DNA of 64,000 bases from Pumilibacter muris (GTDB taxonomy: Bacteria; Bacillota; Clostridia; Christensenellales; Pumilibacteraceae): contig NZ_CALPCN010000003.1 of assembly GCF_943193045.1 (NCBI RefSeq), positions 62,001 through 126,000 on the forward strand, written 5' to 3'. Under the pieces are notes generated by a model that searched no databases, was not told where the DNA came from, and worked only from the letters and a program-made list of their open reading frames with translations. The first letter of the stretch is position 1. Each line of letters begins with the position of its first letter. Positions 1 to 64,000 of this stretch are shown here, in pieces. Position numbers and translations under genes: made by a program.

Positions 1-1
1 G

Positions 2-1441
2 CTGTACAACGCCGACTGTTTCGATGTGCTGAACGAAGTGCCTGACGGCTCGGTAGATATGATACTTACCGACTTGCCATACGGTACGACGCGAAACAAA
101 TGGGATAATCCGTTACCGCTCGATAGGCTGTGGAAATGTTTTCTACGGATCATAAAAGCTAACGGCGCAATCGTGCTGTTCGCTCAAACGCCATTTGACA
201 AGCTACTCGGCGCAAGCAATGAAAAACTCTTGCGTTACGAATGGATATGGGTAAAGCGGCAAGGGAGCGGACACCTTAACGCAAAGAAGATGCCGCTCAA
301 ACGCCACGAAAACATATTGGTGTTTTACAAGAAGCCGCCGAAGTACAATCCGCAAATGACAAAGGGCAAACCTTACTCGGCAAAGAGCGGCAGACCGAGC
401 GCGAACTACGATAAGCAAAAAACGGTGTTCACGGTCAACGCAGGGGAGCGGTATCCGACAAGCGTGTTGGAGTTCAATTCGGAGAAAGGCTATCATCCGA
501 CGCAAAAACCCGTTGCGCTTTGCGAATACCTTATACGAACATACACGGACGAGGGCGAAACCGTCCTCGACTGCTGTATGGGTAGCGGTACGACAGGCGT
601 GGCTTGCCGCCACACAAACCGAGAATTCATCGGTATAGAAAAAGACGCCGAAATATTCGAGATAGCCAAGAAACGAATCGAGGGGGGAACAATGCAATAC
701 ATAGCAAGTATCAGTTACGGCAAAGACAGCCTCGCAATGCTCGAAGTCATCCGCCGCCACGGTCTTCCGCTCGACCGAATAGTACACGTCGAGATATTGG
801 CAACAAAGGGAATTCCTGCGGATCTTCCGCCGATGATGGAATTCAAGCGTAAAGCGGACGAGAGCATCAAAGAGAAGTACGGAATAACGGTCGAACATAT
901 TTCAGCACCGCGCACATACGAAGATTACTTTTACAGTGTGTGCAAAGGCGAAAAGAGCCGCAATCGCGGCAAGATATACGGATTCCCACTGCAAAAAGGG
1001 AATTGGTGTAACGCTCGGCTGAAGGTCGGCGTTCTCGACAAGCTCCAACGCAATGCTATAACGTATATCGGAATTGCGGCCGACGAGCCGAAACGCTTTC
1101 ATAACTTAACCGACACAAAGCGCAGTCCGCTCGTGGAGTACGGATGGACAGAGGCGATGTGCCGAAAGTGGTGTGAAGACAACGACTTGCTGAGTCCGAT
1201 TTATACGACCGCCGCCCGTGGAGGCTGTTGGTTTTGTCACAATCAAAGCGTGGCGCAGCTCCGACTGTTGCGCAAGAACTATCCCGAATATTGGGCGATA
1301 TTGCTCAAATGGGACGCGGATAGTCCCGTTACTTTCAAGGCGAACGGACACACAGTCCGCGATTTCGATAAACGCTTTTCTATGGAAGAACAAGGGATTA
1401 TACCCGAAAACACAAAATTCAAATGGAGAATGATACAATGA
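2..1441 (+). CDS. DNA methyltransferase joined in frame to a PAPS-reductase-like PP-loop domain (5' end outside window)
   Basis: The reading frame is open from base 2, so the start lies before the window. The first part (to about base 690) is a class-beta N4/N6 DNA methyltransferase: motif IV appears as TDLPYG and motif I as DCCMGSGTTG, in that order. The second part begins around an internal ATG at 692 and has the PP-loop signature SYGKDS plus a Cys-rich GGCWFCHNQ segment, as in phage proteins of the phosphoadenosine-phosphosulfate reductase family, whose substrate is unknown. A strong Shine-Dalgarno-like GAGGGGGG sits just before that ATG, and no stop separates the halves. It may be a true fusion or may also yield a separate PP-loop protein. 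The stop overlaps the metK start as ATGA. Confidence 0.85.
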   Translation: MYNADCFDVLNEVPDGSVDMILTDLPYGTTRNKWDNPLPLDRLWKCFLRIIKANGAIVLFAQTPFDKLLGASNEKLLRYEWIWVKRQGSGHLNAKKMPLKRHENILVFYKKPPKYNPQMTKGKPYSAKSGRPSANYDKQKTVFTVNAGERYPTSVLEFNSEKGYHPTQKPVALCEYLIRTYTDEGETVLDCCMGSGTTGVACRHTNREFIGIEKDAEIFEIAKKRIEGGTMQYIASISYGKDSLAMLEVIRRHGLPLDRIVHVEILATKGIPADLPPMMEFKRKADESIKEKYGITVEHISAPRTYEDYFYSVCKGEKSRNRGKIYGFPLQKGNWCNARLKVGVLDKLQRNAITYIGIAADEPKRFHNLTDTKRSPLVEYGWTEAMCRKWCEDNDLLSPIYTTAARGGCWFCHNQSVAQLRLLRKNYPEYWAILLKWDADSPVTFKANGHTVRDFDKRFSMEEQGIIPENTKFKWRMIQ

Positions 1442-2559
1442 CGAAACGCATCTATACCGCCGAGTCCGTTACGAGCGGACATCCCGACAAACTTGCCGAC
1501 CTTATAGCCGACAGCATTCTCGACGAGTGCTTGGAGCAGGACGAAAACAGCCGCGTCGCTTGTGAAGTTATGCTTGCGCACAACAAGTGTTTTATAAGCG
1601 GCGAGATAACGACCGCCGCCCAAGTGGACTACGAGTACATAGCGCGTTCGGTAATAGCGCAAATCGGCTATAACCCGAAAGACATCGAAGTGGAAGTGCG
1701 CATCCACGAACAAAGCGCAGACATAGCCGCCGCCGTGGACGGAACGGAATTGGGCGCAGGCGATCAGGGCATCGTGTACGGTTATGCAACAAACGAAACC
1801 AAAAACTATATGCCGCTGCCCATAGAACTCGCGCACCGACTGACCGAACGGTTGGAGCAGTGCAGGCGCGAAGGCATTATCAAAGGATTGCAGCCCGACG
1901 GCAAAAGCCAAGTGTCCGTGCAGTATGCCGGGGATAAGTTCGACAAGACAACGTCGGTCATCGTATCGGCACAGCACACCGAAGGGAAAGACCTCGGAGT
2001 GCTGACCGCCGAGATACGGCACAATGTCATCGGCTATGTGTTCGCGGATTATGACTTGTCAGATGCGGAGATACTCATCAATCCGTCGGGACGGTTTGTG
2101 GTCGGGGGATTCGAAGCCGACACGGGATTGACCGGGCGCAAACTTATGGTAGACACATACGGCGGTATGGCGCACCACGGCGGCGGCGCGATGTGCGGCA
2201 AGGACGCAAGTAAGGTGGACCGCAGCGGCGCATACCTTGCACGGTACATTGCGAAGAACATTGTCGCGGCACGGCTTGCCGAGAAATGCGAAGTCACGCT
2301 GTCCTACGCGATAGGTGTGCCGCATCCGACCGCAATAGACATCAACACTTTCTATACGGGCGCAGTGAACGAAAAGTTCATAGCCGAGGCGGTGGCGAAG
2401 GTGTTTGACCTGTCGGTCGCAGGCACGATAAACAAACTCGACCTCCGTCGCCCGGTCTTCGGACAAACTGCTGTCGGCGGGCATTTCGGCAAAGACTACT
2501 TTGCGTGGGAAATCACCGACAAAACGGAGGCGCTCGATGACGCGATCCGACCGAGATAA
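1438..2559 (+). CDS. metK: S-adenosylmethionine synthetase
   Basis: Makes S-adenosylmethionine from ATP and methionine. The protein is near full length (373 aa) with the family landmarks in order: GHPDKLAD near the N-terminus (ATP/Mg site), GAGDQG in the middle, and the GGGAMCGKDASKVDRSGAY loop towards the C-terminus. An ATG at 1423 is possible, but the ATG at 1438 overlaps the upstream stop as ATGA and has a GGAG at suitable spacing. It sits between a methyltransferase and a sigma factor in the phage early block, with a second methylase further on, so its likely job is to supply methyl donor for phage DNA methylation. Confidence 0.93.
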   Translation: MTKRIYTAESVTSGHPDKLADLIADSILDECLEQDENSRVACEVMLAHNKCFISGEITTAAQVDYEYIARSVIAQIGYNPKDIEVEVRIHEQSADIAAAVDGTELGAGDQGIVYGYATNETKNYMPLPIELAHRLTERLEQCRREGIIKGLQPDGKSQVSVQYAGDKFDKTTSVIVSAQHTEGKDLGVLTAEIRHNVIGYVFADYDLSDAEILINPSGRFVVGGFEADTGLTGRKLMVDTYGGMAHHGGGAMCGKDASKVDRSGAYLARYIAKNIVAARLAEKCEVTLSYAIGVPHPTAIDINTFYTGAVNEKFIAEAVAKVFDLSVAGTINKLDLRRPVFGQTAVGGHFGKDYFAWEITDKTEALDDAIRPR

Positions 2560-3061
2560 GCTCGTTACCGACAACCTGCGGCTTGTTTATTATCTTTATG
2601 AGAAACTGACCAAGAACAAACTGACAAGGCAATACAAGGATGACATTATATCCGAAGGTATGGTCGGACTCGTAAAGGCGGCAAAGACTTTCGATGACAA
2701 GCGGAAAATTAAGTTCGGCACATATGCATCACGATGCATAACCAACGAAATGCTTATGTTCATTCGGCGGATGAACAAACAGTTGCCACACGAAGTATCG
2801 TTGTACGATCCTATAGGCAGAGATGAGGACGGACACTTGATTTTTTATATGGACATTTTAAGCACCGATGAAGAGAGTGTGCGAGAACAAGATCGAATAA
2901 TCGATGCCGTAAGAAATTTGCCGAAACGAGATCGAGAAATAATCGATGCCGTGATGTCGGGGTTTAAGCAAAAAGAAATCGCCGCAATGATGGGTGTTAA
3001 GCAGTCCACCATATCGCGGCGAATAAGTCGCATCAAGAAAGAGCTAAAAAGGAATATTTAA
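2537..3061 (+). CDS. Phage-encoded sigma-70 family RNA polymerase sigma factor
   Basis: A 174-aa sigma factor. Region 2 is visible in the first half (DNLRLVYYLYEK, then SEGMVGLVKAAKTFD and FGTYASRCITNEM, the core-binding and -10 segment). Region 4 is at the C-terminus (LPKRDREIIDAVM, then KEIAAMMGVKQSTISRRISR, a helix-turn-helix). The ATG at 2537 is preferred over a TTG at 2501 because it has GGAGG seven bases upstream; it overlaps the end of metK. The size and two-domain layout match small alternative sigma factors. It is the natural candidate to read the repeated promoter-like elements at 4522, 5051, 8173, 10197 and 26237 (inference). Confidence 0.9.
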   Translation: MTRSDRDKLVTDNLRLVYYLYEKLTKNKLTRQYKDDIISEGMVGLVKAAKTFDDKRKIKFGTYASRCITNEMLMFIRRMNKQLPHEVSLYDPIGRDEDGHLIFYMDILSTDEESVREQDRIIDAVRNLPKRDREIIDAVMSGFKQKEIAAMMGVKQSTISRRISRIKKELKRNI

Positions 3062-3501
3062 TTTTTTACTCTACCGAGTATGTAATCAACGGTCACGTCG
3101 AATCCATCGGCAAGAGCGATAATTCCATTCAAAGTAGGCTCGCGGCTGCCACTCTTCCATTCATAAAAGCGCGATGCCGATATTTGCGCATGTTTATAGA
3201 AATGACACCACGGACAATTAAAGCGCTCTTTCAAACGAACAAGCTGCTCTGCAAACGGTGGACAGGGCAGGAAAGCGGAAGGATAGTTTTCGGGCTCTCT
3301 ACCAAGTAGGTAATCGGTGGTGCAATTAAAGAAATCGGCAAGTTTCAACAAAGTGTTCACCGATGGCGTATATTGAGCGTGAAGCGCGCGGGAAATAGTG
3401 GCTAAATCCAAACCGATAGCGGCGGCAAGTTGTGTGGCCGTTATTTTTTGCTCGAACATAAGTGAGTCGAGCGTTTCGGCAAATTTTGACAAATTATCCA
3501 T
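3058..3501 (-). CDS. Repressor-like protein with two XRE helix-turn-helix domains
   Basis: Encoded on the opposite strand, convergent with the sigma factor and divergent from the gene at 3635. The 147-aa protein holds two HTH_XRE domains in tandem: one at about residues 10-65 (TATQLAAAIGLDLATISRAL, ending DYLLGR) and a second at about 85-145 (ISASRFYEWKSGSREPTL, ending DYILGR). Each ends in the same motif, suggesting internal duplication. The divergent position and the inverted repeat upstream fit a lysogeny-type regulator controlling itself and the rightward operon. Several acidic residues and Cys pairs (PCPPF, NCPWC) lie in the linker; no cleavage or peptidase domain is visible. Confidence 0.85.
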   Translation of the reverse strand: MDNLSKFAETLDSLMFEQKITATQLAAAIGLDLATISRALHAQYTPSVNTLLKLADFFNCTTDYLLGREPENYPSAFLPCPPFAEQLVRLKERFNCPWCHFYKHAQISASRFYEWKSGSREPTLNGIIALADGFDVTVDYILGRVKN

Positions 3502-3528
3502 TTATAAGTCCTCTTTCTACAATATATT

Positions 3529-3582
3529 CTCTCCCATTCGTGCAATAAAGTGTTGCTACTTGCACCGATGGGAGAGTATAAT
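3529..3582 (+). promoter_or_regulatory. Inverted-repeat operator overlapping divergent promoters
   Basis: Two 17-base arms face each other at 3529-3545 and 3560-3576, matching at 15 of 17 positions when one is reverse complemented; the core is GCAC, two variable bases, then ATGGGAGA. A rightward sigma-A-type promoter overlaps it: TTGCTA at 3553-3558, 18-base spacer, TATAAT at 3577-3582. AT-rich -10-like sequence for the leftward repressor gene lies at 3521-3528. A repressor bound here would block the rightward promoter. Confidence 0.7.
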
Positions 3583-3634
3583 ATAGGTACACTCGACGCG
3601 CGAACGGTGAATAACAAATAGGGAGTTGACTTTT

Positions 3635-3838
3635 ATGGAGAAGCAACACAAAAATCCCACAAAAGAAAAGAAAACCGAGAATAGAAACAGCTATAATAAC
3701 TCCTACGATATAGCGGCAGAAATAATGCTGCTGCTCGACGATTACTTTTGCGGCAACTTTACCCACGATTGTGACTGCATACTTATGAAATTGGTCGATG
3801 GCAAAGTATTTCGGCTTTCTGTATCGGAGGTGGTGTAG
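3635..3838 (+). CDS. Small hypothetical protein, first gene right of the repressor
   Basis: A 67-aa product not recognised by family. It is Lys/Asn-rich at the N-terminus, followed by an acidic, Cys-containing segment (DDYFCGNFTHDCDC). The ATG at 3635 has GGGAG about nine bases upstream; a TTG at 3626 lies too close to that site. It is the first gene transcribed rightward from the divergent promoter, the position of early phage regulators, but nothing in the sequence fixes a function. Confidence 0.6.
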   Translation: MEKQHKNPTKEKKTENRNSYNNSYDIAAEIMLLLDDYFCGNFTHDCDCILMKLVDGKVFRLSVSEVV

Positions 3839-3842
3839 AATC

Positions 3843-4001
3843 GTGTGGTACAATAAAAAAGCCGACACAAAAAAACGGTCGGCGGTGAGTAGAGAGGAGC
3901 ATATTAATTATATCAAAACTGCGATAGCGCAAAAAGGAAAATGCTGTCCCTTACTGACATTAAATGGCGAATGCCGGGGTGGTGAGATATGCTCTTTATA
4001 A
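3843..4001 (+). CDS. Small hypothetical Cys-containing protein
   Basis: A 52-aa reading frame starting at GTG 3843, with GGAGG at 3826-3830. It is Lys-rich with several cysteines (GKCCPLL, GECRGGEIC) that could bind metal. The stop overlaps the start of the next gene (ATG 3989), which supports real translation. The hairpin at about 3861-3882 lies inside it. No family recognised. Confidence 0.45.
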   Translation: MWYNKKADTKKRSAVSREEHINYIKTAIAQKGKCCPLLTLNGECRGGEICSL

Positions 4002-4468
4002 AGAAAAATAAATTGGTTTCCGCGAATGTATGTATGTCAATGCCCGATGGGTTTGGGATTGTTATGCAAGACAAGCTTTTGTATGAAAATTATCTTCGAT
4101 TTGCTTCAAGGGCAGGGCTTGTTAAATTCGGATCGGTTATAATCGAGCTGTCAATGCGCAAAGCAAAAGAATCGGCAATCAAAGACTTACAATGTTTTAA
4201 CGCATACGGCACACGGTTACGTAGCGAAATACAACCTATAACACGAGGGAAAGGCGAAGGCTACGGAGCTTTCTACAAAGGTATTCCCGGCTATATGGAT
4301 TTATATGCCGAGAAATACGACTTTCCGTCCAATAAACAAGGCGAAAATCGCTTCGAGTTTTGTGTTTATCTTTGCGCAGGCAAGGGAAAAAAGATTGTGC
4401 AGACAGCCGAATTCGCCCTTACCGTACCGATAGTCAAGCAGTTTCTCGACAGCATAGAGTACAAATAA
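3989..4468 (+). CDS. Hypothetical phage protein, 159 aa
   Basis: Not recognised. A soluble-looking mixed alpha/beta protein with no membrane segment or obvious motif; the C-terminal half is Tyr/Phe-rich. It overlaps the preceding small gene by 13 bases and is followed by a terminator-like hairpin at 4481-4508, so it appears to be the last gene of the unit starting at 3635. Confidence 0.6.
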   Translation: MLFIKKNKLVSANVCMSMPDGFGIVMQDKLLYENYLRFASRAGLVKFGSVIIELSMRKAKESAIKDLQCFNAYGTRLRSEIQPITRGKGEGYGAFYKGIPGYMDLYAEKYDFPSNKQGENRFEFCVYLCAGKGKKIVQTAEFALTVPIVKQFLDSIEYK

Positions 4469-4480
4469 GACAGATAAGAA

Positions 4481-4508
4481 AGAGTCGACAAAAAAGGTCG
4501 GCTCTTTT
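4481..4508 (+). terminator. Rho-independent terminator
   Basis: Nine-base stem (AGAGTCGAC paired with GTCGGCTCT, one G-U) followed by a short T run. It ends the 3635-4468 unit just before promoter-like element copy A. Confidence 0.6.
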
Positions 4509-4521
4509 GAATTTGTTACGC

Positions 4522-4558
4522 TTTTTCGCTGGACTATTTGCATCGAGCACGGTATTGT
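4522..4558 (+). promoter_or_regulatory. Phage promoter-like element, copy A
   Basis: Two-box element: TTTTTCGCTGGACT at 4522-4535 and ACGGTATTGT at 4549-4558, with exactly 22 bases from the CGCTGG box start to ACGG, as in the four other copies. The second box contains a -10-like TATTGT; the first does not resemble the sigma-A -35 hexamer. It lies between a terminator and a strong ribosome site. Confidence 0.65.
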
Positions 4559-4589
4559 TTGTGGTACAACAAAAAGGAGGTGCGGTACA

Positions 4590-4784
4590 ATGCCGACAGT
4601 TAGATTTCGCAGTAGAGGCGAAAGCGGAAATATCTTCTTCCTTATGTCGTTGGTCGCCGAAGCGTTAAACGACGAGGAGCGGACGGGACAACTTTGGAAA
4701 GAGATAAAGCAAGGCTCATATGACGAGGCGATAGAGAAAATTCGCCGACACGTAAACCTGATCGATTTGGACGGATTATATTGA
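4590..4784 (+). CDS. Small hypothetical protein, 64 aa
   Basis: ATG start with a strong AAGGAGG upstream, directly downstream of promoter-like copy A. The product is charged and helical, with no recognised family. Its stop overlaps the next start (TGATG), so the two genes are probably translated together. Confidence 0.6.
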   Translation: MPTVRFRSRGESGNIFFLMSLVAEALNDEERTGQLWKEIKQGSYDEAIEKIRRHVNLIDLDGLY

Positions 4785-5002
4785 TGGATACCTTTTTCTC
4801 GCAAACAAAGTGCGACCGTTGCGGCAAGGAATTGACGGACGGTCGCACGATGTCTATGTTTAATACCGAGTGCATTTGCTTGGAATGCAAGCGCAAAGAA
4901 AAGCAAATGGACGAATATACCGCCGCCTGCGACGCCGAAAATGCCGCAGTAAAACGGGGCGAAAGGAACTTTCTCGGTATTGGTCTGCCTTACAAAAAAT
5001 AA
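4784..5002 (+). CDS. Small zinc-ribbon-like phage protein
   Basis: A 72-aa protein with two CxxC pairs (CDRCGKEL and CLECKRKE) about 20 residues apart, the layout of a four-cysteine zinc ribbon. The ATG at 4784 shares a base with the upstream stop. Similar small proteins occur in Firmicutes phages and mobile elements without an assigned role. It is followed by promoter-like copy B. Confidence 0.65.
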   Translation: MDTFFSQTKCDRCGKELTDGRTMSMFNTECICLECKRKEKQMDEYTAACDAENAAVKRGERNFLGIGLPYKK

Positions 5003-5050
5003 ACCGAAAATAATCAAAAATTCTTTGAAAAAGTTTCGGTTTTGGACGCG

Positions 5051-5086
5051 TTTTCGCTGGGCTCTTTCGATTGTTTACGGTATTCT
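5051..5086 (+). promoter_or_regulatory. Phage promoter-like element, copy B
   Basis: TTTTCGCTGGGCTC at 5051-5064 and ACGGTATTCT at 5077-5086, with the same 22-base phasing. It is preceded by ATTCTTTGAAAAAGTTTCG (shared with copies C and D) and followed by a GGTTACAAAATTAA leader, a small GGGC/GCCC hairpin and the ribosome site of the amidoligase gene. Confidence 0.7.
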
Positions 5087-5135
5087 TTGGTTACAAAATT
5101 AAACCAAGGGCAACCGCCCGAAAGGAGAACACGCA

Positions 5136-6035
5136 ATGAAAACACAAACCTTCGGAATCGAAATCGAACTCACAGGCATCACCAGATGCCAAGCCGCAAA
5201 CATCATAGCAAGCTACTATGGTACAAGCAAGACGCACGTCGGCGGCTCATACGACACTTACGAAGCTACCGACCGACAAGGACGCAGATGGAAAGCGATG
5301 CGCGATGCGAGCATACACACGGAAAAGAAAGACGGCACATACGCAGGGGATGCCTACAGCTGCGAAATCGTAACGCCCGTATGCCGCTACGAAGACATCG
5401 CCGACATACAAGAGATAGTAAGGCAACTGCGGCACAAAGGCGCGATAGCCAACGACAGCTGCGGAATACACGTCCACGTCGGCGCGGAGCAACATACGGC
5501 AAAAAGCCTGCGCAACCTCGTCAATATAATGACGAGCAAAGAAGACCTACTCTTCAAGGCACTCGGCGTAACCGAATCGAGAGCATCGAGATGGTGTAAG
5601 AAGAACGAAGAGAGATTCGTACAAAGGATAAACGCAAGCAAGCCGCAAACGACCGCCGCCATCGAAAGATTATGGTACGACGGACCGAGCCGCAGCTACT
5701 CGCACTACGATGGGAGCCGCTACCGCGCACTCAACCTACACAGCCTATGGCAAGGCAAGGGCATCGAGTTCCGATGCTTCAACGGCACGACGCACGCAGG
5801 GCAAATTAAAACCTACATACAATTATGCCTCGCAATATGCCATCAAGCACTCACGCAAAACGGTGCAAGCGCAAGGCGGACGGCAAGCACAAACGAAAAG
5901 TACACCTTCCGCACATGGCTACTGCGACTCGGAATGATAGGCGACGAGTTCGAAACGGCGAGAATGTTCCTGCTCAAAAACTTCGAGGGCGATACGGGAT
6001 ACAGGAACGGCAGACCGATGACGGTGGCGGCATAA
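5136..6035 (+). CDS. Amidoligase family protein (ATP-dependent carboxylate-amine ligase fold)
   Basis: A 299-aa protein with marks of the glutamine-synthetase-like putative amidoligases: FGIEIEL at the N-terminus (metal/ATP-binding acids), SCEIVTP, CGIHVHVG at about residues 108-116, and a C-terminal RALNLHSLW / IEFRCFNGT segment. Families of this kind join an amine to a carboxylate and, in mobile elements, are found next to gamma-glutamylcyclotransferases, exactly as here (next gene at 6081). The pair has been proposed in the literature to build and recycle a gamma-glutamyl-type conjugate; the substrate in this phage is unknown. It is transcribed from promoter-like copy B. Confidence 0.85.
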   Translation: MKTQTFGIEIELTGITRCQAANIIASYYGTSKTHVGGSYDTYEATDRQGRRWKAMRDASIHTEKKDGTYAGDAYSCEIVTPVCRYEDIADIQEIVRQLRHKGAIANDSCGIHVHVGAEQHTAKSLRNLVNIMTSKEDLLFKALGVTESRASRWCKKNEERFVQRINASKPQTTAAIERLWYDGPSRSYSHYDGSRYRALNLHSLWQGKGIEFRCFNGTTHAGQIKTYIQLCLAICHQALTQNGASARRTASTNEKYTFRTWLLRLGMIGDEFETARMFLLKNFEGDTGYRNGRPMTVAA

Positions 6036-6080
6036 GCCGCCGCCACCATACCTAAAAAAATCGAAATAGGAGAAACGATT

Positions 6081-6515
6081 ATGGCAAACAAATTATATAT
6101 AGCATACGGCAGCAACTTAAACCTCGCGCAAATGGCGCACAGGTGTCCGAACGCCAAGGTGGTCGGCAAGGGAATACTGAAAGACTATCAACTGACGTTC
6201 CGACACGTCGCAACAATAGAGCCCGAAAAGGGTGCGGAAACACCTGTCGGCGTGTGGGAAATAACGCCCGCTTGTGAGAGAGCCTTGGACATCTACGAGG
6301 GATATCCGCGAATGTACCGCAAGGAAACCGTCGATGTCGAAATGATGGACGGTACGACAAAGCAAGCAATGGTGTACATTATGAACGACGGGGAGCCGTC
6401 GCTGCCGAACGAATACTACTACGGCACGATCCGAAGAGGGTATGCGGATGTCGGGCTCGACGAAAAGTACCTTTATACCGCACTCGCCGATACCGTTCAG
6501 CGAATGCAAAAATAA
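6081..6515 (+). CDS. Gamma-glutamylcyclotransferase (AIG2-like)
   Basis: A 144-aa protein of the GGCT fold. YIAYGSNL near the N-terminus is the substrate-binding signature, followed by a beta-barrel core (VGVWEITP, then LDIYEGYPRMYRKE, where the E of DIYEGYP sits at the usual catalytic acid position). Enzymes of this family release 5-oxoproline from gamma-glutamyl-amines. It has its own GGAG ribosome site 46 bases after the amidoligase gene and ends before a terminator at 6540-6563, so the pair forms one short transcription unit. Confidence 0.88.
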   Translation: MANKLYIAYGSNLNLAQMAHRCPNAKVVGKGILKDYQLTFRHVATIEPEKGAETPVGVWEITPACERALDIYEGYPRMYRKETVDVEMMDGTTKQAMVYIMNDGEPSLPNEYYYGTIRRGYADVGLDEKYLYTALADTVQRMQK

Positions 6516-6539
6516 ATCAAATCAATATGCGTGTTCGGG

Positions 6540-6563
6540 AAAGAGCGTTTCGGCGCTCTTTTT
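6540..6563 (+). terminator. Rho-independent terminator before terL
   Basis: Eight-base perfect stem (AAAGAGCG with CGCTCTTT) and a T run. It closes the amidoligase-GGCT unit. terL starts 22 bases later, so terL expression must depend on read-through or on a promoter not recognised here. Confidence 0.7.
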
Positions 6564-6584
6564 CATTTCTTAACGGAGGTGGCA

Positions 6585-8135
6585 ATGGCATACAACAAAC
6601 AACTCGCCGACCGTGCCGTTGCGTTTATAAACTCCTTAAAGCACACGAAAGGCACTTGGCACGGCGTACCGTTCAAACTGTTGCCGTGGCAGAATAAAAT
6701 TATTTGCGACGTGTTCGGCACGGTAAAGGATAACGGATACAGACAATACAATACCGCTTATATCGAAATTCCGAAAAAGCAGGGCAAGAGCGAGATCGCG
6801 GCGGCGGTCGCTCTTTATCTTTTGGCGGGCGACGGAGAGTGGGGTGCGGAAGTGTACGGATGCGCCGCCGACCGACAGCAGGCAAGCATCGTGTTCGATG
6901 TGGCTTGCAATATGGTCGAGCAATGCCCGGCACTCAAAAAGCGCATCAAACCCGTTATGAGCCAAAAACGGCTCGTGTACCAACCGCTCAACGCATTCTA
7001 TCAGGTGCTGTCGGCAGAGTCGTACACCAAGCACGGACTCAACGTCCACGGCGTGGTGTTCGACGAACTACACGCGCAGCCGAGTCGCGCACTCTACGAT
7101 GTTATGACGCACGGATCGGGCGATGCGCGGAAACAGCCGCTGTTCTTCCTTATAACAACAGCGGGAACGGATCGCAACTCGATATGTTGGGAAATACACC
7201 AAAAAGCAAAGGACATACTCGAAGGGCGCAAGCACGACCGTTCGTTTTATCCCGTTATATTCGGGGCGGCGGATGATGACGATTGGGGCGATGAGAAGGT
7301 ATGGTACAAAGCCAATCCGTCGCTCGGCATCACCGTGGACGTGGAAAAACTCCGCATCGCATATGAATCGGCGAAAGAAAATCCCGCCGAGGAAAACCTA
7401 TTTCGACAACTGCGACTCAACCAATGGGTAAAGCAATCGGTGCGATGGATGCCGATGGACGCTTGGGATAAGTGTGCCGCCGCCGTGGATGCCGACGCAC
7501 TTGCCGGGCGAGATTGTTACGGCGGACTCGACCTATCGAGCAGCACCGACGTGACGGCATTCGTGCTTGTGTTTCCGCCGCTCAATGACGAAGACAAATA
7601 CGCCGTACTGCCGTTTTTTTGGATACCCGAAGACACGATAGAACTGCGTGTTCGGCGCGACCACGTTCCGTATGACGTGTGGAAAGCCAAAGGGCAAGTG
7701 ATAACCACCGAAGGCAACGTGATTCACTACGGCTACATCGAAAACTTTATAGAGGAACTCGGCAAAAAGTACCACATAAAAGAGATAGCGTTCGATAGGT
7801 GGGGTGCAGTTCAAATGACGCAAAACCTCGAGGGCATGGGTTTTACGGTAGTGCCGTTCGGTCAGGGCTTTAAGGATATGAGTCCACCGACAAAAGAATT
7901 GATGAAATTCGTACTCGAACAGAAGATTGCGCACGGCGGAAACATACCGCTACGGTGGATGATGGACAACGTGTTCGTGCGAACCGATCCTGCCGGGAAT
8001 ATCAAGATGGATAAAGAAAAGTCTACTGAAAGGATAGATGGAGCGGTCGCGCTTGTCATGGCTTTGGACCGTGCAATAAGGCATCAGGGGGCGGTGGAAA
8101 GCGTATACGATGACCGAGGAATAATTGTTATTTAG
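6585..8135 (+). CDS. terL: Terminase large subunit
   Basis: DNA-packaging motor of the HK97/Terminase_1 type, 516 aa. The ATPase domain shows the Walker A-like segment PKKQGKSE at about residues 62-69 and Walker B VVFDELHA; the C-terminal nuclease domain begins at GGLDLSSSTDVTAF with its first metal-binding Asp. ATG 6585 is used because AACGGAGG lies just upstream. No small terminase subunit was recognised beside it; it may lie left of the window or be one of the unassigned small genes. Promoter-like copy C follows. Confidence 0.93.
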   Translation: MAYNKQLADRAVAFINSLKHTKGTWHGVPFKLLPWQNKIICDVFGTVKDNGYRQYNTAYIEIPKKQGKSEIAAAVALYLLAGDGEWGAEVYGCAADRQQASIVFDVACNMVEQCPALKKRIKPVMSQKRLVYQPLNAFYQVLSAESYTKHGLNVHGVVFDELHAQPSRALYDVMTHGSGDARKQPLFFLITTAGTDRNSICWEIHQKAKDILEGRKHDRSFYPVIFGAADDDDWGDEKVWYKANPSLGITVDVEKLRIAYESAKENPAEENLFRQLRLNQWVKQSVRWMPMDAWDKCAAAVDADALAGRDCYGGLDLSSSTDVTAFVLVFPPLNDEDKYAVLPFFWIPEDTIELRVRRDHVPYDVWKAKGQVITTEGNVIHYGYIENFIEELGKKYHIKEIAFDRWGAVQMTQNLEGMGFTVVPFGQGFKDMSPPTKELMKFVLEQKIAHGGNIPLRWMMDNVFVRTDPAGNIKMDKEKSTERIDGAVALVMALDRAIRHQGAVESVYDDRGIIVI

Positions 8136-8172
8136 CAAAAAATTCTTTGAAAAAGTTTCGTGTTTTGAGCGT

Positions 8173-8208
8173 TTTTCGCTGGGCTCTTTCGTTGTTTTAC
8201 GGTATTGT
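8173..8208 (+). promoter_or_regulatory. Phage promoter-like element, copy C
   Basis: TTTTCGCTGGGCTC at 8173-8186 and ACGGTATTGT at 8199-8208 with the same phasing as the other copies. The leader has a hairpin GGGTA/TGCCC where copies B and D have GGGC/GCCC: the stem is kept although its bases differ. Confidence 0.7.
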
Positions 8209-8254
8209 TTGGTTACAAAATCAAGCAAGGGTAAGCCTGCCCGAAGGAGTAAAA

Positions 8255-8737
8255 ATGGCTACGGAAAATAAAGTACAAGCAACCCTGAAAAGCGCAATCG
8301 GATTCTATATCGGCGATGTATGCTATGCAATGTCCGACGATGACTACGACGGCGAATGGCACAATGAAGACTATACCGACTTCGAAGGCGCACACGAACT
8401 GCGCGGACACAAATTCGCGATCGGCGGAACGGCATACGGAGACGGCGAGTACGAAGACCAATTCGGACATCGCTACGGTGCCGATTCGGGAACGATAGGC
8501 ATCCTACCGTATGAGCTTTGCGAAAACAAAAATCCATACGAGCTCGACAAGCTCGGACGATTCGTAAGAGCGACAAGCGCAACATTCACCGCCGAAGACG
8601 GCGAGTTCGATATAGAAGTCGGCTCCGAATGCTACCACATAAGTACGAACGATGATGAGTGTGATGATGAGGAGGACTACTACGACGATGAGTATGATGG
8701 CGATGAAGACGAAGAGGACGATGAAGACTACGATTAA
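8255..8737 (+). CDS. Hypothetical phage protein with very acidic C-terminal tail
   Basis: A 160-aa product beginning at ATG 8255 after GAAGGAG. The first about 125 residues are Gly/Tyr/Asp-rich and likely beta-structured; the last about 35 are almost entirely Asp, Glu and Tyr. No family recognised. It is the first gene after promoter-like copy C and precedes the ParB-methylase gene. Long acidic tails are seen in DNA-mimic and nucleic-acid-competing proteins, but nothing else here supports such a role. Confidence 0.65.
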   Translation: MATENKVQATLKSAIGFYIGDVCYAMSDDDYDGEWHNEDYTDFEGAHELRGHKFAIGGTAYGDGEYEDQFGHRYGADSGTIGILPYELCENKNPYELDKLGRFVRATSATFTAEDGEFDIEVGSECYHISTNDDECDDEEDYYDDEYDGDEDEEDDEDYD

Positions 8738-8752
8738 AGGGTAAAACCGCGA

Positions 8753-8773
8753 CCGCTCCGAATGGGGCGGTTT
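8753..8773 (+). terminator. Weak terminator-like hairpin
   Basis: Stem CCGCTCC with GGGGCGG (one G-U), four-base loop, then TTTAAATTTT. It lies between the acidic-tail gene and the ParB-methylase gene. Confidence 0.35.
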
Positions 8774-8795
8774 AAATTTTGAAAAGGAGAGCGTA

Positions 8796-10133
8796 ATGCA
8801 AATCGAAAAGAAAAAAGTTGACGACCTAAAAGCCGCCGCCTATAATCCGCGCAAAGACCTGCAACCGGGCGACGCAGAATACGAAAAACTCAAGCGGAGC
8901 ATTTTGGAGTTCGGCTATGTCGAGCCCGTCATTTGGAATAAGCGCACAGGCATAGTGGTGGGTGGACACCAACGGCTCAAAGTGATGAAAGACCTCGGCT
9001 ACACCGAAGTCGACTGTGTTATTGTAGACCTCGACGAGAGCAAAGAAAAGGCGCTCAATATCGCGCTCAATAAAATCAGCGGCGAATGGAACAATGACCT
9101 CCTTGCCGACCTTTTGCGCGACTTGGACGGGAGCGGCTATGACATAACGCTGACAGGTTTCGACCTTGCCGAAGCGCAAGAATTGTTCGGTAGCGGTAGT
9201 ATGGAAAACGTCCACGAAGATGACTTTGATGCAGAGTCGGCTCTCGCGGAAACAAGCGATTGTAAGACCGTTTCGGGCGATTTGTGGCACTTGGGCGAAC
9301 ATAGGCTACTGTGCGGCGATTGTACGCAAATCGAGGACGTGCGGCGCGTTTTGGACGGCAAGGCGGCGGACGTGATGGTTACCGATCCGCCGTATAACGT
9401 CGATTACGGCTCGGCAATAGTAGGAAAAAATCAGTCGAAGTCGAGAGGAAACAGCAACATCGCCAACGACAATCTTTCGGATGACGAGTTTTATCAGTTC
9501 TTGTTGGCATTTTACAAGGCCGCGGAAAGCGGACTGAAAAAGGGTGCGCCCGTTTATGTGTTCCACAGCACAAAGGAAACGGTCAACTTTACGAAAGCGA
9601 TGGTCGATGCGGGCTTCAAATATGCGCAAACGCTCGTGTGGTATAAAAACCACTTTACGCTCGGAAGGCAAGACTATCAGTGGATACATGAGCCTATACT
9701 CTACGGATGGAAGGAAGGCGCGGGGCATTACTTTCTGGACGACCGAACGCAACCGACCGTGTACGAAGACTTGCGGCTTGCCGTGAAAAAGATGGGCAAA
9801 GCCGAACTCGTCGAACTATTGGAGAAAATACTCGAAAAGCCGACGACCGTTGTTAAAGACAATAAGCCGAGCAAGTCCCCCGATCATCCGACGATGAAGC
9901 CGATAACGCTATGTGCGAAACTCATCTTCAACAGCAGCCACGAAGGGGATACTGTGTTCGAGCCGTTTTGCGGCAGTGGAAGTACACTCATTGCCGCCGC
10001 CCAGCTCGACCGCAAATGTTGCGCCATAGAATTGGAGCCGCGCTATTGCGACGTGGTCGTTCGGCGATACAAAGAACAGTATCCCGACGCCGAGATAAAA
10101 CATATCCGCGACAGTGTGGAAATCTTCGATTAA
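8796..10133 (+). CDS. ParB-like domain fused to DNA methyltransferase
   Basis: A 445-aa phage modification protein. Residues 1 to about 135 form a ParB/Srx-type domain (YNPRKDL, VGGHQRLKVM). A class-beta amino-methyltransferase follows: motif IV TDPPYNVDY near residue 192 and motif I FEPFCGSGST near 390. This fusion is common in tailed phages, where it methylates adenine or cytosine amino groups in phage or host DNA. It starts with ATG after AAGGAGAG and runs to promoter-like copy D. With the methylase at the left edge and metK it forms a set of three SAM-related genes. Confidence 0.92.
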   Translation: MQIEKKKVDDLKAAAYNPRKDLQPGDAEYEKLKRSILEFGYVEPVIWNKRTGIVVGGHQRLKVMKDLGYTEVDCVIVDLDESKEKALNIALNKISGEWNNDLLADLLRDLDGSGYDITLTGFDLAEAQELFGSGSMENVHEDDFDAESALAETSDCKTVSGDLWHLGEHRLLCGDCTQIEDVRRVLDGKAADVMVTDPPYNVDYGSAIVGKNQSKSRGNSNIANDNLSDDEFYQFLLAFYKAAESGLKKGAPVYVFHSTKETVNFTKAMVDAGFKYAQTLVWYKNHFTLGRQDYQWIHEPILYGWKEGAGHYFLDDRTQPTVYEDLRLAVKKMGKAELVELLEKILEKPTTVVKDNKPSKSPDHPTMKPITLCAKLIFNSSHEGDTVFEPFCGSGSTLIAAAQLDRKCCAIELEPRYCDVVVRRYKEQYPDAEIKHIRDSVEIFD

Positions 10134-10196
10134 ACCCCTCGAATTCGAGTACATTAGACGTAAAATTCTTTGAAAAAGTTTCGTTTTTTAGGCGTG

Positions 10197-10231
10197 TTTC
10201 GCTGGGCTCTTTCGCGTGAGCACGGTATACT
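10197..10231 (+). promoter_or_regulatory. Phage promoter-like element, copy D
   Basis: TTTCGCTGGGCTC at 10197-10209 and ACGGTATACT at 10222-10231 (a near-consensus -10, TATACT). It is preceded by ATTCTTTGAAAAAGTTTCG and followed by the same leader and GGGC/GCCC hairpin as copy B. Confidence 0.7.
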
Positions 10232-10276
10232 TTGGTTACAAAATTAAGCAAGGGCAACCGCCCGAAGGAGTCAAAA

Positions 10277-10483
10277 ATGGAAACCAAAATAACCAAAGCA
10301 ACGGAGAGAAAACTCGTCAAGATCGCGCAACAGGAAATCCCCGCACTCGAAAGCCGAGCCGGCCTCGAACAGCAAATGAGCGACAGCCTCGACTTTATCG
10401 ATGGCATCGCGGTATGGGAAATCAAGGCGGCGCTCATAGCCGCATACAATCTGGGACGGGCGGCGGCCAAAGAGGGGAAATAA
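10277..10483 (+). CDS. Small phage protein resembling DUF6900
   Basis: A 68-aa helical protein starting at ATG 10277 after GAAGGAG. The segment SDSLDFIDGIAVWEIKAAL with downstream AAYNLGRAA resembles the small DUF6900 proteins of mobile elements (from memory, not searched). Role unknown. First gene after promoter-like copy D; the next gene starts two bases after its stop. Confidence 0.55.
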   Translation: METKITKATERKLVKIAQQEIPALESRAGLEQQMSDSLDFIDGIAVWEIKAALIAAYNLGRAAAKEGK

Positions 10484-10484
10484 A

Positions 10485-10802
10485 ATGGAAAAGCAAGAAC
10501 GCACGGCAATCGAGAAAAGGCTGTTCCGCACTCTTAAGAATTATATGCACGGCTATCACAGCAATGCGACCGAGAAAGAAAAAGAAGCCTACGATGCAAA
10601 GGTTGAGCAACTCAAAGCAAGGATACTCGATGATGTGGAACACGCTCCCGAAATCATCGCCGAAGAGTTCGCGGCGCATCAAGCCAAGATGTATCGAGCG
10701 CAAATGAGCGGAGAGTACGCAACGCTCAAATGTAACGCCGAATGGAAAGCAATAGACAACGTGTATATGGCACTCATTGACAGCAAGCCATTCAAAGAAT
10801 AA
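10485..10802 (+). CDS. Hypothetical phage protein, 105 aa
   Basis: Predicted mostly helical and highly charged, with no recognised motif. It lies between the DUF6900-like gene and the portal gene, with a terminator-like hairpin at 10830-10854 after it. The place of a small terminase or head accessory gene is near here, but the sequence does not support naming it. Confidence 0.55.
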   Translation: MEKQERTAIEKRLFRTLKNYMHGYHSNATEKEKEAYDAKVEQLKARILDDVEHAPEIIAEEFAAHQAKMYRAQMSGEYATLKCNAEWKAIDNVYMALIDSKPFKE

Positions 10803-10829
10803 AAAGCATAGCAAAATATCGAAAAACCG

Positions 10830-10854
10830 AAACCGTCCGACCGGGCGGTTTTAT
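10830..10854 (+). terminator. Terminator-like hairpin before the portal gene
   Basis: Ten-base stem (AAACCGTCCG with CGGGCGGTTT, one G-U), a very short loop and TTTTAT. The tight loop makes it a moderate candidate. Confidence 0.45.
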
Positions 10855-10875
10855 CATTTCAAAAACGGAGGGAGT

Positions 10876-12123
10876 ATGGGATTATTCGGTCGAAGTCGGG
10901 ATGCGCCAAAAAAGGAAAAGCGCAACGCACCGAGCAAAGAAATGCAGGAATTTATTCGCGGCGTGGACGTGGATATGGGCGGCGGCTCGGCGAGCGGTGT
11001 GCGCGTGGACGAACTCCGCGCTATGCAAACAAGTGCGGTGTACGCTTGCGTAAAGATACTTGCAGAAACGGTGGCGAGTCTGCCGTTGCACTTATATAAA
11101 AAAGGAAAAAACGGCAAAAACGAAACGGCGGAGCAACATCCGCTTTTTTCGTGTTTGTACGAATCGCCGAATGAAGAGATGACGAGCTTCGAGTTCCGCG
11201 AAACGATGATGACATCGCTGTTATTGTGGGGCAACGCTTATGCGCGAAAGATACGCAAGAACGGACACGTCACCGAACTGTGGTACTTAAAGCCGAATCT
11301 AATGACGGTCGAGCGTGACAGCCAAACGGGAAGGATAAAGTACACATACTCCGACGATATAAAGAATCAAACATTCGTATATTCGCCCGATCAGGTGTTC
11401 CACGTCAAAGGTTTGTCTATCGACGGGGTACTCGGACTGAGCCCTATTGCGCAAGCACGTGAGGCTGTCGGACTGTCGCTCGCCACCGAGCAGTACGGCG
11501 CAAAGTTCTTTGGTAACGGAGCGCGACCGGGCGGTGTTCTCGAACATCCCGGCATTCTGAAAGACCCAGAGAAACTGCGAGAGTCGTGGAACAAGGTGTA
11601 TCAGGGGACGCGGAACAGCCATAAGGTGGCGGTACTCGAAGAAGGGATGAAATACCACACGATAGGCATTGCGCCCGAAGACGCACAGTTTCTCGAAACG
11701 CGCAAGTACCAAGTCAACGAAATATGCCGCATCTTCCGTGTTCCGCCGCACCTTGTCGGCGATTTGGACAGAGCGACGTTCAGCAACATAGAACATCAAT
11801 CCATAGAGTTCGTTCAGCACACGGTACGTCCGTGGCTTGTACGGTGGGAACAAAGCATAAGCCGCCAACTCCTCGACGAGAAAGAGCGGCTTTTGTATTT
11901 TGCAAAGTTCAATGTGGACGGACTGTTGCGCGGCGATTACAAGTCGAGAATGGAAGGTTATGCGGTAGGGCGGCAAAACGGATGGCTGTCCATAAACGAC
12001 ATACGACGCTTGGAAGATATGCCGCTCGTGCCTGCCGAAAAAGGCGGCGATGAGTACCTTGTCAACGGCAACATGATAACTGCCAATCAACCGAAACAAA
12101 AAGAAGGAGGTAACGATGAATAG
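10876..12123 (+). CDS. HK97-type portal protein
   Basis: A 415-aa dodecameric portal through which DNA enters the head. N-terminal MGLFGRS followed by VYACVKILAETVASLPLHLY is the standard opening of Phage_portal family proteins; GNAYARKIR and FRVPPHLVGDL also match the family. ATG 10876 is chosen for its GGAGGGAG ribosome site. The stop overlaps the protease start by eight bases. Confidence 0.93.
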   Translation: MGLFGRSRDAPKKEKRNAPSKEMQEFIRGVDVDMGGGSASGVRVDELRAMQTSAVYACVKILAETVASLPLHLYKKGKNGKNETAEQHPLFSCLYESPNEEMTSFEFRETMMTSLLLWGNAYARKIRKNGHVTELWYLKPNLMTVERDSQTGRIKYTYSDDIKNQTFVYSPDQVFHVKGLSIDGVLGLSPIAQAREAVGLSLATEQYGAKFFGNGARPGGVLEHPGILKDPEKLRESWNKVYQGTRNSHKVAVLEEGMKYHTIGIAPEDAQFLETRKYQVNEICRIFRVPPHLVGDLDRATFSNIEHQSIEFVQHTVRPWLVRWEQSISRQLLDEKERLLYFAKFNVDGLLRGDYKSRMEGYAVGRQNGWLSINDIRRLEDMPLVPAEKGGDEYLVNGNMITANQPKQKEGGNDE

Positions 12124-12757
12124 CAAAAAGGAATTGCGAATGCTCCCGATGAAGGAATTGCGCATCGCGGATGTCGACGGCGGCGGTCTGGTCATAGAAG
12201 GACACGCCGCTGTGTTCGACTCGTGGTCGGAAACGCTCGGAGGGATATTCCCGTTTAAGGAAGTGGTGCGAAAAGGCGCGTTCAACGAAAGCATCGGCAA
12301 AGACGATATCCGCGCTCTTTTCAATCACGATCCGAACTATGTGCTTGGGCGTAACCGCGCGGGTACGCTCGAACTCGTGGAAGACGAAATCGGCTTGCGC
12401 GTTCGCATAACGCCGCCCGATACGAGCTGGGCAAAGGACGTTGTTACGAGCATTCGGCGCGGCGATATAACGCAAATGTCCATCGGCTTTGTCGTGTTAA
12501 ACGATAAGTGGTCCACCGATGACGGAATGGATGTGCGCGAAATTCGCAAGGTGCAACTGTTCGATGTGAGTCCCGTCACGTTCCCGGCATACACGGAAAC
12601 CGACGTCGGTGTTCGCGCTATGCAGGAATACGACGGGTACAAAGCCGAACAGCGCAGCAAAGCGGAAGAAACGGAAAAGGCGGCGGAACTCGCCGCCAAA
12701 AGAGCCAAAGAACAAGCAAAGCTCGAAAATCTGAAAACCAAATTCAAAAATATTTAA
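12116..12757 (+). CDS. HK97 prohead protease
   Basis: A 213-aa head maturation serine protease (peptidase U35/S78). The family pattern is visible: GHAAVFDSWSE, then the active-site region ALFNHDPNYVLGR (His) and QMSIGF (Ser). The C-terminal about 45 residues are a Lys/Glu/Ala coiled coil. It follows the portal and precedes the capsid, the canonical order; it trims the capsid N-terminal scaffold after assembly. Confidence 0.92.
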   Translation: MNSKKELRMLPMKELRIADVDGGGLVIEGHAAVFDSWSETLGGIFPFKEVVRKGAFNESIGKDDIRALFNHDPNYVLGRNRAGTLELVEDEIGLRVRITPPDTSWAKDVVTSIRRGDITQMSIGFVVLNDKWSTDDGMDVREIRKVQLFDVSPVTFPAYTETDVGVRAMQEYDGYKAEQRSKAEETEKAAELAAKRAKEQAKLENLKTKFKNI

Positions 12758-12775
12758 TCGGAGGTTAATCAATAA

Positions 12776-14065
12776 ATGAACATCAAGAAAATTCTTGAAA
12801 TGAAGGCAAAGCGCGAGGATGCGCGGCTCAAAGCAATGGCGGTACTCAACAAAGCGGACGCCGAAGACCGCTTTTTGACCGACGACGAACAAAAGGAAAT
12901 CGACAAATACGAATCGGAAATCCGCGCGTGGGACGAGAGCATCGCAAGAGTGGAAAAAATGCTTGCCATCGAGCCCGAAGACAGGGCGGCGGAAAAACCC
13001 GAAGTCAAGCCGACGCCGAATAAGAGCGGAGAAGAAAAACGGTTTGCCACGTTCGGCGAACAACTTCTTGCGGCGTACCGCGCGGCGATGCCGGGCGGTG
13101 TGACCGATGAGCGTCTTTCCACCAGAGCGGCAAGCGGACTCAACGAAACCACGCCCTCGGACGGCGGATTCCTCGTTCAGCAGGACTTTGTGACCGAACT
13201 GCTCAAGCGCACCTACGAGACGGGCATTCTCGCAAGCAAGGCGAAGAAAATCCCCATTTCGACCAATGCGAACGGACTCAAAATCAACGCCGTGGACGAA
13301 GACAGTCGCGGAAACGGCAGTCGTTGGGGCGGCGTTCAAGCGTTCTGGGAGTCCGAAGCGGACGAGCATACGGGCAGCAAGCCGAAGTTCCGTCAACTCG
13401 ATTTGTCGCTGAAAAAGCTCACGGGGCTGTGTTACGCGACCGATGAACTGTTGCAGGATGCGGCGGCACTCGAATCGGTCATTCGCCAAGCATTTGCCGA
13501 AGAGTTCGGATTCAAGATCGACGACGCCATTCTGGACGGCAGCGGCGAAGGACAGCCGCTCGGCATTCTCAAAAGCGGTGCGCTTGTAAAAGTCGAAAAA
13601 GAGAAAGACCAGTCCGCCGTCGTGACGGTAGAAAATATCGTCAAGATGTGGAATCGGCTGTGGTCGAAATCGCGGTCGAGCGCGGTGTGGTATATCAACC
13701 AAGAGATCGAGCCGTACCTGTACACGCTCAAACTCGGAGATAAACCCGTGTACATCCCGGCAGGCGGCATTTCCGAAAAGCCTTACGCCACGATATTCGG
13801 CAGACCCGTCGTGCCGCTCGAACAGTGCAATGCGCCGGGCGAAGTCGGAGATATCGTGCTCGCGGACATCGGACAGTACCTTCTCATCGACAAGGGCGGC
13901 GTGAAAGCGGCAAGTTCCATACACGTCCGCTTCCTGTACGACGAGAACGTGTTCCGCTTTATTTATCGCGTGGACGGCAAGCCTATTTGGAACAAACCGC
14001 TTGCGCCATACAAAGGCAAAGCCACGGTTTCGCCGTTTGTTACGCTCGACAAACGCGGTGCATAG
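12776..14065 (+). CDS. HK97-fold major capsid protein
   Basis: A 429-aa capsid precursor. The first about 110 residues are a highly charged coiled coil that acts as an internal scaffolding (delta) domain in this family. The body begins with ASGLNETTPSDGGFLVQQDF, followed by the HK97 core with LTGLCYATDELLQD and GEGQPLGIL. ATG 12776 follows GGAGG by about eleven bases. Cleavage by the adjacent protease is expected between the two parts. Confidence 0.93.
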   Translation: MNIKKILEMKAKREDARLKAMAVLNKADAEDRFLTDDEQKEIDKYESEIRAWDESIARVEKMLAIEPEDRAAEKPEVKPTPNKSGEEKRFATFGEQLLAAYRAAMPGGVTDERLSTRAASGLNETTPSDGGFLVQQDFVTELLKRTYETGILASKAKKIPISTNANGLKINAVDEDSRGNGSRWGGVQAFWESEADEHTGSKPKFRQLDLSLKKLTGLCYATDELLQDAAALESVIRQAFAEEFGFKIDDAILDGSGEGQPLGILKSGALVKVEKEKDQSAVVTVENIVKMWNRLWSKSRSSAVWYINQEIEPYLYTLKLGDKPVYIPAGGISEKPYATIFGRPVVPLEQCNAPGEVGDIVLADIGQYLLIDKGGVKAASSIHVRFLYDENVFRFIYRVDGKPIWNKPLAPYKGKATVSPFVTLDKRGA

Positions 14066-14083
14066 CGTAAAGGCGGTGGGCGC

Positions 14084-14374
14084 GTGATAAGTTTACAGGA
14101 AACAAAGGAATTCCTCCGTGTGGACGACGATACCGAAGACGCGCTCATTTCCTCGCTTATCGTAACGGCAAAGGTATTGGTCGAAGACGTATTGCGAAGA
14201 CCGCTTGCGGACTTCGACCGAATACCAGAGCCGATACACCAAGCAATGCTCATCGTAACCGCGACGCTGTACGAAGAGCGGCAAGTATCGAAGGATAAAT
14301 CGGGTGTGTCCGTTACGGACACGCTCGATATGATCCGACGAATGTTGTTTGCGTACCGCAAGGGAGCGTTCTGA
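14084..14374 (+). CDS. Head-tail connector (gp6-like)
   Basis: A 96-aa helical adaptor with the family opening ISLQETKEFLRVDDDTEDAL and a downstream Leu/Val helix. GTG start; a G/A-rich ribosome site is present but weak. It lies directly after the capsid and overlaps the next gene by one base, matching HK97-type connector genes. Confidence 0.85.
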   Translation: MISLQETKEFLRVDDDTEDALISSLIVTAKVLVEDVLRRPLADFDRIPEPIHQAMLIVTATLYEERQVSKDKSGVSVTDTLDMIRRMLFAYRKGAF

Positions 14375-14823
14375 TGAGAATAGGAAAACTCAACCGCCGA
14401 GTGGAAATTCTCGAATTCATAACACGCCGCGACGAATACGGCGGCGAAGTTGGCGAGTGGAAGGACGTTAAAACGGTTTGGGCGAACATTGTGACCGTAA
14501 GCGGCACGGAGCAACTTGTTTCGCAACAAGTGACTGCGGAGGCGGTAGCGAAAATAACAATGCGGTTTTTGCCGTGGTTGACAGTATTGCACCGCATTCG
14601 TTACGGCAAAAAACTGTACGAAATAGTAGGTGCGATTGACGCGGATACGGCGCACACGGAAACTATAATCAACTGCAAGGAGAGGGTAAACGATGGGCTA
14701 CAGTGCAAAACAGCGAAAAGTCAAGACGACGGTGGAGGGTGCGGATGCGCTTGTAAAAGATCTGAAAGCAATGGAGGAAGCGGCGGCGGATGCGCTGATG
14801 GCGGCGGCGAAAGCGGGCGGTAA
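14374..14823 (+). CDS. Head closure protein with a frame-overlapping C-terminal extension
   Basis: The first about 105 residues match phage head-tail joining proteins (MRIGKLNRRVEILEF, then GEVGEWKDVKTVWANI). Family members normally end near the IINCKE segment. Here the frame stays open about 43 codons into the next gene, giving a Gly/Cys/Ser-rich tail that is an out-of-frame reading of the following CDS (131-base overlap). Either the tail is really made or the normal stop has been lost; the core assignment is secure. Confidence 0.8.
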   Translation: MRIGKLNRRVEILEFITRRDEYGGEVGEWKDVKTVWANIVTVSGTEQLVSQQVTAEAVAKITMRFLPWLTVLHRIRYGKKLYEIVGAIDADTAHTETIINCKERVNDGLQCKTAKSQDDGGGCGCACKRSESNGGSGGGCADGGGESGR

Positions 14824-15094
14824 AATCGCACTCGAAGATGCCAAGCGTAACTGTCCCGTGGATACGGGCGCACTCAAACAAAGCCTGCATTTGACCGAAG
14901 GCAAAGCGACGGCGGTAAAAGCGACCGTGCAAGTCGACTACGATAAATCGCTCAAATACGGTACGCACGTCGAACTTGGCAGCCGAAACCGTCCCGCCAA
15001 TCCGTTTATGCGTAACGCCGTTGACGATAACCAAAACAAAATCAACGACGCTATCACGGCGGAACTGTCGAAAGCGGTAGGTCGCAAGATATGA
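14693..15094 (+). CDS. HK97 gp10-like tail completion protein
   Basis: A 133-aa protein with the gp10 pattern: ANA-like helices, then CPVDTGALKQSLH and VELGSRNRPANPFMRNAV. It joins the tail to the head in siphoviruses. ATG with GGAGAGGG upstream. It overlaps the open tail of the head-closure gene and the start of the next gene by four bases. Confidence 0.87.
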   Translation: MGYSAKQRKVKTTVEGADALVKDLKAMEEAAADALMAAAKAGGKIALEDAKRNCPVDTGALKQSLHLTEGKATAVKATVQVDYDKSLKYGTHVELGSRNRPANPFMRNAVDDNQNKINDAITAELSKAVGRKI

Positions 15095-15501
15095 AAGATA
15101 TTTGCCAAGCGGTTTATGAGTATCTGTGTTCGAGAAAAGAAATTACGGCTCGCGTCAAGGACAGGATATATCCCATAATCTTGCCGCAGTCCGCTCCGCT
15201 CCCGGCAATCGTGTATGCGCCAGTGCTTGCCAACTACGACAGCGCATTGCAAGGCGATACAGGCTATGTGCGGCAAACGGTGCAGTTTGTCAGCCACGAT
15301 ACGACATACAAGAAAACGCGCGAACTCTCGCGGCTCATAAAGAAAGCATTGCAAGATTACAAAGGGGATATGTGCGGACTGAACATTCAAGCCGTGTTCA
15401 TCAAATCCGACTACGAGTATAACGGAAACACGGCACTCAAATTCGATACCGAGGAATACATGTCGAGCATCGAATTCGAGATACATTTCAACGAAAAATA
15501 A
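15091..15501 (+). CDS. DUF3168-type tail terminator-like protein
   Basis: A 136-aa protein with the opening AVYEYLCSRKEITARVKDRI followed by the PAIVY segment, typical of DUF3168 tail proteins that cap the tail tube. The gene order gp10-DUF3168-major tail is conserved in this phage class. Starts at an ATG overlapping the previous stop. Confidence 0.82.
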   Translation: MKDICQAVYEYLCSRKEITARVKDRIYPIILPQSAPLPAIVYAPVLANYDSALQGDTGYVRQTVQFVSHDTTYKKTRELSRLIKKALQDYKGDMCGLNIQAVFIKSDYEYNGNTALKFDTEEYMSSIEFEIHFNEK

Positions 15502-15511
15502 GGAGGTAAAT

Positions 15512-15913
15512 ATGGCGGTAGCAGGCAAAAACGGCAAAGTCGTCATAGGCACGGAAAGCGACCAAAAGGTGGTCGGCATCAAGAATTGGTCGCTCGAACT
15601 TTCGCTCGACACGCTCGAAACGACCTCGCTCGGCGACGATTGGAAGAACTATATCACGGGTCTCAAAGAGTGGTCGGCATCGAGCGAAGGCGATTACGAA
15701 GTGCCTTTGGACGGGCAAGGGCAAGCGGCTTTGCAATACGCATATCTGCACGGCACGACGGTCACTTTGAAACTGTTCGTGGACGAAAAGAACTACTACA
15801 TGGGCGAGGCGTACATCAACAGTCTTTCCATAGAAGACCCGGTCGATGACGTTGTGTCCATCAGCATCGAATGCACGGGGACGGGCGCACTGTCGTTCGA
15901 ACTCGGCGAATAG
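15512..15913 (+). CDS. Major tail tube protein
   Basis: A 133-aa all-beta protein, start MAVAGKNGKVVIG with strong GGAGG. The pattern of strands with NWSLELSLDTLETTS and the C-terminal SISIECTGTGALSF matches the tail-tube proteins of TP901/HK97-type siphophages. It lies just upstream of the two-frame tail chaperone genes, the fixed position of the major tail gene. Confidence 0.85.
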   Translation: MAVAGKNGKVVIGTESDQKVVGIKNWSLELSLDTLETTSLGDDWKNYITGLKEWSASSEGDYEVPLDGQGQAALQYAYLHGTTVTLKLFVDEKNYYMGEAYINSLSIEDPVDDVVSISIECTGTGALSFELGE

Positions 15914-15921
15914 GAGGCGAT

Positions 15922-16236
15922 ATGAAAAAGGGAATCACCATAACACTGGATAAACCGCGCACGTTGCGGTACGGAATGAATGCGCTCGCCAAGATCGAAG
16001 ACATCACGGGCAAAACGCTGATGTCGCTCGACCTCGGCAACGTCGGCATCAAAGATCTGCTCGCCATCGTATACGCAGGACTTTGTCACGAAGACAAGTC
16101 GCTGACTATCGAAAAAGTCGGCGATTTAATCGACGAGTACACCGACCTCAATACGATAGCCGAAAAGATAGGCGATGCGCTGACCGAGGCATTCGGTACG
16201 ACAAAGGCGGAGGGCGGCGGCACGGGGGAAACCTAA
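15922..16236 (+). CDS. Tail assembly chaperone (G-type)
   Basis: A 104-aa protein starting at ATG 15922 after AGGAGG, with the helical content and position (between tail tube and tape measure) of lambda gpG-type chaperones. Family members bind the tape measure during tail assembly. The frame ends at TAA 16234, next to a GGGGG run at 16224-16228 from which a -1 shift would enter the T frame. Confidence 0.8.
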   Translation: MKKGITITLDKPRTLRYGMNALAKIEDITGKTLMSLDLGNVGIKDLLAIVYAGLCHEDKSLTIEKVGDLIDEYTDLNTIAEKIGDALTEAFGTTKAEGGGTGET

Positions 16237-16544
16237 CCGCCGCTTTTGACCTATCGGCAATATTGGACCGTGCAGTCGTGCAATTCGGGCTCGATCCGCT
16301 TTTCGTAGGCGAGTATACGCCGTATGAACTGACGCTGCTTGTCAAGCAGAAACAAAAGCGCGACCAAGACGAATATGAGAATATGCTGTGTCTGTCTTGG
16401 CACGTCGAGGCGTTCGCGCGACAAAAGCGATTGCCGACGCTTGCCAAGGTTTTGCGCGATGCACGGAAAAAGCCGAAAAAGAAAGTCAGCAAAAGCGACG
16501 CCATACTCAAGGCAATGGCGGCGGAAAAAGGTATTATAATTTAA
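16223..16544 (+). CDS. T-frame extension of the tail chaperone, reached by probable -1 frameshift
   Basis: This frame has no ribosome site of its own and reads ILDRAVVQFGLDPLFVGEY, then a Lys-rich end, the gpT-like half of a G-T chaperone pair. Shifting one base back at the G run near 16224 (GGG codon sliding on GGG) would give a GT fusion of about 207 aa. The site is not the textbook lambda heptamer, so the exact slip point is an inference; the two-frame layout itself is clear. Confidence 0.7.
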
Positions 16545-16561
16545 ATAATGCGCCTAAACAC

Positions 16562-16599
16562 TTGACTATTCGCCTAAAATACGCTATAATTAGGCGAAT
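16562..16599 (+). promoter_or_regulatory. Sigma-A promoter with overlapping inverted repeat for the fic gene
   Basis: TTGACT at 16562-16567, 17-base spacer, TATAAT at 16585-16590: close to consensus. Nine-base arms ATTCGCCTA (16568-16576) and TAGGCGAAT (16591-16599) bracket the -10 and look like an operator. Unlike the surrounding tail operon, this gene can be read from a host-type promoter in the lysogen. Confidence 0.75.
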
Positions 16600-16617
16600 A
16601 AATAAGGAGATAGGCAA

Positions 16618-17664
16618 ATGCGTACATTCGATTATACTAAACTTGCCGAAATGCAATGGGATAGCGAAACACTCGGACTTATTGCCCAAGTACATGAGTA
16701 TAAGGGGCGGCAGGAGTTATACCTAAAACGTAAGCCTGTTGAACTCGACCGACTCGTGGAGATTGCAAAGATTCAAAGCACGGAGTCGTCAAATAAAATC
16801 GAGGGCATTGTGACAACCAATGCTCGGATAAAACAACTGTGCTTGGAAAAAACTACGCCGCGAACACGCGACGAAAAAGAGATACTCGGATACCGTGATG
16901 TGCTGAATACCATTCACGAAAATTTTGAGTATATTCCGATTCGCGCTTCGTACATTTTACAACTGCATAGAGATTTATACAGTTATTCCGAAAAGGCGAT
17001 AGGCGGACGGTTTAAGAATACGCAGAACTATATATCCGAACAAAGAGAGGATGGTAGTTCGTTTGTACGGTTTACGCCGCTCGCTCCATTCGAAACTCCC
17101 GAAGCCGTGGATAGCATTTGCGAGAGCTATAATCGCGCAATCGACAGCTCTGCAATAGATCCGCTATTGCTTATTCCCGTGTTCATAACCGATTTCTTAT
17201 GCATCCATCCGTTTAACGACGGAAACGGACGCATGAGTCGGTTGCTCACCACATTGTTGCTGTATAAAAGCGGTTATGTTGTGGGCAAATATATAAGCAT
17301 CGAGAGCAAGATAGAAAAGAACAAATCTTTGTATTACGATGCATTACAAGACAGCAGTACAGGTTGGCACGAAAACAATAACAATCCAATACCGTTCATA
17401 AAGTATCTGCTTGGGATTGTGTTGTCGGCTTACAGAGAATTCGAGAAGCGCATAGATATTGTAAGCGAAAAGAAGAGCAATACCGAAATCGTGAAAATAG
17501 CCATAGGACAAATTATCGGCAAATTTACCAAGAGAGATTTAATGGAATTGTGTCCGACCTTAAGCAAAGCGACGATAGAAAACATACTGAAACAACTGAC
17601 TGAAAGCGGTGAAATAGAACGCCATGAGAAAGGCAGAAATACCTTTTATACCATTAAAAATTAA
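16618..17664 (+). CDS. Fic family protein (AMP-transferase-type) as a prophage moron
   Basis: A 348-aa Fic protein. The catalytic HPFNDGNGR lies at about residues 199-207. An upstream SSNKIEG segment matches the (S/T)xxxE inhibitory helix that blocks ATP binding in autoinhibited Fic proteins; here it is N-terminal. A C-terminal winged-helix-like part (TKRDLMELCPTLSKATIENI) may bind DNA. Fic enzymes usually attach AMP to hydroxyl groups of target proteins. It has its own consensus promoter and terminator and breaks the tail gene order, so it is cargo rather than a virion gene; self-regulation through the -10 inverted repeat is plausible. Confidence 0.9.
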   Translation: MRTFDYTKLAEMQWDSETLGLIAQVHEYKGRQELYLKRKPVELDRLVEIAKIQSTESSNKIEGIVTTNARIKQLCLEKTTPRTRDEKEILGYRDVLNTIHENFEYIPIRASYILQLHRDLYSYSEKAIGGRFKNTQNYISEQREDGSSFVRFTPLAPFETPEAVDSICESYNRAIDSSAIDPLLLIPVFITDFLCIHPFNDGNGRMSRLLTTLLLYKSGYVVGKYISIESKIEKNKSLYYDALQDSSTGWHENNNNPIPFIKYLLGIVLSAYREFEKRIDIVSEKKSNTEIVKIAIGQIIGKFTKRDLMELCPTLSKATIENILKQLTESGEIERHEKGRNTFYTIKN

Positions 17665-17688
17665 ATAGTAACGAAAATCATTCGTAAA

Positions 17689-17718
17689 AAGCAAGTATCG
17701 AAAGGTGCTTGCTTTTTT
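17689..17718 (+). terminator. Rho-independent terminator of the fic gene
   Basis: Seven-base perfect stem AAGCAAG with CTTGCTT and a T run. It isolates the fic unit from the tape measure gene that follows. Confidence 0.8.
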
Positions 17719-17749
17719 CGTGCGCGAAAACTAATAAGGAGGTGGGGAA

Positions 17750-20443
17750 TTGGCAGTTATAAGAAACCTTGTGGTCAAGATAGCGGCGGACATTTCCTCG
17801 CTTTCCAAAGGTTTGCAGTCGGCGCAAAAATCAATTCAAAAAGTGTCGGTGGGATTCACGAAAGCAGGCACGAAACTGACCGCGAGCATAACCGCTCCGC
17901 TCGTGGCACTCGGCACGGCGGCGGTTAACGTCTCGCAAAAGTTCGAGCAATCTATGGCGAATGCCGCATCGGTAGCAGGCGCGACGGGCGAAGAACTTGC
18001 GCGTATGACCGCACTTGCGAGAGAGATGGGCAGTAAAACCGTATTCTCGGCAAGCGATGCGGCGGACGCACTCTATTATATGGCATCCGCAGGATACAAA
18101 GTCGACCAAATGGCGGACTCCATACAAGCGACGCTAAACCTTGCCTCGGCAACGCAGAGCGATCTCGCATTTACGACCGATACGGTTATAGCCACACTCA
18201 ATCAGTTCGGACTTGAAGCCAATCAAGCCGAGCGCGTGACCAACGTGTTCGCGTCGGCAATCGGCAACTCGATGGCGAATATGGAAAAACTCTCGAACTC
18301 AATGGGGTACGTCGGGCCTGTGGCAAACAGCCTCGGTTATTCCATAGAGGAAACGACGGGCGCATTATCGGTATTGTACAACGCAGGCTATGACGGCTCG
18401 ACGGCAGGCACGGCACTGCGGCAATCGCTTGTCTCGCTTATGAATCCGTCAACTGCCGCACTCGGCGTGTTCGAGGAATTGGGGTTGTCGTTTGAAGATG
18501 TCAATCCCGCGACAAACGATCTTGCGACGATTATTGACCGCTTGGGTAAAGCGGGGATGAATACATCGCAGGCAATGAAGGTGTTCGGGGCGAGAGCAGG
18601 TCCCGGTATGCTTGCGCTCTTGTCGGCGGGCGGCGATGCCGTTCGAGATATGACTGCGTCCATCACGGGAACGAACAAAGCGACCGAAATGGCGGATGTT
18701 CAGCTCAATACGTTGCAAGGGCAAATGAAAATCCTAAAATCGGAAGTAGAGGAAATAGCCATTTCGTTCGGCGATGTGCTTATACCCATTATTCGAAACT
18801 TCATACAAAAGTATATCTCGCCGCTGACCGCAAAAATGATGGGATTGTCGATGGGAACGAAAAAGAACATCGTGACTATCGCATTATTGGCGGCGGCAAT
18901 CGGTCCGCTCCTTCTCGTGGTCGGCAAACTCATCGGCAGCGTGGGGACGATTATAAAAGTCGGATCGATGCTGTTCAGCAAGGTCGGGCTCGTCATAGGC
19001 ATAATCGCGGCGGTTGTCGGCGTTATAACATACTTATGGAAAACCAACGAAGGATTCCGTAACGCCGTGACAAAGATTTGGGAGCGGATAAAGTCGGTTA
19101 TTCTTTCGGCGGTCGAGAGCATAAAGGCGTGGTGGGAAAAGAACGGCGAAAAGGTTATATCCGCCGTTGTGAAAGCCTTACAAGCGATTTGGACGGTCGT
19201 GAGTACGGTGTTCAAGAAAGTATGGAGTATCGCCAAAAAGGTATGGGGCGTCGTTAAAGACATAGTCATAGATGCGGTCAAATCCATACAAAGATTTTGG
19301 GAGAAAAACGGCGAAAAGATTTGGGCGACGGTCAAGAAAATATTCACGGCGATTTGGACGTGCATAAAGGCGGCGTATACGAACATAGGGAACGCGCTTG
19401 CGAAATTCTTCGGGTACGTTAAACCTATATGGGAAAAACTCAAAACGCTTTTTGCCTCGCTTTGGGATACCATCGTCCAATTATACGAAACCTTAAAGCC
19501 CGTGTTTGAACTCATCGGCGGAATCGTGATGACGTTGTATGGCGTGGTGTCGAGCGTTCTCGCAGGCATTATCGACGCACTCGGACCGTTTCTCGAAGCG
19601 GTTATCGACGTTGTCAACGCCATTCTCGACATTATAAAGATCGTATGCGCGGTACTGCGCGGCGATTGGTCATCGGCGTGGGAATATATGCAAAGTTTTG
19701 CAAGCAATATTTGGTCGGGAATAAAGAACATCTTCCTCGGTATTTGGGAGTTTATCAAGGGATTCGGGGAAGGATTGGTCAGTTTCTTCGGCAGTTGCGG
19801 CGATACAATCGGCAGCATTTTCAAGAAAGTATGGGAAGGCATAAGCGGCTTTTTCACGAACATTTGGGACGGCATTTGCTCGGTTTGCGGATGGATATGG
19901 GATAAGATTACGGGGCTGTTTTCAAGCATCGGCGATTTTTTCAAAAACCTATTCAAGGACGCATTCAATTGGGGGAAGAACTTAATAAGCAATATTGCCG
20001 ACGGCATAGAGAGTGCGTGGAATTGGGTGGTGGACGGCGTCAAAGATGTAGGTCACGCAATCGCGGACTTCCTCGGATTCGGCTCGCCGACAAAGAAAGG
20101 ACCGGGCCATACCGCCGACGAGTGGATACCCAACCTAATGGATATGATGGCGCAAGGCATGTATGCGGATCTTCCGATGATACAACGTGCGGCAATGCAG
20201 GTAGCGCAGACGCTCAATCTCGCAACATCGCCCAATCAAGCGGCAGTCGGAACGGGGAGCAGTCCTAACGGCGATCTGTTGAACGGCTTACTGCAAGGAA
20301 TGGCGGCAATGAACGGAATGACGGGCGGCGGCGAAAGCGGCGATGTCGTGTTGCAAATCGACGGTCAAACTTTTGCTCGGCTCATAATGCCGAAGCTCAC
20401 AAAGGAATATAAGCGCAACGGTGTAACATTACAGGAGGGATAA
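17750..20443 (+). CDS. Tail tape measure protein
   Basis: An 897-aa protein that sets tail length and helps DNA entry. TTG start after AAGGAGGTGGGG. The N-terminal part has the TP901-type tape measure core (SQKFEQSMANAASVAGATGE and SKTVFSASDAADALYYMASAG). A Gly/Ile/Val-rich hydrophobic stretch lies at about residues 378-432, and Trp-rich degenerate repeats (IWxxIKxxV-like) follow from about 440 to 770. The C-terminus has a GFGSPTKKGPGHTADEW segment common in these proteins. Confidence 0.92.
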   Translation: MAVIRNLVVKIAADISSLSKGLQSAQKSIQKVSVGFTKAGTKLTASITAPLVALGTAAVNVSQKFEQSMANAASVAGATGEELARMTALAREMGSKTVFSASDAADALYYMASAGYKVDQMADSIQATLNLASATQSDLAFTTDTVIATLNQFGLEANQAERVTNVFASAIGNSMANMEKLSNSMGYVGPVANSLGYSIEETTGALSVLYNAGYDGSTAGTALRQSLVSLMNPSTAALGVFEELGLSFEDVNPATNDLATIIDRLGKAGMNTSQAMKVFGARAGPGMLALLSAGGDAVRDMTASITGTNKATEMADVQLNTLQGQMKILKSEVEEIAISFGDVLIPIIRNFIQKYISPLTAKMMGLSMGTKKNIVTIALLAAAIGPLLLVVGKLIGSVGTIIKVGSMLFSKVGLVIGIIAAVVGVITYLWKTNEGFRNAVTKIWERIKSVILSAVESIKAWWEKNGEKVISAVVKALQAIWTVVSTVFKKVWSIAKKVWGVVKDIVIDAVKSIQRFWEKNGEKIWATVKKIFTAIWTCIKAAYTNIGNALAKFFGYVKPIWEKLKTLFASLWDTIVQLYETLKPVFELIGGIVMTLYGVVSSVLAGIIDALGPFLEAVIDVVNAILDIIKIVCAVLRGDWSSAWEYMQSFASNIWSGIKNIFLGIWEFIKGFGEGLVSFFGSCGDTIGSIFKKVWEGISGFFTNIWDGICSVCGWIWDKITGLFSSIGDFFKNLFKDAFNWGKNLISNIADGIESAWNWVVDGVKDVGHAIADFLGFGSPTKKGPGHTADEWIPNLMDMMAQGMYADLPMIQRAAMQVAQTLNLATSPNQAAVGTGSSPNGDLLNGLLQGMAAMNGMTGGGESGDVVLQIDGQTFARLIMPKLTKEYKRNGVTLQEG

Positions 20444-20444
20444 C

Positions 20445-20801
20445 TTGGATTTTCTTTTAATCAACGGCAAGGCGATAAAGCCACCGAAAGAAATAACCGT
20501 ATCGCCCGAAGTGTTGGATAAATCGGAGCGCACGGCGGACGGAACACTCGTCGTGGACATAATCGGCACAAAAAGAAAAGTGGACGCGAATTGGGAGTAT
20601 CTGTCCGCCGAGGATATGATGACATTGCAAAAGGAAACAGGCGGCGGCGCATTCACCGAATTAACCTTTCACGATAACGCCACAGGCGAACTTGTCACAA
20701 TAGCGGCTCGCTCGGACGGCATAACGTATATGCCGCATTACGATTGGGCGCGCGGCAGGATAATGTGGAAAAGCGTGTCGGTGTCTTTCCAAGAGAGGTA
20801 G
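20445..20801 (+). CDS. Phage tail protein resembling DUF6711
   Basis: A 118-aa beta-rich protein with TTG start one base after the tape measure stop. The pattern INGKAIKPPKE near the start and TADGTLVVDIIGTKRKVD resembles small tail proteins (DUF6711-like, from memory) that sit after the tape measure in Firmicutes siphophages; probably part of the tail tip. Confidence 0.6.
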   Translation: MDFLLINGKAIKPPKEITVSPEVLDKSERTADGTLVVDIIGTKRKVDANWEYLSAEDMMTLQKETGGGAFTELTFHDNATGELVTIAARSDGITYMPHYDWARGRIMWKSVSVSFQER

Positions 20802-20804
20802 CCT

Positions 20805-22580
20805 ATGGGGTACTCGGATAATCCGCGCAAGGTGTTCGGTAAGGTGGAAATTATCTATGCCGACGAAGAACTGAGCCGCGATATAACGACCGAGGAGAGC
20901 GGCAATTCGGAAATAAGCCATCCGAAAGAAGTGTACCACTTACCGAGTGAGCCGACCGTCAAGGCTTGCACTATGGATGGAAACGCGACAATGGACGGTA
21001 CGTTCCAAATGATGGACGACTCGGTGCTGTGCGGTTGGTGGAGCGGAAAACTCTCTGATGCGGACGGTGTGTTCGCCGACAAGCCGTTCATCGAACTAAA
21101 ATTTACTAACCGACCTATCATCTATTGGAAAGTCATAGGGGATAGCAAACTAAACCAATATCCCGTGGACTTTGCTGTGGAGTACAAGCGAAACGGCAAA
21201 GTCGTAAGAACGGAAACGATAGAAGGCAATACGGAAATGGAGCGCGTATTAGAGCCGAGAATCGACGACATAACGTCGGTGCGGCTCACAATAGCCAAGT
21301 GGAGCGTTCCGAACGCCTGTGCCAAAATCTTGCGCTTTTACGAGCGATTGTACGAGATATACGAGGGCAATGCTTTGCAGTCGTTTGAGGTCGGCGAAGA
21401 ACTGTGCTCGACCGAAGGAAACTACAATATCAACTCGGACACAATGACGGTCAGCGTGTACAACGAAGGCCGTAAGTTCGATAAAGGCTATCTTCGGACG
21501 CTGATGTTGCTCGACCGAAAACTGTTGCCGAGCATAGGGGTGGAGAATAACGGCAAAGTGGAATACACGCCGCTCGGCACTTTCTATTCCGATGAGTGGC
21601 AAATAGACCAAGACAGCCAGTGGGTAAAGTGTAGCGCGACGGATAGACTGATGCGCTTGCAAACCAAGATGTACGTCGGCTTTCCTTTGACCGACAACGC
21701 CTCGCTTTACGAGATCGCGGAAGACATACTGCAAAAGACGGGGCATACCGCTGACGAGTATTACATCTCGCTGACGCTCAAAGATATAGTGGTAGACCTT
21801 GCGTTCTTGCCGAAAATAGAGGCGTGGGATGCGCTGCAAGACATAGCCAACGCAGGGCTGTGCAAGGTGTTCGTGGATCGACAAAACCGTATTTGCATTA
21901 CAGCCGAAATCGATGCGGCGGCGGTTAGCGCAATACCGATATATCCCGGCAATATGTTCTCGCTTGTGTCTAATGCAACGCTGACCGACTTTGCCAACTG
22001 CATTCACGTCGAGTACAGCACGGTGTCCGTAACCGAAGACATCATAGACGTGACCGACACGGAAATATGCTTGGACGCAGGACAGTCGGTTGACTTGGCG
22101 ATAGACTACACGTCGGAGATTGCTTATCCGACGGTATCGACCGAAAACGCCGCCGTGCGCATAACGAACTTTGACAGCGGCACAAACTCTTGTACTTGCA
22201 CGGTAACGAATACGAGTGCTACAACGCAAACGGCAGTCATTACCGTGTCGGGAAACGCAATAGAGATAAAGACAAACAAGATAACGAAACGCGACGAGAA
22301 AAGCATCGAGCTGTACGGAGCCGTCGAGTATTCGCACACGGGCAACGAACTTGTGCAATCGCTCGAACAAGCGGAGTACATTGCGACGGTGCTACTGAAC
22401 AAAATGCGAGCGGGTCAAGGCAGTATAACGACCGTGTGGCGCGGAAATCCCGAACTCGAAATAGGACTCGAATACGACTGCACCGACCGTTTCGGCGAAA
22501 CGTCGCGGCTTGTTTGCGAGTACAATAAATTCAGCTATGACGGCGGGCTCAAACAGGAAACTCGCGGTCGCAAAAAATAA
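20805..22580 (+). CDS. Large tail/baseplate protein
   Basis: A 591-aa protein just after the tape measure region, where tail-tip hub and Tal-type proteins are encoded. Sequence features include a WKV-type beta domain (about 100-200), the segment GTFYSDEWQIDQDSQWVKCSATDR (as written in two overlapping parts, about 265-290) typical of hub-like proteins, and a later Ig-like stretch rich in Thr/Ser (about 430-490). No peptidase or lysozyme motif seen. Confidence 0.7.
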   Translation: MGYSDNPRKVFGKVEIIYADEELSRDITTEESGNSEISHPKEVYHLPSEPTVKACTMDGNATMDGTFQMMDDSVLCGWWSGKLSDADGVFADKPFIELKFTNRPIIYWKVIGDSKLNQYPVDFAVEYKRNGKVVRTETIEGNTEMERVLEPRIDDITSVRLTIAKWSVPNACAKILRFYERLYEIYEGNALQSFEVGEELCSTEGNYNINSDTMTVSVYNEGRKFDKGYLRTLMLLDRKLLPSIGVENNGKVEYTPLGTFYSDEWQIDQDSQWVKCSATDRLMRLQTKMYVGFPLTDNASLYEIAEDILQKTGHTADEYYISLTLKDIVVDLAFLPKIEAWDALQDIANAGLCKVFVDRQNRICITAEIDAAAVSAIPIYPGNMFSLVSNATLTDFANCIHVEYSTVSVTEDIIDVTDTEICLDAGQSVDLAIDYTSEIAYPTVSTENAAVRITNFDSGTNSCTCTVTNTSATTQTAVITVSGNAIEIKTNKITKRDEKSIELYGAVEYSHTGNELVQSLEQAEYIATVLLNKMRAGQGSITTVWRGNPELEIGLEYDCTDRFGETSRLVCEYNKFSYDGGLKQETRGRKK

Positions 22581-22589
22581 GGAGGCACT

Positions 22590-23435
22590 ATGGCGGAATG
22601 GCAAGAGCCGAAAACCGACTACACGGCAGAGGCGCAAGTAACGCCGAGCATCTTCAATACGCTCGGCGAAAACGAACGGTATTTGCAGGAAAAGAAAATA
22701 ACGACCGAGCAAGTACAAGACGCATCTATTACGAGTACCCAATACGGTACGCGGACGAACATAAGCGGCACGGAGGTGTTAAAGGTGTGCATAGGTAAGA
22801 TACGGAAATGGTTTGCGGACTTAAAGGCTTTGGCTTTCAAGTCTACGGTGGGAACGTCGGATATCGACAACTACGCAGTAACATCTTCGAAACTTGGCAC
22901 GAACTCCGTGACCACGGCAAAGATAAACGCAAACGCTGTGACCGATGCCAAGATAAACTCGGTATCGGCAAGTAAGGTAACGGGGTTACACAAAGTGGCT
23001 ACGAGCGGAGATTATAACGACCTCAAAAACAAACCGAATATCGGCGGCGGATCGGGAACGGTCGTGTTCAACGGAAGCGTTAATTATTGGGATTCGGACC
23101 TTGGTTTTAAGATAAAGGCGGGATATAGGTATGTAGTAGAAACAAGTGATGGGGTCGGAGAGGGAATTGCATACGGCGATAGTAGTTATGCGCAAATAAG
23201 AGCTATAATACCGAGCGAGTCATATGGGGCGGATGGCACATTCGGCATTACCGTTGTGTGTCTTGCGACGGGGCATAACGGAACGGCAAAATATCACGGA
23301 GCAGGCGGAGTCCATGTTGAAGGAGGGGTAGACTTTGAAGATAACTCGATAAATGTTGACGGATGTTATGGGTATATAAGCGGATCGCTTGCTCCCACCA
23401 TAAAGAAAGTAATCGAAATCGGCAAGGCATATTGA
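22590..23435 (+). CDS. Tail fibre-like protein
   Basis: A 281-aa protein whose first half is made of short Thr/Ser/Ala/Lys repeats (AVTSSKLGTNSVTTAKINAN), the style of trimeric fibre shafts. It is followed by a Gly/Tyr-rich distal domain that could contact the receptor. Starts with ATG after AAGGAGG. Confidence 0.65.
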   Translation: MAEWQEPKTDYTAEAQVTPSIFNTLGENERYLQEKKITTEQVQDASITSTQYGTRTNISGTEVLKVCIGKIRKWFADLKALAFKSTVGTSDIDNYAVTSSKLGTNSVTTAKINANAVTDAKINSVSASKVTGLHKVATSGDYNDLKNKPNIGGGSGTVVFNGSVNYWDSDLGFKIKAGYRYVVETSDGVGEGIAYGDSSYAQIRAIIPSESYGADGTFGITVVCLATGHNGTAKYHGAGGVHVEGGVDFEDNSINVDGCYGYISGSLAPTIKKVIEIGKAY

Positions 23436-23436
23436 T

Positions 23437-23769
23437 ATGACAAGACAAATCCTAACGCAAGGCGAGGCATTCAGCATCGCCTTTTTTCATATCAAAATAC
23501 CCGTCGAGGGGGAAAGCGATTGGCGAATCCGCGATACGGATAAACTGACATTTTCGATAGCGCGGAGAAACCGTTCGCCCGACATAGAAAAAACATTTCC
23601 CGATGGCATCGAGCGGTCGGGCGATTCGCTCTTTGTGTTTTTAACCGCCGAAGAAACCGCGCGGCTTCCATGTCTGTTATATCGGATGCTACTCACGATA
23701 GACTTCGGCGGCAAGGGCAAAGACGTGTACACGCTTGCGGATAAAGAATTGGAGGTGGTGGCAAGATGA
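23437..23769 (+). CDS. Hypothetical tail-region protein, 110 aa
   Basis: A beta-rich small protein (FSIAFFHIKIPV, LTFSIARRN, LTIDFGGKG) in the fibre cluster; not recognised. Starts one base after the fibre gene stop and overlaps the next by four bases, so it belongs to the same operon and is probably structural. Confidence 0.55.
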   Translation: MTRQILTQGEAFSIAFFHIKIPVEGESDWRIRDTDKLTFSIARRNRSPDIEKTFPDGIERSGDSLFVFLTAEETARLPCLLYRMLLTIDFGGKGKDVYTLADKELEVVAR

Positions 23770-24086
23770 GCGAACAAAATTGCAACTGCGAGAATTGCGT
23801 ACACATCGAGCAGTTCAAAACAATAACGCGATCCTACGAAGGGACGGAAAACGATGTTGCGGAAACGGTGGTAGACAACGACCTGCGAACGGTCGAGGTT
23901 AAACTCAAACCGCAGCAATACGCAAGCAAGTACGCTTTCCCCAACCGTGGGGATAAAGCCGTTGTGTACATGGATACGACGGAAAACAGGGCATACCGAT
24001 GGGATGAGATTACGGGAACGTACATTTGCATCGGTGCGGATTACAGTCAAATCAAAATTATAAACGGAGGTAATGCAAATGGCTAA
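23766..24086 (+). CDS. Hypothetical tail-region protein with N-terminal cysteines
   Basis: A 106-aa protein opening with CNCENCVHIEQ, three cysteines that may bind metal, then beta-rich sequence with YAFPNRGDKAVVYMDTTENR, a segment also common in phage baseplate accessory proteins. It overlaps neighbours on both sides by four to eight bases. Confidence 0.55.
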   Translation: MSEQNCNCENCVHIEQFKTITRSYEGTENDVAETVVDNDLRTVEVKLKPQQYASKYAFPNRGDKAVVYMDTTENRAYRWDEITGTYICIGADYSQIKIINGGNANG

Positions 24087-25143
24087 CGAAGCAACGGAAA
24101 GGGTATTGGAGAGCAGAATACAACTGCGCAACGATACGGCGGAGAATTGGGCGGCGGCGAATCCCATTCTCTTAAAAGGCGAGCTCGGCATCGAACTCGA
24201 TACGCGCAAGATAAAGGTGGGCGACGGCACGACGAATTGGCAATCGCTCAAATACCTTACGGACGATATCGTGCTGTCCGAAACCGATCCGACCGACACC
24301 GACTCGCAATACGACTTGGGCGAACTGTGGCTCAACCAAGCGGAAGGCAAGGTGTATATTCTTCTCGCCAAAACCGAAACGGCGGCGGTGTGGACGCGTA
24401 TAGCCACGGCGGACGAACTCGCGGTGGTGGCGGAGGCGCAAGTCGCGCAAAAACTCAAAACGCCGCACAAAATCGAGATAACCGGGGATGCCGACGGCTC
24501 GGCGAATTTCGACGGTAGCGAGGATGCACTCATAGAACTCGTGCTGAAGAACAGCGGCGCGACCGAAGGCACGTTTACCAAGTTCACGGTCAACGAAAAA
24601 GGCTTGGTGGTAAAGAGCGAACTGCTCACGGCGGACGATATTCCGCAACTTACGCTTGCCAAGATAGCCGACGCGGGGACGGCGGCGGCAAGGGATGTTG
24701 GCACGAAGGCGGGCAATCTCATCGAGTTGAACGCAAAGGGCAAGATAGATAAGAAATACCTGCCCGCGATTGCCATAACGGAGCCGTTCGCGGTGTCGAG
24801 CGAAGAAGAAATGCTCGCGCTCACCGCGCAAAAAGGCGACGTTGCGATTCGCTCGGACGAGAGCAGAACGTATATCCTTAAAGAAGCGCCGCCCTCGGTC
24901 AAAGAGAATTGGCTCGAACTGCAAACGCCCGATTGCAAGATACTTTCGGTCAACGGTCAAATCGGCGCAGTCGTGTTGACAACGGCGGACATCGAAGAGT
25001 CGGGCAATCTTTATTATACCGAGGACCGCGCAAAGAGTTCGTTTGCGGAAAACTTCGGGCAGACGAGTTCGGCGGATCTTACCGACGGCGAAACCATACT
25101 CCACGCGACCGACACCGTCATACTCAACGGCGGCAACGCATAG
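24079..25143 (+). CDS. Tail fibre / receptor-binding protein
   Basis: A 354-aa fibre. ATG 24079 is favoured over 24073, which lies too close to GGAGG. The N-terminal unit (LRNDTAENWAAANPIL, GELGIELDTRKIKVGDG, then TNWQSLKYL) is the fibre-head domain found in major tropism determinant-like proteins, a module that attaches fibres. The rest is Ala/Thr/Lys-rich. The same N-terminal unit recurs in the next gene. Confidence 0.75.
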   Translation: MANEATERVLESRIQLRNDTAENWAAANPILLKGELGIELDTRKIKVGDGTTNWQSLKYLTDDIVLSETDPTDTDSQYDLGELWLNQAEGKVYILLAKTETAAVWTRIATADELAVVAEAQVAQKLKTPHKIEITGDADGSANFDGSEDALIELVLKNSGATEGTFTKFTVNEKGLVVKSELLTADDIPQLTLAKIADAGTAAARDVGTKAGNLIELNAKGKIDKKYLPAIAITEPFAVSSEEEMLALTAQKGDVAIRSDESRTYILKEAPPSVKENWLELQTPDCKILSVNGQIGAVVLTTADIEESGNLYYTEDRAKSSFAENFGQTSSADLTDGETILHATDTVILNGGNA

Positions 25144-25153
25144 GGCGGCGGCT

Positions 25154-25483
25154 ATGGCGGAAAAAGAAGTACAAGTCAAACTCCGCCTCCGCTCGGACAG
25201 CGCAGCGAATTGGCTTAAAGCCAATCCCGTGCTGCTTGCCGGGGAGATTGGAATCGAAACAGACACAGGCAAGATGAAGGTCGGGAACGGTCAAGCAAAA
25301 TGGCGTGTTTTGCCGTACCTTATAACGGGTATGACGCAGGCGGAAATCCTCGATTGCTTTTGTCCCGTCGGCTCGGTAAAAGTCACCGCAACGAATGCCA
25401 ATCCCGAAGGCTATGTGGGCGGCGTGTGGGAAAGAATACAAACGGACGGCTCTGCGCTCTATTATTGGGAACGCAAGGCATAG
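25154..25483 (+). CDS. Short fibre protein, partial paralogue of the preceding gene
   Basis: A 109-aa protein with the same fibre-head unit as its neighbour (LRSDSAANWLKANPVL, GEIGIETDTGKMKVGNG), then a short domain with NPEGYVGGVWERI, a motif found at the tips of many phage tail fibres. ATG 25154 has only a weak GGCGG site and lies 10 bases after the previous stop, suggesting coupling. Confidence 0.7.
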   Translation: MAEKEVQVKLRLRSDSAANWLKANPVLLAGEIGIETDTGKMKVGNGQAKWRVLPYLITGMTQAEILDCFCPVGSVKVTATNANPEGYVGGVWERIQTDGSALYYWERKA

Positions 25484-25491
25484 GAGGTAAA

Positions 25492-25788
25492 ATGGCAGCG
25501 ATAATCATAAGCATCGCGTCGAGCATCATCAGCGGAATGGTGCTTTTTTTCTTACAGCGGTTTTTCAAAAGGAAAGCCAAAAAGGACGAGGAGCGCGACG
25601 CGGCAAAGGCGAAAGAGAATATCCTTATTCTCAAAAGCATCGATGCGGTCGGTAAGCTGACTTACGCTAACGCGATAGCGATACGCGACGGCAAGACCAA
25701 CGGCGAAATGCACGAAGCGATGGAAAGCTATAACGAATCCAAGGAAGAAATGTACGAATATCTCTTGGAGCAAAATTCTCATAAATAA
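25492..25788 (+). CDS. Small membrane protein of the lysis region
   Basis: A 98-aa protein: one N-terminal transmembrane helix (about residues 2-23), a basic stretch (KRKAKK), then a long charged helix. ATG follows AGGAGG. Small membrane proteins of this plan often accompany holins in Firmicutes phages; the role is inferred from context. Confidence 0.6.
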   Translation: MAAIIISIASSIISGMVLFFLQRFFKRKAKKDEERDAAKAKENILILKSIDAVGKLTYANAIAIRDGKTNGEMHEAMESYNESKEEMYEYLLEQNSHK

Positions 25789-25800
25789 CGGAGGGAAACA

Positions 25801-26109
25801 ATGGAGCAATATCTCGAACTCATCAGCGTACCCGTAATAGCGGCAATCGTCTATTGGGTAATAAACCTTATAAAATACGCGACAAAGCAGAACGAAAAGT
25901 TCATGCGGTTTATTCCGCTCGTGGCTGCGGCTCTCGGCGCGGTACTCGGCATAGTGGCATACTTTGCCGTACCGAATATCGTCCCGGCGGAAAACGTGTT
26001 TGTGGCGATACTCATCGGCATAGCAAGCGGACTAACCGCAACGGGTACTAACCAGATAATCAAGCAGCTCGGCAAGAAGGATGATGGCGATGGCAGAGAT
26101 GGAAAGTAG
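25801..26109 (+). CDS. Holin (Phage_holin_5_2-like)
   Basis: A 102-aa protein with three hydrophobic segments (about residues 5-24, 36-57 and 65-85) and a charged C-terminus (KKDDGDGRDGK), the layout of Firmicutes phage holins that make membrane lesions at lysis. ATG with AACGGAGGG. No endolysin gene follows, which is unusual. Confidence 0.75.
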   Translation: MEQYLELISVPVIAAIVYWVINLIKYATKQNEKFMRFIPLVAAALGAVLGIVAYFAVPNIVPAENVFVAILIGIASGLTATGTNQIIKQLGKKDDGDGRDGK

Positions 26110-26227
26110 GGCAATACGGATAGCTTATGCCGATGCGCTTGTGAATAAGTTGTGGGTGCAAGGGTTAATCACAGACATCGAAAAGAAAAGAATAAGCGAA
26201 ATCATTTTATTTAAAATTCTTCCGTAA
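26090..26227 (+). CDS. Small SHOCT-like helical protein
   Basis: A 45-aa reading frame overlapping the holin end. AGAAGG lies nine bases before ATG 26090. The product is one amphipathic helical hairpin (YADALVNKLWVQGLITDIE), the kind of short C-terminal helix pair seen in SHOCT-type proteins often found near recombinases. It ends just before promoter-like copy E. Confidence 0.4.
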   Translation: MAEMESRAIRIAYADALVNKLWVQGLITDIEKKRISEIILFKILP

Positions 26228-26236
26228 AATAGCCTA

Positions 26237-26272
26237 TTTTCGCTGGGCTCTTTCGATTTTTTACGGTACTAT
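26237..26272 (+). promoter_or_regulatory. Phage promoter-like element, copy E
   Basis: TTTTCGCTGGGCTC at 26237-26250 and ACGGTACTAT at 26263-26272, with the same phasing. It lacks the leader hairpin and ribosome site of copies B-D and runs straight into a strong terminator. Confidence 0.65.
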
Positions 26273-26311
26273 TTGTCCTACCCTGCGACAATGGGTAGGG
26301 CAAATTTTTTT
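26271..26311 (+). terminator. Strong rho-independent terminator at the end of the phage block
   Basis: Thirteen-base stem (26271-26283 with 26293-26305, one G-U), nine-base loop and a run of seven T. It overlaps the -10-like part of promoter copy E. Confidence 0.85.
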
Positions 26312-26361
26312 AGGCTACATTCAAGTCCGAAAATAAGCAGAGTGTAGTGAGGAGGTATGTA

Positions 26362-27831
26362 TTGAAACGTGCGGTAGCTTATTGCAGAGTATCCACAAAG
26401 AGTAAAGCGCAAATCCACAGCTTGGAGTATCAGACGTCATATTGGCAAGATAAAATATTGTCGGACAGCGGATATGAATATGTCGGGATATACTCAGACA
26501 ACGGTATAAGCGGACGGTCAATGAACAAACGACCGCAGCTACTGCGAATGCTCGATGACGCGAAAGCGAATAAATTCGATGTCATCTTTACCAAGTCTAT
26601 AGCGCGGTTTGCACGAAATGTAGAAGAGTTATTGACAGTAGTAAGACAGCTTCGGGATGCGGGGATACAAGTTTTTTTCGAAAAAGAACAAATAGACACG
26701 TTCGATCCAAACAGCGAATTGTTCTTAACCGTAGGCGCTTCTATTGCCGAAAACGATATTAAAATTTATGCCGAAAATCAAACGTGGGCAAACCGCGAAA
26801 AATTCAGCAACGGGTTTATAACCGTAGGTCCGCAAATTTATGGTTATAGAATGCGAAACGAAGACAATACGCTTGTAATTGTTCCCGAAGAAGCGGCTGT
26901 GGTTAAACAAATATATCAATGGTATTTAGACGGCGACGGAATGCAAACAATAGCGAACAAACTGAATGCACTCGGCATCGGGAACAAGGAGTGGCATCGT
27001 GCCGCTATAAGCTATATCCTCAAAAACGAAAAGTACAAGGGTTGTGCGTTAATGCAAAAAACATTTAAGGTCAATGGGGCGCAGAAAAAGAATGCAGGTC
27101 AAGTGAAACAATATTATATGGAGCAAACGCACGAGCCGATTATATCTCCCGAAGATTTTGATCGAGTGCAACAGCTACGGATAGAACGAGCGGTAGAAAG
27201 CGAATTCAATCAGGAAATGCCGAGATATCCATTCACCAAAAAAATACGATGCGGCGTGTGCGGAAGCGGATTCGTGCATAAAATACAAAACTGCAACAAG
27301 CCGTACCATACGGAAATATGGGCATGTACGAAAAAGGAGGCGCACGGGATGGATGCGTGTTGCAGTACTCGGATTAAGGATTCGGTGCTCAAAGAAAAGT
27401 TTATAGAGTGCTATAACGAGTTCGTAGAAAAGTTTCCAGACAGTGCGGAAACCGTACAATTTAAGCAACAGCTTGCCGAGCTGTTAGAGCAAGAGCGCGA
27501 ACTGTATGCGATGAAAATCAATCGCATGATAGAAGTCTCCGACTATAATCGGGAATGGGGTGAGCTCAAAACCAAAATCGATAAAATCTATAGTGAGATA
27601 TCCAATCGAGAAGTGCGGGGTGTGTCGCGTACCGACCTTGTGTATATAAGCGAATTCGATGCCGAAAAAGTAGACAAATTTTTGGACTATGTAACGATGT
27701 ATCCCAAAAAAGTAGAGTTCACTTTTATGAACGGAGCGAAAATAAGTAGGTATTACTCAAATGGTGCATCCGGTAATAAAAAAGGGTGGTTGGAAAGGAA
27801 AAAAGAACGGATGAAACAGGAGGGTAAGTAA
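26362..27831 (+). CDS. Large serine recombinase
   Basis: A 489-aa site-specific recombinase. The catalytic domain opens with VAYCRVSTKS (nucleophile Ser) and shows the helix DVIFTKSIARFARNVEEL. The recombinase domain and a zinc ribbon (KIRCGVCGSGF, later ACTKKEAHGMDACC) follow, then a coiled coil. TTG 26362 is chosen since the in-frame GTG 26347 lies inside the AGGAGG ribosome site. It is followed by a second recombinase three bases later, a tandem seen in Clostridia mobile elements. Confidence 0.9.
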   Translation: MKRAVAYCRVSTKSKAQIHSLEYQTSYWQDKILSDSGYEYVGIYSDNGISGRSMNKRPQLLRMLDDAKANKFDVIFTKSIARFARNVEELLTVVRQLRDAGIQVFFEKEQIDTFDPNSELFLTVGASIAENDIKIYAENQTWANREKFSNGFITVGPQIYGYRMRNEDNTLVIVPEEAAVVKQIYQWYLDGDGMQTIANKLNALGIGNKEWHRAAISYILKNEKYKGCALMQKTFKVNGAQKKNAGQVKQYYMEQTHEPIISPEDFDRVQQLRIERAVESEFNQEMPRYPFTKKIRCGVCGSGFVHKIQNCNKPYHTEIWACTKKEAHGMDACCSTRIKDSVLKEKFIECYNEFVEKFPDSAETVQFKQQLAELLEQERELYAMKINRMIEVSDYNREWGELKTKIDKIYSEISNREVRGVSRTDLVYISEFDAEKVDKFLDYVTMYPKKVEFTFMNGAKISRYYSNGASGNKKGWLERKKERMKQEGK

Positions 27832-27833
27832 TA

Positions 27834-29420
27834 ATGGCAATCAACAATAGAATCGTGCAAGAACGTCCCGTGCTGTTCCGCCCGAATATGACGGCGGTCA
27901 CAGCCAAGGAGAATGTTACATATTATGCGCGTGTCAGCACGGAGAGCGAAGAACAAGAGGACTCCTATGAACGTCAAAAGGCACACTTTGAAGAGATAAT
28001 ATTATCCAATCCCAAGTGGAACTATGTCCAAGGATATGCCGATTGGGGTGTGTCGGGAACGAAAGCCGAGACGCGGAGAGAATTCATGCGAATGATAGCC
28101 GATTGCCGCGAAAAAAAGATAAACCGCATACTCGTAAAATCCATATCGCGGTTTGGCAGAAATACCGTAGACACGTTAAAATATATTCGAGAGTTGCGAG
28201 AATTGGGCGTCAGCGTATATTTCGAAGTGCAAAACATAGACACGATGACAGCAGGCGGTGACGTGCTTATAACAATTCTTGCGGCAATGGCAGAGCAGGA
28301 AAGTCGCACAATGTCGACAAATATAAAATGGGCGTATCAAAAACGATTCAAGGATGGGAAGGTACTCATCAATCCGCTATCTTTAGGTTATCGTAAAGAA
28401 GGTGATGGGTACGTTATAGTCGAAGAAGAGGCTGAAATAATTAGGCGAATATTCCGTAATTACCTTTCGGGCGATTCCGTAAGACAAATCGCCGACGAAC
28501 TAAATGCTGCCGGGATAAGGACAAAGCGCGGCAACGAATTCAAAGCAAACGCTATAATCAACATTCTCTCGAATGAAAAATATACGGGGAATGCTATTCT
28601 CGGAAAGACATTTAAGCCCGATGTTCTCTCCAAGCGTAGATTGAAGAACGAGGGGCAAGCACCGAGCTATGAAGTAAAAAACAGCCATCCGTCCATTATT
28701 TCCCAAGAGATGTTCGACTTGGTGCAGGCTGAAAAATTGCGACGCAACACACTGCGCTCCTCCGTGAAGACGGGTAAGGGAAAATACAGCAGAAAGTACG
28801 TATTAAGCGGGCTGCTTGTGTGCGGTCAATGCGGTGCAAAACTGCGGCGATTTGGTCGAGCATTGGCAAGCGGGGAATATGTGCCGACATGGGTTTGCGT
28901 AACGCACCAAAAAAATCGGGCGGCGTGTGATATGAAACCGTTAAAAGAAACCGACATATTGGATGCGTATAAACGCGCCGTCGGGCGGTTGTTAGGCGAC
29001 GCAGGAGAGATATTGGAAATCGTAAAAGCCGCAACAAAAGAAGGCCTCGACTTACCCGATACGCAAAGCTTGGACAACATAGAGGAAAAACTGATAAGAA
29101 CACGTAAAAAGGTGCTGGAGCTTTTCAAAGACAAGCGCGACGGGAATATACCGTTAGCCGAATACGAAACAAGATACGCCGATCTTAGCAATCAAATAGT
29201 GGAACTCGAACGGCAAGAGTCCGAGGTCAAGGTGCGGAACATCGAGAGCCAGTTGGCACAAAAACGATTAGATGATGCGCTTGCGCTGTTGTCAAATCCG
29301 CGAGTGGATTATATGGATGATGCGGTTATTCGACATATCGTCGATGTAATCAAAGTCAACGGCAAACACGAATTGGAGTTTCAGTTTAAGTGCGGCGTCG
29401 ATATTAAAGAGGATATGTAG
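27834..29420 (+). CDS. Large serine recombinase, second of a tandem pair
   Basis: A 528-aa serine recombinase. The catalytic segment is TYYARVSTESEEQEDS with the Ser nucleophile, followed by ILVKSISRFGRNTVDTLKYI; zinc ribbon GLLVCGQCGAKLRR and a coiled-coil C-terminus. ATG three bases after the first recombinase. The two are distinct in sequence, not recent duplicates. One or both could move the adjacent prophage, or they may belong to the second element; att sites were not found. Confidence 0.9.
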   Translation: MAINNRIVQERPVLFRPNMTAVTAKENVTYYARVSTESEEQEDSYERQKAHFEEIILSNPKWNYVQGYADWGVSGTKAETRREFMRMIADCREKKINRILVKSISRFGRNTVDTLKYIRELRELGVSVYFEVQNIDTMTAGGDVLITILAAMAEQESRTMSTNIKWAYQKRFKDGKVLINPLSLGYRKEGDGYVIVEEEAEIIRRIFRNYLSGDSVRQIADELNAAGIRTKRGNEFKANAIINILSNEKYTGNAILGKTFKPDVLSKRRLKNEGQAPSYEVKNSHPSIISQEMFDLVQAEKLRRNTLRSSVKTGKGKYSRKYVLSGLLVCGQCGAKLRRFGRALASGEYVPTWVCVTHQKNRAACDMKPLKETDILDAYKRAVGRLLGDAGEILEIVKAATKEGLDLPDTQSLDNIEEKLIRTRKKVLELFKDKRDGNIPLAEYETRYADLSNQIVELERQESEVKVRNIESQLAQKRLDDALALLSNPRVDYMDDAVIRHIVDVIKVNGKHELEFQFKCGVDIKEDM

Positions 29421-29483
29421 CGATAACTAAAATATACAAAAAGGCGTTTTTCGTAAAAATTCGCACAAATTTCGTTTAAGGTG

Positions 29484-29513
29484 TTGACAAATTCAAAAAA
29501 AAAGTGGTATTAT
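29484..29513 (+). promoter_or_regulatory. Sigma-A promoter for the nucleotidyltransferase-like gene
   Basis: TTGACA at 29484-29489 (perfect -35), 18-base spacer, TATTAT at 29508-29513. It is followed by a 57-base leader with GAGGAG before the ATG. Confidence 0.75.
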
Positions 29514-29570
29514 ATTATGATTTGGTGATTTAACGCTGAATGGAGGCATGGGCAAAGAGGAGTATTTATT

Positions 29571-30257
29571 ATGTACGAATATGTAACAAAAGCCGAGTAC
29601 AAACCAGTCAAAATCGAGCTTGAAAAGATTATAGTTAAAGTACAATCTATAATGCGAAAAGAATACGATACGACTTTTCAGTACCACCTTATTGGGAGCG
29701 GCCAACGCCACCTTGTGACGCGTATTGTCGGCGGGAACGGCGGATATGACTTTGATTACAACCTAATCATCCCGGCACCGCAACAAGGTTATTACTATAA
29801 AGCCGATGTGGTAAAGCAACAGTTTATGAATGCTTTTCGCAAGGCATTGAAGGGAACACAATATAGCGATCCGCAAGACTCAACATCGGCTATAACGATA
29901 AAGGTAGTGGATAAGCAAAAGAGCCGAATCGTGCATAGCTGTGATTTTGCCATTATTTATTACGATAGGGGTAGAGTTGAAAACGGGTATTACTACTTAA
30001 AACACAACAAAGGGCAAGGGCAATATGTATTCGAAATTCGTGGATTAAGTAAGAATATCGAAGATAAAATAGCCGCCATTAGAGAGTACCGAAACGGGTG
30101 GAACGCCGTGCGCGATGAATATTTGAATCTCAAAAACAAAAATCGGGATAATAATAAGCACTCGTTCTCGCTGTATAATGAAGCAGTTAATAATGTATAT
30201 AACAATCTCCCCGATGATGACGAGTATGACGATGATGACGATTATTACTATGATTAA
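29571..30257 (+). CDS. Nucleotidyltransferase-fold protein with acidic tail
   Basis: A 228-aa protein with a polymerase-beta-like nucleotidyltransferase pattern: a Gly-Ser loop (LIGSGQRHLV), a paired acid motif about 15 residues on (GGYDFDYNLII), and a later third acid strand (HSCDFAIIYYD). A helical C-terminal part and an Asp/Tyr tail follow. This is the catalytic layout of enzymes that transfer nucleotides to small molecules, proteins or RNA. Similar stand-alone proteins occur in Firmicutes mobile elements (from memory). No HEPN or cyclic-nucleotide effector partner is visible next to it. Own sigma-A promoter upstream and terminator downstream. Confidence 0.65.
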   Translation: MYEYVTKAEYKPVKIELEKIIVKVQSIMRKEYDTTFQYHLIGSGQRHLVTRIVGGNGGYDFDYNLIIPAPQQGYYYKADVVKQQFMNAFRKALKGTQYSDPQDSTSAITIKVVDKQKSRIVHSCDFAIIYYDRGRVENGYYYLKHNKGQGQYVFEIRGLSKNIEDKIAAIREYRNGWNAVRDEYLNLKNKNRDNNKHSFSLYNEAVNNVYNNLPDDDEYDDDDDYYYD

Positions 30258-30384
30258 TGCCGAATCGCCATAACTTATCGAGGTAGAATATGAAAATACT
30301 TTCAACAAAACTGCCGACAAAAATCAATATCGAGCAATCAAAGATCCGCCATCACAAAGAAATTGTCTGTTTACAAATGAAAAT

Positions 30385-30424
30385 ATAGCCATTGTCTCCA
30401 TTCGAGCGATGGCTATTTTCTTTT
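30385..30424 (+). terminator. Rho-independent terminator after the nucleotidyltransferase gene
   Basis: Ten-base stem ATAGCCATTG with CGATGGCTAT (one G-U) and a T-rich tail. Nothing else is recognised in the 302-base gap 30258-30560. Confidence 0.7.
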
Positions 30425-30560
30425 GACTACATTGCAAAAATTTGGAATTTACTGCAACCTAAAACTGTCGCTATATCCATCGAATAGCGGTAAAAATGCC
30501 TAAAATCGGCTTGTATGGTACAGTAAGGATGCAAGAATGCAAGAGTGCAGTATGAGTGAA

Positions 30561-30887
30561 TCAGGGCAAAAGCATAGCCAATTGCGCCAAAATGTTTTGG
30601 CTTTCTTTTTTCAATTTCGGCATTTGCGACATTACAATGTCCATCTCCAAAGAATGTTCTTCTTTAACATCGAAGAACTCCCAAATGTCGATTTCAAGTG
30701 CATCGCACATACAGCAGATAGAAGTGAAAGTAGGGAGAGATTTGCGCCGTCGCGCTTGATAAAGTGAAAACAAGCTTGTCTCCGCAGTTTGACTCAGTTG
30801 GTTGAGTGTGATGTTTTTCTTTTCAAGAAAGAATTCAAGTCTTGAGAAGAATCTGTCCGAAGTCCAATACTCCAAATTGTTGTCCAT
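30561..30887 (-). CDS. XRE-family transcription regulator
   Basis: A 108-aa protein with a single helix-turn-helix at about residues 15-65 (RLEFFLEKKNITLNQLSQ, ending EFFDVKEE), then a short helical tail. AAAGGTGA precedes the start. It is divergent from the AAA ATPase gene, and the intergenic region carries the half-site seen at the prophage repressor, so it probably controls the element's rightward genes. Confidence 0.8.
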   Translation of the reverse strand: MDNNLEYWTSDRFFSRLEFFLEKKNITLNQLSQTAETSLFSLYQARRRKSLPTFTSICCMCDALEIDIWEFFDVKEEHSLEMDIVMSQMPKLKKESQNILAQLAMLLP

Positions 30888-30909
30888 AGTGTGTCACCTT
30901 TAATATTAC

Positions 30910-30940
30910 TTGCACAAATGGGAGATTGTGCTGTAATATA
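30910..30940 (+). promoter_or_regulatory. Operator-like palindrome and promoter upstream of the XRE regulator
   Basis: GCACAA and TTGTGC bracket ATGGGAGA (30912-30931). The left half matches the 3560-3576 prophage half-site at most positions. TTGCAC (30910-30915) with 18-base spacing to TAATAT gives a possible rightward promoter. Confidence 0.55.
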
Positions 30941-31112
30941 ATTTGTAAAACAAAAGCGCGGCAAAACAAAGCGTATTGAGTATTGAGAATAAAAAAGTTT
31001 TTTACATATGTAAAATTATTGATGGTTTTTTCGGGATGCATTTTGACAAATGTATTAGCGGTTTTTTATGATGACATGGTAAAATTATTGTAGGCTGCGA
31101 GAAGGAGGTATT

Positions 31113-32123
31113 ATGGATATAAAACAACCGTATTCGGTAAAATCATATAAGCAAGTAATTGCCAAGAAAATAGAGTGGCTTTGGTATCCGTACATAGCTT
31201 TCGGAAAAATTACCATAATACAGGGCGATCCCGGCGAGGGAAAGTCAACCGTGGCTATTAACTTGGCGGCGGTAATTTCATCGGGACGAACAATGCCACT
31301 TGATAAAGCTCCGAGCGCACCGATAACGGTAATATATCAAAACAATGAGGATGGGATAGACGATACCATAGTTCCGCGTTTAGCGGCGTGTGGGGCGAAT
31401 CTCGAACGTGTAAAGTATATTGATGAAGATGATAATGCGGTTGAGCTCGGCGATGAGCGACTCGATAAAGTAATAGAAGAAACGGGAGCGAGGGTTGTAA
31501 TCCTTGATCCCGTACAAGCCTATTGGGGTAGTAATACCGATATGAATAGGGCGGGGGCGACTCGGCCTATAATGAATAAACTTGCTACACTTGCCAAGAG
31601 GCGGAATTGCGCCATTATAATGATAGGACATATGACAAAGTCAAATTGCAAAGGACTTTATCGAGGGTTGGGCTCAATAGATATCGCTGCCGCCGCACGG
31701 AGCGTTTTATTGGTATCGCGTCTAAAGAATCAGTCGGAAATTCGTGTTCTTGCGCACGTTAAAAATAATCTCGCGCCGATAGGCGAATCGATCCTTTTTA
31801 CTATTAAGGAGCACTCGGAGATTACTTGGATTCGAAAAAGCAAAATGACAGCCGAGCAAGTCCTCGATGAAACATACGAAGAGGGTAGTTCCAAGCTCGA
31901 CAGAGCTATAACTATTATTAAGGAAAAGATAGGCGGCGGCAGTTGTGCGGCAAATGAACTCATAAGCTATTGCGAACAGCAAGGAATATCCAAGCGAACA
32001 TTAAATATGGCGAAATCAAAACTAAATATTGATTCGGTTAAAAGAAAAGACGGTTGGTATTGGGTAATTAATACCGACGATGAAGACGATGATGACGATG
32101 ACGATTTAACGGAGGCATACTAA
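31113..32123 (+). CDS. AAA_25/RepA-like ATPase
   Basis: A 336-aa RecA-fold ATPase of the AAA_25/RepA helicase-like group. Walker A GDPGEGKST lies near residues 38-46; VVILDPVQAYWG is the Walker B region; CAIIMIGHMTK and SIDIAAAARSVLLVSR continue the fold. A C-terminal winged-helix part (LISYCEQQGISKRTLNMA) and an acidic tail follow. In mobile elements such proteins support replication or maintenance. AAGGAGG precedes the ATG; the stop overlaps the recombinase start (TAATG). Confidence 0.85.
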   Translation: MDIKQPYSVKSYKQVIAKKIEWLWYPYIAFGKITIIQGDPGEGKSTVAINLAAVISSGRTMPLDKAPSAPITVIYQNNEDGIDDTIVPRLAACGANLERVKYIDEDDNAVELGDERLDKVIEETGARVVILDPVQAYWGSNTDMNRAGATRPIMNKLATLAKRRNCAIIMIGHMTKSNCKGLYRGLGSIDIAAAARSVLLVSRLKNQSEIRVLAHVKNNLAPIGESILFTIKEHSEITWIRKSKMTAEQVLDETYEEGSSKLDRAITIIKEKIGGGSCAANELISYCEQQGISKRTLNMAKSKLNIDSVKRKDGWYWVINTDDEDDDDDDDLTEAY

Positions 32124-32407
32124 TGGCTGACAGCGAAAATAGAGAACAATTACGCCAAGCATATAAAATCGATGATGCACAAGTTGAAAAGCGGTTTATT
32201 CCCGCAAAAGAAAAGGTAAGTCTGACGGAAGACGGCCGTCCTATGCGCGTATGCGCCTACTGCCGGGTTTCGACGGATAATGACGAGCAGGTGTCGTCGA
32301 TAGTTTTGCAGCAAGAGCATTATAGCTATTTGGCGAGTACATACAAGAATTGGGATCTTAAGAGAATATATGCGGACGAGTACATTCATTATGGGGAACA
32401 AAAATAA
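32123..32407 (+). pseudogene. 5' fragment of a large serine recombinase split by a 25.6-kb insertion
   Basis: The first 84 codons encode the start of a serine recombinase, including the nucleophile segment VCAYCRVSTDND (Ser at about residue 50) and YADE. From 32375 the sequence switches to the inserted element: after D-E, 11 unrelated codons lead to a TAA. The rest of the gene resumes in the same frame at 57941 (DEGISGTSLKRRDKF). The fragment lacks most of the catalytic domain and all of the DNA-binding part, so it is inactive unless the insert excises. Confidence 0.9.
32372..32400. other. Left attachment site (attL-type) of the nested element
   Basis: Target sequence of the split recombinase up to 32374, crossover dinucleotide GA at 32375-32376, then element DNA with the arm TATGGGGAACA at 32390-32400. 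This arm is the exact reverse complement of TGTTCCCCATA at the right end. Joining both ends rebuilds one symmetric site centred on GA. Confidence 0.8.
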
Positions 32408-32492
32408 CATATAAGAAACCAAAGCAATTTTTCACTTAAAATTACAATTTAGTATCCATGAAAATATTAAAAACAAATTTGCGTCTAATGTA

Positions 32493-32521
32493 TTGACATT
32501 GGGCGCATATTTTGCTATAAT
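32493..32521 (+). promoter_or_regulatory. Sigma-A promoter of the toxin-antitoxin operon
   Basis: TTGACA (32493-32498), 17-base spacer, TATAAT (32516-32521): both boxes perfect. An imperfect inverted repeat (GCGTCTAATGT with ACATTGGGCGC) overlaps the -35, consistent with antitoxin autoregulation. Confidence 0.85.
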
Positions 32522-32549
32522 GACAATATACTATAAATGGAGGGCTATT

Positions 32550-32843
32550 ATGAAGGCAAATATGAATATAAAAGTTGATACGGACGTAAGAGATGCGGCA
32601 AAGAGTATATTCGGGCAAATGGGTTTGGATATGACGACTGCGGTCAATATGTTTTTGCTTGCGGCAATAAGAGAAAAGGGTATACCATTTGAACTTACCA
32701 CGGTTTCGAAAGCAAGCGATGACGAAATAATCGAATTACTTGCAAGGAAACTCCGTAATGCCGAGGCGCAGGAGAAAGCGGGACAAATGAGAAATTTCGA
32801 TGATTTTGCTGCGGAGATGAAATCCAAGTATGGAAGAGTGTAA
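32550..32843 (+). CDS. RelB/DinJ-type antitoxin
   Basis: A 97-aa antitoxin. N-terminal ribbon-helix-helix (MNIKVDTDVRDAAKSIFG, then LDMTTAVNMFLLAAI) that binds DNA as a dimer, followed by a C-terminal helix that would wrap the toxin. ATG 32550 has GGAGGG upstream and lies just after the consensus promoter. It overlaps the toxin gene by 14 bases, the usual coupling. Confidence 0.88.
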   Translation: MKANMNIKVDTDVRDAAKSIFGQMGLDMTTAVNMFLLAAIREKGIPFELTTVSKASDDEIIELLARKLRNAEAQEKAGQMRNFDDFAAEMKSKYGRV

Positions 32844-33165
32844 ATACAAAAGAGTCATCTTGCCGCAAGCGGAGCAAGACATTGAAGAGGCATTAAACTA
32901 TATATCTAACGAATTATGCAATCCCGATGCGGCAAACAAATTGATTGATAATATGGTAGAAATAATGGAAAACGTTTCAATGTTTCCTTATTCGCTCCCG
33001 ACGCTTAAGGATAAAAGATTGGCGCAGGGTAACGAATATCGTCGTGCCGATGTGAATAATTTTGTGCTAATTTATAAAGTTGCGGAAGATGTGCGGGAAG
33101 TGCGTGTAATGGCAGCGTTATATGCGCCGTCCGACGTTGTAGCGCGATTGCTGAAAAGGCTCTAA
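32830..33165 (+). CDS. RelE/ParE-type toxin
   Basis: A 111-aa toxin of the RelE/ParE superfamily: ILPQAEQDIEEALNYI helix, then NEYRRADVNNFVLIYKV and VREVRVMAALY strands. Sequence alone does not tell an mRNA interferase from a gyrase poison; ParE-like features (long N-terminal helix pair) seem slightly favoured. Near the left end of the nested element, it would favour retention of that element. Confidence 0.82.
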   Translation: MEECKYKRVILPQAEQDIEEALNYISNELCNPDAANKLIDNMVEIMENVSMFPYSLPTLKDKRLAQGNEYRRADVNNFVLIYKVAEDVREVRVMAALYAPSDVVARLLKRL

Positions 33166-33242
33166 ATCGATTGAGTACAAAAGATTCGGTGATTGTTGCA
33201 ACATTACCGATTTGTAATTAAAATTGAATATTAAAATATGGG

Positions 33243-33278
33243 AAGCCGTAAGTCATTAAATGACCTGCGGCTTTTTTT
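33243..33278 (+). terminator. Rho-independent terminator after the toxin gene
   Basis: Imperfect 15-base stem (AAGCCG...CGGCTT) and a run of seven T. Confidence 0.75.
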
Positions 33279-33349
33279 GCATTTCCGAGATTAAAGAAAA
33301 TCCGAATTTATATTAAAATTATTATAGTCTACGATAGGAGATAAACTTT

Positions 33350-34303
33350 ATGCAATACAAAGAATGGTTAAACGAATGGCTTGAATGTTATGTTAAGCCG
33401 ACAACGAAAAGCAAGACGTATATAAGATATTCGGAAATTGTACGCGGACATATTATTCCGAAAATCGGCAGTTATGAAATAGGCGAATTGACGCCACTCG
33501 TTTTGCAAAGATTCGTTACCGAATTATTAAGCGGCGGGAATTTGAAAACCGGAACGGGACTTTCGTCCAATTCGGTAAACGGAATTATTACCGTTATTCA
33601 AAATTCGCTAAAATCGGCATTTGCGATCGGGATTGTTCCCGAGTATAATGCGGATAAAATCAAACGTCCAAAAGTAAAAGAAAAGCAAGTCGTTTGCTTT
33701 ACGAAGCAAGAACAGCGGCAGATTGAACAAGCGATATTAGACGGGTACAAAAGCAAATTATACGGTGTTATATTATGTCTTTATACGGGACTTCGAATAG
33801 GAGAATTGCTTGCGCTCGAATGGTCGGACGTGGATTTACAAAAAGGGATCATATCGGTAAATAAGACGCGACACGACGGAAAGGGGAATAGCGTGAATTC
33901 GCCCAAAACGGAGACTTCGCGCAGAATGATTCCCATACCCAAACAGTTGTTGCCGTTTATGAAGGAATGGAAAAAGAATAGCCTGTCGCGGTTTGTTGTA
34001 TCGAATGGCGAAAAGTATATATCCGTGCGTGGGTATCAGAGAATGTTTGAAAGGCTTTTGAATCGGATTGGCATAGAGCATAAAGGTTTTCACGCTTTGC
34101 GCCATACATTTGCTACGCGGGCACTTGAGTGCGGAATGGACGTGAAAACGCTGTCGGAAATTCTCGGACATAAGAACGCGACGGTTACGTTAAACCGTTA
34201 TGTACATAGTCTTGTTGAGCATAAACAAGAGATGATGAATGTGTTGGGTAAATTGATTTATGCAACGCAAAGTAAATCGAGAGTAACGATTGGCGAAATA
34301 TAA
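33350..34303 (+). CDS. Tyrosine recombinase, probable promoter invertase
   Basis: A 317-aa tyrosine recombinase. An N-terminal SAM-like core-binding domain is followed by the catalytic domain with all expected residues: Arg in TGLRIGELLALEW, Lys in SPKTETSRRMIPI, HxxR in HALRHTFATR, His in LGHKN and the Tyr nucleophile in LNRYVHSL. AGGAGAT precedes the ATG. The element already has a serine recombinase at its right end for transposition. This enzyme lies directly beside a segment with inverted core-like sites (34304-34480), so inversion of that segment is its most likely job. Confidence 0.88.
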   Translation: MQYKEWLNEWLECYVKPTTKSKTYIRYSEIVRGHIIPKIGSYEIGELTPLVLQRFVTELLSGGNLKTGTGLSSNSVNGIITVIQNSLKSAFAIGIVPEYNADKIKRPKVKEKQVVCFTKQEQRQIEQAILDGYKSKLYGVILCLYTGLRIGELLALEWSDVDLQKGIISVNKTRHDGKGNSVNSPKTETSRRMIPIPKQLLPFMKEWKKNSLSRFVVSNGEKYISVRGYQRMFERLLNRIGIEHKGFHALRHTFATRALECGMDVKTLSEILGHKNATVTLNRYVHSLVEHKQEMMNVLGKLIYATQSKSRVTIGEI

Positions 34304-34324
34304 AATGTGCGCCTAATAAAATAA

Positions 34325-34358
34325 TAGGCGGTCGTTTTCTTGCCGTAACGACCGCCTA
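34325..34358 (-). terminator. Leftward terminator-like hairpin inside the invertible segment
   Basis: Twelve-base perfect stem TAGGCGGTCGTT with AACGACCGCCTA. The T-rich tail (TATTATTTTATTAGG) lies on the left side, so it acts on leftward transcription now and would stop rightward transcription if the segment were inverted. Confidence 0.6.
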
Positions 34359-34413
34359 AAAGAACGTATTTGAACTTTATTGCAAAAATTTTTCCGTGAA
34401 TGCCTATTATCTA

Positions 34414-34442
34414 TTGATTTTTGAGTCATAATAAGGTATAAT
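34414..34442 (+). promoter_or_regulatory. Rightward sigma-A promoter inside the invertible segment
   Basis: TTGATT at 34414-34419, exactly 17 bases, TATAAT at 34437-34442. It is the only good promoter seen before the helicase and capsule genes. Confidence 0.75.
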
Positions 34443-34628
34443 AATACCGTGAATGTGCGCCTATTATTTTATTAGGTGGATGTTTGCGAGTGTGTTTTGT
34501 ACACCTATTATGAACCCGTGCGGAGCGTTCGTAGGCAAGGACTCGACGCAAAACGCGGCGGATATATCGGATATGCTTTCGTCCAAGACCTTGTGCGAAA
34601 CGGCGAAGCATACCATTTTTATTTGATT

Positions 34629-37613
34629 ATGATAGATTTATTCCCACACAACTTAACAGCCTACGAATCGGCGGTCGAAATGTTAGCCGAAACGGGCAAA
34701 GCGGCGATTATCCATCCCACGGGGTCGGGTAAGTCTTTTATTGCCTTTAAGTTGTGCGAGGATAACGAAGATAAGCGCGTACTGTGGCTTTCTCCGTCCG
34801 AATACATTTTCAAAACGCAAGTCGAAAATCTGAAAGCTGTGTCGAATGGCTATTGTCCGAATAATATTATATTCTATACCTATGCGAAACTCATGTATAT
34901 GGGAGCAGACGAGATTGCCGAGATAAAACCCGATTATATCGTTCTCGACGAGTTTCATCGTTGCGGCGCAGAAGTGTGGGGAAAAGGCGTTCAGAATGTA
35001 TTAAGCGCATATCCGAATATTCCCGTGCTCGGACTTTCGGCGACCAATATCCGCTATCTCGACAACCAACGCGATATGGCAGACGAGCTGTTTGACGGCA
35101 ATATGGCGAGCGAAATGACGCTCGGCGAAGCAATCGTGCGCGGTATACTCAATCCACCTAAGTATGTGCTTTCGGTGTTCCAATATCAAAAGGATTTGGA
35201 TAAGTACGCCTATCGTGTTCGCCACGCAAAAAACAAGGCGGTGCGCGACAGCGGCGAGAAATATCTCGAAGCGTTACGCAGAGCTTTGGATAAAGCGGAC
35301 GGACTTCCCGAGATATTCAACAAGCATATCCCGAATCAAAACGGCAAGTATATCGTGTTTTGCGCGAACGTCGAGCATATGGACGAAATGGTGTCGCACG
35401 TGCAGGAGTGGTTCGGCGGCATAGACAGCGAGCTGCACGTTTACAAGGCGTATGCCGACGATCCCGAAACGAGCAAAGCGTTTGCCAATTTCAAGAAAGA
35501 CGACAGCACTCACCTCAAATTGCTTTTCTGTATAGATATGCTCAATGAGGGCGTTCACGTCGAGGACGTAAGCGGCGTTATTTTGCTTCGTCCGACCGTA
35601 TCGCCCATTATTTATAAGCAACAAATCGGACGCGCTCTGTCGGCAAGCAAAACGACGAATGCCGTTATTTTCGATGTTGTGATGAATATAGACAATTTGT
35701 ATTCTATCGGCACAATTCAAGACGAAATGCAAGTTGTTATGACGTACTACCGCGAGCGCGGACTTGAAAGCGAGATAGTCAACAGCTCGTTTAAAGTTGT
35801 GGACGAGGTGCGCGACTGCATTGAACTGTTTGAAAAGCTCAACGATACGCTTGTCGCGTCGTGGGACTATATGTTCGCCGAGGCGAAAAAGTATTATGAA
35901 CAACACGGCAATCTCGAAGCGCCGACAAAGTACAAGACCGAGCAAGGGTATTCGCTCGGGCATTGGCTTGCCACGCAGAGAAAAGTGCGGCGCGGCGAGC
36001 AGTTCGGAATACTCGGCGAGGATAGGATAGCAAAGCTCGATAGTATCGGCATGGTTTGGGATGGCTATAAAGACTTGTCTTGGAAGAAGAACTATGCTGC
36101 AGCGAAAGCGTATTATGCCGAATACGGCGATTTAAGAATTCCTGCCACATATACGACAGAAGCGGGTATCAAACTCGGCGCTTGGATAACGAATTTGCGC
36201 AATTATAGGAAAAACGGCGCACAAACCAATTATTTGACCGAAGAACGCATTGCCGCGCTTGACGAGATAGGCATGGTGTGGGATGTCCCGGATATGTTAT
36301 GGGAGCGCAACTACGCCGCCGCGAGAGATTATTATGCAGAGCATGGCAATCTCGACGTGCCTATAAGTTATGTTACGAGCGATGGAATTAAGCTCGGAAT
36401 CATACTTTGCAATCTTCGCAATGCCTATCGCGGAACCAATAAATCATATAAGCTCACGCAGGCGCAAATCGACGCATTAAACGAAATCGGCATAATATGG
36501 ACGCCACGTTTCGACAGAGCGTGGGAGAAAGGATACGCTTATTTGCAAGCGTATTATGAGGAAAACGGTAATGCCGACGTACCGACGACGTATGTTACGA
36601 ATGACGGATATAGGCTTGGCGCATGGGTATGCGACCAAAGAGAACGTGTTGACAAGATAACAGATGAGCGTAAAGCGCGGCTTGACAGTTTGGGGTTTGT
36701 TTGGAATAAAGAAAAGTCGTGGGATAAAGCGTTTGCCGTTGCGTTGGATTTTTATACAGAATACGGGCATTTGAATGTACCGTATTCGTATAGAGTAAAC
36801 GGTATATGGCTCAACAAATGGCTCAATGAACAGAAACAGATTTATAACGGAAATCGCGGGACAAGAATGCTTGACCACGAACAGATTGTAAAACTCGAAT
36901 CGATAGGAATATGTTGGGAACTCGGCAGTAAAAGAAGAATCGACGCGGCATGGGAAGAAATGTATGCGGAAGCCGAGAGGTTTTATGCCGAAAATAAGCA
37001 TTTGAATATTCCGGGCGAGTATAGAACGGTAAGCGGGAAGAAATTGCAAATATGGATTACCCGTCAGCGAAAAGCATATAAAAGCGGCGAACTCACGCAA
37101 GTGCAGATACAAAAACTCGAAACGATCGGCATGGTTTGGCAGTTCGACGATCCGTGGGAAATCGGTTTTTCTCATGCGAAGGAGTATGCCGTTAAATATG
37201 GCGATTTGCTTTTGCCTATAAGTTATGTTTGCGACGATGGTTATAAACTCGGCAATTGGATTGCCAATCAACGAAACAATAAAGACAGCGATGATAAGTA
37301 TAGACGGTTGAGTGTGGAACAGATTGAGCACCTTGATTCTATCGGTATGGTGTGGGATGTCGCTGAGTATGCTTGGACGAGAGGATATGAACAGGTATTG
37401 CGTTATTGGCAAGAAAACGGGCATATCCGTGTTCCGCGCGGAACGAGAATAAACGGTGTCGATTTGCAGTCTTGGGTTTGCGAGCAACGAAAGAGTTTTA
37501 AGAAAGGAAAACTTTCGCAAGAGAAGATTTTGAAGTTGGTTGCTATCGGCGTGATCGTTTTACCCGATGTGCGTATAGAAAACAGAAGCAGAAAGGCGGT
37601 GGCGAGCGTATGA
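34629..37613 (+). CDS. DEAD/DEAH-type helicase with eight helicase-associated repeats
   Basis: A 994-aa protein. The first about 420 residues are an SF2 helicase core: Walker A HPTGSGKS near residue 30, DEFH box in YIVLDEFHRCG, LGLSATN (motif III-like) and QQIGRALSAS (motif VI). Then come eight about 70-residue repeats with the helicase-associated domain pattern (W...Y..A..YY.E.G.L.VP..Y....G..LG.W...QR), the first at about 440 and the last at about 925. ATG 34629 begins at the conserved part; the frame opens further up at 34476 but that stretch resembles no known domain. No strong ribosome site is seen. First gene of the capsule operon, overlapping the next gene (ATGA). Confidence 0.85.
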   Translation: MIDLFPHNLTAYESAVEMLAETGKAAIIHPTGSGKSFIAFKLCEDNEDKRVLWLSPSEYIFKTQVENLKAVSNGYCPNNIIFYTYAKLMYMGADEIAEIKPDYIVLDEFHRCGAEVWGKGVQNVLSAYPNIPVLGLSATNIRYLDNQRDMADELFDGNMASEMTLGEAIVRGILNPPKYVLSVFQYQKDLDKYAYRVRHAKNKAVRDSGEKYLEALRRALDKADGLPEIFNKHIPNQNGKYIVFCANVEHMDEMVSHVQEWFGGIDSELHVYKAYADDPETSKAFANFKKDDSTHLKLLFCIDMLNEGVHVEDVSGVILLRPTVSPIIYKQQIGRALSASKTTNAVIFDVVMNIDNLYSIGTIQDEMQVVMTYYRERGLESEIVNSSFKVVDEVRDCIELFEKLNDTLVASWDYMFAEAKKYYEQHGNLEAPTKYKTEQGYSLGHWLATQRKVRRGEQFGILGEDRIAKLDSIGMVWDGYKDLSWKKNYAAAKAYYAEYGDLRIPATYTTEAGIKLGAWITNLRNYRKNGAQTNYLTEERIAALDEIGMVWDVPDMLWERNYAAARDYYAEHGNLDVPISYVTSDGIKLGIILCNLRNAYRGTNKSYKLTQAQIDALNEIGIIWTPRFDRAWEKGYAYLQAYYEENGNADVPTTYVTNDGYRLGAWVCDQRERVDKITDERKARLDSLGFVWNKEKSWDKAFAVALDFYTEYGHLNVPYSYRVNGIWLNKWLNEQKQIYNGNRGTRMLDHEQIVKLESIGICWELGSKRRIDAAWEEMYAEAERFYAENKHLNIPGEYRTVSGKKLQIWITRQRKAYKSGELTQVQIQKLETIGMVWQFDDPWEIGFSHAKEYAVKYGDLLLPISYVCDDGYKLGNWIANQRNNKDSDDKYRRLSVEQIEHLDSIGMVWDVAEYAWTRGYEQVLRYWQENGHIRVPRGTRINGVDLQSWVCEQRKSFKKGKLSQEKILKLVAIGVIVLPDVRIENRSRKAVASV

Positions 37614-37885
37614 ATGAAAAACTATTGATTATCGGCGAGTGTACTGCCGAAATAAAAAAGTTACTATTGCAACTGTTTACGGCAGAAACAGAGAGTATTC
37701 AATGTTTTCCTACTGACAACGATTCGTTTATTTGTGTTGCGGAGGGACAAGCAGAAACACAAGAGCAATTAAAATCACTTGGCTACAAAACTGTTACGAT
37801 AGCCTATACCAATGATCTTATAAATAAGATAATCGGCAACAGTGATTTAGAAAAGCACGGGTATAAATTTGAGGACGGTGTGTGA
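37610..37885 (+). CDS. Hypothetical protein between the helicase and aminotransferase
   Basis: A 91-aa soluble alpha/beta protein starting with KLLIIGECTAEIKKLL. It is not recognised; the beginning is reminiscent of a small Rossmann-like or receiver-like strand-helix unit, but no catalytic motif is seen. ATG overlaps the helicase stop (ATGA) and the next start lies two bases after its stop. Confidence 0.55.
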   Translation: MNEKLLIIGECTAEIKKLLLQLFTAETESIQCFPTDNDSFICVAEGQAETQEQLKSLGYKTVTIAYTNDLINKIIGNSDLEKHGYKFEDGV

Positions 37886-37886
37886 T

Positions 37887-39098
37887 ATGAATATTAAATT
37901 TTCGCCACCCGATATATCCGAAAAAGAAATAAAAGAGGTTGCCGAGGCCTTGAGTTCGGGTTGGATAACAACCGGACCGAGAGTAAAGAAACTCGAAAAA
38001 AAGATTGCGGAATATGTAGGAACGCCTAAGTGCGTTTGTCTTAATTCGCAAACGGCTTGTGCCGAAATGGCTTTGCGCGTCCTCGGGATCGGCGAAGGCG
38101 ATGAGGTGATTACATCGGCATATACATACACCGCGTCGGCATCGGTTGTATGTCATGTCGGGGCAAAGCTCATCCTTGTGGATACACAAAAAGACAGTCT
38201 TGAACCGGATTATAAGGCATTGGAAAACGCGATTACCGATCGTACAAAAGCCATTATTCCTATTGATTTGGGTGGAGTGCCTTGCGACTACGACAAGATA
38301 TTCGAGATTGTAAACCGCAAGAATAATCTGTTTGTGCCGAATAACGATATACAAAAAGCAATCGGCAGAGTTGCGGTTTTAGCAGACACCGCCCATGCTT
38401 TCGGCGCGGAATGGCACGGTAAAAAAGTGGGGAGTATTGCCGATTTCTCGTCTTTTAGTTTTCATGCTGTGAAAAATTTTACAACAGGCGAGGGCGGTGC
38501 GCTTACTTGGAAGCATATCGACGGCATTGACGACGAGGCTATTTATAAGCAACTGCAACTGCTGTCGCTTCACGGGCAGAATAAGGACGCGCTTGCAAAG
38601 ACACAGCTCGGCGCGTGGGAGTACGACATTATCGGTACTTGGTATAAGTGCAATATGACCGACGTTGCGGCGGCAATGGGATTGGCGCAGTTCGAGCGTT
38701 ATCCGCAAATGTTAAAGCGGCGGCGCGAAATTATCGAAAAATACGATAAAGCGTTTAAGCCGCTCGGCATAAAGGCTTTGCCGCATTATACGGACGAGCA
38801 TACTTCGTCGGGGCATTTGTATATAACGCGAGTACCGAATATAACAGCCGAACAGCGCAGTGAAATCATCACTCTTATGGCGCAAAAGGGAATCGCTTGT
38901 AACGTGCATTATAAGCCATTGCCTATGCACACGGCATATAAGCAAATGGGGTTCGATATACGAAATTATCCGAATGCTTATGCGCAGTTTGCAAATGAAA
39001 TCACTTTACCGCTACACACTTGTCTTACCGATGTGGAAGTGGATTATATCATCGAAAACTATTGCGAAATCGTTACCGAGTATTTGTATGCTGATTAA
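37887..39098 (+). CDS. DegT/DnrJ/EryC1/StrS-family sugar aminotransferase
   Basis: A 403-aa PLP enzyme that aminates a keto-sugar nucleotide. The PLP-binding Lys lies in FHAVKNFTTGEGG; TSAYTYTASASVV and ADTAHAFGAEW are family motifs. In surface-polysaccharide clusters such enzymes make 4-amino sugars. A matching 4,6-dehydratase was not found in the cluster, so the keto substrate would come from the host. The end overlaps the sugar transferase by 11 bases. Confidence 0.9.
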   Translation: MNIKFSPPDISEKEIKEVAEALSSGWITTGPRVKKLEKKIAEYVGTPKCVCLNSQTACAEMALRVLGIGEGDEVITSAYTYTASASVVCHVGAKLILVDTQKDSLEPDYKALENAITDRTKAIIPIDLGGVPCDYDKIFEIVNRKNNLFVPNNDIQKAIGRVAVLADTAHAFGAEWHGKKVGSIADFSSFSFHAVKNFTTGEGGALTWKHIDGIDDEAIYKQLQLLSLHGQNKDALAKTQLGAWEYDIIGTWYKCNMTDVAAAMGLAQFERYPQMLKRRREIIEKYDKAFKPLGIKALPHYTDEHTSSGHLYITRVPNITAEQRSEIITLMAQKGIACNVHYKPLPMHTAYKQMGFDIRNYPNAYAQFANEITLPLHTCLTDVEVDYIIENYCEIVTEYLYAD

Positions 39099-39774
39099 GA
39101 AATGGAAAAAAATTCCCGAAGAAATGAAGAATGACGCAGTATATCAATATTGGTTAATGCTTCGCAAAAAGAATTTTTCGTTGTTTTGGAAGCGCGTGTT
39201 TGACATTGTAGTGTCGTTATTGATGCTGATACTTTTGTCGCCGTTGTATTTGATTCTCGCGATAGCGATTAAGTGCGATTCGAAAGGACCCGTGTTTTAT
39301 AGGCAAGAGAGAGTAACGCAGTACGGGTGCAGATTCCGTATTCATAAGTTCAGAACGATGTATGTGCATGATGAAACGGGCAATGACGTTACTGTAGCGA
39401 ACGACGATAGAATAACAAGGCTTGGACGCAAAATCAGACACCTAAGATTGGATGAAACCGCACAAATTTTTGATGTATTCTTGGGTTCTATGACATTCGT
39501 AGGCACACGCCCGGAAGTGCCGAAATATGTGGAGCAGTATACCGACGAAATGAAAGCAACTTTACTGCTTCCCGCAGGGGTTACGAGTCTTGCAAGCATT
39601 AAGTATAAGGACGAAGATAAGTTGCTCGAAAATGCCGAAAACACCGATGAAACGTATGTAAACGAGGTGCTTCCCGGCAAGATGGAATATAACTTACGGG
39701 CTTTACGCAAATACGGCTTTTGGCGAGATATAGGCACAATGTTTCAAACCGTAGGTGCGGTGCTAAAGAGGTAG
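39088..39774 (+). CDS. Initiating sugar-1-phosphate transferase (PglC/WcaJ-like)
   Basis: A 228-aa membrane enzyme that starts polysaccharide repeat synthesis by moving a sugar phosphate to undecaprenyl phosphate. One hydrophobic membrane segment (VSLLMLILLSPLYLILAIAI, about residues 40-59) precedes the catalytic domain with FYRQERVTQYG, FRIHKFRTM and DETAQIFDV. Length and plan fit the short PglC-type family. Confidence 0.92.
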   Translation: MLIKKWKKIPEEMKNDAVYQYWLMLRKKNFSLFWKRVFDIVVSLLMLILLSPLYLILAIAIKCDSKGPVFYRQERVTQYGCRFRIHKFRTMYVHDETGNDVTVANDDRITRLGRKIRHLRLDETAQIFDVFLGSMTFVGTRPEVPKYVEQYTDEMKATLLLPAGVTSLASIKYKDEDKLLENAENTDETYVNEVLPGKMEYNLRALRKYGFWRDIGTMFQTVGAVLKR

Positions 39775-39777
39775 AGA

Positions 39778-40560
39778 ATGTACGGAAAAGTTTCAATCAT
39801 AATGCCCAATTATAATTGCGAAAAGTTTATCGAAGAAACGATAAGCTCTGTTTTGGCGCAAACTTATGAGAATTGGGAATTGTTGATAGTTGACGATTGT
39901 TCAACGGACAGTTCGGTGGAAATAATAAAGAATTACTGCAAAAATGACGATAGAATTAAGTTGTTTATCAATGAAAGAAACAGCGGTGCGGCGTCTTCCC
40001 GAAATTGGGCGTTGCGGGAAGCAACAGGTAAATGGATAGCATTTCTTGACAGTGATGATATATGGTTTCCCGAAAAACTTGAAAAACAACTCGCTTTTAT
40101 GGTTGAAAATGGGTACAAATTTACGTTTACAAAATATAAGCAGATCGATGAACAATCTCAACCGTTAGGAAAGGTAGTTATAGGACCGCCAAAAATCTCA
40201 AAAAGGAAGATGAAGTATTGTTGTTGTTATTTGGGCTGTTTGACGGTTATGTATGATGCTGAAACGGTGGGGGTTATTCAAATCGATGAGTCTATTAGAA
40301 AACGCAATGACGATGCTATGTGGTTAAAAGTTCGTAAGTTTGCCGATGCATATTATCTTGACGAGTTGTTAGCGGCATATAGAGTTAGAAAAGGCTCTAT
40401 CTCACATCAAGGCAAATGGAGTCTTGTGAAATATCATTATAAATTATATCGCATCGGGGATAACAGAAATCCGATAAGTGCGTTTTTTTGTATGATAAAA
40501 AATATCGCAAAAGTGTTCAAGAAAAAGAAGAAGTACGTAATAAACGAGGGAGTAAAATGA
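39778..40560 (+). CDS. Glycosyltransferase family 2
   Basis: A 260-aa GT-A fold transferase: VSIIMPNYNCEKFIEETI, LLIVDDCSTDSSV, then the metal-binding DSD in IAFLDSDDIWFPEK. It adds a sugar to the growing lipid-linked repeat; specificity cannot be read. A basic C-terminus follows (KKKKKY). It overlaps the next gene start by four bases. Confidence 0.9.
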   Translation: MYGKVSIIMPNYNCEKFIEETISSVLAQTYENWELLIVDDCSTDSSVEIIKNYCKNDDRIKLFINERNSGAASSRNWALREATGKWIAFLDSDDIWFPEKLEKQLAFMVENGYKFTFTKYKQIDEQSQPLGKVVIGPPKISKRKMKYCCCYLGCLTVMYDAETVGVIQIDESIRKRNDDAMWLKVRKFADAYYLDELLAAYRVRKGSISHQGKWSLVKYHYKLYRIGDNRNPISAFFCMIKNIAKVFKKKKKYVINEGVK

Positions 40561-41762
40561 TAAAAATAGCTGTCGCTGGAACGGGCTACGTGGGATTGGC
40601 AAATGCAATATTACTATCGCAACATAATGAAGTAGTAGCAGTTGATATTGTTCCCGAAAAAGTAGAAAAAATAAACAATAAGATTTCCCCAATTGCTGAT
40701 AAAGAAATTGAGGAATATTTGACCGCAAAAAATTTGCATTTAACGGCAACTACCGATGCCGAGTCGGCTTATCGCGATGCCGAATTCGTCATTATAAGTA
40801 CGCCTACAAATTATGATGACGAGAAAAACTATTTTGATACAAGTTCCGTAGAAAATGCTATAGAAACTGTGCTTGCCGTCAATCGCAATGCAACAATTGT
40901 AATTAAATCTACGATTCCCGTCGGCTATACGGAAAGTATAATCGCAAAATATAAATACAATAAAATCTTGTTTTCGCCCGAGTTTTTGAGAGAGGGAAAA
41001 GCTCTTTATGACAATTTGTATCCGTCGAGAATTATTGTGGGCAGTCCACAAGGCGTAGATGACATGAAAACACAAGCAGAGAAATTTTCACGACTATTAC
41101 AGAAGGGTGCGATTAAACAAGAAATTCCCACATTGATTATGCAAGCGACCGAAGCCGAAGCTGTGAAGTTATTTGCTAATACCTATTTAGCGTTGCGCGT
41201 GTCTTACTTTAATGAATTGGACACCTATGCCGAAATTAAGGGGTTGGACACAAAATCAATTATTGAGGGCATAGGTTATGATCCACGAATAGGCAATTAT
41301 TATAATAATCCATCTTTTGGTTATGGCGGTTATTGCTTGCCTAAAGATACCAAACAGCTTAGGGCGAATTATAAAGATGTGCCGGAGAATTTGATTAGTG
41401 CAATCGTTCAAGCAAACGAAACACGAAAAGATTTTATAGCAAGCGATATAATAAGATTTCTGGAAAGTAAAAAATCCGATAAACCCGTTGTTGGAATTTA
41501 TAGACTTACAATGAAATCTGGTTCTGATAATTTTAGGCAGAGTGCCATACAAGGAATAATAGAAAGGTTGTTAAAGTGTAGCATAACGGTTTGTATTTAT
41601 GAGCCAACGCTTTCATCGAGCGTTTATATGAATTGCAGTGTTATAAAAAATATTGATATTTTTAAGTCGGAGTCCACGATAATCGTTACCAATCGGTTTG
41701 AGAATCAGTTAAAAAATGTGGTAGGTAAGATTTATACTAGGGATATTTATAGTAGGGATTAA
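40557..41762 (+). CDS. ugd: UDP-glucose 6-dehydrogenase
   Basis: A 401-aa nucleotide-sugar dehydrogenase that would oxidise UDP-glucose to UDP-glucuronate. N-terminal Rossmann site VAGTGYVGLANA; FSPEFLREGKALYDN substrate segment; catalytic Cys in GGYCLPKDTKQL near residue 265; C-terminal UDP-binding domain. The shape fits UDP-glucose or UDP-ManNAc dehydrogenases; UDP-glucose is preferred from motif similarity. With UDP-ManNAc made nearby, an acidic sugar in the polymer is likely. Confidence 0.88.
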   Translation: MIKIAVAGTGYVGLANAILLSQHNEVVAVDIVPEKVEKINNKISPIADKEIEEYLTAKNLHLTATTDAESAYRDAEFVIISTPTNYDDEKNYFDTSSVENAIETVLAVNRNATIVIKSTIPVGYTESIIAKYKYNKILFSPEFLREGKALYDNLYPSRIIVGSPQGVDDMKTQAEKFSRLLQKGAIKQEIPTLIMQATEAEAVKLFANTYLALRVSYFNELDTYAEIKGLDTKSIIEGIGYDPRIGNYYNNPSFGYGGYCLPKDTKQLRANYKDVPENLISAIVQANETRKDFIASDIIRFLESKKSDKPVVGIYRLTMKSGSDNFRQSAIQGIIERLLKCSITVCIYEPTLSSSVYMNCSVIKNIDIFKSESTIIVTNRFENQLKNVVGKIYTRDIYSRD

Positions 41763-41856
41763 ATATTGAAAACTCAATTATTATTTCCATCTAGAATAAT
41801 TCTGTTATTCAAAAATAAAGTATTAAGTATAACTAAAAATGGAGTGAAGATTATAA

Positions 41857-42939
41857 GTGAAGGTATTGGTGTTGGCAACCGATTATCCGGATAATAACGG
41901 TAAAGTTTCTCTGATGTATATTCATACAAGAAATTTAGCTTATATTAAAAACGGGTATGAAGTGGTTGTTTTGAATTTTTCGGCAGAAGTCGGATATTTG
42001 AAAGACGGTATACGCGTAATAACTTTTCAAGAGTACAAGCAGAATATAGAGCCTGCCGATATTTTGTTGTGTCATGCTGCAAATTTGAGAAATCATTACA
42101 AGTTTTTAAAAAAATATCAAAAGTTATATGAGTCAATTGTGTTTTTCTATCATGGACACGAGGTTTTGAAAATCAATAAAGTATATTCCAAACCTTATTT
42201 CTATAAAAAGGAAAACGGATTTAAAGTTGTATTGAGAAATTGGTACGATTCTTTTAAGTTGCATGTTTGGCGAAAGTATTTGCCAAAAATTATGCATAAA
42301 AGTAAGTTGATATTCGTTTCGAACTGGATGAAAAATGAGTTTGAAAAATGGGTTTTTCCTTTGAAAGATTATTCAAACAGAGTATTTATTACGTATAATT
42401 GCGTTGGTAAAGAATTTGAGACATTACAGTTCGATTCGAAGAAAGATAAAGAATACGATTTTATAACTGTACGTTCGTTCTTAGACGGTTCGAAATATGC
42501 GGTAGACTTAGTAATTAAGATAGCTTCTAAATATCCACAGTACAAATTTTGCGTAATCGGTCGCGGAGAAATATTTAAGTATTTCGGTAAACCGGATAAT
42601 ATTACTTGGATTGATCGATATATGAGCCATGATGATATTTTGGCACAGTTGAATAATGCAAAGTTTGCTTTAATGCCGACCAGAACAGATGCGCAAGGTT
42701 TAATGGCTTGTGAAATGGCTACATTTGGAATGCCGCTAATAACCTCTACGATTCCGGTGTGTTATGAGATTTTTGATTCTTTCAAAAATGTTGCTTATAT
42801 AGATAATGACAGTGAATTCGAGAATTTTGATCAACTGATTAATAATTTGTCTGCGGTAAAAGAAAAAAACACTAAATACTTTGAATGTAATACAATAGCA
42901 AACGAATTGCAAATTTTCGAGCGGGAGATACAGGAATGA
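41857..42939 (+). CDS. Glycosyltransferase family 4-like
   Basis: A 360-aa GT-B fold transferase. GTG start preceded by GGAGTGAAG. The C-terminal half shows IGRGEIFKYFGKPDNITW and ALMPTRTDAQGLMACEMATFG, the E-x7-E type nucleotide-sugar site of GT4 enzymes. AT-rich relative to neighbours, as are the next several genes. Nothing is recognised in the 94-base gap before it. Confidence 0.85.
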   Translation: MKVLVLATDYPDNNGKVSLMYIHTRNLAYIKNGYEVVVLNFSAEVGYLKDGIRVITFQEYKQNIEPADILLCHAANLRNHYKFLKKYQKLYESIVFFYHGHEVLKINKVYSKPYFYKKENGFKVVLRNWYDSFKLHVWRKYLPKIMHKSKLIFVSNWMKNEFEKWVFPLKDYSNRVFITYNCVGKEFETLQFDSKKDKEYDFITVRSFLDGSKYAVDLVIKIASKYPQYKFCVIGRGEIFKYFGKPDNITWIDRYMSHDDILAQLNNAKFALMPTRTDAQGLMACEMATFGMPLITSTIPVCYEIFDSFKNVAYIDNDSEFENFDQLINNLSAVKEKNTKYFECNTIANELQIFEREIQE

Positions 42940-44033
42940 AGAAAGTAATGTTAGTATTCGGGACTCGTCCGGAGGCAATAAAAATGTGTCCGCTTGTCAA
43001 CGAATTAAAAAAAAGGGAAAATATAGAAACGGTAGTTTGTGTTACGGGACAACATAGACAAATGCTTGATCAAGTATTGCAGGCGTTTAATGTTATTCCC
43101 GATTATGACCTTAGTATAATGAAGGATAAGCAAACTTTGTTTGACATTACTACTAACATTATGAACTCAATAAAAACAGTTTTGGAAGAAGCCCAACCGG
43201 ATGTTGTATTGGTGCATGGGGATACGTCCACAACTTTTGTAACTGCATTGGCGTGTTATTATTTACGGATTCCGGTCGGACATGTTGAAGCAGGATTGCG
43301 CACATATAACATATACAGCCCTTATCCAGAAGAATTTAATAGACAAGCGGTATCTATAATAAGCAGCTATAATTTTGCGCCTACGGAACTGTCCCGACAA
43401 AATCTTATTAGAGAGGGACATAAAGAAGAGAGTATATATGTGACCGGAAATACTGCTATTGATGCACTCAAAACTACAGTGCGAAAAGATTATGTTCATT
43501 CTGAATTGGAGTGGGCATCGGATAGTAGGCTTATTATGATTACGGCGCATAGACGTGAAAACTTGGGACAACCCATGCACAATATGTTTCGTGCGATTCG
43601 TAAAGTTATGGAAGAATATAGCGACACAAAAGCTATATACCCTATACACATGAATCCTGTTGTGCGCAAGGCTGCCGAAGAAGAATTGGGTGATTTTGAC
43701 AGAATTCATATAATAGAACCATTGGATGTGTTGGATTTCCATAATTTCTTGGCTAAGTCATATTTGATTCTTACAGATAGCGGCGGCATACAAGAAGAAG
43801 CCCCGTCATTGGGCAAGCCGGTTTTGGTAATGCGAGATACTACCGAGCGTCCCGAGGGTATAGAAGCGGGTACATTAAAGTTAGTGGGGACAATGGAAGA
43901 TGTTATTTATAATAATTTCAGCCGTCTTTTATCGGATGAACATGAATATCAAAAGATGGCGCATGCAAGTAATCCTTATGGAGATGGTTTAGCTTCTAAA
44001 CGTATTGCTGATATTTTATCTCAAAAAGTGTGA
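42936..44033 (+). CDS. wecB: UDP-N-acetylglucosamine 2-epimerase
   Basis: A 365-aa enzyme interconverting UDP-GlcNAc and UDP-ManNAc. Motifs: FGTRPEAIKMCPLV at the N-terminus, HGDTSTTF, GHVEAGLRTYNIYSPYPEE and TDSGGIQEEAPSLGKP, all hallmarks of WecB/MnaA. Overlaps the previous gene by four bases. Confidence 0.95.
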   Translation: MKKVMLVFGTRPEAIKMCPLVNELKKRENIETVVCVTGQHRQMLDQVLQAFNVIPDYDLSIMKDKQTLFDITTNIMNSIKTVLEEAQPDVVLVHGDTSTTFVTALACYYLRIPVGHVEAGLRTYNIYSPYPEEFNRQAVSIISSYNFAPTELSRQNLIREGHKEESIYVTGNTAIDALKTTVRKDYVHSELEWASDSRLIMITAHRRENLGQPMHNMFRAIRKVMEEYSDTKAIYPIHMNPVVRKAAEEELGDFDRIHIIEPLDVLDFHNFLAKSYLILTDSGGIQEEAPSLGKPVLVMRDTTERPEGIEAGTLKLVGTMEDVIYNNFSRLLSDEHEYQKMAHASNPYGDGLASKRIADILSQKV

Positions 44034-44105
44034 TAAGTTTACGATAAATTAAATTTATACTAATTTATTTGTTAATGTGAAAAGTAAGGTAACTATTACT
44101 AATAA

Positions 44106-45191
44106 ATGATGATTTATTTTTGTTTGGTAATATGGCTTCTTATAATTGGAAAGATTTGTTTTCCTAATTATAGAAAATGTTATTCTAAAGCAACGCGTAA
44201 GAGTTTTATAGTGTTGTTCTTTTTTGCTTGTGCAATTTTAAGCGGTTTTAGGTGTTTGCATGTTGGAGTAGATACAATAAATTATAAACATCAATTTGAC
44301 TTGGTTGCCGCCTCATCTTGGAGCGATATATTTAGTTCATTCTATTTTAATAGCATGGAAATCGGTTACGTGCTATTCATGAAATTATGTTCAACAATAT
44401 TTAATAATTATATTATTTTTCAAGTAATAGAATCAGTTATTTTTTTGTGCCTATTTGGAAGATTTATTATAGATAGTACGAATCATGTGTTTTTAGCGTG
44501 TTGCGTGTTTTTGGGTATAGGTATTTTTTTGGATTTTATGAACGTAACTCGACAAGTGTTTGCTGTTGCTGTAGTAATCAATGGACTATGTGATTTAAGG
44601 AAAAAACACGCTATAAGAGCATTTATAGTGTTGATTATTGCAGTTACTATTCAAATTAGTTCAGCAGTATTTTTAATATCATACATCTTGTATTTTTTGA
44701 GAAATAAGAATTTAATAATGAAATTACTTCCATTGTGTAGCATATTTGTGCTCGTTTTTTCCGAATTATTTGTAAATATAGTAATCGCATTTTTTCCTAA
44801 ATATGAGAATTATCTTATGAGAAATTCAATCAACCAGTCAGCGCATTTTATTATTTTGGTATGGTTGATTATTGTTTTTATGGCACTGTTGACCATTTAT
44901 GGACGAAAGAAAGCGAATCCTTTTAGTAATGTAATTGCTTTATTTTGTATTTTTTACGTGATATGTAATTGTTTGGGATTTAAATATAATTATTTTGAGA
45001 GAGTTGGTTTGTATTTTGTTCCGTTTGTTTTATTGCTCTTGCCAGAATTTGTAGCAAGAATAAAAAATAAACGATTAAAGGACGCTATAAACTTTTGTAT
45101 GGTCTTTGGATTTACTATGCTTTTTTTAATTAGTTCAACTGGTTCAAAGCAATATCAGAATTACCATTTATTAGGTGGAGATGATTTATGA
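44106..45191 (+). CDS. wzy: Polysaccharide polymerase (Wzy/EpsG-like), multi-pass membrane protein
   Basis: A 361-aa protein with about ten to eleven hydrophobic segments throughout, an early SGFRCLHVGVDTINYKHQF stretch and NVTRQVFAVAVVIN. This is the pattern of EpsG-type polymerases (R...G.DT.NY). It would link repeat units outside the membrane. Strongly AT-rich. Stop overlaps the next start (ATGA). Confidence 0.85.
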   Translation: MMIYFCLVIWLLIIGKICFPNYRKCYSKATRKSFIVLFFFACAILSGFRCLHVGVDTINYKHQFDLVAASSWSDIFSSFYFNSMEIGYVLFMKLCSTIFNNYIIFQVIESVIFLCLFGRFIIDSTNHVFLACCVFLGIGIFLDFMNVTRQVFAVAVVINGLCDLRKKHAIRAFIVLIIAVTIQISSAVFLISYILYFLRNKNLIMKLLPLCSIFVLVFSELFVNIVIAFFPKYENYLMRNSINQSAHFIILVWLIIVFMALLTIYGRKKANPFSNVIALFCIFYVICNCLGFKYNYFERVGLYFVPFVLLLLPEFVARIKNKRLKDAINFCMVFGFTMLFLISSTGSKQYQNYHLLGGDDL

Positions 45192-46171
45192 GTTTAGTAT
45201 CTATAATAGTTCCTATATACAATGTTGAAAGGTATATTAATGATTGTGTTAAAAGCCTACTAAAGCAAACTTACAATAATATTGAGATTATATTGGTAGA
45301 TGATGGATCTACTGATATGTCGGGTATGATATGTGACAACTTAAAATCGAACGATAATAGGATTAAAGTAATTCACAAACGGAATGGGGGCTTATCTGAT
45401 GCGCGGAATGAAGGGATAAACATTGCATCTGGCAAGTATTTAACATTTATTGATAGTGATGATGTGGTTGAAATTGACTTTGTGGAATATTTATATAATC
45501 TTTTAATCGAAAATGATGCTGAAATGTCGGTGTGTCATTATAGAAAAATAGATGAGCAAGGAAACATTATAAGCGAGACTATAAAAGATAATGATGAGCT
45601 TGTAATAGGAAATAATTCTTGCATGGAGAAGTTTTTTAAAGGCAATGATATAGGTACCGTAGCGTGGGGCAAGCTCTATAAAACAGAATTGTTTAGAAAA
45701 ATAAGATATCCCGTGGGTAAATATCATGAGGATGTATTTACGACTTATAAAGTTGTTGCTCTATGCGACAAAATAGCAATCGGGGCAAAGGCGAAATATT
45801 TATATCGACTAAGGCATAACAGTATTGTGAATCAAGAATTTTCTCTTAAACACTTGGATGCAGTGGAGGCTAATATTGAACGATCGCAATTTATACTTGC
45901 GACATATCCAAAATTGTATGATTACGCTTGTGCTGGAATAATATATGCCGCAAATCAATGTGTGATGAAATTGATACAAACCAAAAAAAATTATCCAATA
46001 CAAGTGTCATATTTAAAATGTCAATATAAAAATTATAGTAAATATTATCTCAAAATAACCCACAGTAAATTAAAAAAATTATTTGTAAGATTTGCTAAAC
46101 TAAATCTTTCACTATTCATAAAGATATGTAAACCATTTAGAGGCTTTTTAAATGAATATAAAGGTAGATAA
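45188..46171 (+). CDS. Glycosyltransferase family 2
   Basis: A 327-aa GT-A transferase with VSIIVPIYNVERYINDCV, IILVDDGSTDMSGM and FIDSDDVVEIDF (DSD metal site), followed by GTVAWGKLYKTELF and YHEDVFTTYK, typical of EpsJ-type transferases. Basic C-terminus. It overlaps the next gene by 20 bases. Confidence 0.92.
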   Translation: MSLVSIIVPIYNVERYINDCVKSLLKQTYNNIEIILVDDGSTDMSGMICDNLKSNDNRIKVIHKRNGGLSDARNEGINIASGKYLTFIDSDDVVEIDFVEYLYNLLIENDAEMSVCHYRKIDEQGNIISETIKDNDELVIGNNSCMEKFFKGNDIGTVAWGKLYKTELFRKIRYPVGKYHEDVFTTYKVVALCDKIAIGAKAKYLYRLRHNSIVNQEFSLKHLDAVEANIERSQFILATYPKLYDYACAGIIYAANQCVMKLIQTKKNYPIQVSYLKCQYKNYSKYYLKITHSKLKKLFVRFAKLNLSLFIKICKPFRGFLNEYKGR

Positions 46172-47969
46172 TATATTTGTAGACTATTTTGATACAATAG
46201 CTTTCCGAAACATTCATCCGGATAAAACAAAAGAACTGTGGGCGCAAAGAATGGCGCGTGCAGTTGACTATTCTGTATTGCCCGACCAACTTTTGAAATA
46301 TCGTTTATCGTCCGAAAAAATGCTGGCGATGTGGGTAGAAAACGGGCAGTATTCATATAATGAGTTAATGCAGTCTATATATAACAAGATAGAAAGACAT
46401 ACGCACGGCTACGCAATCACTAAAGATGAATTTATAAATATTGCAAAAAATATTGAGGAAGAAATTGAATGTGAAAGTCAGTATCCGAATATAAAAATCA
46501 TTGATTTTTTGCGACAAGCAAAATTATCCGGTAAGCGCGTATATCTTGTGTCGGATTTTTATTTGGGTAAGGATTCATATAGTAAATTTTTTGAAAAACT
46601 TGGTATTAATGATTTATTCGATAAAATCTATATTTCGTGTGATTGCAAAGCAAGCAAAGCAAACGGTTCATTATATCGGTTTATTATGGAGCAAGAAACA
46701 ATTGCTGCATATGACATAATTATGATAGGCGACACAAAAAGCTCCGATTATCTTGTCCCCAAACAAATGGGCATATCAGTAAAATACATTCCGAATAAAC
46801 AACAAAAGAAAATGTATAAAAATCAAGTTAAGCAGAGCAATAAAAAAAGAGCAATACGAATTTCCAATAAGAGATCTTCGTGGAGCAACTACTCTTACTC
46901 GTTATATTTGTTCTGCGATAGATTATATGTAGAGTGTAAGCAAAAGAATGTAAATAAACTCTTTTTTTTGGCGAGGGAAGGCAAATTTTTAAAATTACTT
47001 TTTGACCGATATTTACAAACTAAGAAGGATGGTATTTCGACCGCATATTTATATGTTTCGCGTAATTCTACATTTATAGCTTCTATGCAAGATTTGAGTG
47101 CAGAAACTTTTGATGTGCTCTTTCGACAATATAATAAGTTTTCCATTAGATCATTTTTGAAAGCGTTATGCTTTACCGATAGCGAAATTGAGACTATATC
47201 TTGCGATAATAAAGATGAAATAATAATAGATTTTCAAAAGAGTTCGACTTTTGAAAAATTGAAATCCGATGATACATTCTGTGATATATATGACAGGAAA
47301 CGAATGGAGCAGAAAAACAATTTTATTAAGCATTTGAAAAATGTCGGGTATAGTGAAGGAGATAATATAAATATAGTTGATGTTGGTTGGAAAGGCTCAA
47401 TGCAAGACAACATACACAGAATAATGGGACATGGTATATCAATAAACGGTTATTATTTGGGGCTTGTCGGACAAGGAAATTTATCATCCGATAACGATAA
47501 AATAGGGTTACTGTTCGATTGGGCAACAAACCGTTCGATTGCTCATTCAGACGTTTATTTATATGAATATATTTTGTATGAGATGATTTTATCGGCGGAT
47601 CACGGAAAGACAATAGGGTATGACGATAACGGACAACCTATCATTAAAGACGATGAAGATGTGCAGGCTTATAAGCGGTATGTGGGTAAAATTCAAAATG
47701 GCATATTAAAGAAATTTAGCGAAATATGCAAGCTATATGACGGCGATATTTTGATAAATAACGATATTAACATATTTGAAAAAATTCATTTGAGGCTTTT
47801 CAAACACATGTCGTTTAATGAAATAAACACATGGTATAATTTGTTGGTGTTACACCGTGATAGCTTTTTGGGCTTGAATTGTAATGAGTATTCACGAATT
47901 TCTTTTTTAATAAAGAAGAAAGTTAAACCTTATATAAGATTGAAACAATACGTGTTGCGGAGTATATGA
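46152..47969 (+). CDS. HAD-like protein fused to an uncharacterised C-terminal domain, in the capsule cluster
   Basis: A 605-aa protein. The first about 220 residues are a HAD fold: nucleophile motif VDYFDTIAF, VSDFYLGKDSY (motif II), KASKANGSLY (motif III Lys) and MIGDTKSSD (motif IV). The last about 370 residues, with FLAREGKFLKLLFDRYL and NIVDVGWKGSMQDN, occur in polysaccharide loci after HAD domains but have no agreed function that I know of. Possibly it modifies the polymer or its lipid carrier; left unnamed. Confidence 0.7.
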   Translation: MNIKVDNIFVDYFDTIAFRNIHPDKTKELWAQRMARAVDYSVLPDQLLKYRLSSEKMLAMWVENGQYSYNELMQSIYNKIERHTHGYAITKDEFINIAKNIEEEIECESQYPNIKIIDFLRQAKLSGKRVYLVSDFYLGKDSYSKFFEKLGINDLFDKIYISCDCKASKANGSLYRFIMEQETIAAYDIIMIGDTKSSDYLVPKQMGISVKYIPNKQQKKMYKNQVKQSNKKRAIRISNKRSSWSNYSYSLYLFCDRLYVECKQKNVNKLFFLAREGKFLKLLFDRYLQTKKDGISTAYLYVSRNSTFIASMQDLSAETFDVLFRQYNKFSIRSFLKALCFTDSEIETISCDNKDEIIIDFQKSSTFEKLKSDDTFCDIYDRKRMEQKNNFIKHLKNVGYSEGDNINIVDVGWKGSMQDNIHRIMGHGISINGYYLGLVGQGNLSSDNDKIGLLFDWATNRSIAHSDVYLYEYILYEMILSADHGKTIGYDDNGQPIIKDDEDVQAYKRYVGKIQNGILKKFSEICKLYDGDILINNDINIFEKIHLRLFKHMSFNEINTWYNLLVLHRDSFLGLNCNEYSRISFLIKKKVKPYIRLKQYVLRSI

Positions 47970-49159
47970 TAATGAAAAAACGAATGTTGATTTGCCATTG
48001 GAATATGGTAATAGGCGGAATAGAGACTGCGCTTATTAATATGTTAAAGCGCATCGATCCCAATCAATTTGAAGTTGATTTGTTATTGGAAGAAAAGCGA
48101 GGAGATTTTCTTGAATTTATTCCTGCTTATGTAAATGTGTTTGATAGTGCTTCTATAGGCTTATTGCACGGTAGCACCAAAAAAGCGTTATTACATGAGC
48201 TTAAACGCTTTAGATTTATTTCTGCCGCAAAGGTATTGTACTATTGGGAAAAAAGAGATTTGCGTCGATTTGATTGTTTTTATCGAAAGGCTAAACATAT
48301 GCAATATGATATTGCAATTAGTTATAGTATGCATTCTCTCGGATTGTTGAGATTTGTCAACGATTACGTCGAAGCTCCGATAAAATTGGTCTTTTTGCAT
48401 GGAGAACCGACTCGTGATAAAACTGATTCTTGTAAATTCTTGATGTTGGACAGGGAAAAATGCTTATATAATTATGATGGTATTTTTGGAGTTTCAAACG
48501 GAATTACAGAGAAATTTACATCATTATATCCTCAGTATGCGGATAAATGCCAAACGATATACAATTTTATGGATGTTGAGCGATATTATGAAAGAGCAGA
48601 CGAGTTCCATTGTGTAGAAATGACACCCGAAAATGTAAATATCCTTTCGGTTGGAAGATTTGCTCAAGAAAAGAATTTTTTAATTATACCATATGTGTGT
48701 GAAGAATTAAATCGTAAAGGAATAAATTACAAGTGGTTTATTATCGGTGACGGTAGCGAACGTGAACAAGCGCAAGCAGAAATAGCTAAGAGAGGATTAC
48801 AGAATAGATTATATTTGTTGGGAGCTAAAAAAAATCCATATCCATACTATAAAGCTTGTGATTTATATTGTCAGACCTCTAAGTCGGAGGCTTATTGTAC
48901 GACTGTAAATGAAGCGCGCATCTTTAATAAACCGATTGTATCGACCATGTTTCCTGGGATAACCGAGCAACTTGCTGATGGACAAGGGGGAATTATAGTA
49001 GAAATCACCCCTCGGGCTATTGCCGAAGGCATTATTAAAATCATTGAGATGAGTGAGCTTGATAAGCAAAATATGCTAAAAAAATCGGCTTACCCTAACG
49101 CGCTTGAAGAAAACGCGGGAAATAAATTTTTTGAAATTATAGGGCAGAAAACTAATTAA
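47966..49159 (+). CDS. Glycosyltransferase family 4
   Basis: A 397-aa GT-B transferase. NMVIGGIETALINML at the N-terminus, VGRFAQEKNFLIIPYV, and the donor site region YLLGAKKNPYPYYKACD then SKSEAYCTTVNEARIFNKPIV. This is a standard GT4 plan. Overlaps the HAD gene by four bases and abuts the flippase gene. Confidence 0.92.
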   Translation: MIMKKRMLICHWNMVIGGIETALINMLKRIDPNQFEVDLLLEEKRGDFLEFIPAYVNVFDSASIGLLHGSTKKALLHELKRFRFISAAKVLYYWEKRDLRRFDCFYRKAKHMQYDIAISYSMHSLGLLRFVNDYVEAPIKLVFLHGEPTRDKTDSCKFLMLDREKCLYNYDGIFGVSNGITEKFTSLYPQYADKCQTIYNFMDVERYYERADEFHCVEMTPENVNILSVGRFAQEKNFLIIPYVCEELNRKGINYKWFIIGDGSEREQAQAEIAKRGLQNRLYLLGAKKNPYPYYKACDLYCQTSKSEAYCTTVNEARIFNKPIVSTMFPGITEQLADGQGGIIVEITPRAIAEGIIKIIEMSELDKQNMLKKSAYPNALEENAGNKFFEIIGQKTN

Positions 49160-50869
49160 ATGGATAAAAAACGCGGCATACTTAACGTATCGATTTCAAT
49201 AATATTCAAACTTGTCATTCTAGTAGTGAGTATTGTGACAAGAAGATTTTTGATACGTTATGTCGGTAACGAGGCAAACGGATTAGACTCACTATACACA
49301 AGCATAGTGGGGGTTTTATCGATTGCCGAATTGGGTATAGGTACGGCAATCGTTTTTTGTATGTACAAGCCCATAGTAGAAGGCGATTCGGACAAGGTGT
49401 CGGCGCTTTACGGATTATTCAAAAGAGTATATCTCATCATCGGCGGAATTATTGCTGTCTGCGGTTGCCTTGTTATGCCGTTGCTTCCGTACCTTGCAAA
49501 AGATTATCAAGCTATGGACGTCAATTTGTATTTGACGTTCGGACTAATGCTGATATCGGTTGTGCTTACTTATGCGTTCAGTGCAAAAATATCGCTAATC
49601 AATGCTTATAAAAACAACTATATCACTACAACAATCAATTCCGGCGGGCAACTGTTGCAATATGGATTGCAAATCATTGTTCTATTGTGCACGCAGTCGT
49701 TTGTATGGTATCTTGTCTGCCGCATCATTGCGGTTGCCGTACAGTGGGGTGTGACGGAAGTAGTTGCACACATCAAATATAAAACCGTTATCAAGAATAA
49801 GCGCGCCATAGACTCCGACACGAAAAAGGAAGTCACCAAAAACGTCAAAGCTATGTTTATGCATAAAATCGGCGGTGTGCTCGTCAATACCGCCGACAGT
49901 ATCATCATATCTGCGTTTATCGGTGTCGTAATACTCGGAAAATACACTAATTATACCGTGATAATGACGGCGATGACGGGAACGATCACTTTATTTTTTA
50001 CGCCGCTGACCTCGGTTATCGGACACATGTGTGTGGAAGAAAATAAGGAGCAAATACAAAAATATTATAATTTCTTTTATACATTTAATTATATTCTCGG
50101 TTTGATTTTCTTTTTGGGATATTATTCGGTAATAGACAATCTTGTCACGATATGTTTTGGTGGAAATTTGGAAATGGCAAAATCGATATCCCTTGTCATT
50201 ACCGTAAATTATTTTATACAGTTCATGCGGCAATCAACACTGCTTTTCAAAGACGCAACCGGTATGTTCTATTATGATAGGTGGAAACCGTTAATAGAAG
50301 GAGTGTTAAATATAGGGCTGTCAATAGGTTTTGTATATTTGTTTGAATATCTTTGGGGTGCGGAGTTCGCTGTTGTCGGTGTAATTGCCGCTACAGTAGT
50401 TACAAATTTGACGATTTGTCATATAGTGGAGCCGTATGTATTATATAAACATGCATTACAAACGAGCGTCAAGCCATATTATATTCGCAATTATCTGTAT
50501 ATCGCAGTGTTTATTGGATTATTGTTTGCATTGCATTTTTCAATGATACAAGATGATAATCAATGGTTGGAGTTGTTTTCCAACGGGGGCATTTCGCTCG
50601 CGTATTCTTTGACGGTATCGGCAGTAGTTGTCCTTATAAATAAAGATTTTCGTCATTATGCCAAGAATTTCTTACTACGACTTAAACGGCATAAAGATAA
50701 GAAACTGCAGACCGTTGTTGACACGAGTGGAGTGGGTGCAGAGCAGACATTTGAAGATGTGAATATATCGAATGAGAATAGTATTATCAATGAAGATGCA
50801 AACAGTGATGTGGTTGTCGAAAAAGATAGTCTTGTCGTTAAAAATTCAGATGATAACAACAAAACTTAA
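49160..50869 (+). CDS. wzx: Oligosaccharide flippase (Wzx) with acidic C-terminal tail
   Basis: A 569-aa membrane transporter that moves lipid-linked repeat units across the membrane. About 12-14 hydrophobic segments cover residues 10-500, with RRFLIRYVGNEANGLDSL near the start. After the last segment the protein carries a basic stretch and about 65 acidic/Asn-rich residues, longer than usual for Wzx. Last gene of the operon, followed by a terminator. Confidence 0.88.
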   Translation: MDKKRGILNVSISIIFKLVILVVSIVTRRFLIRYVGNEANGLDSLYTSIVGVLSIAELGIGTAIVFCMYKPIVEGDSDKVSALYGLFKRVYLIIGGIIAVCGCLVMPLLPYLAKDYQAMDVNLYLTFGLMLISVVLTYAFSAKISLINAYKNNYITTTINSGGQLLQYGLQIIVLLCTQSFVWYLVCRIIAVAVQWGVTEVVAHIKYKTVIKNKRAIDSDTKKEVTKNVKAMFMHKIGGVLVNTADSIIISAFIGVVILGKYTNYTVIMTAMTGTITLFFTPLTSVIGHMCVEENKEQIQKYYNFFYTFNYILGLIFFLGYYSVIDNLVTICFGGNLEMAKSISLVITVNYFIQFMRQSTLLFKDATGMFYYDRWKPLIEGVLNIGLSIGFVYLFEYLWGAEFAVVGVIAATVVTNLTICHIVEPYVLYKHALQTSVKPYYIRNYLYIAVFIGLLFALHFSMIQDDNQWLELFSNGGISLAYSLTVSAVVVLINKDFRHYAKNFLLRLKRHKDKKLQTVVDTSGVGAEQTFEDVNISNENSIINEDANSDVVVEKDSLVVKNSDDNNKT

Positions 50870-50897
50870 TGGGTAAGTTATAAGTTCAATAAGTTAC

Positions 50898-50931
50898 ATT
50901 TGCTCTTGAGATAATCAGGAGCAAATTTTTT
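50898..50931 (+). terminator. Terminator of the capsule operon
   Basis: Eight-base stem ATTTGCTC with GAGCAAAT and a T run; separates the capsule operon from the polymerase-like gene. Confidence 0.8.
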
Positions 50932-50964
50932 ATCCGAAACTAAATTAGGTGAGAGCGTCATTGC

Positions 50965-50993
50965 TTGATTAAGCGACAGGTTTATGGTATAAT
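50965..50993 (+). promoter_or_regulatory. Sigma-A promoter giving a probable leaderless mRNA
   Basis: TTGATT at 50965-50970, 17-base spacer, TATAAT at 50988-50993. The ATG of the next gene is at 51000, where transcription should start, so no ribosome site can fit before it. Confidence 0.75.
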
Positions 50994-50999
50994 TTCCTT

Positions 51000-53552
51000 A
51001 TGCAAAAGGGCTATAGAATAATCTCCGTTGAGGCGGCGGATATATACAAACACGAACAAGAAAACGGCGTTGCTGTCGGGTACAAGTTGCCTGATATAAA
51101 AAGCGACGCCTATTTTTGGTTATTCAAAAACAAATTGGATTATTCGTTGGATAGCATTGAGCTCGAAAAGGTGTATACTCGAATTTGCCGTAAGAAGTTT
51201 GCCTTTGTGGACGAACATAATAATAGCTATACCCTCGCCGTTGTCAATGTGAAGTTTAATTATACATATAAGCCGGAGAACGGCAAACCTATAAAAGTCA
51301 AACAACTGCGAAAATACTTTTATACCAACGGTTTTAACGTGAACGGTATTCACTATGTCAGATATAAGCGTAGTGCGGGAAGTTCGCGCGAAGGCACTTG
51401 CTTATTCATAGACGAGCGGTTATATAAACACATGACGAAATGGAGCGAGTGCGGGCTGAAACCGAAAAGCGATCTGGCTTCGTGGGAATCGTATAGAGCT
51501 TTGTCGCTTTCTTCCATTAAAGGCATAATAAACATTCCTCTCAACGGTATCCTTTTCGTTCCTGACTATAAAAGCATATTTACAGATGAAGTTGTTTCCG
51601 TAGAAATGCAGGACGGTAAATTGACCGCTCAAACGAAACAAACGCAAATCTGTAACGACATTTGGGACGGAGAAAGCCTTTTAGATGAGAGCTTGTTCGT
51701 AGGTAATTACGCGGATAAGCATATGCTACTTTTGCGAAATAAGTTTTTCAAATCGTGCGCCTTTAAGACAAAACTTCAAAAATGGATGCGCGTCAAAAAC
51801 ATTACTCTCGCCGATCTAAAAGCGCGTGGCTTTATCACGCTTGCAATGGACATAAGTCAAATTGTAATGGTAACAACGCCTAACAGCCTAAAATATCTTA
51901 AATTTGTTGGCGCGCTTAACGAAAAGAATTTTCGCCAATGGGCAGAGAGCGTAAACAGCACATTCGGCGTAGTCAAATGGGATAAACGTACAAGATATTT
52001 CGGCGGAAGATTAGTACAGAGCAGTTATCAACTGTTGAATACTCTTGGATTAAACGAACAACAAGCCGAACAGCTACTGCAACCGAGCATAAACTATATT
52101 TCTCTTATTCGTAAAGATATAGATTTTATGCGCTATCATTTCACCGATGCTTTTGCAAGGGAAAAGGATGAGGAATCGGAGAATCTCAACGGACTTGCCG
52201 AACGTGCCGACGTTATTTTTACTTTGATGCATAAGTGCCCGCATTTTGACGAAACCGAGCTGTATGCCAACTTCCGTGACGACGTGGTCGGGAGCTTAAA
52301 AGAAAGATTAAGGCGCGGACATATTCTTTTGAATGGCACGAACGCTACTCTGTTTGGTAACGGCGCGGAGCTGTTAAAATATATTGCGGGCGAAGAAATT
52401 ACAAGCGAATTAAAGCACGGACAGATTCGCTGTGAAAGATTCGAGAACGGCACAAAGCTATTGTGCGCTCGTTCGCCGCATATAACTATGGGAAACATCT
52501 ATCTCGTTGAAAACAATCTCGACGGAGATATTTGGAATTACTTTGATTTGGGAGAGAACATTGTCTGCGTAAACGCTATAAACGAAAACATACAGCAACG
52601 GCTAAACGGTTGTGACTACGATTCAGATACAATGCTCATTACGGACGATAAGTTGTTAGTTGAAGCGGCGGAGAAGTATAATGACTTTTTCAAAGTTCCC
52701 GTTTGTAGTATAGCGTCTGTAGGCGAAGCGAGTAACGCGCTTTCGGAACTCGACCACAAGACAAGCGAAAATAAAATCGGCGAAATCGTTAATTTATCGC
52801 AAAAGCTCAACAGCCTTATTTGGGATAAACTCAATAATGGTGCAAGTGTGCCAGATATACTTCCTATCTATGAGGACGTTTGTAAGCTTGCCGTTCTTTC
52901 GGGATTGGAAATAGACAAAGCCAAACGCGCCTACGACAATGTGAATGTCGGTACGGAGCTTAATGCCCTACGTAAAAAGTACAACGATCCCGCGCCTATA
53001 TTCTTTCGGGAGATAGACGAAAATGCGAAAGACAAGCAATATGCTTTTTACAATACCGCGATGGATTACATATACAAGCTCGTAAATAAAGTGCAGTTTC
53101 GCAAAGGAAGAGAGCAATTCAATTTAACGATTCCTATTTCTATGAGCTTGTCATATAATATTGCTTCTGGTAACGCAACGGAATATAGACACAAGGATAG
53201 GATTGTCGAGATAATCGATGAGTATAAAGCAAGCATAAATCAGCTGTATATGGCGCTTCGCTCTGCGGACGAGCACGAACGTGAAGTTATATACGAAAGG
53301 ATTTTCAATGAGAAAACGGAGCGAGATAAACAAGTTTCCAAATGGTTGACAAATGAGAACGTGTTTATTCTTGTGCTGCGGCATTACGAAAAGAACAGCG
53401 CTTCCGATTGGCATATATATGCAGCGCTTATAAATCACCCTATGTTTTCGGATCTTCTTACCGAACTATACGATAGATTTATTATCAAGGTAGTGGAAGA
53501 TCCCAATGGCGAGTATTCTCTATACGGTCAAAAATTTGCAAAAAAGTTCTGA
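51000..53552 (+). CDS. Single-subunit RNA-polymerase-like protein (RdRP/YonO-type double-psi barrel)
   Basis: An 850-aa protein whose key segment at residues 539-543 reads DYDSD within LNGCDYDSDTMLITDD, preceded by IVCVNAINENIQQR. This matches the DxDxD metal-binding loop of the eukaryotic-type RNA-dependent RNA polymerases and phage YonO-like enzymes, which share a double-psi beta barrel with cellular RNA polymerase. Homologues of the RdRP family are known in Clostridia mobile elements (recalled, not searched). Here the fourth position is Ser where Gly is usual. Flanking helices (SLSYNIASGN, AKRAYDNVNVG) fit the barrel surroundings loosely. Transcribed alone from a host-type promoter. Template (RNA or DNA) and role are unknown. 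Confidence 0.6.
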   Translation: MQKGYRIISVEAADIYKHEQENGVAVGYKLPDIKSDAYFWLFKNKLDYSLDSIELEKVYTRICRKKFAFVDEHNNSYTLAVVNVKFNYTYKPENGKPIKVKQLRKYFYTNGFNVNGIHYVRYKRSAGSSREGTCLFIDERLYKHMTKWSECGLKPKSDLASWESYRALSLSSIKGIINIPLNGILFVPDYKSIFTDEVVSVEMQDGKLTAQTKQTQICNDIWDGESLLDESLFVGNYADKHMLLLRNKFFKSCAFKTKLQKWMRVKNITLADLKARGFITLAMDISQIVMVTTPNSLKYLKFVGALNEKNFRQWAESVNSTFGVVKWDKRTRYFGGRLVQSSYQLLNTLGLNEQQAEQLLQPSINYISLIRKDIDFMRYHFTDAFAREKDEESENLNGLAERADVIFTLMHKCPHFDETELYANFRDDVVGSLKERLRRGHILLNGTNATLFGNGAELLKYIAGEEITSELKHGQIRCERFENGTKLLCARSPHITMGNIYLVENNLDGDIWNYFDLGENIVCVNAINENIQQRLNGCDYDSDTMLITDDKLLVEAAEKYNDFFKVPVCSIASVGEASNALSELDHKTSENKIGEIVNLSQKLNSLIWDKLNNGASVPDILPIYEDVCKLAVLSGLEIDKAKRAYDNVNVGTELNALRKKYNDPAPIFFREIDENAKDKQYAFYNTAMDYIYKLVNKVQFRKGREQFNLTIPISMSLSYNIASGNATEYRHKDRIVEIIDEYKASINQLYMALRSADEHEREVIYERIFNEKTERDKQVSKWLTNENVFILVLRHYEKNSASDWHIYAALINHPMFSDLLTELYDRFIIKVVEDPNGEYSLYGQKFAKKF

Positions 53553-53747
53553 AAAATGAGAATGAGCTGATACGAAAGTGGTACTATTTGTGCCACAACC
53601 TGCGGCAATAACTACGTTAAATTACCTAAAACGGCTCAATTTAGGTTGAATTAAGGCTATTTTACAGAAAAAACTGTGGCAATTTGGTACACATAAATAA
53701 TTCTCTAATCGGCGTAATAGGACGCGAACGAACAGAACGCGAATACG

Positions 53748-53776
53748 GCTCGACTGTGAACAACGGTCGGGCTTTT
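53748..53776 (+). terminator. Terminator-like hairpin after the polymerase-like gene
   Basis: Seven-base stem GCTCGAC with GTCGGGC (one G-U) and TTTT. The rest of 53553-53890 has a ribosome-site-like AAGGAGG at 53815-53821 with no ATG after it, and nothing else recognised. Confidence 0.6.
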
Positions 53777-53891
53777 ATATTGCTTGAACAAAGCATATAG
53801 CAAATAGATTTTCAAGGAGGAACAAGCAAACAAAAAACAAGGCGTAGCCGTAAGCCTTAAAATAACGGTAAACGACAATTAAATATTAGAA

Positions 53892-54026
53892 GTGAAAACT
53901 GTGTCTGTCGGTAATAGCGAGGAACGTATTTGGCTTGCCAAATACCCGCCGACAAGTCGTTGCCTCGTTAGGGGCAAGCCCCTAATACCCCAGATAAACG
54001 GAACGAACAAGGAGGGAAAATTATAG
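53892..54026 (+). CDS. Possible 44-aa ORF overlapping the mobilisation origin
   Basis: GTG-started frame reading VKTVSVGNSEERIWLAKYPP onward; its TAG shares bases with the first codon of the MobC-like gene. The region is dominated by hairpins, so base conservation may reflect oriT rather than protein coding. No family recognised. Confidence 0.3.
   Translation: MKTVSVGNSEERIWLAKYPPTSRCLVRGKPLIPQINGTNKEGKL
53928..53996. other. Probable oriT / relaxosome region with two perfect hairpins
   Basis: TATTTGGC-TT-GCCAAATA (8-base perfect stem) is followed about 30 bases later by TTAGGGGC-AA-GCCCCTAA (8-base perfect stem), just upstream of the mobilisation genes. This is the place and form of a transfer origin; no nick site can be read from sequence alone. 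Confidence 0.5.
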
Positions 54027-54337
54027 GTAACAGAACAAGACCGTTTGCTTATACATTCAGGGCAACGGACAAAGAAAGACAAATCATTGATGAGAAGATA
54101 AAACAAAGCGGACTTACTATGACCGAGTTTATAATAAGGGCGATTAAGGACAAGCCTATCACCGTAATCGAGAACGCCGGCGAAATTTTGACTGAACTGA
54201 AACGGCAAGGAAACAATCTCAATCAAGCGGTAAGGAATAATTATTACGGCATAGAAACGGAACGAGAGTTAAATGACTGCATTGGAGAACTCAAAAATTT
54301 ATACCGTAAAAATTCTATTGCTATGGGCGGTGCGTAA
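54023..54337 (+). CDS. MobC-like relaxosome accessory protein without a standard start codon
   Basis: The frame reads NRTRPFAYTFRATDKERQII followed by SGLTMTEFIIRAIKDKPI, a ribbon-helix-helix-like relaxosome accessory. GGAGGG at 54011-54016 precedes ATT (54020) and ATA (54023); the first in-frame ATG (54119) would delete the DNA-binding N-terminus. ATA in phase with the upstream TAG suggests initiation at a rare codon, or a decayed start. It overlaps the relaxase by one base. Confidence 0.65.
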   Translation: MGNRTRPFAYTFRATDKERQIIDEKIKQSGLTMTEFIIRAIKDKPITVIENAGEILTELKRQGNNLNQAVRNNYYGIETERELNDCIGELKNLYRKNSIAMGGA

Positions 54338-55485
54338 TGCCGCTTCTTAAATGCAGTGCCGGAAAAGCAAAACCGCAATCTGCTATCGGGTACATAACAA
54401 ACCCGAATAAAGCGGAAATAGTATCTGTAAGGAATCTATTCGAGGATGAGGACTACGCCAAGCAGTTCGAAGAAACAGCGGCTATGTACGGAAAAGGCAA
54501 AGGATATAACGAGCGCAAGTATTATCATTTCAAGCTGTCGTGTGCGCGGCAAGATAACCTTACTCCACAAGAAGCACATAAGTTTGCGGAAGAAGTTGCG
54601 GAAAAGCTGTTTGGAGATTACGAATGCGTATTAGCCACGCATACGGATACCAATACGGTTCACAGTCATATAATCGTAAACGCCGTGGATCCGCTTACGG
54701 GCAAGAAGTTACAGTTCGGCCCCAAAGATTACGTTTCAATGAAAGATGAAGTGAATCGTTTGGGTAAAGAACACGGCTATACCGAAACAGACTTTCGTAA
54801 ACGCGGCAAGAACAGTCGTACCGCCGCAGAAAGAAAGATTATACTCAACGGCGGCGTGTCTTGGAAAGAGGAATTGCGAGAAGTCATTGTTGAAGCTATC
54901 GGGAAATCTCATAACGAGCAAGAGTTCAAAGACTATCTCAAAGCGTGCTACGGCGTCGAGATAACACGAAGCGGTAAAGATTATTCCTATCTACATCCGC
55001 AAAAACAAAAGCCTATCCGAGGGGCAAAGCTCGGAACAAATTATACAAAAAGCGAGGTATTAGGAAAACTTGGAGAACAAAATAACGGGATTAAGTCCAC
55101 GGAAAATAACGGACGAGAACGAAGCGGTGGATTTGTCGGACAATCTTCCGGCACAGGCATTGTGCGAGCAAATAGATCTACTCACCGCGGAAGCGCGGGA
55201 AGGGCTATTGTACAAAGCCTTGACTGTATCGAACGCGAAATGCAACAAATTAGTTTCGGAGCAGAATGCGCGAATCGAGGAACTGACGCGGCAAGTGAAG
55301 AACGTAAGATTGAGCGTGAACGAGCTCGAATGGAATCAGAAAGAAGAAAACGAGAGCTTGCTCGGCAGAATGCGGCAGCAGTCCGAGAATATGCAGACGA
55401 GCATAAAGGAGAATGTTCGAGAGCTGAAGAATCTGACGGAGCAGATACAAACCGAAGTAAGAACAGCTACAGCAAAGGCGACTGA
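54337..55485 (+). CDS. mobA: MobA-type relaxase
   Basis: A 382-aa relaxase/mobilisation nuclease. The catalytic Tyr is probably in the N-terminal segment around SAIGYITNPNKAE; the metal-binding His triad is in THTDTNTVHSHIIVNAV. The C-terminal about 130 residues are Arg/Glu/Ser-rich and overlap another gene in a different frame. It would nick the element at oriT and lead it into a recipient using a conjugation machine supplied from elsewhere; no type IV secretion genes were found in this window. Confidence 0.9.
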   Translation: MPLLKCSAGKAKPQSAIGYITNPNKAEIVSVRNLFEDEDYAKQFEETAAMYGKGKGYNERKYYHFKLSCARQDNLTPQEAHKFAEEVAEKLFGDYECVLATHTDTNTVHSHIIVNAVDPLTGKKLQFGPKDYVSMKDEVNRLGKEHGYTETDFRKRGKNSRTAAERKIILNGGVSWKEELREVIVEAIGKSHNEQEFKDYLKACYGVEITRSGKDYSYLHPQKQKPIRGAKLGTNYTKSEVLGKLGEQNNGIKSTENNGRERSGGFVGQSSGTGIVRANRSTHRGSAGRAIVQSLDCIEREMQQISFGAECANRGTDAASEERKIERERARMESERRKRELARQNAAAVREYADEHKGECSRAEESDGADTNRSKNSYSKGD

Positions 55486-55717
55486 CGAGGCGGCAAAGGT
55501 TTTAACAAAACGGATTAACGACATGACAAATGACACAATAGAAAAAGTAAACGCACGTGCTGCCGCGATTACCGAGAAAGTAAAAGCCGCCGAACAAGAG
55601 ATAGTCCATGTAAAAGATGACATACATTACGAGCGCGGCTTTCGTAAATTCTTCTTTTGGGCAACGCCGATAATGTTGCTCATACAAACCGTTGCCATAA
55701 TCATCTTGGCAATTTAA
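55070..55717 (+). CDS. MobB-like coiled-coil membrane protein nested in the relaxase gene
   Basis: A 215-aa protein starting at TTG inside the relaxase gene, in another frame, overlapping it by 416 bases. It is a long coiled coil (ARIEELTRQVKNVRLSVNEL onward) ending in one transmembrane segment (WATPIMLLIQTVAIIILAI). Nested mobB genes in ColE1/RSF1010-type systems have the same plan. AGGAAAAC precedes the start. Confidence 0.7.
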   Translation: MENKITGLSPRKITDENEAVDLSDNLPAQALCEQIDLLTAEAREGLLYKALTVSNAKCNKLVSEQNARIEELTRQVKNVRLSVNELEWNQKEENESLLGRMRQQSENMQTSIKENVRELKNLTEQIQTEVRTATAKATDEAAKVLTKRINDMTNDTIEKVNARAAAITEKVKAAEQEIVHVKDDIHYERGFRKFFFWATPIMLLIQTVAIIILAI

Positions 55718-55821
55718 TTAAAGTAATATAAGAAATCGACCGTGAAGAATATGTCCATAGGAATATGAAAGAGCAAAGGATTGAAAGAGTATTCACGGCA
55801 TTTTAATATGGAAAACCATAG

Positions 55822-55858
55822 TAATTCCGAGTGTAAGGCGTTTTGCATAATTTTATGC
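55822..55858 (+). other. Hairpin upstream of the TnpW-like gene
   Basis: Thirteen-position stem (GGCGTTTTGCATA with TATGCGAAGCGTC, two G-U and one mismatch). A second 10-base perfect stem (AACACAGAAA with TTTCTGTGTT) follows at about 55880-55910. No poly-T follows either, so they may act in leader regulation or be recombinase-related. Confidence 0.35.
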
Positions 55859-55944
55859 GAAGCGTCTTATAGAACGGATAACACAGAAAAATATGTCTCA
55901 TTTCTGTGTTAAGATACGTGCATAGAACACGGAGGAAATCGAAT

Positions 55945-55968
55945 ATGAAAAACAGAAATTATTTGTAA
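55945..55968 (+). CDS. Possible seven-residue leader peptide
   Basis: ATG preceded by a strong GGAGGAAA encodes MKNRNYL and stops. It lies 18 bases before the TnpW-like gene and after two hairpins, a layout seen in leader-peptide control; function not shown. Confidence 0.3.
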   Translation: MKNRNYL

Positions 55969-55986
55969 AGAAATTTTGGAGGGAAA

Positions 55987-56199
55987 GTGGCGAGAAATCA
56001 TAAACAGGGAGATAGTACGGATTATTTGTCCGCACCGAAAACGAGTGCGACTATGAATCTAAACGGGACGAGCTATTTGGTAGAAAGCTATTATACCGGG
56101 AATAAAAACATCCACGATACTATAATAAGGATAGCGGAAAATGCGGCGTATGCGGAAATGTACGATGATAGAAAAATTAAAGGAGCGCACATCGCATGA
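55987..56199 (+). CDS. TnpW-like small transposon protein
   Basis: A 70-aa protein, GTG start with GGAGGGAAA. The core NLNGTSYLVESYY and following DTIIRIAENAAY resemble the small TnpW proteins next to tnpX in Tn4451-type mobilisable transposons (from memory). Function unknown. Confidence 0.5.
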   Translation: MARNHKQGDSTDYLSAPKTSATMNLNGTSYLVESYYTGNKNIHDTIIRIAENAAYAEMYDDRKIKGAHIA

Positions 56200-56274
56200 T
56201 CCGCTTGAATTTAAGAGGTAAATATGATAGAATATAAGCAAGTGAAAAAATTGCTTTGGTTCGGGAGGTAAAAC

Positions 56275-57897
56275 ATGGGACCTAAGCAAAACAAAAACTA
56301 CATAGTAGGAATTTATGTAAGACTCAGCAGAGACGACGAACGCGCGGGCGAATCGCTGTCTATCGAAAACCAAAAGATATTGGTTACCAAGTACGTTAAA
56401 GAGAAAGGTTGGCAAATCAAAGACGTCTATGTCGACGACGGCTACAGCGGCACGAATTTCGAGCGACCGGGAATCAAATGGTTGCTCGACGACGCGAAAG
56501 CGGGAGAGATCAATACGATTGTCGTAAAAGACTTATCCCGTTTCGGCAGAAATTATATTCTTGTCGGGCAATATATCGATTATGTGTTTCCATCGTTCGG
56601 AATACGGTTTATAGCCATAGAAGATAGAGTCGATACGGAAAGTAAAGATACTTCCGCAATGGATATGCTTCCGATCATGAATGTGTTCAATGAATGGCAT
56701 TCCGCAAATACGAGCAAAAAGATTCGCGCCGTCAGAGCGTCGTGTGCGCAAGCCGGGAAGTATTTGGCGTCGAAAGCTCCGTACGGTTACACAAGGGCAG
56801 AAGATAAGTGCCATACGCCGATTATAGACGAAGAAGCGGCGCAAGTTGTGCGACATATTTTCGAACGACGTGCTCAAGGCGAAAGTCCGTATAAGATAGC
56901 GCTTGATTTGCAAGCGGCGGGAGTTCCGTCTCCCGCCGTGTATGCGGAAAGAAAGTTCGGCAAGCAATATACTCGTTCGAAATGGAATCTATGGTCCGCC
57001 GCGTCGGTGAAAATCATTTTGGCACAACCGCTTTATGTGGGAGATTTGGTACAGCAGAAAGTCAAGCACATTTCCTATAAGAACAAGAAAGTCGTAAAAG
57101 TTCCGCAGGAAGAACAAGTCGTAATTCCGAATAATCACGAGCCGATTATAAGCCGTGAGCTTTGGGATAAGGTAAAGGAAGTAGAAACGGCGGCAAGTAA
57201 AGGCAAGATGACGAAAGAGCGGGTTACGCCGCCGCTTTCGGGAATCATGCGGTGTTCGACGTGCGGTTGCGCTATGGAGTATCATAGGACGGCAAGCGGC
57301 AAAAGGCGTAAAGTTATCGTGACGTATGAATGCGGTAGAAGAAATCGATTCGGCGTGGACAAATGCACGAGCCATTATATCAACGGGGAAGTGATAGATA
57401 AAATCATTCTCGAAGATATACGCTCGAAAGCAAAGATCGTAGCCGAGGACGAGGATAGAATTCGCCAAAGGTTTATCGAACGCAACGCTCTGCTTGCGAA
57501 ACAATCGGATAAAGAGGCGGTTAAGTCGATACAAGCGAAAAAGGCGAGAATCGCTACCTTGGACGGCTTGATGAGCAAGGCATACGAAGATAAACTATTG
57601 GGTAAAATGCCCGAAGAACTTTGTGTGAAGTTTATCGATCGATATACTGCCGAGCAAGCGACGTTGCAAAAGGTAGTCGCGGATTTGGAAGCCGGCTTGA
57701 AACAGGCAAAGGACATGCGCGAGAATATCGACGACTTTATGAGCCGAATCAAAAAGTATTTGGACGTTACCGTTATAACGCGCGAAATGGTACTCGAACT
57801 ATTCGATCGGATTATCATAGGCGAGAAATTTACGCCTAACGGCGAGCCGCGTGTAATTCAACTGGTTTATAAGGTAGATATAAATTCTATTTTGTAG
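56275..57897 (+). CDS. TnpX-like large serine recombinase, transposase of the nested element
   Basis: A 540-aa recombinase: IVGIYVRLSRDDERAGES with the Ser nucleophile, VVKDLSRFGRNYILVGQYI, zinc ribbon GIMRCSTCGCAMEYH, coiled coil and a C-terminal domain ending VIQLVYKVDINSIL. It stops 20 bases before the right inverted arm at 57917. Tn4451-family TnpX works at sites with a central GA; the reconstructed site here has GA at its exact centre. It is therefore the likely enzyme that inserted, and can excise, the 25.6-kb element. Confidence 0.92.
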   Translation: MGPKQNKNYIVGIYVRLSRDDERAGESLSIENQKILVTKYVKEKGWQIKDVYVDDGYSGTNFERPGIKWLLDDAKAGEINTIVVKDLSRFGRNYILVGQYIDYVFPSFGIRFIAIEDRVDTESKDTSAMDMLPIMNVFNEWHSANTSKKIRAVRASCAQAGKYLASKAPYGYTRAEDKCHTPIIDEEAAQVVRHIFERRAQGESPYKIALDLQAAGVPSPAVYAERKFGKQYTRSKWNLWSAASVKIILAQPLYVGDLVQQKVKHISYKNKKVVKVPQEEQVVIPNNHEPIISRELWDKVKEVETAASKGKMTKERVTPPLSGIMRCSTCGCAMEYHRTASGKRRKVIVTYECGRRNRFGVDKCTSHYINGEVIDKIILEDIRSKAKIVAEDEDRIRQRFIERNALLAKQSDKEAVKSIQAKKARIATLDGLMSKAYEDKLLGKMPEELCVKFIDRYTAEQATLQKVVADLEAGLKQAKDMRENIDDFMSRIKKYLDVTVITREMVLELFDRIIIGEKFTPNGEPRVIQLVYKVDINSIL

Positions 57898-57916
57898 ACC
57901 GAAACGGCGTAGAAAC

Positions 57917-57946
57917 TGTTCCCCATACGGTAATTACGCAGACGAG
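57917..57946. other. Right attachment site (attR-type) of the nested element
   Basis: Arm TGTTCCCCATA (57917-57927), inner sequence, crossover GA at 57941-57942, then the split recombinase resumes. With 32375-32400 it rebuilds a 50-base site with 11-base perfect inverted arms equidistant from GA. Confidence 0.8.
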
Positions 57947-59515
57947 GGGATATCGGGAACGTCGTTGAAACGTAGGGATAAATTTAACGCTATGATTGAA
58001 GCGTGTCGGCGTGGCGAATATGACCTCATAGTAACAAAGAGTGTTTCGCGGTTTGCGCGAAATATTGTCGATTGTCTTTCGCTTGTGCGAGAATTAAAGA
58101 ATCAAGTTCCGCCGGTCGGTGTACTGTTCGAAACGGATTCTATATACACATTATCCGAAGAATCGGAGCTAAAGCTGTCCATTTTTGCAAGTATGGCTCA
58201 GGCGGAATCGGAGAAAAAAAGCGAAAGTATGGTGTGGTCACTGAAAGAGCGATTTAAGCACAATAAATTACTCACTCCCGAATTATATGGATATACGCGA
58301 CCGAGAGACGGCGGCGGTCATTATATTAAGTACGGTATATTGGAAATAGTCGAATCCGAGGCCATGGTGGTAAGGTTTATATTCGACGCGTTCCTTGCGG
58401 GGTTTTCGATAGAACGTATAGCCGAAATATTAAATGAGATGGAGATAAAAACTCGTTCCGAGAAAGAGTGGACGGCAGGCTCTATAAATTACATAATTCG
58501 AAATGAGCGGTACTGCGGCAGTGTGCTGACATGGAAGACTTTTACCGCCGATATTTTCGAACATAAAAAGAAAAAGAATAGAAATGACCGTGACCAGTTC
58601 TTATATTCAAATCACCATCCTGCTATTATCAGTGTCGAGCAGTTCGAAGCGGCACAGAATCTATTATATAATAGACGGCACGGAATGCGTGGGGGATTGC
58701 CTATTATGCAAGTCATAGACGACGGGATTTTCTCCGGCTATGTTCCAATCAACCATCATTGGGCGAACGACGATCCCGCCGAATATTATAAAGCGTCTGA
58801 CAGCGTGGAAACTACAAGAATTGATCGTAAGATACGGCGTTCGGCATTCAGTATGTTTGACTTGACGGGGTATCAAGTGGTGCGCGGGTTGTTTATGTCA
58901 TCAAGGTCGGAATTGCCTTGTATGACAATATCTGCGGACAAGATAGTATTTAATTCTGCTTGCGGACGAAAATTATCGGATTATTCGTATATTCAATTAT
59001 TATTGCATCCCACTGAAAGAAAAATGGCTATAAGACCGTGTAATGCCGATGATACATTCAGCATATCTTGGCGTAAATCAAGAACGGGCGAGCCTGTTTT
59101 GATAAAGACCATTTCGTGTCCTTATTTCGGAAAAGCCTTAATGCAAATAATGGATTGGAATCCCGAATTTAATTATAGAATTATCGGAACGTGGATAGAG
59201 TGCGGTCCCGATTGCTTAATGGTATTTAATTTGACCAAGGCGTTACCGATAGCACAAATCTTCGATGATGAGGATTCCGAATCAATGCGTAGGCGTAGAG
59301 TTCCGATGTGTCCCGAAGAGTGGGAAGAAACATTCGGCGATGAGTTTTATCAGTTCAGTTTGGACAATGAATTGTATTATATAAAACCGCGTCAAGCATT
59401 ACAAAGCGGCGTCAAATGCCGGGATGCAGCCGAGCAGACGATTCCGATTTTGTCGTACAATGAAATTATGCAAAACGCTATGAATCTTAAAACGGGAGTA
59501 GTAGACCATGAGTGA
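57941..59515 (+). pseudogene. 3' fragment of the split large serine recombinase
   Basis: Continues the 32123 fragment in frame: DEGISGTSLKRRDKF, then LIVTKSVSRFARNIVDCLSL and the recombinase domain (VRFIFDAFLAGFSIERIAEI). Together they give a 608-aa enzyme. Alone it lacks the nucleophile Ser; TTG 57965 could start a product. The last about 200 residues are an extra beta-rich domain (NSACGRKLSDYSYIQLLLHP, MDWNPEFNYRIIGTW) that recurs in the next three genes. Confidence 0.88.
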
Positions 59516-60110
59516 AAATGAATATATAGTCGAGTTGGCTGAAGGCGAGGAGCAGGAGGTAATAAATCTTGCGGGGTATCAAGTCGCCAAGGCTGAACTT
59601 TTTGCGCATACTCGTGAGCCCGCCATAACAGTTTGGGATAACAAAATTAAATTCAATATGGCTTGTTTGCGTAAATTCCCCGGCGTTACGCATATTCAGC
59701 TTCTTATTCATCCCGACGAGAAAAGGCTAATTGTTCGACCGTGTGAGCCCGATGCGCCCGATTCTTTGCGGTGGGCGAGCGGCGGCGGCGAGAAAGAGAT
59801 AAAGGCACGGGATATGTTATGCCAAATTTTTGCAGCGAAACTGTTTGAGTTGATGCAGTGGGATAAGCAGTACAAATACAAAATGCTCGGCAAGCCTGCA
59901 ATCTATAATAATGAAGGACTGTATTTATTCAAACTAACCGATTTTGAATTATTCGTTAATAACGGTACAAAGAAGCGGCGCTCTTATTTCCCCGCAGATT
60001 GGAGAGAGTGTTTCGGTGTCCCAGTAGAAGAACACGAAGAGGCGTACAAAATCGATTTAGCGGAAGGTTATGTATCGACAAATGAAGTAGGAGGAGAAAA
60101 ACATGATTGA
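59508..60110 (+). CDS. Paralogue of the recombinase C-terminal domain (1 of 3)
   Basis: A 200-aa protein. Its central part, MACLRKFPGVTHIQLLIHP ... VRPCEPDAPDSLRW ... LMQWDKQYKYKMLGKP ... LFKLTDFEL, follows the same order as the end of the upstream recombinase. It overlaps that gene by eight bases and the next by eight. Probably an accessory subunit acting with the recombinase. Confidence 0.7.
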   Translation: MSENEYIVELAEGEEQEVINLAGYQVAKAELFAHTREPAITVWDNKIKFNMACLRKFPGVTHIQLLIHPDEKRLIVRPCEPDAPDSLRWASGGGEKEIKARDMLCQIFAAKLFELMQWDKQYKYKMLGKPAIYNNEGLYLFKLTDFELFVNNGTKKRRSYFPADWRECFGVPVEEHEEAYKIDLAEGYVSTNEVGGEKHD

Positions 60111-60528
60111 TACATTAATGTCTGAGCTGAACTTGGATGGGTTTCAGCTTGTCAGCGGTAATCTTTTCAGTACACTGTCTGCACCGACGATGACGATATG
60201 GCCCGATTCGATTTCATTTAGTCAAACAGCTTATTCAACATTAAATAATTGTGATGCTATTACGCTTATGTTGAATAAAAATAAAAAATCCATAGCGGTT
60301 TCGTCTGTGCAAACATCTCATCCTAATGCAATTATTTGGAAAAAAGGAAGAGATACTGTTAAATACAGCAAAATAAGCTGTACTACTTTTGCTCGTAAAC
60401 TTTATGACGAGTGGGGGTATGATCCGAAATATCGGTACAAGGCACTTGGGCGGCTCGTAACTGCCGAAAAAAGAGTCATGCTTCTTTTTGAATTCAGTTC
60501 CGCAGTAGCAGAAAGAATAGGAAAGTAA
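60103..60528 (+). CDS. Paralogue of the recombinase C-terminal domain (2 of 3)
   Basis: A 141-aa protein with the same domain order (AYSTLNNCDAITLMLN, IIWKKGRDTVKYSKISC, ARKLYDEWGYDPKYRYKALG), more diverged. Its GGAGGAG ribosome site lies inside the previous gene's end; one base separates its stop from the next start. Confidence 0.65.
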   Translation: MIDTLMSELNLDGFQLVSGNLFSTLSAPTMTIWPDSISFSQTAYSTLNNCDAITLMLNKNKKSIAVSSVQTSHPNAIIWKKGRDTVKYSKISCTTFARKLYDEWGYDPKYRYKALGRLVTAEKRVMLLFEFSSAVAERIGK

Positions 60529-60529
60529 A

Positions 60530-60910
60530 ATGGCTGAATTGACAAATATTTCGTTTTATGGGAAAACGGGGTGCATACGGATTTTCAAGCAGTCAATTAG
60601 AGCGATAGGGATGCCGAGTTTTATTCAGTTTCGCATTAGCTCGGACGCATCGTCGCTGGTGTTAGAGCCGTTCGATAGAATATCTTTAACATCGTTTCGC
60701 GTGCCGCAACCGATTAATAATGAGGAATCGAGGATGGAAGTATACAGTAAAGGCTTTATTTATGGCTTAGCAAAGAGAATGGATTGGAATAAAGACTGTT
60801 CATATCGAGTACCGGGAAAGGTTTTGCGAAAGCAAGGAATAGTCTTATATGATTTGAGCAAAGCTGAAATAATTCCAAGCGATGATCGAGTTCAACCGAT
60901 TATAAGATAG
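60530..60910 (+). CDS. Paralogue of the recombinase C-terminal domain (3 of 3)
   Basis: A 126-aa protein, the most diverged copy (SFIQFRISSDASSLVLEP, KRMDWNKDCSYRVPGKVL, IVLYDLSKAEI). The conserved middle and end recur, so it belongs to the same family. Third accessory in the row. Confidence 0.6.
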   Translation: MAELTNISFYGKTGCIRIFKQSIRAIGMPSFIQFRISSDASSLVLEPFDRISLTSFRVPQPINNEESRMEVYSKGFIYGLAKRMDWNKDCSYRVPGKVLRKQGIVLYDLSKAEIIPSDDRVQPIIR

Positions 60911-60933
60911 TATTAATTTAAGCAGGTGCTAAA

Positions 60934-61233
60934 TTGGAAAATATTACATTAGAAGACATCTTGCAAAAACACTTTGGGTTACGCAGTCGGCTGTATCTAA
61001 AAAACCCGGAGATAGTTGGTAGAGTAGGCGGAAACAAGCAAAAGCATGACTACGATCCGCCATCACCGGAGTTTAGGTATTGGACAAAAGCAGGGATTAA
61101 AGCTTACGAACGCTTTACCGATGCATTGTTCTCGCTTTCTCAACACGTTAGATTACATATAAATACCCAAAAGGGTGATGATATAGCTAAACTGATTGAC
61201 ATATTCGACGAATACGAGTATGGTAATGAGTAG
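60934..61233 (+). CDS. Hypothetical protein, 99 aa
   Basis: TTG start with AGCAGGTG upstream. A helical, charged protein (DILQKHFGLRSRLYL, KAYERFTDALFSLSQHVRL) with no recognised family. Follows the recombinase accessory row. The 180-base gap after it (61234-61413) holds nothing I could identify. Confidence 0.5.
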   Translation: MENITLEDILQKHFGLRSRLYLKNPEIVGRVGGNKQKHDYDPPSPEFRYWTKAGIKAYERFTDALFSLSQHVRLHINTQKGDDIAKLIDIFDEYEYGNE

Positions 61234-61413
61234 GGACTGACTAAACGCTATATTCGCCTTGCGCGGCGCATATAAATCCCTTTCCTTAGGCCCGGCGTTT
61301 ATGGTAAGTGCAAATATCCATAACCAAGAAACCACAGGGAACATTACCGCCCTATATGTGCCAGCATACAACTGTACGGTTGGTGGACGGAAAGGTCTTT
61401 ATGAGGATTATAC

Positions 61414-62688
61414 ATGGCATTTTCAGCACAAAGATTATACGCTCTTGAGCAAGATAAGAGCCTGGGACTTGGATGTATGTGTTCAATTACCGAGGAAACC
61501 GCTAAACCGTTAGCGGACTTTTTAGATACGGTAAAGAGAATAAAACCGACCGAGGATGATGAGGTATGGTCCTTCTGGGTGGATGCACCGAGAGGAAATA
61601 TAACCGATTTCGGTGATTTTAACGAATTATATGAGAATGGTGAGTATGATACTTATGAAGAATTCGAGCGCGATTGGTTAGAATGGTTTCCTAAAGATAC
61701 TTATTGGTATGAGATTACTGTTGCTTCCCGAAACGGATATGTAGCAATAAATATAAATAATACAACGGTTTTGAATTACGATCCGCAATGCACCTCGTTT
61801 GATAAACGCGATTTGGTGGATTTATTGCTGTTCCTAACCAGTAAATTGAAAGAAATAATATCGGAATTGGAGACAGGACGATACGCTGAAACTATTGATG
61901 AAAAAATCCCTGCCGAATATAAAACGGGATATATCGACCAACAACGGTTGTGGGAAATATCACCGAAAATAAAAGAGTATATGCAGGCAGGGTTGACATT
62001 GGATGAAATCTCTCAATTCGCGGATTATATTCATTCGTCAGAGCGGAAAAGAGTGTTAGAAGAAACCGATAGAATCAAAACTATGACGGCTACGAATTAT
62101 TTTGAAATATGCGCTTTGTGTTATAAGGCGGCTCATTATGAGAATTGCGATAACCGCACTGCGAAAGAATTGTATACGCGATTCGCCGATGAGCGCGACG
62201 GCGGATTGTCCGCGATTGATGCCGATTCGTCCGAAGCGTTCGATGCTTGGTATGCGCTGGATAATCAAGCCAAGTGGGATATACATAACGCAAGTCATTT
62301 ATGGGAAATCAGCGCAGGTAGCACTCATACACGCATAAAACTCTATGTGTCGAAAGATGAAAAAGGTTACTTTTTATCTTTATATGGCGGAGTATACTCA
62401 TGCACAGAAGACGTAATCCGAATGTACAATGTGCTAAAAGAAAAAGGTTTGCCGGTGGTACTATACGATTGTGTCACGATACGAAATAAAATATTAGGGT
62501 TGGGTGAGGTCGGGATAGTGCCGATACAATGCAGTATATCGAAATATTGGTACAGCCAATTTCCGCGTGACGGCATCGTTTCATTTATAAAACTCGATGA
62601 TGAGGATTTATCACAAAAGGAAGTGGGCGAAATAATCAAGTCGGCGTCGTGGTTTAGTGTGGCGAATTTATCTTTAGCGGAGCAATGA
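61414..62688 (+). CDS. Hypothetical protein, 424 aa
   Basis: Large soluble protein, not recognised. ATG 61414 has GAGG eight bases upstream. Trp/Tyr/Glu-rich N-terminal half (DEVWSFWVDAPRGNITDFGD), then helical middle and an alpha/beta C-terminal part (GIVPIQCSISKYWYSQFP). No membrane segment. Stop lies 12 bases before the next TTG start. Confidence 0.6.
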   Translation: MAFSAQRLYALEQDKSLGLGCMCSITEETAKPLADFLDTVKRIKPTEDDEVWSFWVDAPRGNITDFGDFNELYENGEYDTYEEFERDWLEWFPKDTYWYEITVASRNGYVAININNTTVLNYDPQCTSFDKRDLVDLLLFLTSKLKEIISELETGRYAETIDEKIPAEYKTGYIDQQRLWEISPKIKEYMQAGLTLDEISQFADYIHSSERKRVLEETDRIKTMTATNYFEICALCYKAAHYENCDNRTAKELYTRFADERDGGLSAIDADSSEAFDAWYALDNQAKWDIHNASHLWEISAGSTHTRIKLYVSKDEKGYFLSLYGGVYSCTEDVIRMYNVLKEKGLPVVLYDCVTIRNKILGLGEVGIVPIQCSISKYWYSQFPRDGIVSFIKLDDEDLSQKEVGEIIKSASWFSVANLSLAEQ

Positions 62689-62700
62689 GGTTTGGTTAAA

Positions 62701-62985
62701 TTGAAAACGAATAGAGATATAGAAAAGCTACTATCCGAGAGAGCAAACTTCGCCAAGATGGTGTTGGCAACGTATAAGCCCGAAATTGCGGCCGTGTGCC
62801 TTCGTTTGAAGCGGCTCGAGCAAATAGGCGAAAAAGAGCTGGAAAGCCTTTTTGACGCCATAATTGACTATTGTTTCGATTTTGAGATTGCGGGGCTATT
62901 CGATGAGCTTTGCGAGGCGGCGGAACAACAATACCCTGAACTTGTTCAAGATTATAGACGATATTATAGTGAACAATGGGAATAA
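62701..62985 (+). CDS. Small helical hypothetical protein
   Basis: A 94-aa helical protein (DIEKLLSERANFAKMVLATY, FDAIIDYCFDFEIAGLFDEL). TTG 62701 is preferred because GAGG at 62687-62690 is better spaced to it than to 62692. Family not recognised; follows the 424-aa gene closely and may be co-transcribed. Confidence 0.5.
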   Translation: MKTNRDIEKLLSERANFAKMVLATYKPEIAAVCLRLKRLEQIGEKELESLFDAIIDYCFDFEIAGLFDELCEAAEQQYPELVQDYRRYYSEQWE

Positions 62986-63037
62986 TGCAATATTGCATCA
63001 AGATAAAACGATTGCAATCTTGCAATAGGAAAGTGAT

Positions 63038-63847
63038 ATGAAATATTATGTTGTAGCCGATGTCCACGGTTATTATGATTATATGGTTGAAGCTCTTCAA
63101 GAGAAAGGATTCTTTGAGGATAAAGAGCCGCACAAATTAGTTGTGTGCGGGGACATTTATGACAGAGGACCGCAGAATAAAGAAGTGGAGAACTTTGTCG
63201 CGCAGTTATTAGATAAAGATGAAATCATATTAATCAGGGGCAATCACGAAGACTTGCTGATGTCATTTATAGATACATTGCCATCGTTGAGTGAATATGA
63301 TTTGAGATTTTCGCATTCCTATACCAATGGCACAGTGGATACCGTGCGAGAGATCGTGGGGGCATCAATGAAGAAAATGATACTCGCACCGCAAATCGTT
63401 TCCGAGCAGTTTAAGAAGTCTTTAACCTATACCAAAATCATCCCGGCAATGCTGAATTACTATGAAACGGAAAGATATATTTTTGTTCACGGCTGGATAC
63501 CCGCCACGGCAAACGGCTTTGGTGGAATGGGTTTATTCTTTGAGTATGATCCAAAGTGGCGCGAAGCAAACAATGCGGATTGGACTTATGCGAGATGGTA
63601 TAACGGAATGCTTGCAGCGCACCAAGGCGTAGTGGAGGCGGGAAAGATAATCGTTTGCGGACATTGGCATTGCTCGTTCGGTCATGCGCATTATGAGGAG
63701 AACGGGAGTGAGTTCGGCAAGGATGCCGATTTTTCACCATACTATGGGGACGGAATAATCGCCCTCGATGCCTGCACAATTCAAAGCAAAAAAGTGAATT
63801 GTATCGTAATAAATGATAAAGAATTAAAGGACGATTGCAACGGTTAA
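63038..63847 (+). CDS. Calcineurin-like metallophosphoesterase (PPP-type)
   Basis: A 269-aa phosphoesterase with all metal-site motifs in order: VVADVHG at the start, CGDIYDRG near residue 38, RGNHED near 68, then HGWIP and GHWHCSFGH. Resembles serine/threonine protein phosphatase-type enzymes of phages and bacteria, which may act on phosphoproteins or small nucleotides. AGGAAAG precedes the ATG. The flanks are rich in TTGCAA motifs. Confidence 0.85.
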   Translation: MKYYVVADVHGYYDYMVEALQEKGFFEDKEPHKLVVCGDIYDRGPQNKEVENFVAQLLDKDEIILIRGNHEDLLMSFIDTLPSLSEYDLRFSHSYTNGTVDTVREIVGASMKKMILAPQIVSEQFKKSLTYTKIIPAMLNYYETERYIFVHGWIPATANGFGGMGLFFEYDPKWREANNADWTYARWYNGMLAAHQGVVEAGKIIVCGHWHCSFGHAHYEENGSEFGKDADFSPYYGDGIIALDACTIQSKKVNCIVINDKELKDDCNG

Positions 63848-63951
63848 ATCATAGCAAGCATACTATGTCCAACAATGCAATTTGCAAAAAGTTTGCTTCC
63901 TTCTGAAATTATTAACGGCTAAGAAGCGCATTATTCGTTATCATTGCAAGG

Positions 63952-63976
63952 TTGCAAACGCGCATAAAGTTTGCAA
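63952..63976. repeat. TTGCAA-rich repeat region with hairpin
   Basis: TTGCAAAC (63952-63959), nine-base loop, GTTTGCAA (63969-63976): perfect 8-base arms. More TTGCAA/TGCAAT copies lie at 62986-63030 and 63870-63950, bracketing the phosphoesterase gene. Confidence 0.45.
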
Positions 63977-64000
63977 TCCTACATGATGTGATAGCCGAAT

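Follow-up and report, generated by a model that had tools for sequence, protein, structure and literature searches.

A putative invertible promoter switch beside a tyrosine recombinase gene, facing a capsule operon on a mobilisable element of Pumilibacter muris

The window, by which we mean the whole 64,000-nucleotide stretch of Pumilibacter muris DNA that was analysed, carries on its forward strand a gene for a tyrosine recombinase of 317 aa (33350..34303), a pair of inverted repeats just beyond the end of that gene, and a gene for a superfamily-2 helicase with eight helicase-associated (HA) domains (34629..37613), which begins with an ATG at 34629 and is the first gene of an operon. The genes that follow on the same strand (37610..50869) encode a DegT aminotransferase, a sugar-phosphate transferase, glycosyltransferases, a UDP-sugar dehydrogenase, a UDP-GlcNAc 2-epimerase, an EpsG-type polymerase, a HAD protein and a weakly matching Wzx-like flippase, and the operon is closed by a predicted intrinsic terminator (50898..50926, forward strand). 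This predicted gene content bears out the original prediction that a capsule (or exopolysaccharide) operon lies downstream. Beyond the operon is a gene for an 850-aa protein (51000-53552), which has its own predicted promoter and no Pfam or NCBIfam match. Farther to the left (6531-25143), the window holds prophage genes for a terminase, a capsid and a tail tape measure protein, as well as a gene (24073-25143) whose product has a major tropism determinant N-terminal domain.

The recombinase, the repeats and the operon all lie on a mobile element of 25.6 kb (32375..57945, forward strand) that is also found in P. intestinalis. The window is 99.97% identical to P. intestinalis over 32366-57960 and 100% identical over 32375-57945, while the flanks differ, and in both genomes the element sits inside a large serine recombinase gene. 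The sequences at its ends (32372-32383 and 57938-57949) place the insertion in the window at a conserved YADEGISGT motif of the interrupted gene; in P. intestinalis a different serine recombinase gene is interrupted at the same motif (YADEGI(S/T)GT across both). Joining the flanks yields open frames of 609 and 558 codons, which are 41.6% identical over 291 residues. Thus, the element appears to target recombinase genes. No unoccupied copy of the insertion motif turned up in the rest of the genome, but the pattern used was a strict one starting with the ambiguity codes YAD, and this result carries little weight. A RelB/ParE-type toxin-antitoxin pair (32493-33165) occupies the left end of the element. 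Toward its right end lie genes for a MobA/VirD2-type relaxase (54337..55485) and a large CcrB/XisF-like serine integrase (56275..57897), both on the forward strand; the latter is probably the integrase of the element. With a relaxase, an integrase and defined ends that share a core (GACGA), the block has the makeup of an integrative and mobilisable element, and the presence in two species of a 25.6-kb block with both proteins agrees with the original prediction of a mobilisable carrier. Judged from its sequence, the element is mobilisable and has moved very recently; we infer the transfer because the identical element sits at different sites in the two species.

The repeats have the properties expected of recombination sites. 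We confirmed two perfect 19-base arms (34312-34330 and 34458-34476) with 127 bp between them, and each arm is the core of a near-palindromic 21-base site (left, 34310..34330; right, 34458..34478; neither assigned to a strand), in keeping with the core-site-like symmetry originally noted for them. The recombinase stop codon does end at 34303, as predicted, but the left site was said to start at the very next base, whereas the repeat starts 8 bases on. The inverted-repeat score of the pair was 19, compared to a best score of 10 at this spacing when the region was shuffled 20 times. The asymmetric centres of the left and right sites match each other in inverted orientation only, so the product of recombination would be an inversion and not a deletion. 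A 12-base direct match (AATGTGCGCCTA) is also common to both sites. We found no further match to the site pattern with up to 3 mismatches in the window (0.1 expected by chance) or with up to 2 mismatches in the 2.29-Mb genome. Outside the right site there is a possible third half-site, GTACACCTA (34499..34507, forward strand), which is possibly an accessory recombinase site; an ortholog of the switch in another genus (L112, described below) has GTTCACCTA at this place.

The gene adjoining these repeats, as next to an inverton, encodes a site-specific recombinase: its reading frame and, by inspection, its catalytic core are intact, with the catalytic residues R...HxLRH...GH...Y present. It consists only of a SAM-like core-binding domain (PF14659) and a catalytic domain of the phage-integrase type (PF00589). 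Since the core-binding domain begins at the N-terminus, the protein lacks an arm-binding domain, as would be expected if it is a simple invertase. Among solved structures the nearest is 6en0, recorded as 'Int protein', which we take to be Tn1549 Int. We considered whether the enzyme might instead serve a mobile element as its integrase, with the repeats acting as attachment sites such as tandem att sites, given that site-specific integrases often adjoin their own att site, that the locus is part of a mobile element and that the two sites have the direct match AATGTGCGCCTA in common. However, the element ends elsewhere, in serine recombinase genes, with a GACGA core and beside its own serine integrase, and we therefore rejected the tyrosine recombinase as its integrator. 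Furthermore, the site is absent from the rest of the genome, the spacers match only when inverted, the enzyme lacks an arm-binding domain, and relatives display inversion and not excision. Thus, we think it very improbable that these repeats are attachment sites, and we treat them below as the sites of an invertible segment.

The segment bounded by the repeats contains a strong predicted promoter, as in known invertons. The best predicted promoter within it is of the sigma-70 type (TTGATT-17-TATAAT; 34414..34442, forward strand), and it faces the operon in the assembled orientation, which we call ON; we found no leftward promoter in the segment comparable to it, in agreement with the original prediction of one good rightward promoter. 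We disregarded a further, weak promoter that lies outside the switch (34484-34511), because it scored at chance level and L112 does not preserve its second hexamer. The segment was also predicted to hold a 12-base hairpin whose T-rich side points left. The 12-bp stem (34325-34336/34347-34358) is present and its T-rich flank, TATTATTTTATT, does lie to the left, but there is no canonical T-run. This hairpin (34325..34358, not assigned to a strand) has a predicted energy of -20 kcal/mol and would resemble a terminator toward the capsule genes only once inverted, since the OFF orientation puts TATTATTTTATT after the hairpin and ahead of the operon. No tool in our terminator scan called it; its 10-base loop exceeds the limit of the scan. 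A relative in the OFF orientation (L053) has a strong hairpin followed by TTTTT at the corresponding place. Given this arrangement in L053 and the position that TATTATTTTATT would take in the OFF state, a role for the hairpin as an insulator in that state is plausible but unproven.

If the repeats belong to a switch worked by the adjacent recombinase, similar repeats might be expected next to related recombinase genes. We assembled 65 relatives including the window's own protein (35-100% identical, mainly from the same family and order) for which the available downstream sequence was long enough, and around each stop codon we took the score of the best inverted repeat with a gap of 70-260 bp. 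Indeed, in 35 of the 65 the stop codon is closely followed by inverted repeats with a score of 14 or more and a spacing of 96-172 bp, while no repeats reached this score in 61 control stretches 500-920 bp downstream or next to other tyrosine recombinases (12, taken from the same genomes or related ones). A comparison of the family with the control stretches gave a Fisher P of 1.8e-13, although this value is indicative only, since the relatives are not mutually independent. Plasmid integrases about 31-36% identical to the recombinase (from R. albus, Bacteroides, Vescimonas and Enterococcus) had no such repeats, and a scan of viral contigs with the recombinase found no relatives. The 30 relatives with no repeat at the threshold count against the reading of the repeats as a switch; loss, relocation or short contigs may lie behind this repeat-less half or so of the family. 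Three relatives beyond the 35 (L057, L075 and L117) have weaker repeats at the right spacing.

Within the family, the sites vary among members, while the spacer is common to both sites of any one switch, and most sites are palindromic. The predicted promoter is found both ways round, facing the downstream gene in some members and, in a larger number, facing back to the recombinase. The first genes after the switches of the relatives include genes for lipoprotein-like, prepilin-like and DNA methylase-like proteins and a NusG paralogue; only the NusG assignment rests on a Pfam match, the others having been made by reading the sequences. One relative (L139) has a helicase similar to that of the window after its switch. 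In another (L058:8318-8977), the site of the switch is nearly that of the window, and the genes after it are a NusG paralogue and an AAA/trypsin-like cluster. Switches apparently lie ahead of DNA methylase-like and prepilin-like genes in L034, L052 and L053 and in L068, L078, L079, L085 and L136, as judged by reading the sequences.

Both orientations of the segment are found at the level of the family, in two pairs of relatives. The first pair consists of a paralog in the window's own genome (L067, on G000:C5) and the corresponding locus of a congeneric species (L066, in G004), which are syntenic and about 92% identical over 9.4 kb. Their inner segments (116 and 119 bp) are identical save for one 3-base unit, but only if one of them is reverse-complemented (alignment score of 113 inverted compared to -1.5 direct), while the flanks stay in register. 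In G004 the promoter is directed at a lipoprotein-like gene (ON), and in the window's genome it points away from that gene (OFF). We note that L067 (G000:C5:120407-120522) is a second switch of the family in this genome, OFF and upstream of the lipoprotein-like gene. In the second pair (L130 and L140), the segments are 92.8% identical over 153 bp when one is inverted, and the flank is 97% identical in register. These pairs also bear on whether the repeats are binding sites for a regulator, or transcription terminators, at which no DNA is inverted. The sites are indeed palindromic, and some left sites in the family (those of L051, L057 and L059) are also terminator-like, but such a role leaves the inversion of the intervening DNA in two pairs of relatives unaccounted for, as it does the strong tie of the repeats to the window's recombinase family alone. 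We give this explanation hardly any credence and retain that of an invertible promoter.

We also compared the known copies of this particular switch, namely those of the window and of P. intestinalis, which are two identical copies, and the ortholog L112, whose recombinase is 67% identical to that of the window. L112 keeps the promoter block of the window (TTATCTATTGnTTTTT...CATAATAnnGTATAAT) and has an ortholog of the helicase downstream of the switch. Its repeats are 21 bp long and differ from those of the window, yet they are perfect inverted copies of each other, which implies continuing exchange or selection. Moreover, its hairpin stem is preserved through a paired, compensatory change of C to T and G to A. 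All of these copies are in the ON orientation, which counts against the switch reading. We searched the DNA of the genus for the exact switch in inverted form; apart from the identical copy of P. intestinalis, which is ON, this returned only a homologous promoter block in G004 (L095; G004:C6:30779-30820), which stands upstream of a DegT-like gene with no inverted repeats and thus suggests a fixed relative of the switch promoter. It might be argued from the three ON copies and from this fixed promoter that a former invertible switch is now locked ON in the element. We consider this improbable, since the two arms still match perfectly, the recombinase retains an intact frame and both repeats of the ortholog have changed in concert.

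Taken together, the layout in 35 of 65 relatives, the inversion in two pairs and the conservation in L112 support the original prediction of an invertible promoter worked by a tyrosine recombinase, and 34312-34476 is, on the strength of these comparisons, very probably such a switch, with the adjacent gene encoding its proposed cognate invertase. We suggest that the recombinase would bind the palindromic arms of both sites and exchange strands across their asymmetric spacers. In the ON orientation, the promoter would drive the helicase and the capsule operon. In the OFF orientation, it would be directed back at the 3' end of the recombinase gene, and read-through into the operon would be impeded by the hairpin and the T-rich tail that follows it. 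As the unit travels on a mobilisable element, it could confer phase-variable capsule expression on its host. For the window locus itself, we infer the inversion, the activity of the recombinase in vivo, the effect on transcription and the terminator role. More tentatively, with a confidence somewhat short of even, we suggest that the family represents undescribed, widespread and self-contained switch cassettes (a tyrosine recombinase and a 3'-adjacent invertible promoter) of Pumilibacteraceae and related Clostridia, which have moved among unrelated cargoes (capsule, lipoproteins, pilin-like proteins, restriction-modification and helicases), and in part of which a terminator silences read-through only when OFF.

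Many natural switches of about 150 bp, all paired with recombinases of their own, are available in the family for comparing the specificity of spacers and the bias between ON and OFF. P. intestinalis CLA-AA-M10 is an isolate of the host genus that would allow a test of flipping. In our search of the literature on such switches, we found no description of the window's recombinase family or its lineage.

The arrangement resembles several known systems. In E. coli, the promoter segment fimS is inverted by the tyrosine recombinases FimB and FimE, which are encoded nearby (a system outlined in PMC7446863), and the window similarly has a promoter-bearing segment close to a tyrosine recombinase gene. 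However, the window recombinase is of a different subfamily: against the models for tyrosine-type DNA invertases it scored far under the cut-offs (34 bits for NF007371, cut-off 222; 26 bits for NF007370, cut-off 221) and so it is not placed in the FimB/FimE family. In Clostridioides difficile, RecV works switches at cwpV and at flg, the latter of 154 bp (PMC7446863), and these have in common with the window a tyrosine recombinase, inverted repeats, a segment of about 150 bp and a host among the Clostridia. In contrast, a single RecV serves several switches, and the flg switch is located in a 5' leader under the control of Rho (PMC7446863). In the window's family, every switch comes with an adjacent recombinase gene and carries the promoter. 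Gut invertons near tyrosine recombinases and mobilisation genes have also been described, including in Clostridia (PMC11892184). Like the window, these groups have a tyrosine-type recombinase nearby, and some are near relaxase or MobC genes, but they come from a defined human community (PMC11892184).

The Bacteroidales provide a further parallel, with invertible promoters of glycan-synthesis and resistance loci on integrative conjugative elements, served by local invertases (PMC8748976). As in the window, these loci combine a local invertase, short inverted repeats, a promoter facing glycan genes and a mobile carrier. They differ in belonging to another host phylum (PMC8748976) and possibly in their recombinase family; furthermore, unlike these loci, the window has a mobilisable element with a serine integrase and a helicase as the first gene. 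Thus, the type of switch is already known, and what the window adds is an example in a lineage of Clostridia that has a recombinase family of its own. The phase-variable control of capsules through inverted promoters, familiar from Bacteroidales, would thereby extend to a little-studied family of Clostridia, on an element that appears to have passed between species very recently.
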